Below, in pieces: positions 1 through 64,000 of a DNA stretch of 64,000 nt (the first letter of the stretch is position 1; each line of letters starts with the position of its first letter). The stretch comes from Myxococcota bacterium (GTDB lineage Bacteria; Myxococcota_C; UBA6777), in NCBI GenBank assembly GCA_023150835.1, contig JAKLKB010000016.1, forward strand, positions 6,003 through 70,002, written 5' to 3'. Under the pieces are notes generated by a model that saw nothing but the letters and a program-made list of their open reading frames with translations, had not been told where the DNA came from and ran no database searches. Both the position numbers and the translations under genes were made by a program.

Positions 1-290
1 AGCCACTCTAGTACAAGTCACTTCGCTCTGTCATGAAAAGTCCACCGCTGTCCTCCACCGCGACGATGCCAAAAGACACCCACCATCGCTCCTTTCGATC
101 CATCTCTCTGTCCCGTCGCTCTTTTGGGCGAACACCACGCTGCACTCCCCCAACGATGCGCCGCCCCCTAAAGACACATCACTCCCATCCATCCGACCTT
201 TTCATCGTCGCAACACAAAAGGCACATCCTTTGCGCTCGGCTCCACGCGAACGCCCGCCCATCGACTTTTTCATCCCCGAGGATACCGAG

Positions 291-3002
291 ATGCCACCAT
301 CGCTTTCTTCGTCTATCGACACCACAACAACCGCCCACGCCAGCGCCACAACAGCCGCCCACACCAGCGATCCGATCACCCCCAAACATCGGAGGCTAAG
401 CGTGCGGCCTTTTTTGGTCTGGCTGCTTTTGTGGGGAGTCGGGTGTTTATGTGGAGAACACCTTTCGATCTCGCCGATCCTTTGGGGGCTTTGTACGACG
501 CTCTCGCTTCTTGTCTTGGTGGTGGTGTGGTGGCGCTCTCACGCTTCCACGATGCTTGTGTTGGGTTGGGTGGCGTTTGTGCTTGGGGCATTCTCTCCGA
601 TCCTCTCGATGTCCCGACAAGCCCAAACGATGGACGTGATCACTCCCGCTCTTTTGAACAGACGCCTTTTCTTCGAGGGCGTTCTTCTCCAACCGCTTCA
701 GCCGCGCCTCGTTCCACCATATCGCTACCCGATCCCAAAACGCCATCTTCGCCATCCCAAGGGCGTTTGCAACCATGTTCCTCACGGTGTAGAGCTTCCG
801 CCAAGCGATCCGCCCACACATCTGGGTAGCGCGCCCTTTTTGCTTCGACGATGGTCCCGCGAGAGACAAGGCCCTTGGAAGCCGATCCATGAAAAGATCA
901 TCCTTCAAATCGTCGGTCCCAAGGCATTTTCACGCGGCCAATGGATGCGGCTTTCCTTGAAACTGCGCCAACCTAGACGTTACGCAAATCCGGGACAGTC
1001 CGATCCTTGGCGCGCTCTCGCCGCCGAAGGCATCCGTTATAGCGCTTCCACCAAACACGACACACTCGCTCCGCTCGATATCCCCCAACCCTCCGCCGTT
1101 CTTGCTGCTCTCGATCACCTCCGCCAAGATGCCCGACAATGGCTACAAACCCACGCCCGACAAGCCGAAACACGCGCACTTTTTCTTGCGCTTTTGTTGG
1201 GCGACCGCAGCGAGATCACCCCCAAGCTGCGCGATGACTTTGCGCGCACAGGAACCTCCCATCTGCTCGCCATATCGGGGCTTCACCTTGCATTGGTGGG
1301 TGGGTGCTTCTTTTGGCTGTGGTCTTGGTTGTTGTCCCGCAGTTTGTGGTGCTTGCTGTACACGCGCCCGCGTCGACTCGCTGCGCTGTTGACCTTGCCA
1401 CCGACGTATCTGTACGCCTTTTTGAGCGGCCCTTCGGTCTCGACCCAACGGGCTTTGTTGATGATCAACATCGCTCTCTTTGGCGTGATCTTTTTGCGCA
1501 AAGGTGCCGGACTGATCAGCCTTTTCACCGCAGGATGTTTGATCTTGGTGTGGGATCCCAACGCACACACCACCCCTGCTTTCTTGCTGTCCTTTGGTTC
1601 GGTGTTTTGGCTAATGACCCTCAGCACAAACATCCCACATCTCGATGCCTCCGAACCACACGACGCCTCTCCCTTTGTTCGCCGCTGCCGCCAAATCGCG
1701 CATATCGCGTCCCGATGGGTTGGTCTGCCGTTGTTGTCCTCTTTTCTTGTGATGCTTGGAACCTTGCCTGTGTCGTTGGACTTTTCTCCGCACTTTCCGC
1801 TTCATGGGCCGTTGGTGAACCTGATCGCGATCCCGATGTGCGGCTTTCTTTCGGTAGCCTTGGGGTTGTTGGCGCTTTTTCTATCTTGGCTCTGTCCGCC
1901 CCTTGCGATCGCGGTGTTGTGCGTCGCCGATCTTTGTACGGCATGGTTGATCGCGTGGGTGCGCCTGATGGCCTCTTTCCAATCTGCGATCCTTTCGCTC
2001 CCACCGCTGCGTCTCGGTGAGATCTTGGCCTTGCTCTGCTTCTTGCTTGCACTTGCGACATGGCCGAAGATGCCGCGTGTCTCGCTGCTCCTTGTGGCCT
2101 TGATTCCGTTGTTTTTGTTGATCCCACCTATGCGATCGGCACTTCAGCGATCGTTCCGCCCCACCCTCCAAGTCGACTTTCTTGATGTCGGCCAAGGCGA
2201 CGCGATCTTCCTCCGCTTTCCGAACCAACAAACCATGCTCGTCGACGCAGGGGGCGAAGCCTTTGCGCCTGTCGATGTCGGAGAACGTGCGATCCTCCCC
2301 TACCTACGCCACCAACGCATCCACCGCCTCGATTATGTCGTGATGTCCCACCCTCATCCCGATCACTTCGGCGGCTTTTTGACGCTATTTCAACACATCC
2401 CCGTCGGTGAGTTTTGGCACAACCAACAACGCGGCGGGCATCCGCACTATCGCAACCTCCGCGAGATCTTGCACAAACAACGCATCCCCATGCGCAGCTT
2501 TTCTCGCCCCACCACCCGCATGATCGGAGAAGTTCGTCTCGATATCCTTCACCCTTTCCCCGGCCCTCACGAAGGTTCGACCTATTACTGGGCTCTTCAC
2601 GCCAACGACAACTCACTCGTAATGCTTCTCACCTACGGCAATACCCGACTCCTGCTCACGGGCGACATCGAAGAACGCGCCGAAGAGATCCTCACCGAAC
2701 GCTATCCCCACCTGCGCGCCGATCTGCTCAAGATCCCCCACCACGCCAGTCGCACCTCTTCCACCGCCCGTCTGCTCGACCACCTCCAACCGCGCCATGC
2801 CTTCGCAGGCATCGGACGACAAAATCTCTTCGGCTTCCCCCATCCATCCACCCTCCAACGCTACAAACGCCGTCGTATCCGCCTCTGGCGCACCGATCTA
2901 CACGGCATGATCCGCGTCCACATCCGCAAACGCTCCTTCTCGATCCACCCCACCCTTTCGCCCCCCCCACCATCCCGCCCCGACCGCGCAAAGATGCCGT
3001 AA
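291..3002 (+). CDS. comEC: ComEC/Rec2-type DNA uptake channel
   Basis: Predicted inner-membrane channel that moves single-stranded DNA into the cytoplasm during natural transformation. The 903-residue product has an N-terminal pair of membrane segments, a DUF4131-like middle, a long run of hydrophobic segments (competence domain, roughly residues 300-600) and a C-terminal metallo-beta-lactamase-like domain. That domain shows DVGQGD at 632-637 and the metal motif HPHPDH at 687-692, both diagnostic of the family. The open frame extends upstream to an ATG at 33, but those 86 residues are low-complexity and basic. I chose the ATG at 291, preceded by a GAGGAT-like ribosome site, because the first membrane segment follows shortly after. 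Length is somewhat above the usual 750-850. It faces the gene at 3005-4711, whose stop lies 3 bp away. No other competence gene is nearby. Confidence 0.9.
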   Translation: MPPSLSSSIDTTTTAHASATTAAHTSDPITPKHRRLSVRPFLVWLLLWGVGCLCGEHLSISPILWGLCTTLSLLVLVVVWWRSHASTMLVLGWVAFVLGAFSPILSMSRQAQTMDVITPALLNRRLFFEGVLLQPLQPRLVPPYRYPIPKRHLRHPKGVCNHVPHGVELPPSDPPTHLGSAPFLLRRWSRERQGPWKPIHEKIILQIVGPKAFSRGQWMRLSLKLRQPRRYANPGQSDPWRALAAEGIRYSASTKHDTLAPLDIPQPSAVLAALDHLRQDARQWLQTHARQAETRALFLALLLGDRSEITPKLRDDFARTGTSHLLAISGLHLALVGGCFFWLWSWLLSRSLWCLLYTRPRRLAALLTLPPTYLYAFLSGPSVSTQRALLMINIALFGVIFLRKGAGLISLFTAGCLILVWDPNAHTTPAFLLSFGSVFWLMTLSTNIPHLDASEPHDASPFVRRCRQIAHIASRWVGLPLLSSFLVMLGTLPVSLDFSPHFPLHGPLVNLIAIPMCGFLSVALGLLALFLSWLCPPLAIAVLCVADLCTAWLIAWVRLMASFQSAILSLPPLRLGEILALLCFLLALATWPKMPRVSLLLVALIPLFLLIPPMRSALQRSFRPTLQVDFLDVGQGDAIFLRFPNQQTMLVDAGGEAFAPVDVGERAILPYLRHQRIHRLDYVVMSHPHPDHFGGFLTLFQHIPVGEFWHNQQRGGHPHYRNLREILHKQRIPMRSFSRPTTRMIGEVRLDILHPFPGPHEGSTYYWALHANDNSLVMLLTYGNTRLLLTGDIEERAEEILTERYPHLRADLLKIPHHASRTSSTARLLDHLQPRHAFAGIGRQNLFGFPHPSTLQRYKRRRIRLWRTDLHGMIRVHIRKRSFSIHPTLSPPPPSRPDRAKMP

Positions 3003-3004
3003 TC

Positions 3005-4711
3005 CTAACGAGGCTTTTTTCGTTGCGGGTGTAGAACAAAAAAGCGGCGACGGCGATCGACTAGAAAGATCGTATCGCCAGCAACCATCGCATCGCCGAT
3101 CCGCGCAGGAGTTTGGCCTTGAAGCTGTTGCAAAGGAAAGGTGCGCAGCAATCGAAGGCTCTTTGCCGAAAAAGCCCGAATACTGAGAGGAAACACCGCG
3201 TACACTTCTCGGCCCTGTCGATCGCTTCCAAAGGCGAGGACCTGCTTTTCGGCTTGGGCCCGATGGGTGGTCTTGCCCGAAGAGATCGCGGCACGCCACA
3301 GCTTGCCCTGATAGCGCCCTGAAAACAAAAGATGGCGCTCGTCATGCGAAAAAATAGCCCGACTCTCGTATCGTTCGACAGCGAACCTTTGAACGACCGT
3401 ACCTTTTTTCAGATCCAACAGGTACGCAAAGACCCGAGGTTGGTTAAAAAGCGTGTGATGTTCGAGCAAAACAACCCGTCGTCCATCCCTACCCCAAACA
3501 GGAGCCGAAAGCTCGTGCGGATGTTCTAAGATCGCGAGTTCCATGACCTTTCCCGAGGGAAGATGAAAGGACATCACCGCGCTGCGCAACAACGGTCTCA
3601 CCGGGAAATCGTCGCTCTCGGACAAGCACAGATTCGGCTCGTCGCGTGGTCCGCTGTCGAGGAAATACAGCGTCTGCGTTGGCAGATCGTAACGCAAGAT
3701 CTCCGCATGACAGGTAAACTGAGGAAGCGGCACAACGCGGTGCAGCCGTCGTGCTGCGACATCCCAACGCACAAGGAAAAAATCAAGCTTTCGAGTGAAG
3801 GGGTCATCGCGCCGAGTGGAAAATAGCAACATCGCGGCGTTTGTCTTGGAATCGAAAGATAACATCCGAAAACTCGCCCCTTTTCGCTCTTCCACCCAAG
3901 TGGATAACGCAGGATATCTCTCCCAAAAATCGTCGAACGATGGCGCTGGAAGCTCTCTGAGCCGTTGCTTTGTGGTGTCCCAGATCCACAACGGCGCGGG
4001 AGAACAGGGATGCCAATGAACAAAATCGACCAACAACAGATGGGGCTGGAGCAAAGGATGCGCACCGATCGAGGAATTGGCGTACGATGGACGCTGGATC
4101 TCCGTGACCTGCCAAGGCTTGTTTCCCCACCGAACGGAGCGTGAAGACAGGATCTTGAAGGGGGCCCACCGCCGCGAAGTATTCGGACACGTGGCCCGCC
4201 ACTCCTTGGCCGAGATGATAAGTTCGGCACCTTCGATCTTTTGGTGTTGGAGTCCTTTCGTCGGATGATAATAGAGATGCCCCCGCCACAAAACGCCTTG
4301 TATCGGTCGCTCTTGTTTTTGCAATATATGCAGTTGTGCTTTGATGTCTTTGATCTCCTTGGTGGATCGCTGTATGGAGATCGGTAGTTGTCGAAGTTGC
4401 TCTTGCACATGGCCTGAGCGAACTTTCCCCTGCCATCGTGCGGGATCACCTCGATAGATTCGGAGTTGCTTTTGTCCTGTGGATACAATGTACTCCGCCA
4501 ACACCCGCCGTCGTTGAAGCGTGCGGATCTTCAACGCAAGCGCACGCAATTGCATGATCTCTGCTCGTACCTTCGGCGGGATCGCTGCTTGTGCAGAGGA
4601 GAAGAACACCATCCCCATCCCCATCCCCATCAGCACCATCCCCATCCCCATCCGCCGCCCGATCCACCCGCCCCGTTCCCTCAGATCACCAAACCACCAC
4701 TGCTGCTTCAT
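3005..4711 (-). CDS. Exported protein with coiled coil and probable beta-propeller
   Basis: Unrecognised 568-residue protein. The N-terminus is an exported-type signal: charged region, then an odd Met-Gly hydrophobic core (MGMGMVLMGMGMGMVFF) and an AQA cleavage site before IPPK. A short helical, Arg/Lys-rich coiled-coil-like stretch follows (about 45-120), then repeated beta-rich units with motifs such as HLLFSGRYQGKLWRA and VWGRDGRRVVLLEH. These resemble the blades of TolB/WD40-like propellers. The ATG at 4711 has a GGTGAGG ribosome site. It is divergent from gapA across 228 bp and convergent with comEC. Function unknown; a periplasmic sensor or scaffold is a guess. Confidence 0.75.
   Translation of the reverse strand: MKQQWWFGDLRERGGWIGRRMGMGMVLMGMGMGMVFFSSAQAAIPPKVRAEIMQLRALALKIRTLQRRRVLAEYIVSTGQKQLRIYRGDPARWQGKVRSGHVQEQLRQLPISIQRSTKEIKDIKAQLHILQKQERPIQGVLWRGHLYYHPTKGLQHQKIEGAELIISAKEWRATCPNTSRRWAPFKILSSRSVRWGNKPWQVTEIQRPSYANSSIGAHPLLQPHLLLVDFVHWHPCSPAPLWIWDTTKQRLRELPAPSFDDFWERYPALSTWVEERKGASFRMLSFDSKTNAAMLLFSTRRDDPFTRKLDFFLVRWDVAARRLHRVVPLPQFTCHAEILRYDLPTQTLYFLDSGPRDEPNLCLSESDDFPVRPLLRSAVMSFHLPSGKVMELAILEHPHELSAPVWGRDGRRVVLLEHHTLFNQPRVFAYLLDLKKGTVVQRFAVERYESRAIFSHDERHLLFSGRYQGKLWRAAISSGKTTHRAQAEKQVLAFGSDRQGREVYAVFPLSIRAFSAKSLRLLRTFPLQQLQGQTPARIGDAMVAGDTIFLVDRRRRFFVLHPQRKKPR
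4610..4651. repeat. CCCCAT hexanucleotide tract inside a signal peptide
   Basis: Imperfect array of CCCCAT hexamers, interrupted once by CAGCAC. Read on the minus strand it encodes the Met-Gly dipeptide run in the hydrophobic core of the signal peptide of the gene at 3005-4711. Unit length 6 keeps the frame, so slippage would change core length without frameshifting. Confidence 0.85.
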
Positions 4712-4939
4712 GTTGCCTCACCCATCCGAACAGAAAGAACGCCTCACCCAACTCCCACGAAAGCATCGCTGTGCTGGGGCCGATGCGCAAAAGCAAAGAA
4801 AATGCCACCCCCTTTCGTGCGCTCTTGACGATGGCAAAACGGCGTGTATAGTGCGCCGCATTCCGCTTAGTGCGCCCTTCGCGTGCGCACGTTCATCACA
4901 CCTGCCTCCGCAGGTCTCCACCCAACACGAGGTGATATC

Positions 4940-5953
4940 ATGGCAATCCGTATTGCTATCAACGGTTTCGGTCGCATTGGTCGTACAGTCCTCCGCCACG
5001 TCTTGGACAAACACAACGATGTCGAAGTCGTCGCCATCAACGATATCGGCCAACCCCAAGCACTTGTTCATCTGCTCAAGTACGACTCTGTGATGGGCCG
5101 CCTCCCCCAAAACGTCCACCTCGAAGGAAACATCCTGCACATCGAAGGCAAAGGCTCCATTCAGATGATCGCAGAACGCGAACTGACCAACCTTCCGTGG
5201 AAATCGCTTAACTTGGACTTTGTCGTCGAATCTTCGGGCGTCTTCCGTAGCCGCTCCAAACTCGAAAAACACCTCGAAGCCGGCGCTCCCAAAGTCCTGC
5301 TCACCGTCCCCTCCAAAGATCCGATCGACGCCACCATCGTCCTCGGTGTCAACGATCACGACCTCAAAGCCGAACATAAGCTGATCTCCAACGCCTCCTG
5401 CACCACCAACTGCCTCGCACCGATGGCCAAAGTCCTCCACGAAAGCTTCGGCATCGAACACGCCATGATGACCACCATCCACGCCTACACCAACGACCAA
5501 CGCATCCTCGATGCCCCCCACGAAGATGCTTATCGCGCCCGCGCTGCCGCCGTCAACATCATCCCCACCACCACAGGCGCTGCCCGCGCTACCGGCCAAG
5601 TCCTCCCCGCACTCCAAGGCCGTATCGATGGCGTTGCCATGCGCGTCCCCGTCCCCAACGGCTCTGTCGTCGACCTCGTCTCTGTCCTCAGCAAAGAAGT
5701 GACTGCCGCCGATATCAACGCCGCCATGAAAGCTGCCGCTCAAGGCCCCCTTAAAGGCATCCTCGAATACACCGAAGATCCCATCGTCTCCACTGATATC
5801 CTCGGCAACCATCACTCCTCGATCTTTGCCGCTGACTCCACCATGGTCCTCGGTAAAAACGGTCGCATGGTCAAAACCGTCTCGTGGTACGACAACGAAT
5901 TCGGCTACTCCTGCCGCGTCGTTGACCTCCTCAAAAAAGCCGCCTCCCTCTAA
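4940..5953 (+). CDS. gapA: Glyceraldehyde-3-phosphate dehydrogenase
   Basis: Catalyses phosphorylating oxidation of glyceraldehyde-3-phosphate to 1,3-bisphosphoglycerate with NAD in glycolysis. The 337-residue product has the family's usual length. It begins with the Rossmann motif NGFGRIGR, carries the catalytic SNASCTTNC (nucleophile Cys154) and ends with WYDNEFGYS. The ATG at 4940 follows a strong GAGGTGAT ribosome site; the frame is open upstream to 4883, but those residues do not belong to the family. It appears monocistronic: no pgk or tpi neighbour, a small interspersed repeat immediately downstream, and a divergent gene upstream. Codon use is strongly biased to C-ending codons, as expected for a highly expressed gene. 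Confidence 0.97.
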   Translation: MAIRIAINGFGRIGRTVLRHVLDKHNDVEVVAINDIGQPQALVHLLKYDSVMGRLPQNVHLEGNILHIEGKGSIQMIAERELTNLPWKSLNLDFVVESSGVFRSRSKLEKHLEAGAPKVLLTVPSKDPIDATIVLGVNDHDLKAEHKLISNASCTTNCLAPMAKVLHESFGIEHAMMTTIHAYTNDQRILDAPHEDAYRARAAAVNIIPTTTGAARATGQVLPALQGRIDGVAMRVPVPNGSVVDLVSVLSKEVTAADINAAMKAAAQGPLKGILEYTEDPIVSTDILGNHHSSIFAADSTMVLGKNGRMVKTVSWYDNEFGYSCRVVDLLKKAASL

Positions 5954-5970
5954 AAAACCACCCCCCCTCC

Positions 5971-6111
5971 AATACGATATCCGAGCGACGTACACAGCAA
6001 CGGAGAGCACGTAGACGCCCGATGATTGGGCAGCCCCCTGTGGCTGCCCCTACCTCTTTATGATCGCACGATGGGCGGATCTCGTCTAACTCAACGGGCG
6101 GATCTCGTATT
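5971..6111. repeat. Interspersed hairpin repeat, family A
   Basis: Begins AATACGATATCCGAG and ends GGATCTCGTATT, imperfect inverted ends of about 12 bp. The interior holds the palindrome GGGCAGCCCCCTGTGGCTGCCC. The same ends and core recur around 11160-11260, 12640-12780, 16883-17002, 20282-20452 and 36000-36092. No coding capacity. It fills the gap between gapA and the stop of the next gene and may act as a transcriptional boundary. Confidence 0.75.
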
Positions 6112-6127
6112 ACAGGTTCGCTGCGCT

Positions 6128-8431
6128 TTATTGAAAAAACACCCGTCGGATCGCACGATTGGCAATCTCTGTGACGTAAAGGTTCTTGTATCCGCCTTCT
6201 TGCACAAACGCGAAGTAGGCCACCCCTGCAAACAACGCAACGGACGGGAGGCCGTCCATAAACCCATGAGCGTCTTGCCCAACAAACGTTGTGACATGGA
6301 AATTGTTGGCGATATCGATCCGCCGAATCTTCGAATACTCCGCAACATACAACATCCCCCCTTCCCACAAGATCCCCAAAGGCGAAGCAATCCCCGCATA
6401 CACGCCAGAACCGTCACTCGATGAGGCCGTTCCATTGCCTGCAACGGTTGAGGTCGCTCCGCTCGACGACAAGACTTTACGGATCCGGTGGTTGCCCGTG
6501 TCGCTCACATAAAGATCCCCCTTGTCGTCCAACGTCAATGAAGACATCAAGCTAAATTGGGCACCCGCGCCGCTTGTTGTGTCGTTTTTGTATCCATAGG
6601 TGCTCCCCGCCAGCGTTGTGACGATAAGACGATCGTCGATTTTACGGATCTTGTAGTTCGCACGATCTGCGATATAAAACACGGACAGCTTAGAATCAAA
6701 CACGATATCCACGGGATGGCCAAATTGAGCGGTTTGTGTTGTACCGCCTTTGTCGCCATAGGCGGTTCCTGCGAAGGTTGTGACTTGCCTTTGGGCTGAT
6801 ATCTTGCGGATGCGGTGGTTGAACGTGTCCGCAACGTACAGTTCCCCGTTAGGTCCCCACGTCAAACCTTGTGGCCCCCAAAAAGTCGCAGAAGCAGCCG
6901 CACCATCCGCACTTCCACGAGCGCCTGTTCCTGCAAACACGCCCACGCTCCCCGAAGGATAGATCTGGAGGATCTGGTTCTTCGTCGGATCAACTACCAA
7001 GAACCCGCCTCCGGGGTACTTGACGATCCCTGTGGGGTACGCAAACGGCGTGTATGTTGTGTGTGCGCCTCCCGAGATGGTCTCCGTATACGGGCCGCCT
7101 ACGCAAACTGAGTTACGGCACACATCACCCGACAGGCACTTGCCGAAGCATCCGGCACAATACCTCGGATCGCTGCGCGTATCTACGCAAGCGAGCGGGG
7201 TTCCACACGCTCTATGTCCAGACATAGGGCAAGAACATTGACCATTCGTACACCGCGCATCGACCGGACAAGCCTGAGCGCACTTCCCACAATGCGCGTT
7301 GTTTGCCAACGTATTCACACACGCGCTGCCGCACAACTGCGTACCGCTCGGACAAGAACAAGCCCCTATTTGGCAAGTACCGCCCGTTGCACAGGCTTTG
7401 TCACACGTTCCGCAATGCTTCGCGTCGGTTTGCAGATCCACACAGACAGTCCCACACACCGTCAAGGGAGCACCGCAAGATGCCACACATGCGCCGTTTT
7501 GACAGACCGTAGTCATTGAGCAAGCCTTCCCACAGGCTCCGCAATGCTTCGGATCTTGCTGCTTGTTCACACAGATACCGTTGCAAAGCTCCGTTCCTGT
7601 AGGGCATCCGCAAGCCCCCTTGGTACAGACTTGACCCGCAGGACAGCTCTTTGCGCACTGGCCGCAATGCTTGGGATCGGTTTGGATATCGACACACCCT
7701 GCACCACAACGCGTCTGCTGTTTTTCGCACGCGATCAAGCAAACTCCGGCCTCGCAGACGTCACCCGCCCCACACACCACCCCACAACGACCGCAGTGTT
7801 TCGCGTTGGTTTGCAAGTCCACACAAAGCGTCCCACAAAACACCTCTTGCTTTGGACAGGCGCAAAGTCCCGCCGTACAAGCAAGGCCCCCACCACAAGC
7901 GTTGTTGCATTGGCCGCAATGCGTCTGACTGGTTTGCACGTTCACACACTGACCACCGCAAAACTTCTCTCCTACGCGACAAGGATCTTCGGGTTCGGCC
8001 TCTTCGATCTCTTGCTCGCTAGGCGGCTGTTCTGCCGCAGCATCGGCTTCTTGTGCAGGTTCGGCGCTCTCTGCGTTCGGCTCTCCTGCCTCTGCGCTTG
8101 TGGATTCTTCGACAACGTTCTCAGGAGCGTTCTCGGTGGTCCCTTCTACGGTCTTCTCAACCTCCCCTTCTGTGGGGGTTTCGCGGCTTTCTTCAACTGT
8201 ATCCGAGGGGATTTCAGCGCTTGTCTCGTTGACCTTTTCTAGGGTGGCGTTTTCATTTCGCCCCCACAACACGCACAAGCCGCGCTCGCAATAAGCCGAA
8301 GCATCGAGCTTTTTGCATTCTTCATCAAGCTGACACGTCCACTTTTCGCTTCCATTCGGTAGCTTGGGCGAGTCGACACACCCGATCCCCACAGCACACA
8401 ACATCAAAAAAACAGCCAAACCCCGAAACAT
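6128..8431 (-). CDS. Lipoprotein: Stig1-like Cys modules plus NHL propeller
   Basis: Exported 767-residue lipoprotein. The signal peptide ends in lipobox VGIGC. An acidic Glu/Thr/Ala linker follows, then seven Cys-rich modules of about 45 residues with the core KHCGxCGxxC (for example DPKHCGACGKAC), as in Stig1-like repeats. The last ~290 residues form NHL-type propeller blades (LYVADTFNHRIRKI, LYVSDTGNHRIRKV). The ATG at 8431 has a GGGAG ribosome site; the open frame runs on to 8830 but that part overlaps the next gene and lacks the signal peptide. Paralog of the gene at 8602-10770 with the same domain order. Likely attached to the outer membrane and extracellular or periplasmic; ligand unknown. 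Confidence 0.88.
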   Translation of the reverse strand: MFRGLAVFLMLCAVGIGCVDSPKLPNGSEKWTCQLDEECKKLDASAYCERGLCVLWGRNENATLEKVNETSAEIPSDTVEESRETPTEGEVEKTVEGTTENAPENVVEESTSAEAGEPNAESAEPAQEADAAAEQPPSEQEIEEAEPEDPCRVGEKFCGGQCVNVQTSQTHCGQCNNACGGGLACTAGLCACPKQEVFCGTLCVDLQTNAKHCGRCGVVCGAGDVCEAGVCLIACEKQQTRCGAGCVDIQTDPKHCGQCAKSCPAGQVCTKGACGCPTGTELCNGICVNKQQDPKHCGACGKACSMTTVCQNGACVASCGAPLTVCGTVCVDLQTDAKHCGTCDKACATGGTCQIGACSCPSGTQLCGSACVNTLANNAHCGKCAQACPVDARCTNGQCSCPMSGHRACGTPLACVDTRSDPRYCAGCFGKCLSGDVCRNSVCVGGPYTETISGGAHTTYTPFAYPTGIVKYPGGGFLVVDPTKNQILQIYPSGSVGVFAGTGARGSADGAAASATFWGPQGLTWGPNGELYVADTFNHRIRKISAQRQVTTFAGTAYGDKGGTTQTAQFGHPVDIVFDSKLSVFYIADRANYKIRKIDDRLIVTTLAGSTYGYKNDTTSGAGAQFSLMSSLTLDDKGDLYVSDTGNHRIRKVLSSSGATSTVAGNGTASSSDGSGVYAGIASPLGILWEGGMLYVAEYSKIRRIDIANNFHVTTFVGQDAHGFMDGLPSVALFAGVAYFAFVQEGGYKNLYVTEIANRAIRRVFFQ

Positions 8432-8461
8432 CGCAAACTCCCACAACAACGGCCTTCCCAA

Positions 8462-8552
8462 ACACACCGATCCTGAAAGGCCGATACACCGTTTCTGAAA
8501 GGCACAATACACTGATCTTGAAAGACACAATGCACCAACCGCGAAAAAGACG
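8462..8552. promoter_or_regulatory. Four direct repeats of about 23 bp upstream of the NHL lipoprotein gene
   Basis: Four degenerate tandem units start at about 8462, 8484, 8507 and 8530. The shared pattern on the plus strand is ATACACCGATCTTGAAAGGC-like. The 22-23 bp period is two helical turns, placing units on one face of the DNA. They occupy the region just upstream of the start codon at 8431. Absent upstream of the paralog at 10770. An operator array is the simplest reading. Confidence 0.55.
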
Positions 8553-8601
8553 CCCCACACAGCACAAGGACTGTCCCTATGGCCTTCCCAGATCATCAAG
8601 A

Positions 8602-10770
8602 TCATCGCATCCAGATCCGACGCAACGCTCGATTCAGCCCATCCGCCACGTACAGCGAGCCTGAAAGCCACAAGATATCGGTGGGTTGATAGAATTGTGC
8701 GTCGAGTACGCCGCCATCTTTGTAACCCGGCGTCTTTCCGATCAGCGTGCTGACTTGGTTGGTGGCGGGGTCGAACTTGCGGATGCGATGGTTGTCGCGA
8801 TCTGCGATGTACAAGGATCGTCCGTCCCATGCCAGCCCCATCGGAAAGCGAAACTTTGCGGATCCTGCGGTTCCATCGGTGAGGCCGAAACCACCCGCTG
8901 CCACCGTGAACACCTTCTTTGCGTTGAGATCGATCTTGCGGATACGATGGGATAAATAATCGCTTACGTACAGGTTTCCTTGACCGTCAAGCGCAAGTCC
9001 CAAAGGATAGTGAAACTGCGCAGTGGTCAACGAGGTGCCATCGCTCGTTCCCACTTTCCCGTTGCCCGCAAACGTCGAGACCTCGCCCAACAGCGTGATC
9101 TGACGGATTCGGTTGTTCGCCATATCCGCAACATAAAACACCTTGGCATTCGCATCATAGACGATGCCTCGCGGAAAGTGGAACTGCGCTTTTTCTCTTG
9201 TTCCTTCTTTGTCCCCCAACGTCGACCCAGCAAACAAACCCACGCCCTTCGTCGGATCCACAAAGCGGATCTTGTGGTTCGAAGTATCCGAGATAAACAC
9301 AACACGATTCGGCCCTTCGGCGATTCCACAAGGATCGGAAAGCTTGGCCGTGAGCGGATTGGCGCTATTTTGGTCCCCCACCACCGATCCCGCCCACGTC
9401 CCCGAAAGATTCGGTCCCGAAACCAACAGCACCTGATCTTTGTTGCGATCCCCAACCAACAAGCCTGTATGCGAAACATACCCCAGCGCGCAAGGATAGC
9501 TAAACGGCGAAGTGACGGCGGGCGCGATCGGCCCTGCCATCGTCGTCACATACGGAGTCTTGCGACAGCCCCCACCGACACAAAGCTCTCCCGCGAGACA
9601 GGACTTTCCGCACGTTCCGCAATGACTGTTCGATTCTTTGAGATCGACGCATTCGCCTTTGCAATGTGCCAGCGCCGCGTTGGAACACACACAGGAGCCG
9701 CCCACGCAACTCGCGTTGCTCGCACAAGCATCCTCGCACTTACCGCAGTGCTTGGCGTCCGTCTTCACGTCGACACACTCTCCTTTGCACTCTTGCCGTC
9801 CACTCGCGCACGAGCACGCCCCATTTTGACAAGTCGCCCCCACCGAACAAACGCTGCCACACGCTCCACAATTCTTCGGATCGATCATCACATCCGCGCA
9901 GACGTTGGCACACGCAGTCGCTGGTTTGACACACGCAGACACACACGCACCACCTTGGCATAACGGCGCAGCATCCGCCCCACAAGACTGCCCACAGTCC
10001 CCACAATGCGAAGGATCCGTTCGGATATCGACGCAAATACCGCCACAATCTTTCTTGCTCCCCGCACATCCGCAAAATCCGTTGAGACATCCTTGATCGT
10101 TTCGACAAGCCTGACCACACTTCCCACAATGCCTCGGATCTTGCTTGGGATCCACACAAGACATCCCACAACGTATCTCCCCCGTTTTGCAAGGCGTTTG
10201 ACACAGCCCGCCCGCACAGATTTGGCCCGACAAGCACGCGGCATCGCACACTCCGCAATGTTGCGCGCTCGCTTGGATATCCACACACACACCGCCACAC
10301 AAACGCCCACCATTCGGGCAAGAACAGATCCCTCGCTGGCACACCTCAACGGCCTCACAAGCATTGTTGCACTGACCGCAATGCTTTGGGTCGGTTTGGG
10401 TATCGACGCAAGCGCCCGCGCAAAACCACTTCCCCTCCGCACAAGGATTCTCTGGCTCCGCCTCTTGGGCCTCTTGTTCGGTCAGTTCGCTTTCCACCCC
10501 AGTATCGGGTTTCTCTGGCGATTCCACTACAGCTTCTTGAGGCTCGACAGCGATCTGTTCTTCCGCACCGTAAGGCTCTGTTGTCGAAGCATCACCGCGC
10601 TTCCAAAACACACACAGCCCCTGTTCGCAATGCGCCCCAACACCGAGCTTTTCGCATTCTTTGTTTTCTTGGCAAGGCCACAAGGCGCTACCTTCGGGAA
10701 GTGTCGGAGATTGCGTACAGCCCCACCACACCACACCACAAAAAACACACCACGCAACCATTCGCCACAT
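8602..10770 (-). CDS. Lipoprotein: Stig1-like Cys modules plus NHL propeller (paralog)
   Basis: Exported 722-residue lipoprotein, paralogous to the downstream gene at 6128-8431. The signal peptide ends in lipobox VWWGC. It is followed by a Glu-rich linker, seven HCGxC modules (DPKHCGQCNNAC, DPRHCGKCGQAC and others) and an NHL propeller (VVFISDTSNHKIRF, LYVSDYLSHRIRKI, LYIADRDNHRIRKF). The ATG at 10770 follows AGGAGCG; an in-frame ATG 21 nt upstream is less likely. The 170-bp gap to the next gene contains the four direct repeats, so the pair may be separately regulated. The products probably sit on the cell surface with the propeller outermost. Confidence 0.88.
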   Translation of the reverse strand: MWRMVAWCVFCGVVWWGCTQSPTLPEGSALWPCQENKECEKLGVGAHCEQGLCVFWKRGDASTTEPYGAEEQIAVEPQEAVVESPEKPDTGVESELTEQEAQEAEPENPCAEGKWFCAGACVDTQTDPKHCGQCNNACEAVEVCQRGICSCPNGGRLCGGVCVDIQASAQHCGVCDAACLSGQICAGGLCQTPCKTGEIRCGMSCVDPKQDPRHCGKCGQACRNDQGCLNGFCGCAGSKKDCGGICVDIRTDPSHCGDCGQSCGADAAPLCQGGACVSACVKPATACANVCADVMIDPKNCGACGSVCSVGATCQNGACSCASGRQECKGECVDVKTDAKHCGKCEDACASNASCVGGSCVCSNAALAHCKGECVDLKESNSHCGTCGKSCLAGELCVGGGCRKTPYVTTMAGPIAPAVTSPFSYPCALGYVSHTGLLVGDRNKDQVLLVSGPNLSGTWAGSVVGDQNSANPLTAKLSDPCGIAEGPNRVVFISDTSNHKIRFVDPTKGVGLFAGSTLGDKEGTREKAQFHFPRGIVYDANAKVFYVADMANNRIRQITLLGEVSTFAGNGKVGTSDGTSLTTAQFHYPLGLALDGQGNLYVSDYLSHRIRKIDLNAKKVFTVAAGGFGLTDGTAGSAKFRFPMGLAWDGRSLYIADRDNHRIRKFDPATNQVSTLIGKTPGYKDGGVLDAQFYQPTDILWLSGSLYVADGLNRALRRIWMR

Positions 10771-10982
10771 CGAACGCTCCTGCTTAACCAAGCCGCCAAA
10801 TCTCGGCTCCCTCTTTTGCTCTTATGGCACAAGACGCTTCTCGCGCCAAGGCTTTGCGCCTGCCTTCGCCCAACCTCCTACGCCCCACCAAAGACCCACA
10901 GGCGCTTGCAAAAATCCCCAAGATGTGCTTTTTTCCCCTTCTTTCCTCCAACTTGACGGAGCGGACCTCGATTCTTATACGG

Positions 10983-11153
10983 ATAGGAGTGACGCAGTTG
11001 GCAAAAAAAGCCGTGTTCGCGAACGCCCAAGCGACAGGGTCGTTGGCGTGAAAAACCAGCGATCTGTTCGCCAATACGGGGTCAAGGGGCGACAGTCCCT
11101 TGTGGGGCGTGGGGTGACACCCCACAAAAACGACCCAACTGCGTAAGTCCTAT
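10983..11153. mobile_element. MITE-like element with nested GGGGCGTGGGG hairpin
   Basis: Left end ATAGGAGTGACGCAGTTG (10983-11000) and right end CAACTGCGTAAGTCCTAT (11136-11153) are near-perfect inverted repeats. The 171-bp copy is longer than the 118-bp copies at 48646 and 57927 because it contains a family-C unit (CGGGGTCAAGGGGCGACAG, then GGGGCGTGGGG). No open frame. It lies in the 499-bp gap (10771-11269) before the Rieske gene; the left part of that gap shows no gene or clear signal. Confidence 0.75.
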
Positions 11154-11260
11154 ACAAAATCCGAGTGATGTGCGATCAACGGGTCACTCGGAGATGCCCG
11201 ATTCTTGGGCAGCCGCAGGGGGCAGCCCCTACACCTTTACGATCACACAACCAGCGGGCC
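11154..11260. repeat. Interspersed hairpin repeat, family A
   Basis: Abuts the MITE-like element. It contains AAAATCCGAG at its left, an internal ACGGGTCACTCGG hairpin and the core palindrome GGGCAGCCGCAGGGGGCAGCCCC, the same core as at 5971-6111. It ends immediately upstream of the Rieske gene, so it must lie in that gene's promoter or leader region. Confidence 0.65.
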
Positions 11261-11269
11261 TCGATCCCC

Positions 11270-11647
11270 ATGCAAGAAGCACATACCCCGTCCACCGCTT
11301 GGCACCTACTCGCCCACTCCAACGAGATCCCCGAAGGCATGTGCCTGCAAGTCGGATTGGCGGGGCGTTCCTTGCTCGTCTGTAAAGTCAACGGGCAGAT
11401 CTATTGCGTCGAAGATCGCTGCTCTCACCGCGATATCCCGCTGCATCGGGGCTGGCTCGAAGGCTATTTGTTTGCTTGCCCCCTTCATGGAGCCACCTTC
11501 GATATCCGCAATGGATCTCCTTGTCGACTCCCCGCAACGCGACCGATCGCCAGCTTCCCCATCCAAATCGACGAACAACAGCGCGTCTTTGTCGCATTGC
11601 CTGAGCCACCCACCAAACAACCCAAATCCCCCCAACCTCCGAGGTAA
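11270..11647 (+). CDS. Rieske [2Fe-2S] ferredoxin-like protein
   Basis: Small soluble electron carrier of 125 residues. The two iron-sulfur motifs are clear: CSH (after YCVEDR) and CPLH (in FACPLHGATFD), with the CxH-x16-17-CxxH spacing of dioxygenase-type Rieske ferredoxins and NirD-like proteins. No signal peptide or membrane segment, so cytoplasmic. An in-frame start exists at 11165 but lies inside interspersed repeat DNA; the ATG at 11270 gives a product of normal ferredoxin length. It is 6 bp upstream of gshB, so probably cotranscribed. The partner oxygenase or reductase is not in the window. Confidence 0.88.
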   Translation: MQEAHTPSTAWHLLAHSNEIPEGMCLQVGLAGRSLLVCKVNGQIYCVEDRCSHRDIPLHRGWLEGYLFACPLHGATFDIRNGSPCRLPATRPIASFPIQIDEQQRVFVALPEPPTKQPKSPQPPR

Positions 11648-11653
11648 CCGCGC

Positions 11654-12628
11654 ATGACAGTACAGATCGGCATCGTCATGGACCCCCTTCAAAGTATCAA
11701 AGTCGCCAAGGATACGACCTTTGCGATGATGCTCGCCGCACAAAGTCGTGGCTGGGATCTTTGGTACATGGAACAAGGCGATATCTGGGTCAAAGACGGC
11801 TCCCCCCACGCCCGTATGCGCCAAGTCCGAGTCCAAGACCATCCCCTCCATTGGTTCGATATCCTCTCCGACAAGATCGCCCCACTTCGCGATCTTGACA
11901 CGATCTTGATGCGCAAAGATCCCCCCTTTGATATGGAATACATCTACACCACGTATGCCCTCGAACGTGCCGAAACAGAGGGCGTTTTGGTCTTCAACAA
12001 ACCTCAAGCCCTCCGCGATGCCAACGAAAAATTCTATCTCTCTTGGTTTCCACAATGCGCCCCCGAAACGCTGATCACCCGCAGTTCCGCCCAGATCAAA
12101 GACTTTGTGCAACAACATTACCGCGCCGTCCTCAAGCCCCTCGATGGCATGGGCGGAGCCTCGATCTTTTCCCTCAAAGCTGATGATCCCAACCTCAACG
12201 TCTGCATCGAAACCGTCACCCGCCTCGGACGGGCTTTTGCGATGGTCCAACAATACGTCCCTGAGATCACCCTCGGCGATAAGCGACTTTTGCTGATCGA
12301 TGGAGAACCCGCCCCCTACGTCCTCGCACGAATCCCCCAAGGAACGGACTTTCGCGGCAATCTCGCAGTCGGCGGAAAAGGCGTCGCGCAGCCCACTTCC
12401 GAGCGCGACCGCTGGATCGCCCAACAAGTCGGCCCCACTCTTCGCGAAAAAGGCATGATCTTCGTTGGACTGGATATCATCGGCGATTATCTCACCGAGA
12501 TCAACGTCACCAGCCCCACAGGTATGCGCGAGATCAACAAAGCCTACGACACCGATCTCGGCGGCCAGCTCATGGACGCCATCCAACGCAAGCTCGACGC
12601 TCGCCCCCCATCGAATCTGCGCAAATAA
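11654..12628 (+). CDS. gshB: Glutathione synthetase (ATP-grasp)
   Basis: Ligates gamma-glutamylcysteine and glycine using ATP, the second step of glutathione synthesis. The 324-residue product matches the prokaryotic GshB length. Family motifs seen: MDPLQSIKVAKDTTFAMM near the N-terminus, MRKDPPFDMEYI, KPLDGMGGASIF (ATP-grasp loop), and the C-terminal TEINVTSPTGMREI. Start ATG at 11654, 6 bp after the Rieske stop. No gshA is present in the window. Downstream 12629-12837 holds only repeat DNA. Confidence 0.95.
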   Translation: MTVQIGIVMDPLQSIKVAKDTTFAMMLAAQSRGWDLWYMEQGDIWVKDGSPHARMRQVRVQDHPLHWFDILSDKIAPLRDLDTILMRKDPPFDMEYIYTTYALERAETEGVLVFNKPQALRDANEKFYLSWFPQCAPETLITRSSAQIKDFVQQHYRAVLKPLDGMGGASIFSLKADDPNLNVCIETVTRLGRAFAMVQQYVPEITLGDKRLLLIDGEPAPYVLARIPQGTDFRGNLAVGGKGVAQPTSERDRWIAQQVGPTLREKGMIFVGLDIIGDYLTEINVTSPTGMREINKAYDTDLGGQLMDAIQRKLDARPPSNLRK

Positions 12629-12639
12629 ACTTGTGTTTG

Positions 12640-12780
12640 TGGGGTTTCACCCCATAGGCGTTAGGTGAAGCCACAGATGGCCCCTCTTACGAGATCCGCA
12701 GGGCGTGTGATCGTAAAACGTAGGGGCAGCCCACTGTGGCTACCCAACCACAGGGCGTCTACAACGAATCGCACCGACCC
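12640..12780. repeat. Interspersed hairpin repeat, family A
   Basis: Contains ACGAGATCCGCAGGGCG, then GTAGGGGCAGCCCACTGTGGCTACCC and CACAGGGCGTCTACA, the same core as the copies at 16883 and 36000. It lies between convergent gshB and maf. No gene in this gap. Confidence 0.65.
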
Positions 12781-12837
12781 TTCGTGTACACATTCTCGGT
12801 GCTCGCGTCATCCACCCTCATCCGATCAAGGCGACGC

Positions 12838-13428
12838 TCACTCCCAAGGATAAAACAAGCCGAATCGTTCGAGCAGCGAGACCACCGCCATCAAGGGAAG
12901 TCCGATGATCGCCGTGTAATCCTCGCCTTCGATCGATTCAAACAAAGCGATGCCTTCGGACTCGATCTTGAAGGAACCCGCACAATCAAGGGGCTGATCT
13001 CGCTCGACATAGCGCTTGATCTGATCTTCGCGTAGCGTCCGCATCTTCAGCGTATGCAATGAGGTGTGCGTGTGGATCTCGCCGCTTTGCGCATCCACCA
13101 GCGACACCGCCGTCCAAAGCTGCAACGAACGCCCCGACATCGCACGCAACTGCGCACACGCCCGCTCTACCGTCACAGGTTTATGCAAGATCATCTCCCC
13201 CAACGCAGCGACCTGATCGCTTCCCAAGATCAGCGCATCGGAAAAACGCTCACACAACGCTTTGGCTTTGGCTTCGGCCAAGACCTGCGAAAGACGGCGA
13301 GGATCGGACTCTTGCGCATGAAACGGAGACTCATCGAGGCCCGAAGCATGGGCTTGATGAGGGAGTCCGATCTGGCGAAGAAGTGTGCGTCGATAAGAAG
13401 AGGTGGAGGCGAGAACGATGGGGCGCAT
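12838..13428 (-). CDS. maf: Maf-family nucleotide pyrophosphatase
   Basis: House-cleaning nucleoside triphosphate pyrophosphatase of 196 residues, near the usual 190-200. Motifs: LASTSSYRRTLL at the N-terminus (substrate loop), GLDESP, AKAKAL, and the catalytic LGSDQV. The ATG at 13428 overlaps the stop of the upstream lipoprotein gene by one base (TAATG), so it is probably translated by coupling from that message. The frame stays open to 13704, but the added residues are Pro/Arg-rich and belong to the overlapping gene. Whether it prefers dTTP/UTP or m7GTP cannot be decided here. Confidence 0.93.
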   Translation of the reverse strand: MRPIVLASTSSYRRTLLRQIGLPHQAHASGLDESPFHAQESDPRRLSQVLAEAKAKALCERFSDALILGSDQVAALGEMILHKPVTVERACAQLRAMSGRSLQLWTAVSLVDAQSGEIHTHTSLHTLKMRTLREDQIKRYVERDQPLDCAGSFKIESEGIALFESIEGEDYTAIIGLPLMAVVSLLERFGLFYPWE

Positions 13429-16061
13429 TAGCGGAGGCGGCGGCGGATGAACGGCAGGACCAACAAGAGCAACATCCAGAACGGAAGTTGTGGGGCTTGT
13501 TGGGGAGCGACGTGGCAACCAAAGGCAGGAGCTTGTGTGGGGCCTTGTTGGGGAGCGGTGGAAGTGCGTTCGTCGGTGAGGCTTTGTTGGGTGGTGGACC
13601 ACTCGACTTGGCGAGTGTTGCCTTGGGCGTCCGTCACACGGACTTGGAGGGTGGGTTGTTGGAGTTCTTTGAGGGGAAGGGTTCCACCCGTGATCTCTTG
13701 CCATTGACCGTTGATCTTGGCCTCGTAGCGGAGTTCTTCGCGAGAAGAAACAGCGTCGTTGCCAGCCACGCGCAACACACCGTCTTTTTGGGTGAGTTTC
13801 AATTGGGGCGCGATTGGGTCGAACGTGAATTCGACTTTGACGGGTTCTTCTTCAAGCGAGCGATATTCGCCCTTGAGACGGGCGCGTAGGTGCACGGTGT
13901 GTTTTCCAAGCAAGTTGAGGAAGCGGTTGCGGACAGTCAACACGCCATCGGGTGCAGTGTGGAAGCCCGACCATGCGCCATAATCCACAAAGTATTGATA
14001 TTCAAGCTCGTGGGGTCCGAGGTACTGAGGAACAAACAAGCGAACTTCTCCTGTGGGGGTCAGCTTTCCATTGATCGTCTTGGTCCAACCGGGGTTTTGG
14101 GTGTCGAGCTGTGCGGTGGTCATCGGACGCGGCAACAGCGGCACGCTGCTCGAGTACTTCATCGTCAACGCCAAGGTCAGCCAGTCTTTGCCGACGCCAT
14201 CGCGTGTGATCCCGTCGATGTTGATGGTGATCGGCACACCAAGGGCTTTGGAGATGCTGTCGGAGATATCGATCGGGAAGCTGATCTTGTTGGTTCCGAG
14301 GACTTGGGTGATCAAGGTCAGCAAGGTGGGCAAGAGGCTGTTGATATCGCTTGCATCGACAAGGTTGGCTTGTTCAATGCGGGCGTTTTGGAGGTTCAGA
14401 CGATCCGTATCGAAAGCCGCTTCGAGCGAATTGTTGGGGGTTGCGATCAGCGAAAGGCCAAGATCCATATCCACAACAAGGCGGAACAACCGAACAAATC
14501 GATCATGCAACAACACCGACAACGAGATCCCCATATCGGGGACGTACAGTTGCAACGTCGAATCGGTTTTGCCGCCGACTTGTTGGCCCGTACCGAACTG
14601 GACTTTGGGGGCTTGGGTGGGTTGGAGCTCGAGCATGACGGGCGCATCTTGGGGGACGAGCTTGGTCAGGTTGGGCGCAAGCAACGAGAAGATCCCGGCA
14701 TTCAGGGGGAAGGCTCCACCGCTCAGTTTATGAACATCCGAGGAGTTGACCCGAATGCACAACAGACCTGTCTGATAGACAGCCCACATCATGCGGTTGG
14801 TGGCGGCTTTGGAAAGCGAGGCCGCAAGGTGATATTGCCCGTTCAGTTCAGGATAAGTAGAGGGTTTGTCTTGGGGTTCGGGACGTGCAGGAACGCATTT
14901 GTTGTTGGGGCTGGCTTCAAAGCCCGTATCCATCGCGAGATTCAAACCGCCTTTGACCACGCTCAGCAACGTTCCGGGGCGCATCAACAAACCAAGCGGC
15001 GTGGCACGATCCAGACCGGGGATACCAAAACCGCCAACAATCGGCGCAAGTGGAACTTGCATCTCTGCCTTGAGTTCTGCAAGCAGATCGTAGTTGGCCA
15101 GTTGTTTGCCGATCTCTGCCTCAAGAAGGTTTGTCAGCGGCCCCATCAACAATGATTGCAAAATTGAACTATTGATCAGTCCCTCCACCAAGTTCAGGAT
15201 CGTGTTGCAGATGCTTGAACCCAAATCGATCGTCACGTCTTGATTGATCACGGGGATAGTGAACAGCCCGATCTTCAGTCCCGTACAAGTCGTTTTGAAT
15301 TGGATAGTTGGTTTATCCAACTGCAAGCTGTTCGGTACATACTCCATCCCAACCTTTCCTGTGGTTGTGTTGGTGACAAATTGAAACGCAAGTGTACCCT
15401 TGATCTTGCCTACGGAGATGCTTGTGTTGGTCAGACTCAAACGGCCGTTGCCACAAGCGTCTCCGCCAAAAGTGTTTCGCAACGCCCCACACACGGAAAT
15501 CGTAGAAGAAGAGGTACGAAGCTGAGCGTTCGGGATATCGAAGCTGATCTCTACCTTGTCAGGCTCGGTTAGCTTTACTCCTAACGTGTTTGTGCCGATG
15601 CTTCCACAAAAATTGAGTCCCGCTAATTTCATGTAATACCAAAAGTCCGGACTTTTATTGCCTGGTGGCAGCGGCCCTTTACATTCAGGATGCCCTCCAA
15701 AACCCGGAACCCCGCTGTAGGTCGTCGAACAATTCGAATTGACGGGTTCGGCCTTCTTCCCACTTGGATCTGTGCTAAAGATTTGATCTCCCAAGGAGAT
15801 TCCTTTTGAGCAGTCGAGGCTCTGCCCTGCTTTTTTGAGCGCCGCTTCGAGGATCGGCTTGAGGTTTTGTGCGATAAAGTCAAAACCTTGCTGTGTAATC
15901 CGTGTACGAATGCCGTTGGCAAGAGGCGTTCCCTTGAATTTGTAGTTGGGATCTCCCCCACACGTCGAGGCACATCCTCCGCACCCCAAGCCACTTCCCG
16001 AACAACTCGCGAGAAGCATGGCCAGCCCAAAAAAGGCTACCCGAAAATCCATGCGCTTCAT
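13428..16061 (-). CDS. Large lipoprotein with MYXO-CTERM-like anchor
   Basis: Exported protein of 877 residues. The signal peptide MKRMDFRVAFFGLAMLLASC ends in a lipobox (LLASC). A Cys/Gly-rich stretch follows (CGGCASTCGG), then a long region with an LPS-binding/BPI-like look (paired amphipathic beta segments, VTIDLGSSICNTILNLVEG) and two late beta-sandwich-like segments. The C-terminus is FGCHV, a Pro/Gln spacer, a hydrophobic segment and RRRLR, the pattern of MYXO-CTERM sorting signals. Start: ATG at 16061 with AAGGAGGT, better than the in-frame ATG 36 nt upstream. Translationally coupled to maf. Having both a lipobox and a C-terminal sorting tail is unusual. Function unknown. Confidence 0.82.
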   Translation of the reverse strand: MKRMDFRVAFFGLAMLLASCSGSGLGCGGCASTCGGDPNYKFKGTPLANGIRTRITQQGFDFIAQNLKPILEAALKKAGQSLDCSKGISLGDQIFSTDPSGKKAEPVNSNCSTTYSGVPGFGGHPECKGPLPPGNKSPDFWYYMKLAGLNFCGSIGTNTLGVKLTEPDKVEISFDIPNAQLRTSSSTISVCGALRNTFGGDACGNGRLSLTNTSISVGKIKGTLAFQFVTNTTTGKVGMEYVPNSLQLDKPTIQFKTTCTGLKIGLFTIPVINQDVTIDLGSSICNTILNLVEGLINSSILQSLLMGPLTNLLEAEIGKQLANYDLLAELKAEMQVPLAPIVGGFGIPGLDRATPLGLLMRPGTLLSVVKGGLNLAMDTGFEASPNNKCVPARPEPQDKPSTYPELNGQYHLAASLSKAATNRMMWAVYQTGLLCIRVNSSDVHKLSGGAFPLNAGIFSLLAPNLTKLVPQDAPVMLELQPTQAPKVQFGTGQQVGGKTDSTLQLYVPDMGISLSVLLHDRFVRLFRLVVDMDLGLSLIATPNNSLEAAFDTDRLNLQNARIEQANLVDASDINSLLPTLLTLITQVLGTNKISFPIDISDSISKALGVPITINIDGITRDGVGKDWLTLALTMKYSSSVPLLPRPMTTAQLDTQNPGWTKTINGKLTPTGEVRLFVPQYLGPHELEYQYFVDYGAWSGFHTAPDGVLTVRNRFLNLLGKHTVHLRARLKGEYRSLEEEPVKVEFTFDPIAPQLKLTQKDGVLRVAGNDAVSSREELRYEAKINGQWQEITGGTLPLKELQQPTLQVRVTDAQGNTRQVEWSTTQQSLTDERTSTAPQQGPTQAPAFGCHVAPQQAPQLPFWMLLLLVLPFIRRRLR

Positions 16062-16203
16062 AAAAACCTCCTTGCCACAAAAATGCCGTTCAAACATAAG
16101 GGAGAGCGATGGGTGTACCCCTCGACAGATACTTTTGCGCGGGGTAGACCTTACACACGACAGATCAGTCCCCCACAGTAGTCGAGAAAGAAATCACCTG
16201 TCA

Positions 16204-16878
16204 ATGCTATCCCTGCGAATCCTCTCCCAAAAGCCCTTCCTTACGCCCCTTGCTCTCTGCTTGTTCGGGCTTGTAATCCTTGCCTTTTGTTTCGCTAGCT
16301 GCGCCACCTCCTCCACCCAACAAAAAAAAACCACCGCGATCCCTTTTCAACTTCACGAAGAACCCCAATGCACCCGCTTTTACGACCAACGCACAGGCTT
16401 GCGCTTTTGTACCCCACCGCAAACCACGCTGCGCTTTCTGGCTCTGGATCCCGATCCTTTTGGAACGCGCTTTGAGGTGATCTTGCAAAGTCCCGCATCA
16501 CTCGTCGAGATCCAGCTCCGCAAAGATCCCTTGCTCGCCGAAAGCACCCCCGAAGAAGCCCTTGATGCCCCTTGGCTCTTGCGCTACGGCATCGCTTATG
16601 CCGAACGGCGCGGAGTCCACACCAAAGATATCCAATCACAGACCCTTCATCCCAAGCGTGCCGCCTTTTTTCAAGCCGATGCTGCGGTCTGGTTGGCGTT
16701 CCCACTCCGCGATCCCCACTTCGCCCGCGAAGAAGTCCTCGTCCTCGCACAACGTCCCCTCATCCGCTATCTGATCAGCTTGCGTATCAGCACAAAAGCC
16801 CAATCGCCCGAGAACTTCGACGACCTCCACCACACCCTCCAAACCTTCCTCCAAGCCCTCCGACTCAAACCCTCCTAA
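16204..16878 (+). CDS. Small lipoprotein of unknown function
   Basis: 224-residue protein with a hydrophobic signal segment and lipobox FASC (FCFASCATSS). The mature part is alpha/beta with motifs FYDQRTGLRFCTPP and VWLAFPLRDPHFAREEV; it resembles small lipoproteins that monitor or assist envelope processes, but I do not recognise a family. The start at 16204 was chosen because it places the signal segment at the N-terminus; the frame is open upstream to 15946 but overlaps the divergent lipoprotein gene. Ribosome site is weak. Convergent with the FadL-like gene; a family-A repeat sits between them. Confidence 0.75.
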   Translation: MLSLRILSQKPFLTPLALCLFGLVILAFCFASCATSSTQQKKTTAIPFQLHEEPQCTRFYDQRTGLRFCTPPQTTLRFLALDPDPFGTRFEVILQSPASLVEIQLRKDPLLAESTPEEALDAPWLLRYGIAYAERRGVHTKDIQSQTLHPKRAAFFQADAAVWLAFPLRDPHFAREEVLVLAQRPLIRYLISLRISTKAQSPENFDDLHHTLQTFLQALRLKPS

Positions 16879-16882
16879 TCAG

Positions 16883-17002
16883 AAGAAATCCGCTCGTTGC
16901 GTACCCAGAAAGCGTAGGGGCTGCCCCCGTGGCTGCCCAAGGACAGGGCGTCTACAGCGGATCGCACCTACCCTCCGATCACACGTCTCTTGGATATCGT
17001 AT
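16883..17002. repeat. Interspersed hairpin repeat, family A
   Basis: Starts GAAATCCGCTCGTTGCG and ends TTGGATATCGTAT. The core is GTAGGGGCTGCCCCCGTGGCTGCCC with CAGGGCGTCTACAGCGGATCGC. It lies exactly between two convergent genes (stops at 16878 and 17018), so it could serve as a two-way terminator. Confidence 0.7.
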
Positions 17003-17017
17003 CACGCTTTGGAACGC

Positions 17018-18562
17018 TCAATCTGTTCGAGGTTTTGGGGCGCGTTTTGTTGTCGGGCGTGTGGTCGAAGATCCATCAAATAATTTTTTGAGCGTCGGAT
17101 CTTTTTGTAGAGCCTTGAACAGCTCCAAGAAGCTAAAACCAAGGGCTTCAACAGCCCCCGACAGATACAAGTACACAAAGACTTGATCGGTGCTTGCCCA
17201 CTCATAGGCTTGCGCACTTGAAACGCGGCTACGTTGGACATAACCGAACCCATACGCCACATTCAAACCGAGGTTGACAGATCCCCGACCCACCTTCAAA
17301 CCGACGCTCGTCGTCATTCCGATCGCGTTGAGGTACGGCACACACGCCCGAAGATTACACCCCGCTGTATCGGGTTCGATCGAGACAGTTGGATTGCTTA
17401 GTCCCAACACCACGCGACTTGCAGCAGTCAGGTTGGTGTACACCCCAAAACGCCAAGGGATCGTCGGTGTGAGGTAGACTTCAGCCCCCACATTCACATT
17501 CATCACAAAGTTGCGCCGCACTCGGTTCGGATACGCAAACAACTCGACATCTTGCGCCGTCATCTGGGCAGGATCGAGGATATCGAATTCTTGTGGAAGA
17601 TAAAACGAAAGATCCACCGCAAACAACAGCCGCTCGTTCGGACGCCACGAAGATCCGATCCGAAACTCCCACGGCAAGGGAGGCTGCGCACCAATGTTTT
17701 CTTTCTCAATCAACCGCGTCTCCGTTGTCGTCGGAGCGTTCGGCACAACCGAAAAGCGATGCCGCTGCAAACGAAACGTCCCCAAACCAAACAAGCGAAA
17801 CGATGACAAACTCGCCATCCACCCCAAACGCCATTGTGGGCTGATCTCCCACAACAACCCCAAACGCACTTGCAAACTCCCTGAGACCGAAAGCAGCGTA
17901 CTGTTCAGACTGTATGCCTCATTTTGGCGACACACTCCTTGTTGGCAAATCCCCTCCGTTCCGCCTTGTGACACGATCCAATGATAAAGCTGATGCGCAT
18001 AATACGCCGATATGCCGAGCGATACGGTGCCAAATCGCCTCGATAGCGTCGGCCCTGCCAACAACACTTGTTGCTGACGCTGTAAAACATACATCACCTG
18101 CCCCGCATTTCCCGCATCCAAGCCCTCTTCCAGATGCTCCCTTAACTGCCAAGGCACCAAGATCGATAACCCCGCCCCCCACACAGGACGGCCTGATTCA
18201 TCCTTCGGGCCAAACAACGTCGCGATCCCCACAGATGCCGGAATGCTCGTCAAACTCAAGTGTTGCAGATCCGTTGTCGCTTCGCTGTTCACCAGCTTCA
18301 AACCCTTGTGACGTATCCGATACTCTAATCCATAGATCGGCAAACTCACTTCCAACTGCAATTGACGCAGTTGCGACAAACCCGCCGGATTGTAAAAACC
18401 CGCCGTCGGATCATCTGCGATCGCTGTAAACGCCCCTCCCATCCCCAACGCACGCTGCCCCACGATCAGATCCTGATACTGCAACAACTGCCCTTCTGCT
18501 CGCGCACCCCACCCCCACCACACACACCACACGCACAAAAAAAACAACCGCCGACCGACCAA
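17018..18562 (-). CDS. FadL/OMPP1/TodX-family outer-membrane protein
   Basis: Predicted 14-strand beta-barrel for uptake of hydrophobic compounds. After a signal peptide ending ARA|EG the mature N-terminus has GQRALGMGGAFTAIADDP and GFYNPAGLS, the plug signature of the family. The rest alternates beta-strands with aromatic girdles (RLGWMASLSSFRLFGL, WRFGVYTNLTAASRVVLG). The start is uncertain: I favour TTG at 18562, preceded by GGGAG, because it puts the signal peptide (VGRRLFFLCVWCVWW) at the N-terminus. ATG at 18631 and GTG at 18643 are in frame but add about 23-27 non-signal residues. Monocistronic. Confidence 0.85.
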   Translation of the reverse strand: MVGRRLFFLCVWCVWWGWGARAEGQLLQYQDLIVGQRALGMGGAFTAIADDPTAGFYNPAGLSQLRQLQLEVSLPIYGLEYRIRHKGLKLVNSEATTDLQHLSLTSIPASVGIATLFGPKDESGRPVWGAGLSILVPWQLREHLEEGLDAGNAGQVMYVLQRQQQVLLAGPTLSRRFGTVSLGISAYYAHQLYHWIVSQGGTEGICQQGVCRQNEAYSLNSTLLSVSGSLQVRLGLLWEISPQWRLGWMASLSSFRLFGLGTFRLQRHRFSVVPNAPTTTETRLIEKENIGAQPPLPWEFRIGSSWRPNERLLFAVDLSFYLPQEFDILDPAQMTAQDVELFAYPNRVRRNFVMNVNVGAEVYLTPTIPWRFGVYTNLTAASRVVLGLSNPTVSIEPDTAGCNLRACVPYLNAIGMTTSVGLKVGRGSVNLGLNVAYGFGYVQRSRVSSAQAYEWASTDQVFVYLYLSGAVEALGFSFLELFKALQKDPTLKKLFDGSSTTRPTTKRAPKPRTD

Positions 18563-18924
18563 TTCGCACTCCCATCGACCGATGATACCACGCTTCTCCC
18601 AAACGCCCCGCAACAACGACTCCTTGGGCATACCGCACCGCACACACCTTCTTTTTTAACTCACTCTCTCACGATGCGCCACCCCCGCTATCGCACAACT
18701 CGACACGCACCCCACCCCACCGCACGACTTGACAGCTCGCCCACTCTCGCGCTAACAAAAACAACGGTGCGCGAACCACGCACATACCCTGTTCGTCGTT
18801 CCCCACACGTTCGTTCTTTCGCTCTCTTGCTCTTGCCATCCATCACTCTCCACCCAAAGGGAAGATCTCACTCCGATATCCCTCCCCACACCCAACCACG
18901 ATGGTTCGATGGAGGCTTCATCTC
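18563..18924. other. Intergenic region, divergent promoters expected
   Basis: About 360 bp between the FadL-like gene and the FHA gene, C-rich on the plus strand. I see no gene, repeat or convincing promoter boxes. The first 70-80 bp may be coding if the upstream ATG or GTG of the FadL-like gene is used. Confidence 0.5.
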
Positions 18925-19482
18925 ATGAACACATGGCTACACCAATTCCTCGGTATCCCCGCTGAACAAGGCCCGTCCCTTGAGATCCAATTCCGCCTAC
19001 ACGATACGATCCTCTACCAAACTTCTCTTGAATACGGACAATCCTTCTCCATCGGTCGCTCTGCCCAAAACGACTTCGCCCTCGAAACCCCCCTTCTCCC
19101 AATGGATCACTTCACGCTTGTTCAATTCCACGCCAAAGGTGCCCTGATCCAATTCACTTCCACCATGCGAGGCTTTCTTCAACGCGGCAAAACATGGCAG
19201 TGCCTCGATGAACTCAAACACACCCACAAGATCCACCCCACACCCCAAGGCTACCGCTTACAACTCCCCCTCGGAGCCGCGCTTTTCCTCCATCTCGACC
19301 AACTTCAAATCTGCGCCCGTTGGTCCCATCAACCCCGACATTGGGACTCTTCCGCTCCCTTCCAACGCCGATGGAACCTCAACCGCTCCGAAGATATCCC
19401 CCTCGGCTTCGCACGCATCCTCCCCTCCTCTCCCCCGCCCACTTCGCCCTCACCACACACCCACTTCCACCACCCTCTTTAA
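18925..19482 (+). CDS. FHA-like domain protein with Pro-rich tail
   Basis: 185-residue cytoplasmic-type protein. The middle region, GQSFSIGRSAQNDFAL and then DHFTLVQF, has the FHA pattern (GR, then S/H-containing loop) although the usual SxxH is replaced by MDHF, so phosphothreonine binding is uncertain. The C-terminus is Pro/Ser/His-rich and probably disordered. The ATG at 18925 follows GGAGG; an earlier GTG/ATG at 18901 is in frame. It overlaps the convergent acetyltransferase gene by 4 bp. A role as a phosphoprotein reader for the Ser/Thr kinases is plausible but unproven. Confidence 0.65.
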   Translation: MNTWLHQFLGIPAEQGPSLEIQFRLHDTILYQTSLEYGQSFSIGRSAQNDFALETPLLPMDHFTLVQFHAKGALIQFTSTMRGFLQRGKTWQCLDELKHTHKIHPTPQGYRLQLPLGAALFLHLDQLQICARWSHQPRHWDSSAPFQRRWNLNRSEDIPLGFARILPSSPPPTSPSPHTHFHHPL

Positions 19483-20177
19483 GCAGAGGCTTCGCGTTCG
19501 CGCTTCTGTTGGGCGTAATGCTCTCGCCTTCTTTGGCGGCGAGAGATGTACGTATTCTTGGGCTTTTGTGAACCCAAACGCTTTTTCAGATACAAGCGCT
19601 CGACCTCCCAATACTCCATATCGCTGCTGTCAATAAACCAATCTTCGTAGCCATGTTTATGATAAAAGCGCCGTGTCTTCGCATAATGCTCACTTTTGGA
19701 GCTTTCTGCTTCTGTCCACACGATCACTTCGGCAGTAGGATCGAGCGATACCAACTCTTTTTCGAGGCGTTCGAGCAGTGCGGTCCCGATCCCCGCACCG
19801 TGATGATCAGGATCGACCGCCAACCAGATCAACTCAACACGGCTTGCTGCCGGGATCGAACCGGGCGTGTAGTATTGAATAAATCCCACGCCCACACCAT
19901 CCATCTCTGCGACAAATCCGGGACATTCGTCGAGATCTTCGTCGATCTCTTCGAGCGCTTCTTCGTCGAACCATTCCGGCAGACGATGGGCGATCGCCGA
20001 CATCGCTTTGCGATCTGCTTTGGGCCGTAACGCCCGAACACGCAGCCCACTTTTCGAGGAGGTCTCTTTCGAGAGGGCCTCTTTCGAGAGGGCCTCTTTC
20101 GAGGAGGTCTCTTTCGAGAGGGCCTCTTTCGAGGAGGTCTTGGAGGAGTGCGGGGTGGTTGGTTTTTTCTTCGGCAC
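19479..20177 (-). CDS. GNAT-family N-acetyltransferase with repeat N-terminus
   Basis: 232 residues. Residues ~45-195 form a GNAT fold: acidic substrate-side helices (EALEEIDEDLDECPGFVAE), beta4 VELIWLAVDP and the acetyl-CoA loop HHGAGIGTALLERLEKEL, then FYHKHGYEDW. Before it lies a 30-residue tail of pentapeptide-like units SKEAL and SKETS, encoded by 15-nt tandem repeats. The C-terminus is Arg/Lys/Gln-rich (ISRRQRRREHYAQQKRERE), suggesting nucleic-acid or ribosome contact. Start is GTG at 20177 with GAGGG eight bases upstream. Substrate unknown. Confidence 0.85.
   Translation of the reverse strand: MPKKKPTTPHSSKTSSKEALSKETSSKEALSKEALSKETSSKSGLRVRALRPKADRKAMSAIAHRLPEWFDEEALEEIDEDLDECPGFVAEMDGVGVGFIQYYTPGSIPAASRVELIWLAVDPDHHGAGIGTALLERLEKELVSLDPTAEVIVWTEAESSKSEHYAKTRRFYHKHGYEDWFIDSSDMEYWEVERLYLKKRLGSQKPKNTYISRRQRRREHYAQQKREREASA
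20051..20141. repeat. 15-nt tandem repeats in the acetyltransferase gene
   Basis: Six or so alternating units, CTCTTTCGAGAGGGC and CTCTTTCGAGGAGGT on the plus strand, encoding SKEAL and SKETS on the minus strand. In-frame unit length; copy-number change would lengthen or shorten only the disordered N-terminal tail. Confidence 0.85.
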
Positions 20178-20281
20178 GGTCTTTTCCCTCGTAGGATGGA
20201 GATATCGGGTTTACGCGCTGGATAAAGAGATGATGGTACGCATCCTTTCCACAAGGTCAAGCGCACAAAAAACACACCAAT

Positions 20282-20452
20282 AATACGAAATCCGCCCGTT
20301 GTGTTATCGTAAAAATGTTTGGGCAGCCCCCCGTGTCTGCCCGACCACAGGGCGGTTCGCGAACACTTGGACCAACTCAATCGATTCGTTTCGCTGACAA
20401 CACGACTCTTGCCCCTACATGATGCGATCACACTTCTCTCGGATATCGTATT
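20282..20452. repeat. Interspersed hairpin repeat, family A
   Basis: Begins AATACGAAATCCGCCCGTTG and ends CTCTCGGATATCGTATT: inverted ends of about 12 bp. The core GGGCAGCCCCCCGTGTCTGCCC matches the other copies. Lies in the 401-bp gap between the divergent acetyltransferase and coiled-coil genes. The remainder of the gap shows nothing else. Confidence 0.75.
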
Positions 20453-20578
20453 GTTTCTTGCGCCTTCTTGGAGTCTTGTTGACGCCTCTTCACAAGGCGA
20501 CGCAAGATGGTTAACCTAGGCCGCGTTTCGTCAAGAAGCCGAGGTTGTTTTCGGCCTCACCTTAGGGAGTTTTGCATC

Positions 20579-21367
20579 GTGAATCTCGAACAGTTCTTCC
20601 AATTGCTGCGACCGACACAACAAAACGCCCGCGAACAAGAGCACAAACTACGCGATGCCATCGAATCTTGGGAACAACGCGCATTCTCCATCAACGCTGC
20701 CATCGGTCTTTTACGCGCTGCCCTCCATCTCCAACAACAGCACGAAGACCTTTTGCTCCAACAACGAGCAGCACTCTCTTCGGCCTGTGACGATCACCCG
20801 TCCACTGCCCTTGCTGCGGCATTGATCGAACAATCCCGCCACCACCAACACTTGCACACCTACACCCTTCGAGCAGTCTATCGGCAACTCCTCGAACAAA
20901 AAAAACAACTCCTCCAACAAGGCCAAGAACACTTCCTCCCCGTGATCCAGTCCCTCCCCAACGACCGAAAAGAGCGCATACTCCGACTCTTCCAACAAAG
21001 CCAACACGATATCCAACAAGTCGCGGTCTCCCGCCAAGAAGTCGCTGCGCTGCGCGAACTCGAAGAACAACTCCAACGCCCTCTCTCCCATCCCACCACC
21101 GCTGAATCAACCACACCATCAAGTCCTCCCACACCATCAAGTCCTCCCACACCATCAAGTCCTCCCACACCACCGATTCCTCCCACACCACCGATTCCTC
21201 CCACACCACCGATTCCTCCCACAGCAGCTACGTCCCCACACGAGGCGCTTTCGTTTATAGCCCTTGAGCAACATATTCAGGGCCTTTTGCAGACACTGTC
21301 CACACCCCACACAACGATCGAACACTCCCTCCCGATTGTGGAGAGGAGCGAAGGAGCGACCGGTTGA
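20579..21367 (+). CDS. Coiled-coil protein with Pro-rich repeat tail
   Basis: 262-residue Gln/Glu/Leu-rich protein, almost wholly helical and coiled-coil up to residue ~175 (RQLLEQKKQLLQQGQEHF), followed by three TPSSPP and three TPPIPP hexapeptide repeats and a short C-terminal helix. No signal peptide. GTG start at 20579 with AGGGAG upstream gives the clean N-terminus VNLEQFFQLLRP; an in-frame ATG at 20507 is possible. Its TGA overlaps the TTG start of the M16 peptidase gene (TTGA), so the two are translationally coupled. Function unknown. Confidence 0.75.
   Translation: MNLEQFFQLLRPTQQNAREQEHKLRDAIESWEQRAFSINAAIGLLRAALHLQQQHEDLLLQQRAALSSACDDHPSTALAAALIEQSRHHQHLHTYTLRAVYRQLLEQKKQLLQQGQEHFLPVIQSLPNDRKERILRLFQQSQHDIQQVAVSRQEVAALRELEEQLQRPLSHPTTAESTTPSSPPTPSSPPTPSSPPTPPIPPTPPIPPTPPIPPTAATSPHEALSFIALEQHIQGLLQTLSTPHTTIEHSLPIVERSEGATG
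21113..21224. repeat. 18-nt tandem repeats encoding Pro-rich hexapeptides
   Basis: Three copies of ACACCATCAAGTCCTCCC followed by three copies of ACACCACCGATTCCTCCC. Both are 18 nt and in frame, giving TPSSPP x3 and TPPIPP x3 in the coiled-coil protein. Confidence 0.9.
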
Positions 21368-23919
21368 ACGACACACTCGAAAACGGGCTACGCGTGATCT
21401 TGGCCCCCACACAAGCCGCACCTGTTGTCGCCATCCAAGCATGGATCGGCGTTGGAAGCGCCGATGAAACCGAAGAAGAAGCAGGACTCGCCCACTTTCA
21501 CGAACACATGCTGTTCAAAGGCACGGCCCGCCGAAAAGTCGGGCAGATCGCCCAAGATGTCGAAAGTGCTGGCGGCGATATCAACGCATGGACTTCGTTC
21601 GACGAAACGGTGTACCATATCACCCTACCTGCGGCCTTTTACAAAGAAGGACTCGATATCTTGGCGGACGTTCTTCAACACTCTTCTTTCGATGCCGAGG
21701 AGATGAAGAAAGAGTCCGAAGTGATCTTGGAAGAGATCAAACGCAGCCAAGACATGCCCACCCAACAGCTCGGCCAAAAATTGTTCTCTCTGTCTTTCTT
21801 GGAACACACTTACAGACGCCCGATTATCGGGTATGAGTCGACGGTCAAAGGCTTTGGCCGCGAAGAGATGTTGCGCTTCTATCGCAAGTGGTACGTCCCC
21901 AACAACATCGTCCTCGTGATCGCAGGGGACTTCGAAGTGGACGAAGCCAAGGCCCTTGTGAAGTCGTTGTTTGGCGAGATGCAAGGCCAAGCCAATCCAC
22001 GCCAACGCCCCAACGAGCCGCCCCAAACAGAGACCCGCTTTGCTCTGATGCAAGAAGACACCCAAGAAAGCTACATCCAACTTGGCTTTCATGGCCCTGC
22101 CCTCCGTGACACCGACCTTTACGCGATGGAGATGCTTGCAGTCATCCTCGGACAAGGCGAAAGCAGCCGACTCGATCGTGAACTCTTGCGCAAACAAGAA
22201 CTTGTCAACAGCGCATGGTCTTACGCATACAGCCCCAAAGATATCGGCCTCTTTCTTACAGGGGCCTCACTTCCACCCGGCAAAGAGCGCGAAGCAACCG
22301 CCTCTTTGATCGAACAGATCGTGCGCCTACAGCATACGCCACCAACGCAAGCCGAAGTCGAAAAAGCCCGTACCGTCGTCGAAAGCAGCGCGATCTATCA
22401 GCGTGAAACGGTCCAAGGCATCGCCCGCACGCTCGGCTTTTATCAGTTGCTTGCAGGCGATCTTGCTTTTGAAGAAAACTTTTATCGCGGCATCGCCCGC
22501 GTTCAACCCAAGGATATCCAGCAAGTCGCCGCCCGCTACCTCAAGCCCGAACGCACCACCGCTGTGGTGATGATCCCCAAAGAACAACAGCCTCCCGCCC
22601 TTTCTGCCGAAGATATCCGCGCCTTCTTTGCCGAAAGCAACCAAAAATACGCCGTCATCCATCGCCCTGCCGCCCACCAACCCACCCTCCACACCCTCGC
22701 AAACGGTATCCGTGTGGTCCTCAAAACCAACCGCCACGCTCCTTTGGTGTCCTTGCGCGCTGCGATGCTTGGCGGCTTACGCTTTGAGTCCGAACAAGAC
22801 AACGGGATCACTCAACTCACCGCCCGCCTTCTCTCCAAAGGCACCAGCAGCATCGATGCCGAACAACTCGCCGAGATCACCGATGCGATGGCGGGTTCCG
22901 TCGGCGGCTTTTCCGGGCGAAACTCCATCGGCTTACGCGGAACGTTTTTACGCAAAAACTTCGATCGCGGCCTCGACCTCTTCACCGATTGTTTGCTCGA
23001 TCCGATCTTCCCTGACGAAGAAGTCGAACGCGAACGCCGCCTTACCCTCGAAGATATCCGCGCCTCCGAAGATCAACTCGCTTACAAAGCCTTCCAACTC
23101 TTTCATCGTACACTTTATGACGCACACCCTTATCGCCTCCCTGCCACCGGCTCTATCGAAAGCGTCACCGCTCTCCAACGCGAACAGATCGTCCAATACT
23201 ACGGGCAGATCCGCACTCCCCAAAACCTCGTGCTATCCGTAGTCGGCGATATCGACAACGACGAAACCCTCCAACTTCTCGAAGATCGCCTCGCTCACCT
23301 CGAATCCCGCGAGTTCATCCAACCCCAACTCCCCGTCGAACAAGGCCCCCAAGATATCCGAACTGCCGAAGAATACAAAGAGCGTATGCAAGCTCACCTT
23401 GTCCTCGGCTTTTTTGGCATCACCCTCTTTGATCCCGACCGCTACCCCATCGATGTCATGAATGCCATCCTCGCAGGGCAAGGTGGACGACTCTTTCTCG
23501 AACTGCGCGACAAACTCTCCCTCGCCTACTCCGTCTCTTCTTTTTCCTCTGAACTCCTCGAACCCGGATACTTCGCCGTCTACATCGGCACCAGCGCCAA
23601 CAAACTCGAACAAGCCCGCGAAGGCATCCTCCGCGAACTTCAACGCATCTGCGATGAACCCGTCACTCCCGAAGAATTGGAACGCACCAAACGCCATCTC
23701 ATCGGCTCCCACGCGATCTCTCTTCAAAAGAACGGCGCACAAGCCAACAGCTTCGCTCTCAACGAGCTTTACGGACTCGGTTTTGACAACCACAGCCGCT
23801 ATCCCGAGATCATCCGCGCCGTCACCCAAGACGATATCCAGCGTGTCGCTCGACGGCTCTTGCGCCTCGATCGCTACGTCCTCTCCATCGTCCGTCCACC
23901 CAAAGAACAGGACGCCTGA
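21364..23919 (+). CDS. Double-domain M16 (insulinase-like) zinc metallopeptidase
   Basis: 851 residues: two fused M16 units, each an active-type plus inactive-type half. The first unit has the inverted zinc motif HxxEH at His44-Glu47-His48 (AHFHEHMLFKG) and the downstream Glu in ESEVILEEI. The second unit (from ~residue 445, TLANGIRVVLKTNRHAPLV) lacks HxxEH at the equivalent place (NGITQLTARLLSKG), so only one catalytic centre is expected. No signal peptide, which points to cytoplasmic action, although some relatives are periplasmic. Start is TTG at 21364, with AAGGAGCG upstream, overlapping the previous stop. The TPR gene follows 3 bp later, so they form one operon. Confidence 0.93.
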   Translation: MNDTLENGLRVILAPTQAAPVVAIQAWIGVGSADETEEEAGLAHFHEHMLFKGTARRKVGQIAQDVESAGGDINAWTSFDETVYHITLPAAFYKEGLDILADVLQHSSFDAEEMKKESEVILEEIKRSQDMPTQQLGQKLFSLSFLEHTYRRPIIGYESTVKGFGREEMLRFYRKWYVPNNIVLVIAGDFEVDEAKALVKSLFGEMQGQANPRQRPNEPPQTETRFALMQEDTQESYIQLGFHGPALRDTDLYAMEMLAVILGQGESSRLDRELLRKQELVNSAWSYAYSPKDIGLFLTGASLPPGKEREATASLIEQIVRLQHTPPTQAEVEKARTVVESSAIYQRETVQGIARTLGFYQLLAGDLAFEENFYRGIARVQPKDIQQVAARYLKPERTTAVVMIPKEQQPPALSAEDIRAFFAESNQKYAVIHRPAAHQPTLHTLANGIRVVLKTNRHAPLVSLRAAMLGGLRFESEQDNGITQLTARLLSKGTSSIDAEQLAEITDAMAGSVGGFSGRNSIGLRGTFLRKNFDRGLDLFTDCLLDPIFPDEEVERERRLTLEDIRASEDQLAYKAFQLFHRTLYDAHPYRLPATGSIESVTALQREQIVQYYGQIRTPQNLVLSVVGDIDNDETLQLLEDRLAHLESREFIQPQLPVEQGPQDIRTAEEYKERMQAHLVLGFFGITLFDPDRYPIDVMNAILAGQGGRLFLELRDKLSLAYSVSSFSSELLEPGYFAVYIGTSANKLEQAREGILRELQRICDEPVTPEELERTKRHLIGSHAISLQKNGAQANSFALNELYGLGFDNHSRYPEIIRAVTQDDIQRVARRLLRLDRYVLSIVRPPKEQDA

Positions 23920-23922
23920 ACC

Positions 23923-24576
23923 ATGTTGGAAGCCTTCTTGATCCAAACCCTCTGGATATGGGTCTTGCTCGCTGTCTTTGGACTGCCTTTCCTCGCCGTC
24001 CGCTTCTCCCAATGGCAAGCCACGCAGCGCTTTGTCCAAGCCCGTCAAGTCGAGCTTTCCAACCCCATCGATGCTTCCGCACGTTACCAACTCGCCAGTC
24101 TTTTCCTCAAACAACGCCGCTTCGCCAAAGCCCTCCCTCTCCTCGAAGAAGCCTACAAGATCCAACAGCAACGCCCTTCCCCTAACCCTCGCCTCCTCGA
24201 CGACCTCGCCCGCGTCTACCTCCGACAACAACGCATCGACGATGCTCTCCCCCTCCTCAAAACCTCCCTACAACTCGACCCCCAAGGCAACCAAGGCGAA
24301 ACCTTCCTTTTGCTCGGAAAAGCCTTCGCACAAAAAGCCGATCTCGAACGCGCCCGTGAATGCTTCCTCCACACCCAACAAGCCAACACGTCTCTCGCTG
24401 AACCCGTCTTCCGACTCGCTTGTCTCGATGCCGCACAAAACAAACACCCCGAAGCCCAACAGCGCCTTCGCCTCTTCCTCAAAGAAGCCGCACACCTTCC
24501 GCCCTTTCTTCGCCGACGAAACCGCTTCTGGGTCATCGCCATGCGCCTCTTCCCCTTCTCTTCCTTTTTGGCTTAA
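23923..24576 (+). CDS. Membrane-anchored TPR protein
   Basis: 217 residues. One N-terminal membrane segment (ALIQTLWIWVLLAVFGLPFLAV-like, residues 5-26) is followed by four to five TPR helices pairs (ALPLLEEAYKIQQQ, LLDDLARVYLRQQRIDDAL, GKAFAQKADLERARECF). The C-terminal stretch is Arg-rich then hydrophobic. Starts 3 bp after the M16 peptidase stop, so cotranscribed; it may tether or recruit the peptidase or its substrates. Specific role unknown. Confidence 0.85.
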   Translation: MLEAFLIQTLWIWVLLAVFGLPFLAVRFSQWQATQRFVQARQVELSNPIDASARYQLASLFLKQRRFAKALPLLEEAYKIQQQRPSPNPRLLDDLARVYLRQQRIDDALPLLKTSLQLDPQGNQGETFLLLGKAFAQKADLERARECFLHTQQANTSLAEPVFRLACLDAAQNKHPEAQQRLRLFLKEAAHLPPFLRRRNRFWVIAMRLFPFSSFLA

Positions 24577-24599
24577 ACTTCTCTTCGCTTTTTTCTTGT

Positions 24600-24700
24600 A
24601 GGAGAGGAGGGCGCAGTCGGGCTTGTTTTGTGGGGCTGGAACCCCACGCCCCGCAAGGGATCTCGGCTCCCTTGACCCCGTGTAGACGAAGAGAGCACAA
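24600..24700. repeat. Interspersed hairpin repeat, family C
   Basis: TGTGGGGCTGGAACCCCACGCCCCGCAAGGG and CCCTTGACCCCGTG: inverted relative to the unit at 11075-11130. Strong hairpin potential. Sits in the 221-bp gap between the TPR gene and the YkgJ-type gene and could attenuate read-through. No coding capacity. Confidence 0.6.
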
Positions 24701-24797
24701 GTGTTTCAACACAACCACTCTGTCGCTTGAAGTATCGCGAACACGGGGATTTTCGTCCACAACGCAACTCTTCTCTCCTACAAAAAGGACAGCCGCC

Positions 24798-25373
24798 TTG
24801 CCACACGACCTCCAAACCAAATACCGCGCATGGCTCGCCAAGATCGCAGAACTTGGCGCTCGCCAAGAGGCTCTCTACGGCGCGCAGATCCGATGCCGAA
24901 AAGGTTGTTTCTCTTGTTGTCGCCCCCCTGACACCCTTTTCCAAATCGAGGCCCCCTCTCTCCAACAAGCGGTCCGCGACTTGGCCCCACCCGCCAAACA
25001 ACGCCTTCAATCGAGGCTTTCCGCTTACAAAGCGGGAGAGCAAGAGCTTTGCCCCCTCCTCGAAGACGGCGGATGTACCGTCTACGAAGCACGCCCTGTC
25101 ATCTGCCGTACACACGGCTACGGCGTGATGCTCCAAGACGAACAAGGAGCCTTCCTTTCGTGGTGTCATCTCAACTTCGATCAGGTCGAACCCAGCGCAG
25201 AAGTCGCCTTCAACGTCGAACACCTCAACACCGTTCTTTCTGTCATGACCCGCATGGGATGGCCCCATGCTGAGCCTCGCCCCGCCCTTGTCGAGATCCT
25301 CGAACAGGCCCTTGATACCTCTCCCCCCTCCACGATATCCCCCGCAACACCGCCCAAAGGACACATCCCATGA
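24798..25373 (+). CDS. YkgJ-family zinc/iron-chelating cysteine-cluster protein
   Basis: 191-residue cytoplasmic protein. The Cys cluster is CRKGCFSCC near residues 33-41, followed by CPLLEDGGCTVYEARPVICR and a later WCHLNF: the CxxxCxxC...C...C-R pattern of the YkgJ/UPF0153 family, thought to chelate iron or zinc. The start is taken as TTG at 24798 after AAAAGGAC; upstream residues in frame come from repeat DNA. The stop overlaps the ATG of ptsI (ATGA), so the two are coupled. The reason for pairing with ptsI is not known. Confidence 0.85.
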   Translation: MPHDLQTKYRAWLAKIAELGARQEALYGAQIRCRKGCFSCCRPPDTLFQIEAPSLQQAVRDLAPPAKQRLQSRLSAYKAGEQELCPLLEDGGCTVYEARPVICRTHGYGVMLQDEQGAFLSWCHLNFDQVEPSAEVAFNVEHLNTVLSVMTRMGWPHAEPRPALVEILEQALDTSPPSTISPATPPKGHIP

Positions 25374-27379
25374 TCCGCCTCCAAGGGATCGCGGTTTGTG
25401 GCGGCAAAGCTCACGGATACGCCCTACTCTGGCCGACAGCCGTCGCCCCTCACAACGCGGCCTTACAACCACACACACACCCTCACAACGCCACACCACC
25501 CGACGCGCTCGCCCCTCGATACCTTCCACGCTCGTTCAACGAAAACGCCGTTCCATCCGCACAAAACGCATACAACCAGCCGATTGCTGCAAGCCAAATC
25601 GAACAACAGCGCCAGCGATTCGACCAAGCCCGCGCACACGTCGCCGCCCAACTCCTACACACCCAAGAGCGGCTCACTGCCTCCTTGGGACCGCAAGAAG
25701 CGGCGATCTTCGATGCCCAAGCCGCCTTTCTCGAAGATGACAGCTTTTTGTCGATCTTCCACGATGCCCTTACCTACGGGCTTTGCGCAGAGGACGCCTT
25801 GCAGCACGCTCTGCACCACAACGAAGCGCTGTTTTTGTCGATGGCCTCGCCTACCTTGCGAGATCGCGTGGTTGATCTGCGCGATGTCTGGCGGCGTGTG
25901 ATGTCACAGCTACGCGCAGACTCGCCTTCTACCCGCTCGGATCAGCCCGACACGGCTCCGCTTTCGCTCCTGCACTCGCCTCCACGAGCGTTGCTTTTCC
26001 AAAGCCCCGTGATCCTCGTCGGGCGCGAGATCTACCCTTCGATCTTGGCCGATATCACGAGCGGATGTATCCAAGGCATCCTCACCGAAGAAGGCGGCCC
26101 CACCAGCCACACAGCCATCCTCGCCCAAGCCTTGCAGATCCCCTACATCACAGGTATCAAGGGCCTCTGCGCGGCTGTTCGTTCGGATATCCCTCTCGCG
26201 CTCGACGGAAAAACAGGAGAGGTCTGGATCGAACCCGATGCCACGACTTTTTCCACCGCCCTCCCAAGCCCACCCATCCCCACGCAAGACGCCACAACGA
26301 AAGACCACGGCAAGACCCTCCCAAACCCAACCACCCCATCCATCGAGATATCCTCCCCATCCATCGAGATATCCGCGAGCATATCCTCCACACGATCGCA
26401 GCCCGCTCTTTCCCATCCCACCACCGCTTGCGGCCAAAAAGTGATCTTGCGCGCCAATCTCAGCCTACTGTCCGAGCTTTCCGAATACAAACAGCGATCC
26501 GCCCAAGGCATCGGCTTGTTTCGCACAGAGTTTCTCTTTCTCCGTGAGACTTCTTGGCCCAGCGAAGATGCTCAGTTCGCCTTGTACCGCCAGATCGTCG
26601 AAAAGATCGCCCCCGAAGAAGTGACCTTCCGCTGCGTTGATATCGGCGCAGACAAACCGTTGGGTTGTTTCCCGATCCCCCCGGAAAACAATCCACAGCT
26701 TGGATGGCGGGGAGTGCGGATATTGCTTGATCATCGCGCACTTTTTATCGAGCAGCTTCAAGCCTTTTTGCGTGCCTCTGTCCACGGGCGTTTGCGCGTG
26801 ATGATCCCGATGATCTCGACCTACGAGGAGATCCAGATCGTGCGCCAATGCTTCCAAGAAGCCCAAGACAACTTGCGAAAACGTGGCCTCTCCTTCGATC
26901 CAACTGTCCCGCTGGGGATCATGGTCGAAACCCCTGCTGCGGCCCTTGCGTTGCCTCATCTTATGCCTTGCGTGGACTTCCTTTCTGTCGGAACCAACGA
27001 CCTGCTCCAATTCGTCATGGCTGTCGATCGCAACCACACGCAGCTACACCATCTCTTTCAACCCTTGCATCCGGGCTTTTTGCGCCTTCTTTCACGGATC
27101 GCAAACTCCGCCTCCCAAGCCAAATGCCCTCTCTCGATCTGCGGCGAGATCGCTGCAAATCCCCTGTTTCTACCGATCTGGCTTGGCTTAGGCTTCCGCG
27201 AATTCAGCGTGACCCCACACGCCATCCCTCCACTCCAACACCGCCTCCAATCTCTCCACCTCCAAGAAGCCCAACACACCGCCCAAATCGCCCTCTCCCT
27301 CCCTTCGAGCGAACAGATCCACACCCTTCTCGAAACCCCACACAATGCCCTCAACACACCTCCCCCCTCTCACCTGTGA
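25370..27379 (+). CDS. ptsI: Phosphoenolpyruvate-protein phosphotransferase (PTS enzyme I)
   Basis: Transfers phosphate from PEP to HPr. The phosphorylated histidine is His247 in GGPTSHTAILAQ; the PEP-binding barrel shows GIGLFRTEFLF, GVRILLD, VPLGIMVETPAA, SVGTNDLLQFVMAVDRN and the C-terminal ICGEIAANP (active Cys). Length is 669, about 90 more than usual: extra residues lie near 22-62 (His/Pro-rich) and in the linker at ~303-350, where SIEIS is repeated. Starts at ATG 25370, overlapping the Cys-cluster gene. No HPr or EII gene is in the window, so it may serve a regulatory PTS. Confidence 0.93.
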   Translation: MIRLQGIAVCGGKAHGYALLWPTAVAPHNAALQPHTHPHNATPPDALAPRYLPRSFNENAVPSAQNAYNQPIAASQIEQQRQRFDQARAHVAAQLLHTQERLTASLGPQEAAIFDAQAAFLEDDSFLSIFHDALTYGLCAEDALQHALHHNEALFLSMASPTLRDRVVDLRDVWRRVMSQLRADSPSTRSDQPDTAPLSLLHSPPRALLFQSPVILVGREIYPSILADITSGCIQGILTEEGGPTSHTAILAQALQIPYITGIKGLCAAVRSDIPLALDGKTGEVWIEPDATTFSTALPSPPIPTQDATTKDHGKTLPNPTTPSIEISSPSIEISASISSTRSQPALSHPTTACGQKVILRANLSLLSELSEYKQRSAQGIGLFRTEFLFLRETSWPSEDAQFALYRQIVEKIAPEEVTFRCVDIGADKPLGCFPIPPENNPQLGWRGVRILLDHRALFIEQLQAFLRASVHGRLRVMIPMISTYEEIQIVRQCFQEAQDNLRKRGLSFDPTVPLGIMVETPAAALALPHLMPCVDFLSVGTNDLLQFVMAVDRNHTQLHHLFQPLHPGFLRLLSRIANSASQAKCPLSICGEIAANPLFLPIWLGLGFREFSVTPHAIPPLQHRLQSLHLQEAQHTAQIALSLPSSEQIHTLLETPHNALNTPPPSHL

Positions 27380-27384
27380 CGCAA

Positions 27385-27445
27385 CACCCCTCAACACGGG
27401 GTCAAGGAGCGACAGTCTATGGCGGGGCGTGGGGCCGCGCCCCAG
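27385..27445. repeat. Interspersed hairpin repeat, family C
   Basis: AACACGGGGTCAAGGAGCGACAG then GGCGGGGCGTGGGGCCGCGCCCC. Same unit as at 11075-11130 and 35928-35985. Immediately downstream of the ptsI stop; may act as a terminator hairpin. Confidence 0.65.
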
Positions 27446-27501
27446 ATCAAACAGCCCCCACCAGATCAGATCCGCAAGCCTCCACACGCATCACAACGCG
27501 C

Positions 27502-27515
27502 ACACGATATCGTGT
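27502..27515. promoter_or_regulatory. Perfect 14-bp palindrome ACACGATATCGTGT
   Basis: Perfect inverted repeat 25 bp upstream of the reductase start codon. The position suits a repressor or regulator site for that gene. No matching regulator can be named. Confidence 0.4.
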
Positions 27516-27539
27516 TTGATCAAGTGAGCGAGAAAAAAG

Positions 27540-28238
27540 ATGCAAACAAACCTCTTTTCCATCCACGACAATCAGGCTCTTTCTCCAACCGTTCGCCGCC
27601 TGCGACTACAGCCCCACAATGGCTTTTTCTATCGTGCGGGACAATATATCGAGATCGGCTTTCCTGATGCCCACAACACCGCGCCTCGCGACTTTTTTCC
27701 TTTCTCCTTGGCCTCTGCCCCCGAAGATCCGTACCTTGAACTCTGCATCCGTACACCACAAGGCCATCCTCTCACCAGCCGCCTCGAACAAGCCCATGAT
27801 GGCGATCCTCTCTGGCTCAAAGGCCCTTCTGGGCGCTTTTTCTATGCGTCCCCTCCAAAACGTCCGATCTTTTTGATCGCCACAGGTACAGGGATCGCTC
27901 CCTTGCGCTCGATCTATCGCTCTCAAGAACGCATCCACGCCGAACCTTCCGAAGTGATCTTGCTCTTTGGCGTGCGAAACCCATCAGAGATCTTGTATTC
28001 CGCCGAATGGAAGGACGCCTTGGGCGATCGATTTGTCCCGATCCTCTCTCAACCAGACGGCTCGTGGGCAGGCGAAAAAGGCCGAATATCCAGCTTTTTG
28101 GAGCGATCAATCCATCACTTTGCATGGCACGACTATGATTACTATCTCTGCGGTCAACCCGAGCTGTTAACCTCGACCAAACACTTTCTCTCCGCCCAAA
28201 ACGTCCCCCAAGACCACATCCACCATGAACGCTGGTAA
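27540..28238 (+). CDS. FAD/NAD(P)-binding oxidoreductase of the ferredoxin-NADP reductase family
   Basis: 232 residues, the size of stand-alone flavin reductases or aquacobalamin reductases. The FAD-binding barrel shows YRAGQYIEIGF and RDFFPFSLASAP (variant RxYS loop). The nucleotide-binding half has FLIATGTGIAPLRS, LLFGVRNPSEILY and YYLCGQPELL. No iron-sulfur Cys motif. The ATG at 27540 is preceded by GCGAGAAAAAAG, a weak ribosome site, and by the palindrome at 27502. Natural acceptor unknown; a Rieske or oxygenase partner is possible but not adjacent. Confidence 0.9.
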   Translation: MQTNLFSIHDNQALSPTVRRLRLQPHNGFFYRAGQYIEIGFPDAHNTAPRDFFPFSLASAPEDPYLELCIRTPQGHPLTSRLEQAHDGDPLWLKGPSGRFFYASPPKRPIFLIATGTGIAPLRSIYRSQERIHAEPSEVILLFGVRNPSEILYSAEWKDALGDRFVPILSQPDGSWAGEKGRISSFLERSIHHFAWHDYDYYLCGQPELLTSTKHFLSAQNVPQDHIHHERW

Positions 28239-28329
28239 AAAGCCGAAAGGTGCAGGGATATCAGGCTTCGCATCAGCCTCGGCACAGACACGAATTGAGG
28301 TTTTGTTCGCTGCTTCATACCAAATCACG

Positions 28330-28430
28330 GCTCCGCTCGCTTGGATTCCCTGCCGCTCTCCCCTCGCCTCTACGAAGTAGGGCGAGGGGTGTCGCGAAGC
28401 GACGGGGTGAGGGTGAATTCTCTCGGATAT
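28330..28430. repeat. Hairpin-rich interspersed repeat
   Basis: CCCCTCGCC (28360-28368) pairs with GGCGAGGGG (28381-28389), followed by the smaller hairpin GTCGCGAAGCGAC (28391-28403) and a CTCTCGGATATCGT end like family A. It separates convergent genes ending at 28238 and 28435; likely a bidirectional terminator or REP-like element. Confidence 0.7.
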
Positions 28431-28434
28431 CGTC

Positions 28435-30111
28435 TTATTGCGCTGCTGCTTGGGGGCTTTGCAACACGGTGCGAACAGAAAGGCCATCTTGCTCAAAGAC
28501 GACGCCCCATTCGAGCACCTCGACGTTTTTCGTGGTGGGGCGACTTGTTGCGGACGCACTTGCTTTTGTACTGCCACCCGAACGAACCCCTCCTGCTTCA
28601 AACAAGCGTCGAAGAAAGGCAAATGCTTTTTCGCTGCTTTTTGCATCAGACCGCGAACCCATCGGATCGAACCATCGGCGTAAAACCGAGGCTGTCATCA
28701 ACGGGATCACTGAAAAGTCGATCCGCAGCCTTCGATCGCGTTCAGATATCCGCATCGCGATCGGATCGAAGAAAGACCGTCGTTTGGACTCGTACTGTCC
28801 TCGCCATGCCTCATAAGCCTTCTTCTCCGCAGGTGTAATCCGCATGATCTCAAGTTCCCGCAAAGGCGTCATAAAGCGCAAACTTCCGTAATACTCCGAA
28901 AAGATCCGATCGCCTTCCAGCCACAAGCCGCCTCCATCGGGGATCTTCGGCACGATATCCAATCGTCGAGCCGTGTGTTTTCCTTGCAAGAGCATCGTTC
29001 GACGAAGGGCCGTCTGTTGGCGGATCTGCTCTCTTACCTGCGCTCGTCTCCATTGCAACACGCGGAGGTGTGGGCTTCCCAACAACCGCAACGCTTCGTC
29101 TCCCATCAACAAAAACACCCGCTCTTCCGAATCATACAGATAACGCATCCGAAAGAATCGGTACTGATCCAACGCAGCAAGCGATTCTTTCGGCTCGTAG
29201 CGTGCGTGGGCCACACGACGCAAAGCGGCCACCGAGTTGCTCAACGCCACCACATCCCCCATCACCATCACAAAAGACGATATCTCCCGATGCGCCGAAG
29301 CAACGCCCGCATACATCAGATCCTCGATCTCCCCTTGAACCTTCGTCACCACACGGCCCGTTGCAAAACATCGCAAAGCCTCGCGAAATCCCTTGGGATC
29401 GCTTGTTTGAAACAGCAAGGTGATATCCGTCCCTTCGACGAAATCCACATCTCCCCCTGTCATCGCAACACCTCGGATCTTTTTGGAGGCTACAGACTTC
29501 GAGAACTCAACCACATCAAAACAAAGCTGGCGCTGGTATCGCCGCAACACACGAGAAACGATGTCTTGCCTTTCTGCCGACGTCTGCTTGCTTACGGCTC
29601 CCTTCGCCAAACGCCCTTCTTTCGAGGGCCTCTCCAAGCCTTGCGCAAAACGCCCATTTTCGGACAATATCGCCATCCCTTGCACAAAACGCCCATTTTC
29701 GGACAACATCGCCATCCCTTGCGCAAAGTGCCCAAACGACGGAAAGAACACAGCATATTGATCCTGCGGCAACAGCTTCGCCAGCTCGTCCACCGCGATC
29801 TTTTTGCCAAAGATCGGCAGCGTAAAATTGTACGGCAAAAGATGAATCCCTCGGATATCTTGGATCGAGACTTCTGCTTTTTGTGGCGAACCAGCACCAG
29901 CATACGCAAGCATCGGCAACAAACAACACGCCCCCATCCACACCAAAACCACACAAGCCATCCACAGACGCAGCAAAAACAATCGATGTTCGGGGCATAT
30001 CGCATCCTCCCATGCCCGAGCCGTCGGCCTACTCGCCTCCAAAACAACCTGCTCTCTTCTCACCAACATCCCGTTCCTCTCGATAAAAACAGCCAAATAG
30101 ATCCCATACAT
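28435..30111 (-). CDS. Exported protein of unknown function with 13-residue repeats
   Basis: 558 residues, family not recognised. About 45 charged N-terminal residues precede a hydrophobic segment (WMACVVLVWMGACCLLPMLAYAG), so it is either exported or anchored with a cytoplasmic tail. The region around residues 125-170 has four tandem units of the type FAQGMAMLSENGR, encoded by 39-nt repeats, the last units degenerate. The remaining region is alpha/beta with Arg-rich helices (VLQWRRAQVREQIRQQ). The ATG at 30111 has GGAG nine bases upstream. The C-terminal ~60 residues are Ser/Thr/Ala-rich, then a short beta segment. Monocistronic. Confidence 0.75.
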   Translation of the reverse strand: MYGIYLAVFIERNGMLVRREQVVLEASRPTARAWEDAICPEHRLFLLRLWMACVVLVWMGACCLLPMLAYAGAGSPQKAEVSIQDIRGIHLLPYNFTLPIFGKKIAVDELAKLLPQDQYAVFFPSFGHFAQGMAMLSENGRFVQGMAILSENGRFAQGLERPSKEGRLAKGAVSKQTSAERQDIVSRVLRRYQRQLCFDVVEFSKSVASKKIRGVAMTGGDVDFVEGTDITLLFQTSDPKGFREALRCFATGRVVTKVQGEIEDLMYAGVASAHREISSFVMVMGDVVALSNSVAALRRVAHARYEPKESLAALDQYRFFRMRYLYDSEERVFLLMGDEALRLLGSPHLRVLQWRRAQVREQIRQQTALRRTMLLQGKHTARRLDIVPKIPDGGGLWLEGDRIFSEYYGSLRFMTPLRELEIMRITPAEKKAYEAWRGQYESKRRSFFDPIAMRISERDRRLRIDFSVIPLMTASVLRRWFDPMGSRSDAKSSEKAFAFLRRLFEAGGVRSGGSTKASASATSRPTTKNVEVLEWGVVFEQDGLSVRTVLQSPQAAAQ

Positions 30112-30598
30112 CTTCGCTTTCTCCGCAGCCTACGAGCCAAACCATCGACACCGTGCGCAAACCACCCCTCGCATCAAGCGGCTCACCGCTCCAAGCGGCT
30201 CACCGCTCCAAGCCACCGATTCAAACCGATACAGCGGACAAGATCAACCCACACCCCAAGAAGCCCCGCGATCGACGAAACGCCACACAAAACAAACAAA
30301 TCCAACGACCCACCCGCTTCTGCCGCGATCTCGTCCAAAGAACGTCTCTCACCCGACACGAGACGCTCTCCTGCCCCTTGCGCTTGCTTGTGCCTTGCCA
30401 CACAATGCCCCCTGTTTCTCAAGCAAAAAAACGCGCAACCTCAAACAAGCGTGCAGCGAAAATACAGACAACACTTCTTGCCACCGAAAGGCCACCACAC
30501 GGCCCATAACACATTGAAACAACGGTGAAGAATCAAGAATTTGAACAGGCGCGGTGAGCGGTTCACCCACGCCGACCAAGGATTACAAGGAGCCACAC
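30112..30598. other. Intergenic region with short tandem duplication
   Basis: 487 bp between divergent genes. It contains two perfect 17-bp tandem copies of AAGCGGCTCACCGCTCC (30176-30192 and 30193-30209), each holding the inverted repeat AGCGG/CCGCT. No gene is visible; the GTG at 30554 is in frame with the next gene but its ribosome site is poor. Confidence 0.6.
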
Positions 30599-32626
30599 AT
30601 GTCATCCATCCGCCGATCAAATAACGACCAACAAGCCCAACAGGCCCGTCAGGCCCAACAAGCCCAACAAACCAAACAAGCGGCCCAAACCCAACAAACC
30701 AAGCAAACCACCCCCGCCCAAAACACCTCCCCCCGCGATTCTTTTACCACCAAAAACGAGTCCAAAGGCAACATCCTCACAGGACGCACCACCACCACCG
30801 AACGTTCCCACGAACTGAACGGTAGCAAGTACACCAGCGCCAACACCCAAACCACCGGCATCACCGGCAAATCGACCACGATGTCCAAAGGCGTCGAACG
30901 CGCTGATGGCTCCTCCCAAAGCCGCGAAGTCAAAACCGATTACGGGATGCTTGGCAACAAAACGGGCGTCTCCACCACCAGCACCAAAAGCACCAGCGAT
31001 CTCACCGAAACCAACAAACTTTCCACCACCTACGCTCGCGACGGCAAAGTGACGTCCCAAAGCGCCAGCCAAAAACTCGAAGAAAACTACAAACTCGACG
31101 ACCTCAAACTGTCCACCTCCATCGAGTCCAAAACCTCCACTTCCGAAGCCAAAAATGGCGGTATCTTCGGCGAAAACAAACGCACCACCTCCAGCGAAAC
31201 CAACACGTCCAGCATCGAAGACAAAAACACCGCTCACTCCACTTCCGAAACCACCTCCAAAGAACAAGCCTTTGCTCGTGACGGCAAGATCACGATGTCC
31301 AAAGACACGCACACCCTCTCCGAAACCAACAAAAAAGATGGCAAAAGCACCACCTTTGAAACTTCTTCCGAAACCACCAAAACTCAAAGCCCCCGTGACC
31401 GCGAGCTAACCTTCCAATCCACCACCGACAAAAGCACCACCGAACACAAAAATGGCTGGAAAACGGAATCCTCCACCACCAAAGAATCCGGCCAAAAGTT
31501 CACCACCACCGCCCAAAACGGCGAATCCAACACCAAGTTTGAAGACGGCAAACTCACCACCAAAGGCGGCTTTGAGTACAAAAACACCCACAGCAGCACC
31601 AAAACCACCGTCTCCGCTGAACGCGAACTCTACAAAGGCAACGAAGACCTTCACAAACAACGCCAAGCCACCAACAAAAACATCTCCAACGCCCAATCCA
31701 TCGCCAAAGAAGTCTTCGGCTCCAAAGAACTCAGCCCCAAGATCGACACCGACACCCACAAACGCTCCGAAACCATCAGCGCCGCTGGCTACGAACGCAC
31801 TGAAACCCACTCCGCCAATGCCTCGGTCTGGGAAAACCAAAAAGACTGGGTCAAAAGCGGCGATCTCGCCAAAGACGGCTACGAAGCGAAGCTCTCCACC
31901 GATGTCAAAGTCCTCAACGCAAGCGGTTCTGCCACCACCAACGTCAAACTCGGCGGCCTCAACAACGAAGTCTCCGGCAAACTCAGCGGCCAACTCGCTG
32001 TCCTTGATGCCAACGTCTCTGGAAACTATACCAAATCCCTCGCCAAGATCGGCGATGCCGAGATCACCGCTGGCGTCGAAGGCAAAGGCCGCGCATTCGT
32101 CGGTGCTGACGGCTCCTTGGAAGGAAAAGTGACGGCATCGATCTATCCGCCCGAAGCTGCCGTCACTTTGAAAGGCGAAGCCTTTGCAGGGGCCAAACTC
32201 GAAGGCGAAGTCAAAGGCCACGCGGGTCCGTTCTCTGTCACCGCTTCGGGTTCCTTGAATGCTGGCGCTGGCGTCGAAGGCGGTTTGGATGTCGGTCTCT
32301 CCGATGGAAAACTTCGCTTCCAAGCCAACTTGGGCGCAACCTTGGGCATCGGCGCGAGCGGCAATGTCGCTGTCGAAGTCGATGTCGCACAGATCGCCAA
32401 GATCGGCGTCGAAGGCGCAAAAGTCGTCGGCAAAGAGATCCACAAAGCCGCTGTCAACACCTTCGACGCAACAGGTGACGGCAAACTCGGACTCGATGAT
32501 GCCCGTGCCATCGGCAGCGCCGCCGTCAACACCGTCGGCCAAGGACTCAGCGATGCACGCGATGCCATCGGCTCGGGCTTGAGCAGCATGGGCAATAGCA
32601 TCAGCAACGCCTTCTCTGGCTGGTGA
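30599..32626 (+). CDS. Repetitive Thr/Ser/Lys-rich protein with Gly-rich beta C-terminal region
   Basis: 675 residues, no known family. Residues 1-45 are Gln/Ala-rich (AQQARQAQQAQQ). Residues ~45-400 are Thr/Ser/Lys/Glu-rich and repetitive, with recurrent S/T-S-E-T-N/T, ARDGK and DGKxTT motifs in alternating patterns typical of beta-solenoid or fibre proteins. A K-rich linker follows, then residues ~440-600 with alternating small residues (EVSGKLSGQLAVLDANVSG, GAKLEGEVKGHAGPF), and a C-terminal EF-hand/dockerin-like DATGDGKLGLDDA before an amphipathic helix. No signal peptide or membrane segment, so secretion would need a dedicated route. ATG at 30599 with AAGGAG. Followed by TPR and methyltransferase genes. 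Confidence 0.75.
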   Translation: MSSIRRSNNDQQAQQARQAQQAQQTKQAAQTQQTKQTTPAQNTSPRDSFTTKNESKGNILTGRTTTTERSHELNGSKYTSANTQTTGITGKSTTMSKGVERADGSSQSREVKTDYGMLGNKTGVSTTSTKSTSDLTETNKLSTTYARDGKVTSQSASQKLEENYKLDDLKLSTSIESKTSTSEAKNGGIFGENKRTTSSETNTSSIEDKNTAHSTSETTSKEQAFARDGKITMSKDTHTLSETNKKDGKSTTFETSSETTKTQSPRDRELTFQSTTDKSTTEHKNGWKTESSTTKESGQKFTTTAQNGESNTKFEDGKLTTKGGFEYKNTHSSTKTTVSAERELYKGNEDLHKQRQATNKNISNAQSIAKEVFGSKELSPKIDTDTHKRSETISAAGYERTETHSANASVWENQKDWVKSGDLAKDGYEAKLSTDVKVLNASGSATTNVKLGGLNNEVSGKLSGQLAVLDANVSGNYTKSLAKIGDAEITAGVEGKGRAFVGADGSLEGKVTASIYPPEAAVTLKGEAFAGAKLEGEVKGHAGPFSVTASGSLNAGAGVEGGLDVGLSDGKLRFQANLGATLGIGASGNVAVEVDVAQIAKIGVEGAKVVGKEIHKAAVNTFDATGDGKLGLDDARAIGSAAVNTVGQGLSDARDAIGSGLSSMGNSISNAFSGW

Positions 32627-32936
32627 TCCACCGCTTCCTACCCCAAACCACCCTGCTCTCTTCTGTCCTATCACCCGCCCGCACAACCCTCCTTGCTTCG
32701 CCGAAACTTTCTTCGCGCCTCCCCCTCTTCCACAACCTCTTTCTTTCTTCCACCATCCTATGCTACAACACGCAGCATTGACCGCTCTTTCTCGTCCACA
32801 CCAACCCAGTCCAGAGGCCACACACAAACCACCGCATTCCACCCGACGGATGGGCGTATCCATCACCCAACACCAATCTCTCCCGCACACTGAGGCGTTG
32901 GGCGCGAATGCCGATCACCACACACAGGAGCATCGG
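32627..32936. other. Intergenic region
   Basis: 310 bp, C/T-rich, between the repetitive protein gene and the TPR gene. The frame of the TPR gene is open from 32760, but the added residues look non-coding. No clear promoter, terminator or repeat seen. Confidence 0.5.
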
Positions 32937-34322
32937 ATGTCCAATCCTTCTACTCTCAAGCAACAAGCCTACGAAAGACTCCAAGCACGCGACGCCGAAG
33001 GCGCACGCGCTCTCTTCCTCCAAGCCGCCGCCGAAGAGGGCATCCACCTCGATCTGCTCGTTCGCCGCGCCAATCAACACCTCCACGACGACCAAGTCCC
33101 CGAAGCTGCCCAACTCTACCTCCAGATCCTCGACGCCAACCCCACCGACAAAGACGCTCTCTTGGGCCTTGCGCGCATCTCCATGTTTGTCGGAAAGTTC
33201 GATGAAGCCGAATCCTACGCCACAGGCGCTCTCCGCGTCGCTCCCGACGAAGGCTTGGTCTACACCTTGTTTGGTCTCCTCCACGAATCCCGCAACCAAC
33301 TCGACCAAGCCGAACAACAGATGGCCAAAGGAGCCGATCTCAGCCCTCACGACTTCCTCCCCGTCTTCAATTATGGCCGTCTACTCGCTCTTTTGGAACA
33401 CTATGATCAAGCCATCCCCCTCCTGTTGCGCGCCACCGAGATCGACCCCCAACACTACGCTGCCTTCTACACTCTCGGCACCGCGCTCACCCTCAACGGC
33501 ATGCACAAAGAGGCCGTCGCTGCCTTCAACCAAGCCATGAAGATCGCACCCAAAAACCTCGATGTCTACGCCACGCTCGCCGATGTCCTGCTCCGAAACA
33601 AAGACCCCGAGATGGCTCTCCATATCCTCAACGCCGGCATGAACGAGTGTGGCGAACACCCTTCCCTCCTCGAAAAAGCCGCTGTCCTCTGCGTCGGCAC
33701 CAACAAGATCGCCAACGCCGTCCAATACTTCGAAAAGATCACACAACAACTCCCCACCTACGCCCAAGCTTGGCTCAACCTCGCCAACCTCTACATCCTC
33801 ACACAAAATCTCGAAAAGTCCGAAACCGCCGCCAAACAAGTCCTCTCCTTCGACCCCAACAACTGGCAAGCCCACTACCACCTCGGCAACCTCTACGAAG
33901 TCCTCAACCTCCTCGACCGCGCCGAAGCCTCCCTCCGAAAAGCCTCCGACCTCGCACCCAACGATACCCGTCCTTGGAGCAACTTGGGCCTCGTCCTTCT
34001 TCGACAAGACGACACCTTCAAAACCAAAGAAGCCATCCACATCCTCGAAAAAGCCGTCGAGATCGCACCACCCAACGAATTCCGACCCGCCTACAACCTC
34101 GCCCTCGCCCTCGTCAAAGACAACCGCACCGCCCGTGCCCGCGAACTCCTCAAAGAACTCGAAACCAAAGTCCCCCAAGACAACGAGGCTTGGGATGAAC
34201 TCCAACACCTCCAACACACCCTCTTCTCCGATGCCGATGCCGTCAAAATGAATCTCGCCATCTCCTCGATGATGTGGGACGCTCGACGCAAAGCCAAAAA
34301 AGACGACGACTCCCAAGAATAA
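32937..34322 (+). CDS. TPR-repeat protein
   Basis: 461-residue soluble protein composed almost entirely of tetratricopeptide repeats, about twelve, from residue ~5 to 440 (for example EAAQLYLQILDANPTDKDAL, YAQAWLNLANLYIL). TPR arrays bind partner proteins; here the neighbours suggest the repetitive protein or the methyltransferase. ATG at 32937 after AGGAG; upstream in-frame starts are unlikely. Its first ~200 residues closely match the TPR protein at 36124-36891 (both open with an xxLKxxAxExLQxRDxExAR-type helix), so one arose by duplication. The last C-terminal helix is Lys/Asp-rich. Confidence 0.9.
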   Translation: MSNPSTLKQQAYERLQARDAEGARALFLQAAAEEGIHLDLLVRRANQHLHDDQVPEAAQLYLQILDANPTDKDALLGLARISMFVGKFDEAESYATGALRVAPDEGLVYTLFGLLHESRNQLDQAEQQMAKGADLSPHDFLPVFNYGRLLALLEHYDQAIPLLLRATEIDPQHYAAFYTLGTALTLNGMHKEAVAAFNQAMKIAPKNLDVYATLADVLLRNKDPEMALHILNAGMNECGEHPSLLEKAAVLCVGTNKIANAVQYFEKITQQLPTYAQAWLNLANLYILTQNLEKSETAAKQVLSFDPNNWQAHYHLGNLYEVLNLLDRAEASLRKASDLAPNDTRPWSNLGLVLLRQDDTFKTKEAIHILEKAVEIAPPNEFRPAYNLALALVKDNRTARARELLKELETKVPQDNEAWDELQHLQHTLFSDADAVKMNLAISSMMWDARRKAKKDDDSQE

Positions 34323-34395
34323 CCCCCCTTTCTGCATACAGCACATTCTCCTTCCTTCATTCCTTCATCTCATACAACGAAAGGCAAGATGACCG

Positions 34396-35922
34396 ATGAC
34401 GACTTGGTCGAATGGCTATCGAACCGATGTCACTTATACACACGGTGTGTATCGAGAGATGACCCCGTTGCTTTTGGATTATGCTTCTTTGTGCCGAGGA
34501 TACTTGCCCTTGCGCGAAGAAGAAAGCTTTACTTTCTGCGAGCTTGGATGCGGACATGGCGTCACGACCAGCCTTTTGGCCGCCGCCAATCCTCAAAGCG
34601 CCTTTTACGCCAACGACTTCAACCCCAACCATATCGCCACCGCACGCCATACCACCCAAGTAGCGGGACTTTCCAATATCGACTTTTACGATGATAGCTT
34701 TCAAGATTTTCTCCATGCTGATCTTCCGACTTTTGATTATATCGTTTTGCATGGAGTCTATTCTTGGGTCGCCGAACGCGAACGCAAAGCCATCCAAGCC
34801 TTTATCGAAAAGAAGCTACGCCCCGGTGGATTGGTCTATATCAGCTACAACACGCTCCCGGGCTGGGCCGCCCTTATGCCGATGCGCCAACTGATGGTCC
34901 AATACGCACAACGCTCCACCGCCGCCACTTGGCCGCAAAAGGTCCAAGACGCCTACCACCAGATCAAAGACCTCGCCAACCGCGATGTCCGCTTCTTTGA
35001 AGCCAACCCCGCAGCACGCCAATGGATCACCGATATCGAAGGCTCCGACCTCAACTACCTCCCCCACGAATACCTCAACGCCGCTTGGGAACCCATGTAC
35101 TTCAGCCAGATCGCCCGCGAACTCGCCGAGGCCAAAGTCAGCTACCTCGGACCCGCCTCCCAACTCGATCAGCTCGACTTTCTGAACCTCAACAACAGCA
35201 CCATCGACGAACTCGCTTCCCTCCAAGATATCCCTTTCCGCGAAGATATCCGTGACTTCTACGTCAACCGCCGTTTTCGCAAGGATATCTTTGCGCGGGG
35301 CCTCTTTCCTCTCCCTGACGCCGAACAGATCGAATACCTTTCCTCGATGCGCTTTGTCCTCGCTGTCGCCCGTGAAACCGTCTCTTTGGAGCATCGCTTT
35401 ACTGTCGGAACCCTGACGCTGTTGGCCCATGTCTACGAACCCATCGTCGATCTTCTTGCCCAAGGCCCCACATACCTCAGCGAGATCGTCGCCTTCATGC
35501 ACGAAAAAGGCGTCGAATCCAGCAAAGTCCACCAAGCACTGCGCTTGTTGACGGGCCTTGGCTACACCATGCCCCTTGTCTCCGAAGCCACCGTCGATGC
35601 TCGCAAACAAAGCACCGACCGCTTTAATTCCTTTGTCATCTACCGCTCTCGCTTTTATAGCCAGATCAACTACCTCGCTTCTCCTCTGACGGGTGGCCCT
35701 GTGCATCTTAGCCGCATCTCACAGCTTTTCTTACTCGCCGAACGCGAACAACGCGAACCCATCGACCTGATCTGGGGCCTGCTTTCTTCCCAAGGCCAAA
35801 CCATGATCAAAGACGGCGTAAGCCTCGAAACTCCCGAAGAAAATATCGCTTGGCTCCAAGAACTTCACGCCGAATTCCACCGCATGACCTTGCCTGCTCT
35901 GCATCGCCTTGGCATCGAATAG
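34396..35922 (+). CDS. SAM-dependent methyltransferase with regulatory domain (protein-lysine methyltransferase-like)
   Basis: 508 residues. The N-terminal class I fold shows SAM motif I ELGCGHG (49-55), ANDFNPNHIATAR (acidic loop) and DYIVLHGVYSW. Residues ~215-500 match the predicted methyltransferase regulatory region (RDFYVNRRFRKDIFARG, LSSQGQTMIKDG). From memory, rickettsial surface-protein lysine methyltransferases share this plan; that makes a protein-lysine target likely but not proven. ATG at 34396 with AAGGCAAG. It lies between two TPR genes and downstream of a Lys-rich repetitive protein, which is the obvious candidate substrate. Confidence 0.88.
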   Translation: MTTWSNGYRTDVTYTHGVYREMTPLLLDYASLCRGYLPLREEESFTFCELGCGHGVTTSLLAAANPQSAFYANDFNPNHIATARHTTQVAGLSNIDFYDDSFQDFLHADLPTFDYIVLHGVYSWVAERERKAIQAFIEKKLRPGGLVYISYNTLPGWAALMPMRQLMVQYAQRSTAATWPQKVQDAYHQIKDLANRDVRFFEANPAARQWITDIEGSDLNYLPHEYLNAAWEPMYFSQIARELAEAKVSYLGPASQLDQLDFLNLNNSTIDELASLQDIPFREDIRDFYVNRRFRKDIFARGLFPLPDAEQIEYLSSMRFVLAVARETVSLEHRFTVGTLTLLAHVYEPIVDLLAQGPTYLSEIVAFMHEKGVESSKVHQALRLLTGLGYTMPLVSEATVDARKQSTDRFNSFVIYRSRFYSQINYLASPLTGGPVHLSRISQLFLLAEREQREPIDLIWGLLSSQGQTMIKDGVSLETPEENIAWLQELHAEFHRMTLPALHRLGIE

Positions 35923-35927
35923 ACACC

Positions 35928-35985
35928 AACACGGGGCCAAGTGGGCCGTGACAAGGAAGCGGGCCGCTACCACGCCCCACAAAAT
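35928..35985. repeat. Interspersed hairpin repeat, family C
   Basis: AACACGGGGCCAAGTGGGC and CACGCCCCACA; degenerate copy. Directly downstream of the methyltransferase stop and upstream of the family-A copy at 36000. Confidence 0.55.
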
Positions 35986-35999
35986 AAGCCAACTGCATC

Positions 36000-36092
36000 A
36001 TACGATCTCCGCCTGTTTCGCACACGAAAAACGTAGAAACCCCCTGTGGCTGCCCGACCACAGGGCGTCTACAGCTTCTCTCGAATATCGTA
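36000..36092. repeat. Interspersed hairpin repeat, family A
   Basis: Starts ATACGATCTCCGCCTG and ends CTCTCGAATATCGTA; core CCCCCTGTGGCTGCCC with CAGGGCGTCTACAGC. Shortest clear copy (93 bp). Lies just upstream of the second TPR gene. Confidence 0.7.
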
Positions 36093-36123
36093 GAAGCCCC
36101 GTCCTAAAAAGAAAGAAAGCAAA

Positions 36124-36891
36124 ATGTCCGAATCCATCGAATCTTTACGCAAACGCGCAGCCGAAGCACTCCAAGTACGCGACCTTGAGACGGCCCGTCA
36201 ACTCTACGAAGAAGCTGCCGCTGAACAAGGCTTTGATATCCAAGCCACCTTACGACAAGGTCTGATGCTTTTGGAAGGAAAGTCTTTTCAAGAAGCCGTC
36301 GCGCTTTTGCTGCGTGTCGTCGAAGCCTGCCCGCTCGAAGTGGATGCTTTGCTTGGTCTGACACGCGTCTCGCTTTTTCTCGGTCGCCTCCAAGACGCCG
36401 AAAACTACCTCGTCGGAGCCAAACATCTCGCCCCTGAACACGGGGTGGTGTACGCCCTACAAGGTCTTTTGCACGAGATCAAAGGTCAACTTGCCGAAGC
36501 CTTGGCTTGCGCAGAACAAGCCGCCGCCCTTCAACCCAACGACTTCCTTGTCTCCTTCAATTATGGCCGACTCTTGGGCCAAGATCGCCGTTACGAACAG
36601 GCTGCCGAACAACTCTTACAAGCCATTAAACAAAAGCCTGATAGCTACGAAGCCCATTACGCGCTGGGCATTACCTACGTCCAACGCGGCCTTTTGACAT
36701 CCGCCATCGCGATCTTTGAGACCGCCCTCAAACTCGCCCCCACCGATCCTGACGCTTACGCCACTCTCGCCGATGTCCTTGTCCGCGCCAATGATCCCGC
36801 CCAAGCCCGCGAAGTCCTTGACGAAGGCATCCGCTTTTGCGGCCCTCATCCCGGACTCCTCCAAAAACGCGACACCCTCCCAACCGCATAA
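36124..36891 (+). CDS. TPR-repeat protein (shorter paralog)
   Basis: 255 residues, about six TPR units (ARQLYEEAAAEQGFDIQATL, YEQAAEQLLQAIKQKPDSYEA, TDPDAYATLADVLVRANDPAQA). Soluble, no signal peptide. Clearly related to the N-terminal half of the protein at 32937-34322. ATG at 36124 after an AGAAAGAAAG purine tract. Probably part of the same functional group as the repetitive protein and methyltransferase, although two interspersed repeats separate it from them. Convergent with the gene at 36923. Confidence 0.88.
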   Translation: MSESIESLRKRAAEALQVRDLETARQLYEEAAAEQGFDIQATLRQGLMLLEGKSFQEAVALLLRVVEACPLEVDALLGLTRVSLFLGRLQDAENYLVGAKHLAPEHGVVYALQGLLHEIKGQLAEALACAEQAAALQPNDFLVSFNYGRLLGQDRRYEQAAEQLLQAIKQKPDSYEAHYALGITYVQRGLLTSAIAIFETALKLAPTDPDAYATLADVLVRANDPAQAREVLDEGIRFCGPHPGLLQKRDTLPTA

Positions 36892-36922
36892 ATCTTTTCG
36901 CCGTCCCAGTCCATCCTTGCGA

Positions 36923-38521
36923 TCAAAGATCGGTACATCCCGACAAGCATGAGACAGCTTGCGTTTGTGCAGCAGTAAAAGGCTTGTCTTTCAGCGGAAT
37001 CCTCGGTTGCTGTAGCAGGAGAACGACCACAGTCGTTCCCCCCAACAACACCAGAAGCCCACCGGCACCAAATAAGATATCTGCCGCGATCACTTTATGA
37101 TAACCATCCATCCACGGGCGGCTGATCTGCACAGCCGTCACCTCTGCGGCACTCACTTTCCCTTGGCTCTCTGCAAAGTCCTTCGATCCCAACGCACCCA
37201 GACCGATCCCTGTCCCGATCGCAAGAACCCCCACCCCCGCAACCACCCAACCCGCAACCAGCAGCGGAGAGATCGGTTTCGGCAGTGGTTTCGGGCGGCT
37301 TCGCGGCTTGGAGGCAAGCTGCAATGCCGCCAACATCGTGCGTGCGCTTTGCTGACGCGCAGCTGTTTTTGTGCTCTTGTGGGCGAGGTATCTTTGCAAC
37401 AGCACGATCGCCTGTTTTTGGGAAGGCGGTTTCTTTTCTTGCGCAAACACCCGCCCTCGCCAGTACAACAGCTCTCCTTGGATCTCCAAGACTTCTTTTC
37501 CCATCCCCTTCACTTCTTCTTCTGCTTCTCGAAAAAAAGAAAGAGCTTGCTCCCCTGCCCCTTCTCTTACCGCCTCGATTCCTCTTTGCATAAACAAGGT
37601 TGCGCTCTCGATCCGAACGACCTGTTCTTCTTCTTCGGCTTTTTTTTGCCAAAAGATCCGAAGTTCCTGTTTTTTGATTTTTTGCAGCAATTTTTTCGCA
37701 TTTTGATAAAGCAACAGCTTTTCCGAAGATCCGCCCGCAGTTTTGGCCTCCAATCGAAAAGAACGTGCTTCAAAAAGATGATACAACGAGCTTTTGGAGA
37801 CATCCTGATTTTTCCAGCCCAACACTAATTTATAACGCGGCAACCATCGCGTCATCTCCAAAAGCCGTTCTTTTTCAAAGGCTAAACCCAACATCCGCAA
37901 CACTTGCTCATGCGCAAGATGTTCCAATCGCGGAACCGAGGCTTTGACGGTCTTTTCTAGCGACTCAACTCGACCCACACTCGACTTCACATAACTTTCC
38001 CACAACTGCTTTGCTTGCGTCCAGTGTTCCCAACCTCCGATCGAATAATGGCAAAATCCTAAATAAAATCGTAAACCATTACGAAACGGTTCCCACTTTT
38101 CTTCTCGCGGCAACAAGATCCGAGCGCTTTGAAACAATTCCAGCGCCGCGTCGTATCTCTTTTCCGAATACGCTTGCATCCCTTTTGAATAGGCTTCGAT
38201 CGCTGGATGAGATTGCGCAAACGCACGCCCTGAATCCGATCCCACCCCAAACAAAAAAACGACAAAGCAACAGAAACGAAGCAGCCCACCAAAAAAGCCG
38301 CGCCCGCGCCCATCCAAGCGACACCGTTGTCTGTGTGGAAAACGCTGCTCTCTTCGCTGGTATGGGCCCAAAAGGGCGGCGCTCCCTTGCGGGGCGTGGA
38401 GCAGAGTCCCACAAAAACGGTCCAACCACGCCATCGCAAAACAACGCCGCGCTCGTTGTAACGTCCCCAAAAAGCAACTGCTTGTTTTTCTGTGCTTTAC
38501 TTGGTCGTTTTTCTGATTCAT
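36923..38521 (-). CDS. Helical exported protein with C-terminal membrane pair; 5' end altered by a repeat
   Basis: Up to 532 residues. From about residue 75 there is a signal segment (FCCFVVFLFGVGSDSGRAFA), then a TPR-like helical region (AIEAYSKGMQAYSEKRYDAALELF), Lys/Glu-rich coiled coil, a PKP-rich linker, and two hydrophobic segments separated by SAAEVTAVQISRPWMDGYHK, as in many myxobacterial TPR proteins. The first ~68 residues translate an interspersed family-C repeat, so the native start is uncertain: ATG 38521 (21 bp after the kinase stop, weak ribosome site) or a TTG at 38317 next to the signal segment. Likely cotranscribed with the upstream kinase. Confidence 0.75.
   Translation of the reverse strand: MNQKNDQVKHRKTSSCFLGTLQRARRCFAMAWLDRFCGTLLHAPQGSAALLGPYQRREQRFPHRQRCRLDGRGRGFFGGLLRFCCFVVFLFGVGSDSGRAFAQSHPAIEAYSKGMQAYSEKRYDAALELFQSARILLPREEKWEPFRNGLRFYLGFCHYSIGGWEHWTQAKQLWESYVKSSVGRVESLEKTVKASVPRLEHLAHEQVLRMLGLAFEKERLLEMTRWLPRYKLVLGWKNQDVSKSSLYHLFEARSFRLEAKTAGGSSEKLLLYQNAKKLLQKIKKQELRIFWQKKAEEEEQVVRIESATLFMQRGIEAVREGAGEQALSFFREAEEEVKGMGKEVLEIQGELLYWRGRVFAQEKKPPSQKQAIVLLQRYLAHKSTKTAARQQSARTMLAALQLASKPRSRPKPLPKPISPLLVAGWVVAGVGVLAIGTGIGLGALGSKDFAESQGKVSAAEVTAVQISRPWMDGYHKVIAADILFGAGGLLVLLGGTTVVVLLLQQPRIPLKDKPFTAAQTQAVSCLSGCTDL
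38366..38432. repeat. Interspersed hairpin repeat, family C, within a coding frame
   Basis: GGGCGGCGCTCCCTTGCGGGGCGTGGAGCAGAGTCCCACAAAAACG-type unit (same as 11085-11131). It is read through in the 5' part of the gene at 36923-38521, giving a non-conserved Arg/Gln-rich N-terminus, or else lies in its promoter if the TTG start is used. Confidence 0.65.
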
Positions 38522-38542
38522 GATCCGCCTATCAACAACATC

Positions 38543-40795
38543 TTATTCCTCAACAAACTGACACACCAACGGAGCCTCTTCTGGCGTCATAATCAGCGGA
38601 GCCACCAGATGCACTTCTTGTTCACGCACCGCCTTCCACACAAACGAGCAATGGCGCGTTCCTTTCCGAAAACGAAAGGAATAGTTTTTTCCCCAGCTTC
38701 CCCAAAAGATCGGTTTGCCTTTCAACCTGCGCTTTCCGTTGCGTCCTGTATAAAGCGCAAATCCTCTTTCGTTGGCTTTCCATTTGAGCGGCACTTGCGA
38801 CAGTTTGCGCATCTCTTGTTGCAGCGTCGCTCGTTCTTTTGCGCTCCATGTTCTCGCCTTTTGTAAAACGCCGAACCATCGACCCGCCTCTCGGCAATCG
38901 GCGCTTCCTGCGGGCAAGGCCAGCTTCTCGCAACCTGCTTTCTCTTTTGCACTTTGTGCCAAAAGACGCACCACTTCCACAAAAAGAGGGGTGTTTTCTT
39001 TGAACTTCTCTTTGATGGAGTGCAACAATTCGTATGCTTCTTTCCACTTTTTTTGTTTGATTTCTTGCTTTGCTCGCATAAGCAAGCCCGCCGAAGAAGG
39101 CGGCTCCACGGGCCGAACCGCTGCACGCATCGCGGATGGCCGAGCCTCCGCTACACGTACAAGCGCTGGCTGTTCTTCGCGCCGCTTTGCAGGCCGAATG
39201 TCTTGCCCGACAGGCTTTTTTCGCTCCAAGGCGTGATGTATCGCCCCTGTTTGTGGGGGTTTCTTGCTTGTTGCGTGGGATCGCTCAGACGGAGGCGTGG
39301 GGCGCACCGCCTCCATCCGCGAAAAACCACCCCACATCCAAAACAGCACTCCGCCTATCGCCACAGCGCCCAATCCGCCCAAGATCACGGTACTTCGGCG
39401 CGCCGAAGTCGGGACTTCCGCCAGAAAAGAATCATGCGGCGCGACCTTGGGTGGGCCAAACGGAAGCGAAGACGATGCCTGTGTGGGCGTATCTGTCGCC
39501 ACAGGTCGCTCTTTTGTTTGCTCCCAAAGCGAGTGACTTTCTCGATCAAAAGAAGCGGGTTTTTCTTCGGAAACAACCAAGATCCCCCCGCTTCTGCCCG
39601 ATGAATCTTCTGTTTGAGACGATCCCCGTTCCAACGTGGCTTGGGCCTGAACGGCTTTACGCTCCGAGGCCTGTCCTGTTCGCAGCGGCAATGTCGAACC
39701 GATCCAATCCTCGGCATCTCCCCCTTCTTCGGATCGGCTCGCTTCCCTCCCCTGTTGCACAGGCGCTTCCCTCCCCCGTTCCACAGGCAAAAAGACCACT
39801 TTGTGACTCGCGGATCTGGACGCTGGCTCAGAGAGCGAGCTTTTGTGGCTTGCGGATCTGGACGCTGGATCGGACAGTGAGCTTGTGAGTGCATCGCGAA
39901 ACGCCATCGCCGAGGGAAAGCGATCGTCAACATCTTTCGACAAAGCGCACGCCACCACCGATTCGAGCGCTTCTGAAAAAAAGGCTTCTGGACATAAGTC
40001 TCGAAGCATCGGTGCTTTTTCCGCACGATGCTTTTCTAAGATCTCTTGCGCACTGTTTCCATCAAACGGTAGATTCCCTGTCAAAGCCCAAGCCAACATC
40101 ACACCCGCCGCATAGATATCCGTCGCAGGCCCGATCTGCTGAAGATCGCCGCGCACTTGTTCTGGAGCCATAAAGAAGGGCGTCCCCATCATGATCCCCG
40201 AACGTGTCAATTGCTGCGTCGCTTCCGCCTTCGCGATCCCAAAGTCCAAGATCTTCACCATCTCCATCCCATGATGGTGGATCAACATGACGTTTTGAGG
40301 CTTTAGATCCCGATGCACGATGTTTTTTCGGTGGACGTATTGCAGGCCATCCAATAACTGCGCAAAGACCTTTTGCACTTTTTCTGACGGCAAACGCTTC
40401 TTGCTTTCCGCCTCCACGATCTGCTGTAGCGTCCGACCATCCAGCCATTCCATCACCAGATAATGCCCCAATCGCTCGATCCATCCGTACTCGAATGTCC
40501 TCACCACATGCGGATGCTGCATCTCTGTCTGTAGCTTGGCTTCGCGCTCAAAACGCGCCACGATCGTCGCTTGGTTGGTCAGTTCTTCACGCAACACCTT
40601 GATCGCAACAGGGATCTGCGTTTCATGGATACACCCTTGGTACACCGTACCGAATCCCCCCGAACTCAGCGGACGCACCAACCGATACGTTCCACCAAGT
40701 GTCTGGAGATACATACTACAGTTGCGGCAAAACAAACTGCCATTCAAGTTCGCTGTCTGGCAGTTTGGACATGCGAAAAGCTCATGGTTGCTCAT
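38543..40795 (-). CDS. Zinc-ribbon transmembrane Ser/Thr protein kinase
   Basis: 750 residues. N-terminal zinc ribbon CPNC...CRNC (9-26), then a complete Hanks-type kinase: SSGGFGTVY (glycine loop), VAIKVL, HRDLKPQNVML, DFGIAKA, MAPEQ. A Ser/Ala-rich linker with a duplicated SEPASRSASHK unit follows, one membrane segment (GGLGAVAIGGVLFWMW), a helical region, and a C-terminal beta domain beginning VPLKWKANERGF and ending in LVCQ. That domain also occurs in the kinases at 58137 and 60289. ATG 40795 chosen because it starts directly before the zinc ribbon. Divergent from the MopE-like gene at 41162. Confidence 0.92.
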   Translation of the reverse strand: MSNHELFACPNCQTANLNGSLFCRNCSMYLQTLGGTYRLVRPLSSGGFGTVYQGCIHETQIPVAIKVLREELTNQATIVARFEREAKLQTEMQHPHVVRTFEYGWIERLGHYLVMEWLDGRTLQQIVEAESKKRLPSEKVQKVFAQLLDGLQYVHRKNIVHRDLKPQNVMLIHHHGMEMVKILDFGIAKAEATQQLTRSGIMMGTPFFMAPEQVRGDLQQIGPATDIYAAGVMLAWALTGNLPFDGNSAQEILEKHRAEKAPMLRDLCPEAFFSEALESVVACALSKDVDDRFPSAMAFRDALTSSLSDPASRSASHKSSLSEPASRSASHKVVFLPVERGREAPVQQGREASRSEEGGDAEDWIGSTLPLRTGQASERKAVQAQATLERGSSQTEDSSGRSGGILVVSEEKPASFDRESHSLWEQTKERPVATDTPTQASSSLPFGPPKVAPHDSFLAEVPTSARRSTVILGGLGAVAIGGVLFWMWGGFSRMEAVRPTPPSERSHATSKKPPQTGAIHHALERKKPVGQDIRPAKRREEQPALVRVAEARPSAMRAAVRPVEPPSSAGLLMRAKQEIKQKKWKEAYELLHSIKEKFKENTPLFVEVVRLLAQSAKEKAGCEKLALPAGSADCREAGRWFGVLQKARTWSAKERATLQQEMRKLSQVPLKWKANERGFALYTGRNGKRRLKGKPIFWGSWGKNYSFRFRKGTRHCSFVWKAVREQEVHLVAPLIMTPEEAPLVCQFVEE
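39804..39886. repeat. Tandem duplication of about 39 nt in the kinase linker
   Basis: Two near-identical copies (TGTGACTCGCGGATCTGGAC- and TGTGGCTTGCGGATCTGGAC-type) encode the repeated SLSDPASRSASHK/SLSEPASRSASHK juxtamembrane linker. Confidence 0.8.
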
Positions 40796-41161
40796 GCAAA
40801 AGACGCCCTTTGTCCAAAAAGTACCGTGTGCGCGCTCTGCCTCCTGTGCGCCTTCGTTCTTGATCGTGTATGTGATCTTGCGTCGACTCCCCTCTCCTGC
40901 GCGAGTCGACACCTCCACAACACAAACACCCAACAAACGGACTTCCTCCTTGGAAGACTGTGTTTGTCTTTAGCACGCTCTGGTTTGTCTTGCCAAGTTG
41001 CTTGCTCTCTCCTTCTTGCAAAAAGTCCCTGCTCTCACCTGTTCTCCTCAGACAAAAAGCTCCATCGAAGCCCTCTGTTCTTCCGAGAAAAAAAGTTGCA
41101 CACCTTGCGGTGCGCGTATATCTTCGTGCGTCGTACTTCTTGACTTGGAGCTTTTTGTTCA
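40796..41161. other. Divergent intergenic region
   Basis: 366 bp between the kinase and the MopE-like gene. The first ~140 bp are open in the kinase frame. No repeat or clear promoter box found; this must hold the promoters for both genes. Confidence 0.5.
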
Positions 41162-43498
41162 ATGAAATCTGTGTGGCGGGTCTGTTGGCTGCTCTTGTGT
41201 TGGAACTTCTTGACGTGCGCCCCACCGCCACCTCCCGATCTGGATCTTTATCCCTGCGAACAAGACTCCGATTGCCAACTCCCCAACGGGCGGATACTTC
41301 AATGTTGCCAAGATCAAAGCCTTCGCCGATGTTGCGTCCCCAACCAAGACTATTGCTGTCGCTCGGATGGAAAGCCCCAGATCTGCCCGATATCTCCGCC
41401 TTATCCACCTCAAACACCTTGTCAAGACGGAAAGCTCTCTTTCGATGGCACCCGATGGAACCCTTGCCTTGGCGCTGTCTCTGAACAAAAAGAGCGCTGC
41501 AACGGCCTCGATGACGATTGCGACGGCCAGATCGACGAAGATTGGCCCCTCAAAGGCACCCGCTGTTTTGTCGGGCCTCCTCTCTCCAATTGCGAAGTCG
41601 GCGGGTCTTGGATCTGCGATCCTTCCGACCCAAACGAGCTGATCTGTTCTGCGCGGCAACCACTCACTTCTTCTGCAAGCATCGAGATCTGCGACAACAA
41701 AGACAACGATTGTGACGGAAGCGCTGAACAAAAAGCCTGCTATCCGCCTTCTTCAGGGCAATGCCCTTTCCCCGTCGACGCCAAACAAGAATGTTGCCGC
41801 TTCTTCGTTCGTAGCAGCGAGGAATGTGTGGGTTGCGTCCTTGCCCAAAACCAAACACCTTCTGATCGCTCTTCCGCTTATCTCTGTCACGGCCTTTGTC
41901 AGGCAGGCATACAACGTTGTTCCTCCGATCAAACCTTTGGCGAGTGCAACCAACCCATCCTCCCAAAGCCCGAAGAATGCGACAACAAAGACAACGACTG
42001 TGACGGCCTTGTCGACGAAGGTTGCCCATGCGATCAGATCGGCGCTTTCCGACCCTGTTATCAAGGACGCCCGGGAACCCTCGGATGGTCGGGAGATCCA
42101 CGCGATCCTCTTCGCCTTGCCTTGCTCTATACCTTTGGAACACTCGGACGTATCGGCGCAACCTGCCGATTTGGCATACAAAAGTGCATCGCAGACGCCA
42201 GCGGTCGACGCCGTTGGGATCACCAATGCGTCCAACAGATCACCAACGAAACCAAAGACTGCACCTCTCCCCAAACACCCGACAACAACTGCGATGGACA
42301 TGTGGACCCGCAAACCCCCTCTTGCCCTTGCACTGAGGGCACACAACGCCTCTGCTACACCGGCCCTATTGGAACTGAGTACAAAGGCATCTGTACAACA
42401 GGCACACAATCCTGCAAAGACGGTCGATGGACTTCTTGCGAGGGACAAAAAACCCCTTCGCTGCTTGAGATCTGCGGCAATCTCCAAGACGACAATTGCA
42501 ACGGGCTGATCGATGAGTTCTGTCCCTGCCAGCCAGAACAAACACCACTCTCTTGCTACACGGGACCCCCACAAACGCTCGACCCTTCCACCCAAAAACC
42601 GCGTGGAAACTGCAAAGCAGGGAAACAATCTTGTTTTAAAACCCCCGATGGTCGGAGTTATTGGGAAGCCAAGTGCGAAGGCCAGATCACGCCCACCCCA
42701 GAGTCTTGCAACGCCCAAGACGACGACTGCGACGGCCAAGTCGACAACATACACGTGCTCGACAACGACACCTTTCGCTCTGTACCGCTCCAACGCAGAT
42801 GCTCTTACATCGAACCCGATCCAGCCAAAAAGACCGAAGGCATCGGCCTTTGCAAAGCAGATTATCAGCAGTGCCGCGACGGCGCATGGACTCCTTGCCA
42901 AGGCGGCCAATCCCCCCGCCCCGATATCTTCGGACGCGCCTGCTCATCCGCCAGCACCAAAGAACCCGACACCAATTGCGACGGACTCAGCGAACCCTGT
43001 TGCCCGAACAATTGTAGTGCCGGAGACGAGTGTGCGCCTTGTGGCGTCTCCCGCTGCGAACGGAACTCTTGTAGCACCAAGTGCCCTGACAACTGCGCCT
43101 CCGACAACGACTGCCTCAAAACTGTTTGCGCGGACAAGATCTTTTGCATCAACAGCCGCTGCAACAGCCGACCCTACGCTTGTTCCGACACTCCTTGCTC
43201 TTCCAACAACGACTGCTACTGCCGCCCCAAATACAACCTCTGCCTCTTGGGGCGATGTGTTCACCCAGATATCTGCCCAACCACTTGCAGCCGCGACGAA
43301 GATTGCAACCAACACCCCGCCTGCCTAAGCCAACAACGCAACGAATGTGTCCAAGGTATTTGTGCCTCTCGTGAGCGTGGCTTTCCTGCTTGCCCAGCCC
43401 AATGCACCGATCACGAAGCCTGTCAAGTCCCCGCTTGTGGAGAACGCCTCGCTTGCCTCCAAGGCTCCTGCCAAAAAATCCCCCCACTCCCCCCCTAA
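41162..43498 (+). CDS. Lipoprotein with MopE-like Asp/Cys repeats
   Basis: 778-residue exported lipoprotein (lipobox FLTC, then a Pro run). It carries seven MopE-type repeats of the form CNGLDDDCDGQIDE, CDNKDNDCDGLVDE, DDNCNGLIDEFCP, which resemble calcium-binding Asp loops closed by disulfides. The C-terminal ~150 residues are small Cys knots of the type CSxDxDC (CPDNCASDNDCLKTVC, TCSRDEDCNQHPAC). The ATG at 41162 directly precedes the signal peptide; ribosome site TGGAG is rather far. Left-hand outer gene of the mirrored lipoprotein block and convergent with 43543. Likely surface-exposed, metal-dependent structure. Confidence 0.88.
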   Translation: MKSVWRVCWLLLCWNFLTCAPPPPPDLDLYPCEQDSDCQLPNGRILQCCQDQSLRRCCVPNQDYCCRSDGKPQICPISPPYPPQTPCQDGKLSFDGTRWNPCLGAVSEQKERCNGLDDDCDGQIDEDWPLKGTRCFVGPPLSNCEVGGSWICDPSDPNELICSARQPLTSSASIEICDNKDNDCDGSAEQKACYPPSSGQCPFPVDAKQECCRFFVRSSEECVGCVLAQNQTPSDRSSAYLCHGLCQAGIQRCSSDQTFGECNQPILPKPEECDNKDNDCDGLVDEGCPCDQIGAFRPCYQGRPGTLGWSGDPRDPLRLALLYTFGTLGRIGATCRFGIQKCIADASGRRRWDHQCVQQITNETKDCTSPQTPDNNCDGHVDPQTPSCPCTEGTQRLCYTGPIGTEYKGICTTGTQSCKDGRWTSCEGQKTPSLLEICGNLQDDNCNGLIDEFCPCQPEQTPLSCYTGPPQTLDPSTQKPRGNCKAGKQSCFKTPDGRSYWEAKCEGQITPTPESCNAQDDDCDGQVDNIHVLDNDTFRSVPLQRRCSYIEPDPAKKTEGIGLCKADYQQCRDGAWTPCQGGQSPRPDIFGRACSSASTKEPDTNCDGLSEPCCPNNCSAGDECAPCGVSRCERNSCSTKCPDNCASDNDCLKTVCADKIFCINSRCNSRPYACSDTPCSSNNDCYCRPKYNLCLLGRCVHPDICPTTCSRDEDCNQHPACLSQQRNECVQGICASRERGFPACPAQCTDHEACQVPACGERLACLQGSCQKIPPLPP

Positions 43499-43542
43499 GA
43501 CAACACTCGCATCTACTCACAAAAGCACGCCTTCCTGCCGAG

Positions 43543-45264
43543 CTATTCGCACTTTTTCGCGCCTGCTGCGGGATTGTACGCCTGCCCGGGTGGGCAGCGA
43601 CATGTGCTGATCTCGTCTTGCTTGTACCATGCGTACCGAAAATATTGCACTGTGTTGTCTGTAAATCGCACAAACCCCGTAAACTCGTACTCTTTGGGCC
43701 GTATATTGACTTTTTTTACATAGCACTTGCTGTTTTCGCAACGCGCACCGCTTGTCAAACAATCTTCGACTTTCGTGCAACTTGTTGCGCCACCTGTCAT
43801 AGGCTCGTAGCATTCTCCGTTTGAGCAGATCCCACCCACAACCCCCTGACTTACACAATCCGCGTGGCTCACACACAATCGCGCTTGATAGCTGCTGTTC
43901 CATGTCTGTGTGTGGGTTCGCTCCTCGTTCTTCAACAATACGCTCTGTGAGTACTTCATCCAAGAACAAGTCGTCTCGATCGGAAGATCCCGACTATACC
44001 GCCTTGCCGACAACTCATCGTAACACGAGCCTTTCAAACAGCGATCGCTCTCTTTGTCTTGACACTCCTTGTCTTGCGTACAAGCCGAACCCTCCAAATC
44101 CAACCGCTTCTCGTGGCATTTGTTGTCTTGGCACACATAGCGACAAGACGCTGGATCTTTTGCATCTTTGCAATTGCCCGTAGGATCGCAGTCTTCGTCT
44201 TTCACGCACGAGGTCTCTGCGATCAGCTTACCCGCCAACCGAAACAAGATACACCTCGCAGGTGCTTTGCCTTCTTCATGCACACGAAACGGATAATACA
44301 CGCACTCTGGCTCAAACTGGCCTCGCTGCGCCTGACAGTTCTTGTAAGCCTCCTGATTCACCGCCTTAAAGTAGCAGTATTTTTGACCGTTGACTTCCAA
44401 ACATTTTTTCGTTGCATCCGCATCATCCACCGCGATCCCTCGGCAATCGCTGTCTTGTGTGCAAGACGACGCCTGTCCCGCTCCGTCCTTGTAGCGGATC
44501 ACGCAGAACCCGCCCTCACACTTATCGCCCCCAACACCCGCACAATCCGCATCTTGACGGCACAGGATATCGTACTCACGATGTTGCTTTTTTAACGTAT
44601 CGCAGTAAGCCGCTTCGCATTCAAAATTCGCCGAACATACGACGTTTGAGAAAGTCACCAGATCAAGCTGCGTCAGCGGTGTTTTCGGCGGATAATCGTT
44701 CTTGATCACCAAACGATACCGCTTCTCAAGCTCCAACCTATCCCCCGAACCGTTCGCATCGCCACCGTGTAATTTCTTAACAAACTTTCCGTCCTGATCG
44801 AGTTCTTCGACCAAAAACTCTTTGCATGTGTTGTTTCCAACGCGAAAGATCTTCGGCGCTTTTCCTGCCCCTTGCCCACAAGTCACTTCCAAAAGCCCAC
44901 ACCCAAGGCTTTTGCTGGTGCATACACCGTTCACGATCTTTTCTGCGCTCACCACCTTAAACGTCTCGATCCCGCACTTCAGTTCGGCCTGTTCTCCATT
45001 GATCGACAACGCGCAATTGTCTCCATCTTTTCCTGTATCTCCTTTGTCGCCTTGTTTGCCGGTCTCCCCATCGATCCCATTTTTCCCGTTGGTTCCGTCC
45101 TTTCCCGGACGCAGCACATAACTCTCTTCTCCACACTTCAACGTCGCTGTACCATCTCCATTCTTTTGTAACGTGCACGTTGGGCCGCAACCTTGCACAA
45201 AGACCATCCCCCACGCGCACAACACAAGACCTGCGCACCTCAAACACCATCGCATCGACTTCAT
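43543..45264 (-). CDS. Cys-rich lipoprotein with collagen-like segment (paralog L3)
   Basis: 573 residues. Signal peptide with lipobox VQGC, then the two-Cys module CTLQKNGDGTATLKCG, a collagen-like run of G-x-y triplets (GKDGTNGKNGIDGETGKQGD and on), and a second two-Cys module (CALSINGEQAELKCG). The middle and C-terminal regions hold many CxxDxDC modules (CTQDSDCRG, CVKDEDCD, CTQDKECQD) and end with FVRFTDNTVQYFRYAWY and a CRCPPGQAY tail. ATG at 45264 with AAGGAGG. Last gene of a three-gene minus-strand operon (gaps 28 and 83 bp). Function unknown. Confidence 0.88.
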   Translation of the reverse strand: MKSMRWCLRCAGLVLCAWGMVFVQGCGPTCTLQKNGDGTATLKCGEESYVLRPGKDGTNGKNGIDGETGKQGDKGDTGKDGDNCALSINGEQAELKCGIETFKVVSAEKIVNGVCTSKSLGCGLLEVTCGQGAGKAPKIFRVGNNTCKEFLVEELDQDGKFVKKLHGGDANGSGDRLELEKRYRLVIKNDYPPKTPLTQLDLVTFSNVVCSANFECEAAYCDTLKKQHREYDILCRQDADCAGVGGDKCEGGFCVIRYKDGAGQASSCTQDSDCRGIAVDDADATKKCLEVNGQKYCYFKAVNQEAYKNCQAQRGQFEPECVYYPFRVHEEGKAPARCILFRLAGKLIAETSCVKDEDCDPTGNCKDAKDPASCRYVCQDNKCHEKRLDLEGSACTQDKECQDKESDRCLKGSCYDELSARRYSRDLPIETTCSWMKYSQSVLLKNEERTHTQTWNSSYQARLCVSHADCVSQGVVGGICSNGECYEPMTGGATSCTKVEDCLTSGARCENSKCYVKKVNIRPKEYEFTGFVRFTDNTVQYFRYAWYKQDEISTCRCPPGQAYNPAAGAKKCE

Positions 45265-45347
45265 CCGCAACCTCCTTCGATTGACCGTTTCTTCAAATAT
45301 CCCTACACACCGAAACCTACACGGATATCTCGCTGCCGCGTGTCTTC

Positions 45348-46718
45348 TCAGCGGCATTGATTATTTTCTGGATCAAACACCGTCCCTTCGGGGCAATAGC
45401 AACGTTGAATCACTTCATCCGCCGAAGCATACAGATCAAAACGAAAAAATTGTCTCGAACCATCGACGAAATCCACATACCCCGAAAGCTCATAGCGCGG
45501 ATCTGCGCCGCTTCGCTTATCGAGACTTTCCCAGATCGCACGATTGCGCTCGGGTTCGTTCGGATAAAACAGCGTTTGTGTCGTCCTCACCCAGCCGCAA
45601 AATGAATTCCCGGGAAACATCCGCTCATAAATAATTTCTGTTGAGGCTGTTTCTTTTTTGCGAAATCTTCCTGAAAAACGAAACACCACACAACGCCCTC
45701 GTGGCTGTTCTTCTCCTTTGACCAGTTCATGCCGTGGGAACGGATAAAACGCACATTCATGCTCAAATTGTGCACGCGTTAATTCGCAGTAACGGCGCTT
45801 TTCCACGCTGACCTGCCGCCGATAACACACCCCACTTGCCCGCTCGCAAAAAAATCGCTCCGCCGCTTTCCCTTCCTCCAAACAATCGCTGTCTTGACGA
45901 CACACCAAACCACCCTTCTCTCGCCGCTCATAGCACAATTTGTTGCTTTGCAAACAAATTGTCTCTTGTCCTGCACAGGGCTGTTGGGCGCACGAGATAT
46001 CGTACGTTCCTTTCTCTTCTAATTCTTGGCAATACTGCGCGTTGCATTCTTTGTCTTTGTTGCAATTCACATTCGAATAAGTCTTCAATTCGACTGGATT
46101 TGCTTCGTAGCTCGCTCCGATCTTCTGCCCGATACGCAAACGGTAATACCGCTCAAGAACAAGCTGCTCTCCGGTGCGTGTCGCTGTCCCGCTTCTCAAC
46201 ACGTTCAAGACTTTCCCATCGCTTGACGGGGTGCTGACTTCCGCTATCTCAAAAAAATGGCAGACCCCACCGCCTACCACAAAACTTTGCTCTGCTCCAT
46301 CATGCAAGCACCGCACGATCACTTGTTCGCAACCTCCCCCAAGATCCTTGCTTTCAAAACGGCACGTCTTTTCTGCTGATAACACTTCTCCGTTTAATAC
46401 GATAAAACTTTGTCTTTCTTTCTGATCAAAACCTTTGCATCGTAGCACACCTGTTCGTGGATCTTGCGCTGCTGCAGTAAACGTGCAATTCGCCGCTCCT
46501 TGCGCTCCTTGGACTCCTTGCGTTCCTTTCTCACCAACCAAACCATCCTTGCCTTCTGTGCCGTTCGCACCCGACTTCCATGTATAGTCGGTTCCCTGAC
46601 AAGTGATCTGTTCCACCCCGTCTCCTCTCTTTTCCCAACGACAAGGAGCCCCACCACAGCTTTGCAATCCGATCCAAAAAACGCCCACAACACCAAAGCT
46701 CCACCACCTGACACGCAT
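45348..46718 (-). CDS. Cys-rich lipoprotein with collagen-like segment (paralog L2)
   Basis: 456 residues. Lipobox LQSC; module CRWEKRGDGVEQITCQG; collagen-like GANGTEGKDGLVGEKGTQG run; second module CTFTAAAQDPRTGVLRCKG. A CNKDKECNAQYCQEL-type Cys region follows, then the conserved tail CELTRAQFEHECAFYPF, CVVFRFSGRF, GYVDFVDGSRQFFRFDLYA and CYCPEGTVFDPENNQC. ATG 46718 with GGGAGG; the frame is open to 46880 without a signal. Closest relative is the gene at 46747-48180. Confidence 0.88.
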   Translation of the reverse strand: MRVRWWSFGVVGVFWIGLQSCGGAPCRWEKRGDGVEQITCQGTDYTWKSGANGTEGKDGLVGEKGTQGVQGAQGAANCTFTAAAQDPRTGVLRCKGFDQKERQSFIVLNGEVLSAEKTCRFESKDLGGGCEQVIVRCLHDGAEQSFVVGGGVCHFFEIAEVSTPSSDGKVLNVLRSGTATRTGEQLVLERYYRLRIGQKIGASYEANPVELKTYSNVNCNKDKECNAQYCQELEEKGTYDISCAQQPCAGQETICLQSNKLCYERREKGGLVCRQDSDCLEEGKAAERFFCERASGVCYRRQVSVEKRRYCELTRAQFEHECAFYPFPRHELVKGEEQPRGRCVVFRFSGRFRKKETASTEIIYERMFPGNSFCGWVRTTQTLFYPNEPERNRAIWESLDKRSGADPRYELSGYVDFVDGSRQFFRFDLYASADEVIQRCYCPEGTVFDPENNQCR

Positions 46719-46746
46719 CTTTGCCTCCCGTCTCGAACCGTCTGTT

Positions 46747-48180
46747 CTATTCGCATTGCCCTGTTGTTGGATTGAATGTTTGCTTTTCAGGAGGACAAGA
46801 GCAGCTTTGCCAAAAAGCCTCTGCATTTGCATAAAATTCATGAAAAAAGTATTTTCGTGTACCATCCACAAACTCTGCAAACCCAGAGAAAAAATGCGAA
46901 GAATCGCTCCGTTCCCCCCGATCCACCGTTTCCCAGATCGATTTGTTTCGCTCAGTTTGACCGAGATAAAACAAAGTTTGGATGACTTTCACCCAATTAC
47001 ACGGCGTCCCTCCAGGAGTCGCACGCGAATAAACGACCTCGCCCCCAGAAGAAGGCACTCGCCTCAAACCGCCCGAAAACCGAAACAACAAACACTTTCC
47101 CGTACCTTCTCCTGCACGATCCTCCGCAAAAGGATAGAACACACACAAACCTTCGACCAATTGTCCGCGCGCCAAACGACAATAGTCGTATTCTTTCTGC
47201 TTGATCTTCCGCCGATAACAATCCCCACGCAGCGCATCACAGAACACACGTCCCAATGCCAGCGCCTCTTTTTCCGTTGTCTCTCCCACGCAGTCTGCAT
47301 CCGTAGTACAACCAAAACCCGTAACTTTTTCATAACAAAGACCCACTTGTTTTCCTTTTTCATCCACAAATTCTCGGCAAAAGTCTGTATTCTCACCACA
47401 GTCTGCTTGCACTGAAACCATCCGACAGCTTTGATCATAGGCTCCAATCAAGACGCGGGGAGGAGACGTAAATCGATCTCGGAAAGCCCCTTGTGTTCGC
47501 AAGACGTCACAATAGCTTGGATTACATTCGGATGCAGAATGGCAACGATAACGCGAAAAAGAGTACAGCCCGGGCGTTTGGGTGGCTTGTATATTTTTTG
47601 AGCGCAACGTGAATTGGTATCGCTCATGGATATCCAGCCCAGTTCCGGGGCGATTGGGCGCCCCGTTGCGCAAGATCTCGCCCGTTGCTTTACCGTCTTT
47701 ATCGAGCTTTTCGATCGAAAAAGTATTACAAGAATTCACACCGATTTGAAATCGACTTTGTTCGCTACCTTCACCGCAGATCACCTCAAAGGCCCCGCAG
47801 TCCGCATCCAACACCTCAAATCGACAAGCTCCTGCCGCCTGAAAGCCATCCCCGTTCAAAACAACCCACTCTTTGCTGTACTCTTTTTCTCCTGCCCCTT
47901 TGCATCGCAACATGCCTGTTCGTGGATCTGTCTGAGAGCGCAAAAACACACAGTTGGCCTCACCCGATGGCCCCGCTTCACCTTTCCCACCATGAGTTCC
48001 CTGCGCCCCGTCCGGCCCCACTTTTCCTTCCGCACCGTCTCGAACGGTGTAGCTTACCCCACCGCAGACCCACGTCACCTGACCATTTGTACTCGACCAA
48101 TTGCAGCGCTCGCCTTGGCATCCTTCAAACACCCAAAACAGCAGAAAAAAACACCACCCCAACCTCCTCCACACAACCAT
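46747..48180 (-). CDS. Cys-rich lipoprotein with collagen-like segment (paralog L1)
   Basis: 477 residues, first gene of the minus-strand trio. Lipobox FEGC; module CNWSSTNGQVTWVCGG; collagen-like GAEGKVGPDGAQGTHGGKG run; second module CVFLRSQTDPRTGMLRCKG. Then ICGEGSEQSRF, a Cys region (CRMVSVQADCGENTDFC, CTTDADC), and the family tail CRLARGQLVEGLCVFYPF, CLLFRFSGGLRR, GFAEFVDGTRKYFFHEFYA, CSCPPEKQTFNPTTGQC. ATG 48180 with GAAGGGAG seven bases upstream; a GTG three bases earlier is in frame. Divergent from the plus-strand trio across 899 bp. Confidence 0.88.
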   Translation of the reverse strand: MVVWRRLGWCFFLLFWVFEGCQGERCNWSSTNGQVTWVCGGVSYTVRDGAEGKVGPDGAQGTHGGKGEAGPSGEANCVFLRSQTDPRTGMLRCKGAGEKEYSKEWVVLNGDGFQAAGACRFEVLDADCGAFEVICGEGSEQSRFQIGVNSCNTFSIEKLDKDGKATGEILRNGAPNRPGTGLDIHERYQFTLRSKNIQATQTPGLYSFSRYRCHSASECNPSYCDVLRTQGAFRDRFTSPPRVLIGAYDQSCRMVSVQADCGENTDFCREFVDEKGKQVGLCYEKVTGFGCTTDADCVGETTEKEALALGRVFCDALRGDCYRRKIKQKEYDYCRLARGQLVEGLCVFYPFAEDRAGEGTGKCLLFRFSGGLRRVPSSGGEVVYSRATPGGTPCNWVKVIQTLFYLGQTERNKSIWETVDRGERSDSSHFFSGFAEFVDGTRKYFFHEFYANAEAFWQSCSCPPEKQTFNPTTGQCE

Positions 48181-48319
48181 CACACCGCTCCCTTCGCCTT
48201 GTGACCGCTATTTCGCGAAACTCAAACGTGCCCACCACACCTGACACAAACACGACGACGCTATTTCGGCCCTTTCCAAAAACTATGCCTATCACTATTT
48301 TCCTTATCCCAACACACAC

Positions 48320-48427
48320 CTCTTTGCAAACCCCACCAAACCATACCGCTTTTGACATTCACAGCCCTGCACAGGCGGGCGATGAGGCGTCACAACTCTT
48401 TGCAAGCCCCACCAAACCATACCGCTT
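48320..48427. repeat. Pair of 32-bp direct repeats
   Basis: CTCTTTGCAAACCCCACCAA-type sequence ending CATACCGCTT occurs at 48320-48352 and, with one difference, at 48396-48427; start-to-start distance is 76 bp. Could be operator sites or a remnant of a small duplication. Confidence 0.75.
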
Positions 48428-48645
48428 GGCCTTCGCCCTCTCTGCCGCTTGCTCCCCACAAAAGCGCTTTCTGCCTCGCGCCCACTCACCGCGAGATCAG
48501 CCCAGTACACGATCAAGCACGAAATCGTACGCGATCGTGCACTCGCCGCCCTCCCAGTCTTTTCAGCGTTGGCTCGTTAAAACCCCCCACATCCGCGACA
48601 TACCTAACGGCGCTGCCGCCTTTGGAAAACGTCTGCTCCTTTGCC

Positions 48646-48763
48646 ATAGGAGTGACGCAGTGGAAAAGGGAAAGCGTGAAGAATCAAACCATTGTAGGGG
48701 CGGTTCGCGAACCGCCCGCGCCCGAACGTTGGCCTTTTTCGTATCGAACTGCGTCAGTCCTAT
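48646..48763. mobile_element. MITE-like element, 118 bp
   Basis: Inverted ends ATAGGAGTGACGCAGTGG (48646-48663) and GAACTGCGTCAGTCCTAT (48746-48763). The interior carries a perfect 20-bp palindrome at 48698-48717 (GGGCGGTTCGCGAACCGCCC). Same length and largely same sequence as the copy at 57927-58044. No coding capacity, so any movement would depend on a transposase elsewhere. Confidence 0.85.
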
Positions 48764-49079
48764 GCCACAGAGGTTCCAACCAACTGCATCACGCCTCTTC
48801 GAGATCTCTATCAACACAACAGGCACACGCTTTGCTGAGGCCACACCCCACCCTGTTTTGGGTAAGTACCACTTGTTGCCAAAAACCCCGTGATCGCGCC
48901 ACCCCAAGCGGTGGCGCTGCTGGTTTTTTCAAAACAACGCTCGCTCAGCCAAAACAGGGCCAAGAGGTTCGGGTCCTCTCGCAGTACCCCACCCCACAAC
49001 ACAAACCAGCAGCGTCCATCTGCGCGGAAAACAAAGCGACCGCAGCCACGATGTCTTGCCGCCATCATAGGAGTTCTCG

Positions 49080-50378
49080 ATGAAAAAACTTCCTTTCCAC
49101 GTATTCTATACGGCAAGTGTTCTGAAATTTTCGTTCTTTTTTTTCGCTTTTTCTTTACTTTTTTCGTCTGTGGCTTGCTCTCCTCCGTGCACGATCACCC
49201 CACGCACTGACGGAAGCGCAGAACTTCGATGCGGCGGTCAAACCTATGATATCAAAAACGGAAAAGACGGAGCCAGCGGAAAAGACGGAGCCAGCGGAAA
49301 AGACGGAGCCAGCGGAAAAGACGGAGCCAGCGGAAAAGACGGAGCCAGTTGCTCATTCAAAAAGGAAGCGGATGGAACAGGCACCGTGACCTGCGGAAGC
49401 GAACCCCCCGTCAAAGTCGCATTGCCCGAAAATACTCTCTTGAATGGCATCCCCTACCATGTATTCCAAAACATGCAAGACGGCTTCACGGTAGTGAAAT
49501 TGACCGAAAATGGCGTATACGACGGCGTTTTAGATCCCGAGAAAGATGTCTTTGATCTCACCAAAACTTTCGTCGTGATGTTTTCGATCAAATCCACGAC
49601 CTTCCAACCACGCTACAACAGAATTCTCGAAACCCCTTCGACATTGGTCTGTTCAAGCGACACGGATTGCCCGGCTGGAGGCTCTTGTCGAATCAAGCAA
49701 GTTTGCAAAGAAGACGGAGAATGCCTGCAAAGCACCGCCAAATGCGAGATCCCTCAAGGTGAAACACAAGGGTTTTGCAGCACCAATTGTAAAAAAGACG
49801 AAGACTGCCTCGCAAAAGGAGCAACCTGTACCCAAGGAAATTGCACAAAGGCTTTCTGTACTGTATGCACCGATGACGTGGATTGCCCTGTGAATACGCG
49901 ATGTAAAAATTCTCGCTGCGAATCCTCCGAAACCGTCAACAACATCGGCATCTACAGCCTCGCGAACGCCGTTCCCTGCGAAGGAACCAGCCCAGACGCG
50001 AAGAATCTTAGTTGCACCACAAAAGGCTCCTCTTTTTGCGATCTTGAAGAGAACAAATGCGTACATTTTCGACTGGCTCGCGAACGTTTAGACGAATTTG
50101 TCGTGCAGTGGTCAATGATCCAGATCATACCACAAAGAACTGTTTTTCTTCGCCTTCTCAGCTTCTGCGATGCCTCGATCGAATTTATCTTGGGGCGAAA
50201 ACTCGATCCCGTTTTTTATCAAAAATTTATCTGGGGCAACCTCGGAACACCGGGTGTAGACAAGTTCCAATTTATCGGAACATTGAGTTTGCCGGGTTAT
50301 GGAAATAAATCACGATACACATGGCAAGCGCATTTCAAAACCGATGGATATCAAGAAAAATGCGGACTCGCTCCCTAA
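49080..50378 (+). CDS. Cys-rich lipoprotein with GKDGAS collagen-like repeat (paralog R1)
   Basis: 432 residues, first of the plus-strand trio. Signal peptide with lipobox SVAC; module CTITPRTDGSAELRCGG; five perfect GKDGAS repeats; second module CSFKKEADGTGTVTCG. Next comes a domain shared by the trio, GIPYHVFQNMQDGFTVVKL through DVFDLTKTFVVMFSIK, then Cys pairs (CSSDTDCPAGGSC, CKKDEDC, CTDDVDCP) and a C-terminal helix-beta region (RLARERLDEFVVQW). ATG at 49080 with ATAGGAG. Predicted surface or periplasmic lipoprotein; partner unknown. Confidence 0.88.
   Translation: MKKLPFHVFYTASVLKFSFFFFAFSLLFSSVACSPPCTITPRTDGSAELRCGGQTYDIKNGKDGASGKDGASGKDGASGKDGASGKDGASCSFKKEADGTGTVTCGSEPPVKVALPENTLLNGIPYHVFQNMQDGFTVVKLTENGVYDGVLDPEKDVFDLTKTFVVMFSIKSTTFQPRYNRILETPSTLVCSSDTDCPAGGSCRIKQVCKEDGECLQSTAKCEIPQGETQGFCSTNCKKDEDCLAKGATCTQGNCTKAFCTVCTDDVDCPVNTRCKNSRCESSETVNNIGIYSLANAVPCEGTSPDAKNLSCTTKGSSFCDLEENKCVHFRLARERLDEFVVQWSMIQIIPQRTVFLRLLSFCDASIEFILGRKLDPVFYQKFIWGNLGTPGVDKFQFIGTLSLPGYGNKSRYTWQAHFKTDGYQEKCGLAP
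49260..49349 (+). repeat. Five 18-nt tandem repeats encoding GKDGAS
   Basis: Five consecutive copies of GGAAAAGACGGAGCCAGC, identical except for the last base. In frame; they form the collagen-like stalk of the R1 lipoprotein. Perfect identity indicates recent expansion or active homogenisation. Confidence 0.97.
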
Positions 50379-50417
50379 TCAAAGCCACGACGCTGTAATA
50401 AATAAGGTATGCTCTCG

Positions 50418-51599
50418 ATGCAAAAAAACACACGACGCTCTATTTTTACGCCTTCTTTTTTTCTCAAGATCAGCTTTTTGCTGCTTGTTCTGGGCGGCGC
50501 ATCGTCTTGTGGTGCGCCATGCTCACTCAAAGAAAACGCCGATGGCAGCGCGTTGTTGACATGTGGCGATCAGTCCTACACCATCCGCAGCGGCAAAGAC
50601 GGCGCACAAGGCCGCTCTTGTGAAATGAAAGACAACCTTGACGGCAGCGCAACCATCGCCTGTGGAGATCAGCTTTATCTGATACGCAAAGGCCAAGACG
50701 GTCTCAACGGAAAAGACGGCCAAAGTTGCAATCTGCGCGACAACGGAAACGATAGCGTGACCATCCTGTGCGGCACGCAAGAATATACCCTACCCCGAAC
50801 GACCGATACCATCAAAGGAATCCCCTACACTGTCTTTCAACAGCTTTCGGATGGTATTACGGTGATTCGCTTAAAAAAAGACGGCAGTTTTTCACATGTC
50901 CACGATGCAGCGAAGGACGTATTGGATCTCACAGAACCGTTCGTTTTGTTGTTCTCATTAAAAGTGCCTTGGGAAACAGTCTTTTATCCCAAAGTCGAGA
51001 TCAAAGCAACCTGCACCACAAGCCAAGATTGTCTTGCTGTAGGGGCAGAGTGCCGCAATGGCCGTTGTTCATCTTGTAGTGCGAATAGCGATTGTCCAAA
51101 TGATTCTTATTGTGCAAATGCAGAGTGTCGCAGTAACTTACCAGAAAATAATCCTAATTTCTTTATCTTAAGCCACCTGTCTTGCGATGGAGCCACACAC
51201 GAAGAACGAAATGCGAATTGCAAAACCAAACAAATGGAGTTTTGCGATGAAGAAACCCGTCGTTGTGCGCATACAGATATGATGAGAAAAAGAGATGGAT
51301 TTAATCGACATCGTGTTGAACTTTTTTATACGCTACCTTATCGGCAAAATCTTTATTACGTGCAAGACTCCTGTAACTTTAGCAAGTTGTTGGCCGAGCG
51401 CAACATCGCTCAACCCATTATCGCCTCTTACTGGACTAATTTTGGAGACAAGGCGGGAAATGTGGAGATCGTCGCTCAATTTGGCAAAATCGAAAAAATG
51501 GAGAAAGAGGGCCGCCCCTATGGCGCACAGATCCGCTATGTTTGGAAAAGTAAATTCAGCATCGCCAACTACGCTCAGAAATGCCTGACGTTGCCCTAA
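50418..51599 (+). CDS. Cys-rich lipoprotein with three two-Cys modules (paralog R2)
   Basis: 393 residues from ATG 50418 (an ATG nine bases upstream is also possible; the TAAGG ribosome site fits 50418 better). Lipobox ASSC. Three two-Cys modules: CSLKENADGSALLTCGDQSY, CEMKDNLDGSATIACGDQLY and CNLRDNGNDSVTILCG, separated by short GKDG linkers. Then the trio domain GIPYTVFQQLSDGITVIRL and DVLDLTEPFVLLFSLKV, Cys pairs (CTTSQDCLAVGAEC, CSANSDCPNDSYC) and a C-terminal region like R1. Spacing to R1 is 39 bp, so cotranscribed. More A/T-rich than its neighbours toward the 3' end. Confidence 0.88.
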   Translation: MQKNTRRSIFTPSFFLKISFLLLVLGGASSCGAPCSLKENADGSALLTCGDQSYTIRSGKDGAQGRSCEMKDNLDGSATIACGDQLYLIRKGQDGLNGKDGQSCNLRDNGNDSVTILCGTQEYTLPRTTDTIKGIPYTVFQQLSDGITVIRLKKDGSFSHVHDAAKDVLDLTEPFVLLFSLKVPWETVFYPKVEIKATCTTSQDCLAVGAECRNGRCSSCSANSDCPNDSYCANAECRSNLPENNPNFFILSHLSCDGATHEERNANCKTKQMEFCDEETRRCAHTDMMRKRDGFNRHRVELFYTLPYRQNLYYVQDSCNFSKLLAERNIAQPIIASYWTNFGDKAGNVEIVAQFGKIEKMEKEGRPYGAQIRYVWKSKFSIANYAQKCLTLP

Positions 51600-51698
51600 A
51601 TGGGCCTACGGGCCTACGCATCTTCTAGCGACTGGATTGGCCCACTCCACGGACACAAACACACGCAACACCTCTCCCAAATGGCAAGGAGTCTTTCC

Positions 51699-53009
51699 AT
51701 GTCGTGTAAAGAAAAAACCTTTTTAGTACGGTACTTACGAGCATTTTTTTTGACTTTCGCACTCGCTCTCTTGTTCGGAGCTCCCGCATGTTCGCCACCT
51801 TGTACGCTGACGCCAAACGGCGACAAAACAACAACGCTTCGCTGCGGTGATCAAACCCACACCATCGCAAACGGAAAAGATGGAACGAACGGCCAAAACG
51901 GTCAAAGCTGTGCGCTGAGCAACAACCCAGACGGAACCGCAACTCTGCGGTGTGACGACGGGAAAGAATACAAGATCAGCAGCGGAAAAGACGGAACAGA
52001 CGGCAAAAGCTGCTCCTTAAAAGATCAACCCGACGGAACCGCACTGCTCACCTGCGGCACAGAATCTTTCACAGTACATCGCGGACAAGAAAAAGATCTT
52101 TTTGGCGTACCACAAAAGATCTTCGAGTCTTTGCCCGAAGGACTCCATCTTTTCTTGTTTAAAGAGGATGGTAGCTTTCAAAAAGTCTTTGACAAAAGCA
52201 AAGACACGCTCGATCTTTCAAAGCCGCACCTTGTTGTCGTTATCCTAGAAAAATCATGGAATCCATACTATACGCTACCCAAAGCAAGCTCGACTCGGAC
52301 TTGTATCCAAGATACTGAATGTCCTGCATCAGGAGTATGCCGTATCAAAAAGATTTGTAAATCAGATAACGATTGCCAACTATTTCGTAGCTTATGCAAG
52401 ATCAATCCCGGTGAGCAAGAAGGCTTTTGCGAAAAAAATTGCCTATTCAACGAAGATTGCGAAGCCAACGGTGCCGTTTGTAGCACAGGTGTTTGCGACA
52501 AAGGTGTCTGCTCAAGCTGTGCAAACAACAATGACTGCCCAACAGGTACATCGTGCCGAAACTCGATCTGCGAAGGCGAGATCAACACCAACCTCATCGC
52601 CTACAATACGAGCAACGTAGCGTGCGCAGGAACCACAGAAAAAGCCAAAAACGAATTTTGTAAAAACAACAGCCTTGAATTATGTGACACAACCTTGAAC
52701 CGTTGCGCCCACACGCGGTTGGCCCGCATTGAACTCGCAGAATTTTCCCACCAATGGGCGTCTTTCTTGGTGCTCCCCCATCGTCGCGTGCTTTGGAGGG
52801 TCTATGACGCATGTGTTCTTTCTCGGTACTTCTACTCACGAAAAGTTCCGAGGGATACCCTTGAACGCCTTTTTTGGAGAGCTTTCGGGGACAACCAAGG
52901 AAACGTCGAGTATGTCGTGAGGATCCCTGTGCTGGAAACGCAAACCAACGTGCGCTACGAACTCAAAGCGAAGATGACGCTCGGAGACTACTCGCAACGG
53001 TGTTTTTGA
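51699..53009 (+). CDS. Cys-rich lipoprotein with three two-Cys modules (paralog R3)
   Basis: 436 residues. ATG 51699 follows AAGGAG at good spacing; the frame is open from 51600, directly after the R2 stop, but that segment lacks a signal. Lipobox APAC. Three modules: CTLTPNGDKTTTLRCGDQTH, CALSNNPDGTATLRCDDGKE, CSLKDQPDGTALLTCG, with GKDGTNGQNG linkers. Trio domain GVPQKIFESLPEGLHLFLF, DTLDLSKPHLVVVILEK; Cys pairs (CIQDTECPASGVC, CANNNDCPTGTSC) and the RLARIELAEFSHQW tail. Ends 13 bp from the convergent MopE-like gene. Confidence 0.88.
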   Translation: MSCKEKTFLVRYLRAFFLTFALALLFGAPACSPPCTLTPNGDKTTTLRCGDQTHTIANGKDGTNGQNGQSCALSNNPDGTATLRCDDGKEYKISSGKDGTDGKSCSLKDQPDGTALLTCGTESFTVHRGQEKDLFGVPQKIFESLPEGLHLFLFKEDGSFQKVFDKSKDTLDLSKPHLVVVILEKSWNPYYTLPKASSTRTCIQDTECPASGVCRIKKICKSDNDCQLFRSLCKINPGEQEGFCEKNCLFNEDCEANGAVCSTGVCDKGVCSSCANNNDCPTGTSCRNSICEGEINTNLIAYNTSNVACAGTTEKAKNEFCKNNSLELCDTTLNRCAHTRLARIELAEFSHQWASFLVLPHRRVLWRVYDACVLSRYFYSRKVPRDTLERLFWRAFGDNQGNVEYVVRIPVLETQTNVRYELKAKMTLGDYSQRCF

Positions 53010-53022
53010 GAGCGTGCAAACG

Positions 53023-54456
53023 CTAAGGCGCGGTCGAGCAGCGCGAGCGTACGCACGTGGTCAATCCTTTGGAATAACAGTCATTTCTTTTGCACTCGGT
53101 ATCGCTGAAACAAGAGGAAGGACAAAGACAAGTATCGTCAGGGATCCCGTCGCAATCTTCGTCGACGCCGTTTCCAGTCTGCCCAGCCCCGCATTGTTCG
53201 GGCTTTGGCGTAATCTCGCCTAAACAATTGCTCCATTTTCCATCGATACACTCGCGATATCCAGAAGAACAAGGCGGATTTTTCGGATGAACGGAAGAGC
53301 ACTCTACCCGAAGGACGCCTCCTGATGGCCGATTGTCCACTCTTCCATCGCAGTCGTCATCGAACCCGTTGCACTCTTCTTCTTTTGGCTTATCGAACTC
53401 GCATACGACCCGACCATCGATACATTTGGGGACTCCTGTCGCGCAAGCACCGAGCTTTTGCGTATCCTTGCAGACTCCCGTTGGATATTCAGGAAAATAC
53501 CACGGAGGCTCGTCGGTTTGACCGTCGTCGTTGTTGTCTTTGCCATCGCACAACTCCAGGCGACAAAAAGCCCCGTTATCGATTTTCCCGTCGCAGTCAT
53601 CATCGATCTTGTTTCCGCAGATCTCTTCTTTCGGAGTGATCGCTCCACGACACGGCTCCCATCGACCATTTTCGCAGTATTGCCCACCCACAGCACAAGG
53701 CCCCTTGCATTCGTAATCTGCGCCGCCTCGCAGCACGCATCCTGCGGTGTCTGCGGGGTAGCAAGGGCGGAACAGCAGACTTAGATACTCTTTCCCATAC
53801 GGATCTTTTTTCTTGACTCGGTCGATCAATCCGTCACAATCGTCGTCTTCGTTGTTGCACTCTTCGGGCTTTGGAAGGATCTGCTCACGGCAGGCCGTCC
53901 ACTTTCCATCCTGACAGTTGCGGATGCCGCCTTTGCATCGCGCCCCGTCACGCAGCGTTCCTTCGGGTCCGTCGTAGCAACTTTGCGGCGTATCGGGGTC
54001 GAGTCCTTCGTCGATCTGGCCGTCGCAATTGTCGTCGTGACCGTTGCAATCTTCCTCCACAGCTTTGCAGACATATCTCCCGCCTTCGCAACGTTGAACA
54101 CCACAGGACTTGTCGTACTTAGGCGTGGAAGAGCAAAGGATCTCGCCTTCTTTTTTTTGGGGGATCAGCCCTTCATCGATCTGGCCGTTGCAGTTGTTGT
54201 CCAGACCGTCGCAGATCTCCTCACCGATCGGTACTTTTGTAGACTGGCAGATCCCAAGCGTGCTTGGATCGCTGTCGCGCTTACAGCAAAACAAGCCAGA
54301 GCCAAAAGCCCCCAAACACTCTTCGCTGTGTTGGCACTTTCGCCCTTGCAAGCGCAACTCCTCCACCGCTGGGGATATCGTGCAACTCCACAGCAAAAAA
54401 ACAAACCAGCCACAAGCCATCTTGAAGTACAGGCTGCGTCGCCTCTTTGCTTTCAC
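53023..54456 (-). CDS. Lipoprotein with MopE-like Asp/Cys repeats (right-hand copy)
   Basis: 477 residues from GTG 54456, which gives a proper lipoprotein signal (KAKRRRSLYFKMACGWFVF, lipobox LLWSC) and has GAAGGA ten bases upstream; ATG 54420 and 54510 are alternatives. Seven repeats such as CDGLDNNCNGQIDEGL, CNGHDDNCDGQIDEGLD, CGNKIDDDCDGKIDNG, CNGFDDDCDGRVDN form the body. It ends in the small knot CLCPSSCFSDTECKRNDC. Same architecture as 41162-43498, on the opposite strand at the other edge of the mirrored block. Probable metal-binding surface protein. Confidence 0.87.
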   Translation of the reverse strand: MKAKRRRSLYFKMACGWFVFLLWSCTISPAVEELRLQGRKCQHSEECLGAFGSGLFCCKRDSDPSTLGICQSTKVPIGEEICDGLDNNCNGQIDEGLIPQKKEGEILCSSTPKYDKSCGVQRCEGGRYVCKAVEEDCNGHDDNCDGQIDEGLDPDTPQSCYDGPEGTLRDGARCKGGIRNCQDGKWTACREQILPKPEECNNEDDDCDGLIDRVKKKDPYGKEYLSLLFRPCYPADTAGCVLRGGADYECKGPCAVGGQYCENGRWEPCRGAITPKEEICGNKIDDDCDGKIDNGAFCRLELCDGKDNNDDGQTDEPPWYFPEYPTGVCKDTQKLGACATGVPKCIDGRVVCEFDKPKEEECNGFDDDCDGRVDNRPSGGVLRVECSSVHPKNPPCSSGYRECIDGKWSNCLGEITPKPEQCGAGQTGNGVDEDCDGIPDDTCLCPSSCFSDTECKRNDCYSKGLTTCVRSRCSTAP

Positions 54457-54628
54457 CCAAGCACCATCCTTCCCACGCTCCGAGAGATCCCATACAGACC
54501 ACTCTCCCAAAGACTCACGACACGATCCGTTTCACACAGGCCCCTATCTTAGCCTGCTTTGTTTGGAAAACAACCTCTTTCTTCTGCAACAAAACGATGA
54601 CAACCTTTTTCACCCACAAGCCCAAGGA

Positions 54629-54823
54629 GCGCAGATCACTTTCTTGCCCACAAACAAGCACACGCGGCGCAGATCACTTTCTTGCCCACAAACAAGCACA
54701 CGCGGCGCAGATCACCTTTTTCATGCACAAGCAAGCACACGCGGCGCAGATCACCTTTTTCATGCACAAACAGGCAAAAGTCGCGCAGATCACTCTTTTT
54801 GTGTACGAGCAAGCACGGATCGC
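54629..54823. repeat. Tandem array of about five 38-39 bp units
   Basis: Units begin GCGCAGATCACTTTCTTGCC-like; GCAGATCA recurs at 54631, 54669, 54707, 54746 and 54785 (spacing 38, 38, 39, 39). The first units are nearly identical, the later ones diverge. Non-coding: a 38-bp period does not keep a reading frame. Lies upstream of the small gene at 55030. Confidence 0.85.
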
Positions 54824-54934
54824 GTTCTCGTTCATGCACAACGCGAGCACGATCCTTTTTTTTTTTCGTGAGAAACATCACACGATCAAAAATAAACATA
54901 GATTTATCAAGTGGATATAGTTTTATTTTTTCGA

Positions 54935-54948
54935 GGCACAAAGATTGC
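54935..54948 (+). promoter_or_regulatory. Candidate sigma-54 promoter (-24 GG / -12 GC)
   Basis: AGGCACAAAGATTGCC carries GG at 54935-54936 and GC at 54947-54948, exactly ten bases apart, and matches the TGGCAC-N5-TTGC consensus in nine of ten positions. It is 80 bp upstream of the small gene at 55030, and a sigma-54 activator gene lies 1.1 kb further on. The upstream 38-bp array could be activator-binding sites. Confidence 0.65.
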
Positions 54949-55029
54949 CCTAGTGCGAAAGCGTCGGCAGCAAAAAAGATTGCAAAAAGAAAAAGCTGAC
55001 AAAAAAGCAAACCAACAAAGGAGACGATC

Positions 55030-55311
55030 ATGAAAGCACAATCCACGGCCATCCTGACAAGCGCAACCACTTTGATTGTCGGCGCTGCTTTTGCAGCCTG
55101 TGTTGCCCTCAGCGTCTCCAAGCCCCAAGCAACACAACGCATCAAAAGCGCCCCCGCTACGGCACAAACCGTCACCTTCACAGAACAAGAAGTTCCTCAT
55201 GTGATGGGTTATCCTCAACGTCGGATCCAAACCGTTTCTTTCGAAGAAAAAGAAGTTCCGATGGTCTTGATCGAGCGCCCATCGAAGCCTGCGACCCTCG
55301 CACGAAAATAA
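55030..55311 (+). CDS. Small membrane-anchored or exported protein
   Basis: 93 residues. One hydrophobic segment (ILTSATTLIVGAAFAACVAL) near the N-terminus; the remainder is polar with two related segments, VTFTEQEVPHVMGYPQRR and VSFEEKEVPMVLIERP, i.e. an internal duplication of (V-T/S-F-x-E-x-E-V-P). Strong ribosome site AAGGAGACGATC. Preceded by the sigma-54-type promoter and possibly cotranscribed with the lipoprotein at 55400 (88-bp gap). No recognised family. Confidence 0.75.
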   Translation: MKAQSTAILTSATTLIVGAAFAACVALSVSKPQATQRIKSAPATAQTVTFTEQEVPHVMGYPQRRIQTVSFEEKEVPMVLIERPSKPATLARK

Positions 55312-55399
55312 AACATCTTTTTTCTCTCAACAAAAATTCCCACTAAAAAAGGTTCTGAAAAACGCCTTAAAAAAGGCAACACACGAAAGGAAAAAAGCC

Positions 55400-56116
55400 A
55401 TGAAAAAGCAACATGCACTGATGACCGTGACGATGGGATTGAGCTGCTGGTTTCTTGCTGCTTGCGGGGTGGGTCCCGCCCCCGATGCGCCCCAGACCTC
55501 TGCCGCCCAATACGTCCAAGGTCTCGGCCTCGTACTCAAAAAAGATGCCCCCTTCGCGAAACTCCGCGACCAACTGACGCTCACTGCCCAACTCATGCTG
55601 ACGCCGATGCAACGAGGCCCCTTTCAAATGAACCCTCAAAATGGCCTCGCTCCCGAGCAAACCGTGCCTGAATCCTTGGAGGTTCCGCTCCGCTTGAACC
55701 AAGAATACACCGCACCGATGCGAAACGATATCCAGATCCCCGGAACCGCAGCCTTGCGACGCTGCGAGCCCAAACGCGAAGGTATCGTGACTTCCCGCGA
55801 TCCACAAGACTGGAGCTGCGGAGAGCCGATGGAGAAAAATCCCGCTGATCCCGCATCACTCCAGATCTTTTGGGAACTCCAAGACAACCATGCCAAAAAG
55901 CTGGCCCGATTGTTCCTCTTCGCAAACCAACGCAACATCGAGCTCCTCGGCATCGGCGAAAATCCAAGCATCGCAGACCACGCTTCCAACGAAGAATTCA
56001 CGGTGCTCTATCTCAAACCCTCTGAAGCTGGAACTTACACCCAAACCTTCTTCCTCAAGCATGAACAAACACTTTTCCGCCTCGATATCCACTACAATAT
56101 CTATAACCTCCGATAA
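55400..56116 (+). CDS. Lipoprotein of unknown function
   Basis: 238 residues; signal peptide ends in lipobox LAAC. The mature domain is mixed alpha/beta, with two Cys (RRCEPKREG, DWSCGEP) that may form a disulfide, and a C-terminal beta-sandwich-like region (FTVLYLKPSEAGTYTQTFFL). ATG 55400 has GAAAGGAAAAAAG upstream. Second gene after the candidate sigma-54 promoter, convergent with the sigma-54 activator gene, with stops 34 bp apart. Confidence 0.8.
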   Translation: MKKQHALMTVTMGLSCWFLAACGVGPAPDAPQTSAAQYVQGLGLVLKKDAPFAKLRDQLTLTAQLMLTPMQRGPFQMNPQNGLAPEQTVPESLEVPLRLNQEYTAPMRNDIQIPGTAALRRCEPKREGIVTSRDPQDWSCGEPMEKNPADPASLQIFWELQDNHAKKLARLFLFANQRNIELLGIGENPSIADHASNEEFTVLYLKPSEAGTYTQTFFLKHEQTLFRLDIHYNIYNLR

Positions 56117-56150
56117 TCCCCTTCGTTTTCCTCCCCCGATCTTCCCCTGC

Positions 56151-57593
56151 TCAACTTTTTTTGTTTAAACCATACTTGCGCATTCGATTATAAGCCCACC
56201 CTTTTGTAATCCCGAGAGCTTCCGCAGCGTGCGGGACATCCCACCGATACAGTTCCAAAGCATCCAACAACAAGCGCTGTTCGACTTCTTCGAGAGTTTC
56301 TTTGAGGGGGCGGACTTGCCCGTTTAGTAGCGGCGAGAGCGAAACCACTCGGTTGCCATCCGAAGCTTGCAAAAAAGAATGTCCCTCTTTCAATGAAGGG
56401 GCATGACTCTCAGCGCGGCTGTCTTCTTCGATCGGAAACAGATTAAAATCTTCGGGTTCGAGGACGGGGCCGTCCGCCATCGCAGCGGTCCCTTCAAGAG
56501 CGTTTTTCAGCTGGCGGACGTTTCCGGGCCAGATGTAGGACGAAAACATCTCCAACGTCGCCTGAGAAAGCAACAACGGTCGCCCGTCTGAAAAGAGCGG
56601 TAACCATTGCTCACACAACAAAGGGATATCTTCTCGACGCTCACGCAGCGGAGGAACGTCAAGGTGGACTACCGAGATGCGATAAAACAGATCGGATCGA
56701 AAGTGATTCTTTTTGACCTCCTCTCGCAGATCGCGGTTGGTAGCGGCGATCAGACGAAAATCAACAGCGCATTGTGACCCTCCGATGGGTCGAATCTTTT
56801 TTTCGGACAAAACAGAAAGCAATTTTTTTTGTGCATCTGGACTCAGTTCTCCAAGTTCGTCAAGAAAAAGAGTGCCTCCATCTGCTTGTTCAAAGAAGCC
56901 CTTGTGGGCTTTGTTTGCACCCGTAAAAGCATCTTTTACATAACCGAACATCTCGGATTCAAAGAGGTTCTCCGGGATCGCGCCGCAGTTCACTTCGACA
57001 AAAGGCCCCTCGGCTCGCTTGCTTTGAAGGTGGAGAGCCTTTGCGACGCTGGTCTTTCCAACGCCCGTTTCGCCTGTCAACAAGACGGCCACTTCACGAT
57101 CGCCCAAGCGCTCAATCAAAGAAAAGATCTTTCGCATCGCAGGGCTTTGACCGAGAAGAGAGCCACTTTTGTCTTGGAAATGGATCTGGATATCGCGCTT
57201 GCGTTGTTGGGAGCGCAACTCCAACACAGTATCCCCGATCTTTAATCGAACCCCGGGAACAAGATAGCCTTCTAATATCTGGACTTCGTTGACAAAGATG
57301 CCGTTGCGGCTTTGCAGATCGCGGATATGCAAACCTTTTTCTGTAATGCGTAGCTGACAATGCGTCGAGCTGACCATCTTATCTTCTTTCAAACAGAGTT
57401 CGCACCAATCTCCTCGCCCGGCGTGGATGATCTCATGCTCCAATTGGAGGATCTCTCCTTTATTCGGGCCGTGGACAACGGCCAAAGACAGCGCATCGAC
57501 CGAGAGTTTGGAAAAACGTGATCGATGCGCTCCTTCGTCGATCATCGTCGTGTTCGCGTCCTTGGTTCGGCGGATCTGCATTTTTTCGTCCAT
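56151..57593 (-). CDS. FHA-domain sigma-54-dependent transcriptional activator
   Basis: 480 residues. N-terminal FHA domain (~38-128: AGRGDW, SSTHCQL, DLQSRNGIFVNE), AAA+ domain (~145-385: Walker A GETGVGKT at 174-181, Walker B FLDELGEL, arginine-finger region RSDLFYRISV, LPPLRERREDI) and a C-terminal Fis-type helix-turn-helix (EALGITKGWAYNRM). The sigma-54 contact loop reads DAFTGA at 221-226 instead of GAFTGA. FHA input implies control by phosphothreonine from Ser/Thr kinases, and two kinase genes lie just upstream in divergent orientation. ATG 57593 after AGAGGGAAG. Confidence 0.95.
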   Translation of the reverse strand: MDEKMQIRRTKDANTTMIDEGAHRSRFSKLSVDALSLAVVHGPNKGEILQLEHEIIHAGRGDWCELCLKEDKMVSSTHCQLRITEKGLHIRDLQSRNGIFVNEVQILEGYLVPGVRLKIGDTVLELRSQQRKRDIQIHFQDKSGSLLGQSPAMRKIFSLIERLGDREVAVLLTGETGVGKTSVAKALHLQSKRAEGPFVEVNCGAIPENLFESEMFGYVKDAFTGANKAHKGFFEQADGGTLFLDELGELSPDAQKKLLSVLSEKKIRPIGGSQCAVDFRLIAATNRDLREEVKKNHFRSDLFYRISVVHLDVPPLRERREDIPLLCEQWLPLFSDGRPLLLSQATLEMFSSYIWPGNVRQLKNALEGTAAMADGPVLEPEDFNLFPIEEDSRAESHAPSLKEGHSFLQASDGNRVVSLSPLLNGQVRPLKETLEEVEQRLLLDALELYRWDVPHAAEALGITKGWAYNRMRKYGLNKKS

Positions 57594-57764
57594 ACGTACT
57601 TCCCTCTTTGCCCTCTATGACACGAAACTTCCTAAAGCAAGATGCCCTTTGCACAGCATCGGACGTTGCGATACAGCGATCGACAACCAACACACCGTGT
57701 ATACAACAAGCGATTCGCCTTCTCAAGGCACCATTCGGACTTATGCGGTTGAACGATTTTGTGG

Positions 57765-57785
57765 GGCGGGGTACCACACCCCGCC
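57765..57785. repeat. Short family-C-like hairpin
   Basis: GGCGGGGTACCACACCCCGCC region: 8-bp stem (57765-57772 with 57778-57785) and 5-nt loop. Lies in the 543-bp gap between the activator and the first right-hand kinase, together with the MITE-like element at 57927. No gene in the gap. Confidence 0.6.
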
Positions 57786-57926
57786 TCCTTACCTTGGCTG
57801 TGCCCTGAACCATCGAGCAAACGACGATCGAACAAGGCTCGCAAAAAACAACGAGACGAATAGAGATTTGCTCGATCGGAACCATTTGCAGATGCGGTGT
57901 CTGATACAAGAACCTGTGAACTCTTG

Positions 57927-58044
57927 ATAGGACTTACGCAGTTGAAAAGGGAAACCCTGAGATATCAGAACGTTGTAGGGGCGATTCGCGAACCGCCCAC
58001 GCCCGAACATGGGCCTTTTTCGTATCGAACTGCGTAAGTCCTAT
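57927..58044. mobile_element. MITE-like element, 118 bp, with 4-bp target duplication
   Basis: Inverted ends ATAGGACTTACGCAGTTG (57927-57944) and GAACTGCGTAAGTCCTAT (58027-58044). CTTG flanks it on both sides (57923-57926 and 58045-58048), consistent with a transposition target duplication. Interior GTAGGGGCGATTCGCGAACCGCCC matches the copy at 48646-48763. Confidence 0.88.
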
Positions 58045-58136
58045 CTTGAAAAAGAACGTGCGATCGGCTACAAGAAGCCAAGGCCAAAAGGCTACGCACC
58101 GAAGACAGACAGCGCACAAGCCCTAGAGGATACGCT

Positions 58137-60017
58137 ATGTTGGAAGCCACGCTCGATCGCCGCTTGTGGGTTTGCTTACAATGCGGACACACCGAAGCAC
58201 AAAGCCACACGCTCTGCCCTCGATGCGGCGCGGGCGAAGATCCCTTGGTGGGAAAAGTCCTTGGGGGACGATACCGCTTGCTTCAAAAGATGGCGGAAGG
58301 TGGGATGGGTGCCGTGTACCGAGCCGAACACACGACGCTCAAAAGCAAAAAAGAGCGAGCTGTCAAGATCATCCATGCAAGGTTTCTCAGCGATGCGATG
58401 ATGCGCAAACGGTTTATCCAAGAAGTCGAAAGCACCCATCGAGTAGGGCAAGAAACACAGCACGTCGTCCATATTCACGATAACTACGGCTTTGAGGATG
58501 GGTTAGGTTGGTACGTGATGGAGCTTTTACAGGGAGAGAGTCTGGCCGCTCGCCTCAGTACTTTTCCCCAAGGTGTTCCGCTGCGATGGTTTCAAACCAT
58601 TGCACAACAGATCTGCGAGGGTTTAGAAGCCATCCATCAAGAACATCTCGTCCACCGTGATCTCAAGCCTGCAAACCTTTTTTTGATCGACAAAAAAGGC
58701 CAAGACTTCGTAAAGATCGTAGACTTCGGGATCGCCAAACCTTTGGATCTTGATGTTGCGCTCACGTCCACACAAGCCTTGATCGGAACCCCCGCGTATA
58801 TGTCGCCCGAACAGATCGAACCCTCCCAAAGCCATCCGCTCGATCATCGCAGCGATATCTACTCTTTGGGCTGTGTCTTCTATGAGATGCTGACAGGGCG
58901 GCCACCTTTTCTCTTAAAACATGGCCCCGCCTCACCGATGGCACTTCACGAGATATTGACAAACCACGTGATGTGCAAGCCCGATCCTCCGACCCGCTTT
59001 CGCCCGCAGCTACCTCTTGCATTAGCCAAGCTTATCGAGCGGATGCTTGCCAAATCTCCCGAAGAACGGCCTCAAAGTGTATTTGAAGTGCATCAAATAC
59101 TTCGAAAGATCCCCATACCAGAGGGGGATGAGCTGCCAAAAAGCTTAACCGATCCATCGCAAAAAAAAGAGGCGACTTGTTCTCCGCCCCATCGAGATCA
59201 TGCTGTTCGATCCCAAAAACAGGACTTTTTTCCACACGAAGAACTTCCGCACACCCCTCGCCCTGCACCGCTGCGATGGGGACAAGACGAAAAACACAGA
59301 GAGCCAAAGCATCTCCCAAATATCGAGCCTTTTCCTTCCCCCAACACAGCACAAACCAAGCAACACGCCCGATATCTTTGGATCGTACCCGTTCTTTTGT
59401 TCCTCATGGCATCGGCCTATTTCGCTTGGCCTCTGTTTCGAGGCAGCGCAACCGTCGCAAACCCCCAAACGACCGCAGGATCATCGCTCAACGACCCACA
59501 GCAAAGAGCCACCCACGTCCCATCTCTTGCAAAAGCGCACAGGTCAGGGCATCCCCCCGTCATTCCGCCGAATCCACCATCCTCGCCACTCTCTCCTCCC
59601 CGTTCCAGCGTGCCCTCCCAAACAAGAGAGCCAAAAGCCTCAAAGCAAGTCAACTCGCCCACGTCGCCAGTCCCCTCGGACTTCGTCCCTCGACAGAGCA
59701 CAAGAATCTCATCCACCCACCGCCCCCCACGTTCTCGCCCAAGGCAGCGCTGGCATCGCATCCGCCTAACACTTCCTCCAGCACACAAACTCCGCTTGCT
59801 TTCTTCAACTCAAAACGCCCGCCTCTACAAAAAATACTTGCTCATGCACGAAGGAAAACGCCTCCAAATGGAATTGCAGCACACAAGCAACGAGGCTTTT
59901 CGCTTCTTTCGGTGCGTCTTTACGATCTCAAGTCAACAAAAACATCTCACACTCCAACCACTCGTATCCACCGATGATTTTCGCCCAAACTCCGAAGACT
60001 ACTGCACCAAACCATAA
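58137..60017 (+). CDS. Zinc-ribbon transmembrane Ser/Thr protein kinase
   Basis: 626 residues. Zinc ribbon CLQCG...CPRCG (13-31), Hanks kinase with AEGGMGAVYRAEH, AVKIIH, HRDLKPANLFLI, DFGIAKPL, SPEQIEPS, a Pro/Ser-rich linker, one membrane segment (IVPVLLFLMASAYFAWPLF, ~420-440), a second Pro/Ser-rich stretch and a C-terminal domain from RWHRIRLTLPPAHKLRLL to SEDYC with two conserved Cys. ATG 58137 with AGAGGA. Divergent from the FHA-sigma-54 activator, its plausible partner. About half-identical by eye to the next kinase. Confidence 0.93.
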   Translation: MLEATLDRRLWVCLQCGHTEAQSHTLCPRCGAGEDPLVGKVLGGRYRLLQKMAEGGMGAVYRAEHTTLKSKKERAVKIIHARFLSDAMMRKRFIQEVESTHRVGQETQHVVHIHDNYGFEDGLGWYVMELLQGESLAARLSTFPQGVPLRWFQTIAQQICEGLEAIHQEHLVHRDLKPANLFLIDKKGQDFVKIVDFGIAKPLDLDVALTSTQALIGTPAYMSPEQIEPSQSHPLDHRSDIYSLGCVFYEMLTGRPPFLLKHGPASPMALHEILTNHVMCKPDPPTRFRPQLPLALAKLIERMLAKSPEERPQSVFEVHQILRKIPIPEGDELPKSLTDPSQKKEATCSPPHRDHAVRSQKQDFFPHEELPHTPRPAPLRWGQDEKHREPKHLPNIEPFPSPNTAQTKQHARYLWIVPVLLFLMASAYFAWPLFRGSATVANPQTTAGSSLNDPQQRATHVPSLAKAHRSGHPPVIPPNPPSSPLSPPRSSVPSQTREPKASKQVNSPTSPVPSDFVPRQSTRISSTHRPPRSRPRQRWHRIRLTLPPAHKLRLLSSTQNARLYKKYLLMHEGKRLQMELQHTSNEAFRFFRCVFTISSQQKHLTLQPLVSTDDFRPNSEDYCTKP

Positions 60018-60084
60018 CCCACTGTACGCCATCCCCTCTTCCGCTCGTTTCCCCATGCACGATCGAGTACCGCTCTTGAAAAGA

Positions 60085-60100
60085 GTACACGATCGTGTAC
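60085..60100. promoter_or_regulatory. Perfect 16-bp palindrome GTACACGATCGTGTAC
   Basis: Lies in the 271-bp gap between the two right-hand kinase genes; a related half-site GCACGATCGAGTAC is at ~60058. Similar CACGATC elements occur at 48505-48542. Position and symmetry suit a dimeric regulator site for the second kinase operon. Confidence 0.5.
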
Positions 60101-60288
60101 TGTTCGCTCCTTGACGGCTCACAAGTTAGCTCCCCCCATTCGGGTATTTTCGTTTTGGCTCAAAGAGATATCGCTCAAAGAGGTCGCTCAAGAACCTTTT
60201 TTGCTAAAGCACCACGAACCTCTACGAAGAGTCCAAAACAAGGCTGTTGCGATCCGCTCGACAACAAAACACACAGGTGAAAACACCC

Positions 60289-62211
60289 ATGACGAACGCA
60301 ACTTCTGCTTATGAAGATCTTTGGATCTGTGCTCAATGCGGCCACCGAAGCCCAGAAGAACAAGAGATCTGCCCTGCCTGCAAAAAAACCAGCGATCCGC
60401 GCATCGGCAAGATCATCGCGGGTACTTATCGGCTGATACGCAAACTGGCTCAAGGAGGGATGGGATCGGTTTATCTTGCCGAACATACACAACTCAAAAA
60501 TAAGAAATTGCGTGCCGTCAAGCTGGTCCACGATCAATGGCTCCAAGATGTGAAGATGCGACAACGCTTCTTACGCGAAGTTGAAGTGACACACCTCGTC
60601 AGCCAAGAAACAGAACATATCGTCCATATCCATGATGCTTATGGATTTGAAGAGGGTGTCGGATACTACGTGATGGAGTATTTGGAAGGCATCACTCTCG
60701 AAGAACGCCTCCAACAGCATCCTTGCGGTGCGTCTTTGCTATGGACAAGAAAAATCCTTTTACAGATCTGCGAAGCAATGCAGATCGTTCACGAAAAAGG
60801 TCTGATCCACCGCGATCTCAAACCTGCCAACATCTTCCTAATCCAAAAGCGCGGAGAAGACTTCACAAAGATCGTCGACTTTGGGATCGCCAAACCCCTT
60901 GAAGCCACCGCCAACGTCACCAATCAAGGGGCCATCGTTGGAACGCCTGCCTATATCTCTCCAGAACAAATCCACCTTCGAAATGAAAAAAACCTTGATC
61001 GACGCTGCGATATCTATTCTTTAGGTATCATCTTCTTTGAGATGGTGACAGGACGCACACCGTTCTTGTTGTCTCAAACAAGCAGCCCGCTGGCACTTCC
61101 GCAGATCTTAACTTCCCATCTGATGGAAGCCCCTCCGCTTCCCGCTCAGTTTCGTCCCTCTATTCCGACGGAATGGGAGTCTCTCATCTTGCGTATGCTT
61201 TCCAAATCGCCTTCTGACCGCCCCCAAACGATGAAAGAAGTGGCAGAAGCCTTGCTGTCCTTGCCCACACCCAAACAAGACGTCCCTGCCTCTTTCGACA
61301 TCGCTCGTGCCGAAACTTTTATAGGAGAAATCCCCAAATTCTCGACCCAATCCAGCTTCCCTTCCCCTTTACCGATCTCGGCGAAGGAGTCCGGTGTATC
61401 CTCCCCTTTGCAATCGCTCTCGGCCCCACCCACAGCCCGCGCCACCGACGAATCTTCCGTTTATTCGCCCCAGTCTCCGCCTTCCACCAACGCCGTGTTT
61501 GAGGATGTTCGATTCAGATTTCCCGACGAATCTTCCGTTTATTCGCCCCAGTCTCCGCCTTCCACCCCACTCAAGCCTGCTCCGCAACGCTCATGGTTCG
61601 GCTTCGGGAGACTCTTTTTCCTTGCATGTTGTGCCTCGGCAGGCTTCTTTTTGTGGCAAGAGATGTCCCCCCCCCAACACATCCCGCCCCAAAATCGCCT
61701 TGCACCGTCTGCAAATCGCCCCCCTGTCGTTTCCCCCTCCCCTTCTGCAACCCCACATCCCCCCACCCCATCAGCCTCCAATCAAACAGATCGAAAAACT
61801 CCCGCTCCACTTTTTTCCAACAACGAACCGCAGAGATCACCCGATAAGGACACAAAAAAAGCATCTCCTCCCTCTGTGCAATCCACCCCCACACAACCGA
61901 CCCAACCAGTCCCACCGAAGAAACGGCTCTGGGTCAAGATCCCTTTCGAGCTTCCTGCTCAACATCGCCTTCGGGTCGTTTCAGGAAACGACTCTGTGCG
62001 TGTTCAAAAAAAAGCGATTCTCTTACGTCAAGGACGTCCTATAAAACTTGAACTTCTCCATATCAGCGGACAACGACTTGGCTATCATCCTTGCATTTTT
62101 CAACTCTCTGACGCAACCCAACAGATCAAAGTCACCCCCTTGTTGAGCGCAGAGGAATTCAAACCCGATCGGATCGACTATTGCTTCAAGTCCGCGCCCG
62201 AAAAGGACTAA
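60289..62211 (+). CDS. Zinc-ribbon transmembrane Ser/Thr protein kinase (paralog)
   Basis: 640 residues, same plan as the upstream kinase: zinc ribbon CAQCG...CPACK (14-31), AQGGMGSVYLAEH, AVKLVH, HRDLKPANIFLI, DFGIAKPL, SPEQIHLR, linker with a duplicated DESSVYSPQSPPST unit, membrane segment (LFFLACCASAGFFLW), Pro-rich spacer and the shared C-terminal domain from RLWVKIPFELPAQHRLRV to RIDYC. ATG 60289 preceded by CAGGTGA; the frame is open from 60247. It is followed by the small zinc-ribbon membrane protein gene with a 36-bp gap. Confidence 0.93.
   Translation: MTNATSAYEDLWICAQCGHRSPEEQEICPACKKTSDPRIGKIIAGTYRLIRKLAQGGMGSVYLAEHTQLKNKKLRAVKLVHDQWLQDVKMRQRFLREVEVTHLVSQETEHIVHIHDAYGFEEGVGYYVMEYLEGITLEERLQQHPCGASLLWTRKILLQICEAMQIVHEKGLIHRDLKPANIFLIQKRGEDFTKIVDFGIAKPLEATANVTNQGAIVGTPAYISPEQIHLRNEKNLDRRCDIYSLGIIFFEMVTGRTPFLLSQTSSPLALPQILTSHLMEAPPLPAQFRPSIPTEWESLILRMLSKSPSDRPQTMKEVAEALLSLPTPKQDVPASFDIARAETFIGEIPKFSTQSSFPSPLPISAKESGVSSPLQSLSAPPTARATDESSVYSPQSPPSTNAVFEDVRFRFPDESSVYSPQSPPSTPLKPAPQRSWFGFGRLFFLACCASAGFFLWQEMSPPQHIPPQNRLAPSANRPPVVSPSPSATPHPPTPSASNQTDRKTPAPLFSNNEPQRSPDKDTKKASPPSVQSTPTQPTQPVPPKKRLWVKIPFELPAQHRLRVVSGNDSVRVQKKAILLRQGRPIKLELLHISGQRLGYHPCIFQLSDATQQIKVTPLLSAEEFKPDRIDYCFKSAPEKD
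61446..61566 (+). repeat. 43-bp direct repeat in the kinase linker
   Basis: A 43-bp sequence occurs identically at 61446-61488 and 61524-61566, start-to-start 78 nt (26 codons), encoding DESSVYSPQSPPST twice. In-frame duplication just before the membrane segment. Confidence 0.9.
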
Positions 62212-62247
62212 GCCGCTCTGATCAACTCAACCCACATGGAGGCAAAT

Positions 62248-62640
62248 ATGACCATCGCTTGTGCAGCGTGCAAAAAACAGATCCAAGAAAGCCAAAGCAA
62301 TTACAACGACGCTGGAGAGCAAGTCTGCGATTCTTGCTTTGAACAAGAAGATCTCCAAAAAAATATGCTCAAAGGATTCCATCAAGTAGCGAGCGGTTCT
62401 TTTTCTGTGAGCGTTCTTTCTTTCTTTTTCAATCCTTTTTTTATTCTCTCGATCATCGCGATATCATCGGGTTTGCAAACCATCCGCATCTTCTTCTCCA
62501 AAGAAAAAGATTACGTCATCGATGCAAAAGGCCAAGCGGGTTATCTGATCCTTGCGTGCCTTGGTATCTTGATAGGTCTATTGCCTTTTGTTCAGGTGTT
62601 TCTGGCTCTCGCACTTGGAACTTCCGCCACGCAGCAGTAA
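62248..62640 (+). CDS. Small zinc-ribbon membrane protein
   Basis: 130 residues. N-terminal zinc ribbon CAACKK...CDSCFE (5-32) followed by two hydrophobic segments (VLSFFFNPFFILSIIAI and GYLILACLGILIGLLPF) joined by a polar loop. ATG 62248 with GGAGG five bases upstream; the ATG at 62236 is in frame but worse placed. Immediately downstream of the kinase gene and with the same kind of zinc ribbon, so it may be a partner or substrate. Family not identified. Confidence 0.78.
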   Translation: MTIACAACKKQIQESQSNYNDAGEQVCDSCFEQEDLQKNMLKGFHQVASGSFSVSVLSFFFNPFFILSIIAISSGLQTIRIFFSKEKDYVIDAKGQAGYLILACLGILIGLLPFVQVFLALALGTSATQQ

Positions 62641-62700
62641 ATACGCAAAAATATTTCTGTTGAAACCCACGAAAGCCACACAGCCAAGACAGGAGACGAT

Positions 62701-63699
62701 ATGACGAAGAAGTCCTTTACGATGGTTTTTTCTTGTGTTTTAGGTTTTCTCCTGTGCGGCATCGCATCGGGGTGTACCGCTGCTCAGACGACGCAAGATT
62801 CGCAAGATTCGCAAAAGTCCACGCAGGCTCTCCGTTTGGAAGAGTCTACGCAAACTCTCCCAAAAGATGTTTACTCCACAAAGCAACTTCAGATAATTGA
62901 GCGGGAGGAGTCCCAAATCCTGCTCCTCCGCCAGATCATCGCAGAAACCCCACCTCACCAAAAGGCAGACCTGTTGTTTCGGCTGGCCGAGCATTACATG
63001 GATCTGGTTCGCCACTTTGCAAGCACCCAACGCCATGCAGAGCATCCTGCCATCCTCGAAAAATCTCGAACGGCTCGCCGCAATGTTGTGCGCATTTATT
63101 TCTACCTCGCTCAAAATTACCCCGAATACAGCCGATTGTGCGAAGTTCACTACTTTATGGGGAAGACTTTGTTTGAACTCAACGAGAAGCCGACGGCTCT
63201 CAAGGTCTTTCAATCCTTGCTACGCAAGTTCTCTCGCGATTGCCCTCGTTTTCGATGGATCGCAAACACCCATGCCCAAATAGGAGATATCTTCTTTGAG
63301 CAAGAGAACTACTCTCAAGCAGAGCAATCCTACCAGCAAGTGCTGGCGCTCAAAAAGAGCCCGTTGGTGGGCTACGCACTCCACAAAATCGCTAGGTGCG
63401 CGATGAATCAAAAGCGCTATCCGCTTGCCCTTTCACAGTTCGCGCAAGCCATCGATTGGGCTCAAAAAGCGGTTCCTCGCACGACTGCGGAACAAACAAG
63501 ACGGGATCGATTGCTCGATGAGTCTTTGAAAGACTATGTTTTCGCCTTCAGCCACGCGGGGCAACCCAAAGAGGCAAAAGCGCTGTTTCCGCAAATCGGT
63601 GGTAAGCAGTACGCACCCAAAATGCTCTCCTTTCTCAAGGAAATCTATCAAAACCAAAAGAAACATCAAGCCCTCGCAGAGTTGGAGCGCTCCCACTAA
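62701..63699 (+). CDS. TPR lipoprotein
   Basis: 332 residues. Lipobox ASGC after a hydrophobic signal. A Gln/Ser/Thr/Asp-rich linker precedes a helical domain with TPR-like units (KADLLFRLAEHYMDLVRHF, CEVHYFMGKTLFELNEKPTAL, NYSQAEQSYQQVLAL). This resembles the N-terminal part of large TPR lipoproteins of gliding and envelope machineries in myxobacteria, which are usually longer. The frame stays open for 72 codons after the stop, so truncation by a nonsense change cannot be excluded. ATG 62701 after GGAGAC. About 60 bp from the small membrane protein gene. Confidence 0.82.
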   Translation: MTKKSFTMVFSCVLGFLLCGIASGCTAAQTTQDSQDSQKSTQALRLEESTQTLPKDVYSTKQLQIIEREESQILLLRQIIAETPPHQKADLLFRLAEHYMDLVRHFASTQRHAEHPAILEKSRTARRNVVRIYFYLAQNYPEYSRLCEVHYFMGKTLFELNEKPTALKVFQSLLRKFSRDCPRFRWIANTHAQIGDIFFEQENYSQAEQSYQQVLALKKSPLVGYALHKIARCAMNQKRYPLALSQFAQAIDWAQKAVPRTTAEQTRRDRLLDESLKDYVFAFSHAGQPKEAKALFPQIGGKQYAPKMLSFLKEIYQNQKKHQALAELERSH

Positions 63700-64000
63700 C
63701 AGACGGTCTTTTCGAGCAAAAAGCTGATTTCTCATTTCACCAACATCGTAAGTCAGTATCGCTTGATTTTTGTAACTTTGGTGCTTGAGCAGCAAGGTTC
63801 TTCGGGGTCCGTTCAAACCAACGCCATGAGAGAGGTATCAAGATGCAACACATTTCAGCAAGGGCAACCACACCTGGTTGCCCCTACGTGTTGGAAATCA
63901 CACGGTGTTTCGTAGGGGCAGGCCCCCGTGCCTGCCCTCGATCTGTTGCGTCGGTGACCTCTTCATCGCCATCTTTTTTGAACGAACCCGTTCTTCGGGC
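63700..64000. repeat. Terminal intergenic region with two REP-like hairpins
   Basis: GGGCAACC/GGTTGCCC hairpin (63862-63869 with 63876-63883) and a second GTAGGGGCAGGC/GCCTGCCC hairpin around 63916-63941, related to the family-A core. No gene seen up to the window edge. Confidence 0.6.

Follow-up and report, generated by a model that had tools for sequence, protein, structure and literature searches.

The eight-gene block described here lies in a window of 64,000 nucleotides (that is, the whole stretch of DNA that was analysed), which is part of contig C136 in the draft genome G000 (7.56 Mb, 93% complete). Two flanking genes that carry the motif of family PF11617 (MopE-motif genes) enclose two divergent trios of inner lipoprotein genes, and the trios are separated by an intergenic centre:

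41162..43498, + strand: MopE-left, MopE-motif Cys-rich lipoprotein of 778 aa; PF11617 58.3 bits (cut-off 27); lipobox FLTC; 92 cysteines besides the lipidated one
43543..45264, − strand: L1, inner lipoprotein of 573 aa; two-Cys module, 10 Gly-X-Y triplets and eight CxxxDC-type repeats
45348..46718, − strand: L2, inner lipoprotein of 456 aa; 9 Gly-X-Y triplets
46747..48180, − strand: L3, inner lipoprotein of 477 aa, sister of L2; 9 Gly-X-Y triplets
48184..49079, no strand: intergenic centre between the divergent arrays, without genes of either family
48646..48763, + strand: MITE-like repeat of 118 bp within the centre; terminal inverted repeats of about 17 bp
49080..50378, + strand: R1, inner lipoprotein of 432 aa; 10 Gly-X-Y triplets
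50418..51599, + strand: R2, inner lipoprotein of 393 aa; three two-Cys modules; linkers of at most 4 triplets
51600..53009, + strand: R3, inner lipoprotein of 469 aa as listed (the start may be further in, near 51681); three two-Cys modules
53023..54456, − strand: MopE-right, MopE-motif Cys-rich lipoprotein of 465 aa (ATG at 54420) or 477 aa (GTG at 54456); PF11617 68.3 bits (cut-off 27); lipobox LWSC; 48 cysteines besides the lipidated one

For all eight genes, the original prediction is borne out in order, strand and approximate position. It also holds for the 899-bp centre (896–899 bp separate L3 from R1, varying with the L3 start that is chosen) and for the convergence of both outer genes with the inner trios, across gaps of 44 bp (left) and 13 bp (right). 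Within each trio, spacing is operon-like. R1, R2, R3 and MopE-right are intact long frames and are on that ground taken to be real genes, with the full-length homology of R1–R3 to one another as further reason for these three. MopE-left, L1 and L2 are shown to be real genes by purifying selection relative to a congener, G001 (MAG 'Myxococcota bacterium isolate KLAP109', 86% complete): dN/dS is 0.26, 0.08 and 0.125, respectively, internal stops are absent and every cysteine is kept (93 in MopE-left, 45 in L1 and 27 in L2). In G001, MopE-left, L1, L2 and the end of L3 follow one another in the same order, the syntenic stretch being 90–94% identical in DNA, and conservation of the C-terminal end of L3 extends to the point inside this gene at which the contig stops. 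The right half (R1–R3 and MopE-right) was not found in G001, although with 86% completeness and a contig broken at this place, absence is not implied. A neighbourhood conserved in relatives, which the original prediction had asked for, therefore exists for the left part in the congener, whereas the full arrangement is known from one genome only.

The six inner genes had been proposed to share a lipobox and a two-Cys module; both are present in 6/6 and the genes are homologous, forming a single family of lipoproteins that are probably surface-exposed and disulfide-rich. Each product runs from the lipobox through the two-Cys module and a Gly-X-Y linker to a common middle region and then to CxxxDC-type repeats. 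The module spans about 31 residues (C-x12-13-C, then usually G and an aromatic residue) and occurs in one to three copies per protein; matches to its profile are confined to this lipoprotein family. The collagen-like linker, also claimed for all six, is clear in L1, L2, L3 and R1 (9–10 triplets) but hardly so in R2 and R3, in which short Gly-X-Y stretches (longest run, 4) separate the three modules in place of one 9–10-triplet linker. Besides the lipidated cysteine, all eight block proteins and two paralogs from outside the block have an even number of cysteines, a parity expected for ten proteins about once in 1,000 under a coin-flip model, although relatives do not count as independent trials; such even counts suggest full pairing into disulfides in an exported ectodomain. 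AlphaFold models were weak (mean pLDDT of 60 and 43) and Foldseek returned no fold match to them at E below 0.001. The C-terminal regions of L and R are alike in predicted helix and strand order, but their profile comparison is non-significant and we do not claim homology for them.

The symmetry of the block holds by gene type and strand, but not by sequence. Within the trios, BLAST alignments run over the full length (R1–R3, E = 1e-90; L2–L3, E = 6e-84), whereas between the trios similarity is restricted to the N-terminal half or less (best E = 4e-17). Inverted duplication, the origin that had been suggested for the layout, predicts the pairs L3–R1, L2–R2, L1–R3 and MopE-left/MopE-right. In the tree, however, no mirror pair of L and R genes appears: R1–R3 form a single clade (support 100/100), L2 and L3 are sisters (100/99) and L1 falls on the side of the C75 and C47 paralogs, which are located elsewhere in the genomes of the genus. 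DNA self-comparison found no long inverted repeat joining the two halves, and the longer inverted matches between them (43–60 nt) lie inside the repeated MopE motif. Judged by these alignments and the tree, the mirror is not an inverted duplication, and the two trios expanded separately. The block was to be regarded as a chance assembly if left and right paralogs were no closer to each other than to unrelated proteins; as the L profile (paralogs included) aligns with the R profile at 99.3% probability over 170 columns, it is not dismissed on that count.

The centre is the probable site of both promoters of the divergent arrays. No sigma-70-like site was scored in it, and the lineage may use other promoters; no Rfam families were found within 36–64 kb. 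The 118-bp element in the centre is a MITE-like insertion, of which G000 contains at least 40 copies (the second one in the window at 57927–58044) and G001 dozens, with terminal inverted repeats of the form ATAGGA(G/C)T(T/G)ACGCAGTT (about 17 bp) and 3- or 4-bp direct repeats flanking the majority of 34 inspected copies. Another dispersed repeat (CCCCTGTGGCTGCCCGACCACAGGGCG...) occurs at 12731–12791, 16924–16984 and 36041–36101, and in L037 near 11590–11710. Given that G001 has a copy between MopE-left and L1 that is missing in G000 and lacks the copy at 36041, this repeat looks mobile. Elsewhere in the window (6128–10791, − strand), two adjoining lipoprotein-like paralogs consist of CVDxQTDPKHCGxCG repeat arrays followed by beta-propeller (NHL-like) repeats.

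Among the genomes covered, the inner family appears confined to one genus. Genes of the L type number three in the block, one on contig C75 of G000 (with its G001 orthologue on C64) and one on contig C47 of G001, and R-type genes occur in the block only. The phylum was covered by five genomes, of which the three besides G000 and G001 yielded no member of the family. A pattern scan with the L family over genomes of 84,980 species matched KLAP109 alone, at a limited sensitivity with which distant relatives elsewhere remain compatible; a contig scan of genomes with R3 and a plasmid search gave no match. The 31-residue module and the lipoprotein family that contains it are named by no library used and have been seen in one genus only. 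The C75 protein has 100% identity to its G001 orthologue over 486 aa. At the DNA level, the G000 C75 and G001 C64 loci (L034 and L039) share 99.3% identity over 9.8 kb, compared with 90–94% for the window region; recent exchange, strong constraint or assembly mixing may each account for this.

On inspection and by pattern, a lipobox cysteine follows a signal peptide in 8/8 block proteins. Retention in the inner membrane is signalled by Asp at position +2 in E. coli and by Lys at +2 in M. xanthus, and Ala at +7 of the mature protein is typical of M. xanthus matrix lipoproteins such as FibA (PMC3222651). The eight proteins have G, G, Q, S, G, S, A and T at +2 (that is, neither Asp nor Lys), so that sorting to the outer membrane is plausible by both the E. 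coli and the M. xanthus rules; at +7 they have L, R, N, I, L, L, P and V, and the matrix-type Ala is absent. Assuming such sorting, each inner protein would be tethered through its lipidated cysteine, probably on the outward side of the outer membrane. The two-Cys module and a short stalk (Gly-X-Y or modular) would act as a spacer between the membrane and an ectodomain rich in disulfides, in which all remaining cysteines are probably paired. The anchor, composition and copy number point to paralogs that may be specialised within a structural, adhesive or ligand-binding layer as the most likely role. The best reading of the block, to which we assign a probability of roughly 0.6, is one of genus-restricted exported lipoproteins encoded in two separately arisen divergent tandem arrays, with stalked disulfide-rich ectodomains contributing to such a layer.

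Both outer genes pass the PF11617 cut-off. In G001, several other MopE-motif ORFs give MopE-right far higher scores than the orthologue of MopE-left does, and the DNA of MopE-left is matched equally well or better by other contigs of G000 than by MopE-right; as far as sequence goes, the outer genes are no special relatives of each other. A search of PDB sequences with phmmer gave no match to solved MopE structures, and only a short motif is held in common, so the 'MopE-like' of the original prediction is best taken to mean that the MopE motif is present. MopE of Methylococcus capsulatus itself binds copper through two His residues and kynurenine (PMC3423442). ORFs with the PF11617 motif number at least approximately 69 in G000 (a lower bound from a hand tally, with 150 of 456 candidates scored), in open frames of up to about 3,100 aa and in several cases clustered, on C70, C79, C167, C201 and C37; none was present in 14 control genomes.

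It is conceivable that all eight genes make up one functional system in which MopE-motif and inner lipoproteins build a single metal-dependent surface structure. MopE-left, L1, L2 and the end of L3 do keep their order in the congener, and MopE-motif genes on both flanks would arise by chance at a given place with a probability of only about 1e-4. With so many motif ORFs, however, approximately 0.8 six-gene spans flanked in this way are expected genome-wide (assuming independence), so that the outer pair is no strong evidence of a system; in addition, no MopE-motif gene adjoins the off-block paralogs in the inspected stretches of C75 and C47, and the right half was not recovered from G001. We therefore consider a single system of this kind unlikely. 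The MopE-motif lipoproteins on the two flanks are probably surface proteins in their own right and adjoin the arrays by happenstance, and cooperation between them and the inner lipoproteins is possible. The related proposal of one dedicated surface layer or appendage, made up of six paralogous stalked lipoproteins and two motif-repeat lipoproteins with a genus-unique disulfide module, we hold to be quite unlikely.

The inner genes could instead encode variable recognition proteins with fast-diversifying paralogs, such as receptors for kin, prey or phage, as might be expected of multi-copy, exported, Cys-rich and lineage-specific proteins whose paralogs have diverged deeply. The strong constraint seen between species speaks against rapid variation: L1 and L2 have dN/dS values of 0.08 and 0.125, no hypervariable block is present and the C75 product does not differ from its G001 orthologue. 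This makes a recognition role very doubtful. The origin of the mirror in an inverted duplication of a four-gene unit (MopE and three lipoproteins) is the least credible alternative, the symmetrical layout by gene type and strand and the homology of the inner genes across the centre being outweighed by the single R clade, the grouping of L1 with paralogs elsewhere, outer genes with equal or better matches among other MopE-motif genes and the absence of a long inverted repeat, even if very strong gene conversion within the trios could in principle mask an old event.

Returning to two separately expanded arrays of exported lipoproteins, the block offers a clear case of a mirror-like gene layout without an inverted-duplication origin. 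Apart from the genus-limited family, it is ordinary paralog clustering and not a new kind of system. If the proteins do form a surface layer, they would offer a way to approach the cell envelope of this uncultured lineage, for whose envelope biology the block is of moderate interest.

Several known systems resemble parts of the block. The outer genes (and only these) share with MopE of Methylococcus capsulatus a repeated CNGxDDDCDG-type motif above the Pfam cut-off, but MopE is freely secreted, whereas the outer genes would encode lipoproteins linked to it by the PF11617 motif alone. The myxococcal Cys-rich repeat proteins of TIGR04201 likewise have short Cys repeats and give one weak match, to R1 (15.4 bits, under the cut-off of 25), with the rest of the protein unmatched. 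A relation to SinM was rejected (a single weak match of 13.7 bits against a cut-off of 250, and no paper found), as was a phage tail fibre, since the PHROGs matches fall on the Gly-X-Y segment and its borders. Outer-membrane and matrix lipoproteins of M. xanthus (PMC3222651) are similar in being exported, in belonging to a related phylum and in lacking the inner-membrane-type Lys at +2; the block proteins differ from the FibA type in having no Ala at +7, and no common sequence family was found. With respect to collagen, all block scores for the Pfam family (PF01391) are under the cut-off (best, 23.8 against 27.2). Linkers of 4–10 triplets speak against long collagen fibres; those of R2 and R3 (maximum of 4 triplets) are too short, and a trimeric triple helix in these two proteins is unlikely at that length. 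The streptococcal Scl1 and Scl2 and the Legionella Lcl proteins are also exported and place a Gly-X-Y stretch between the anchor or head and the remainder of the protein; the likeness is limited to that stretch (approximately 12–20 bits against cut-offs of 325–500), and the inner proteins are set apart by their 4–16 triplets only, their lipid anchor and an unrelated Cys-rich ectodomain.
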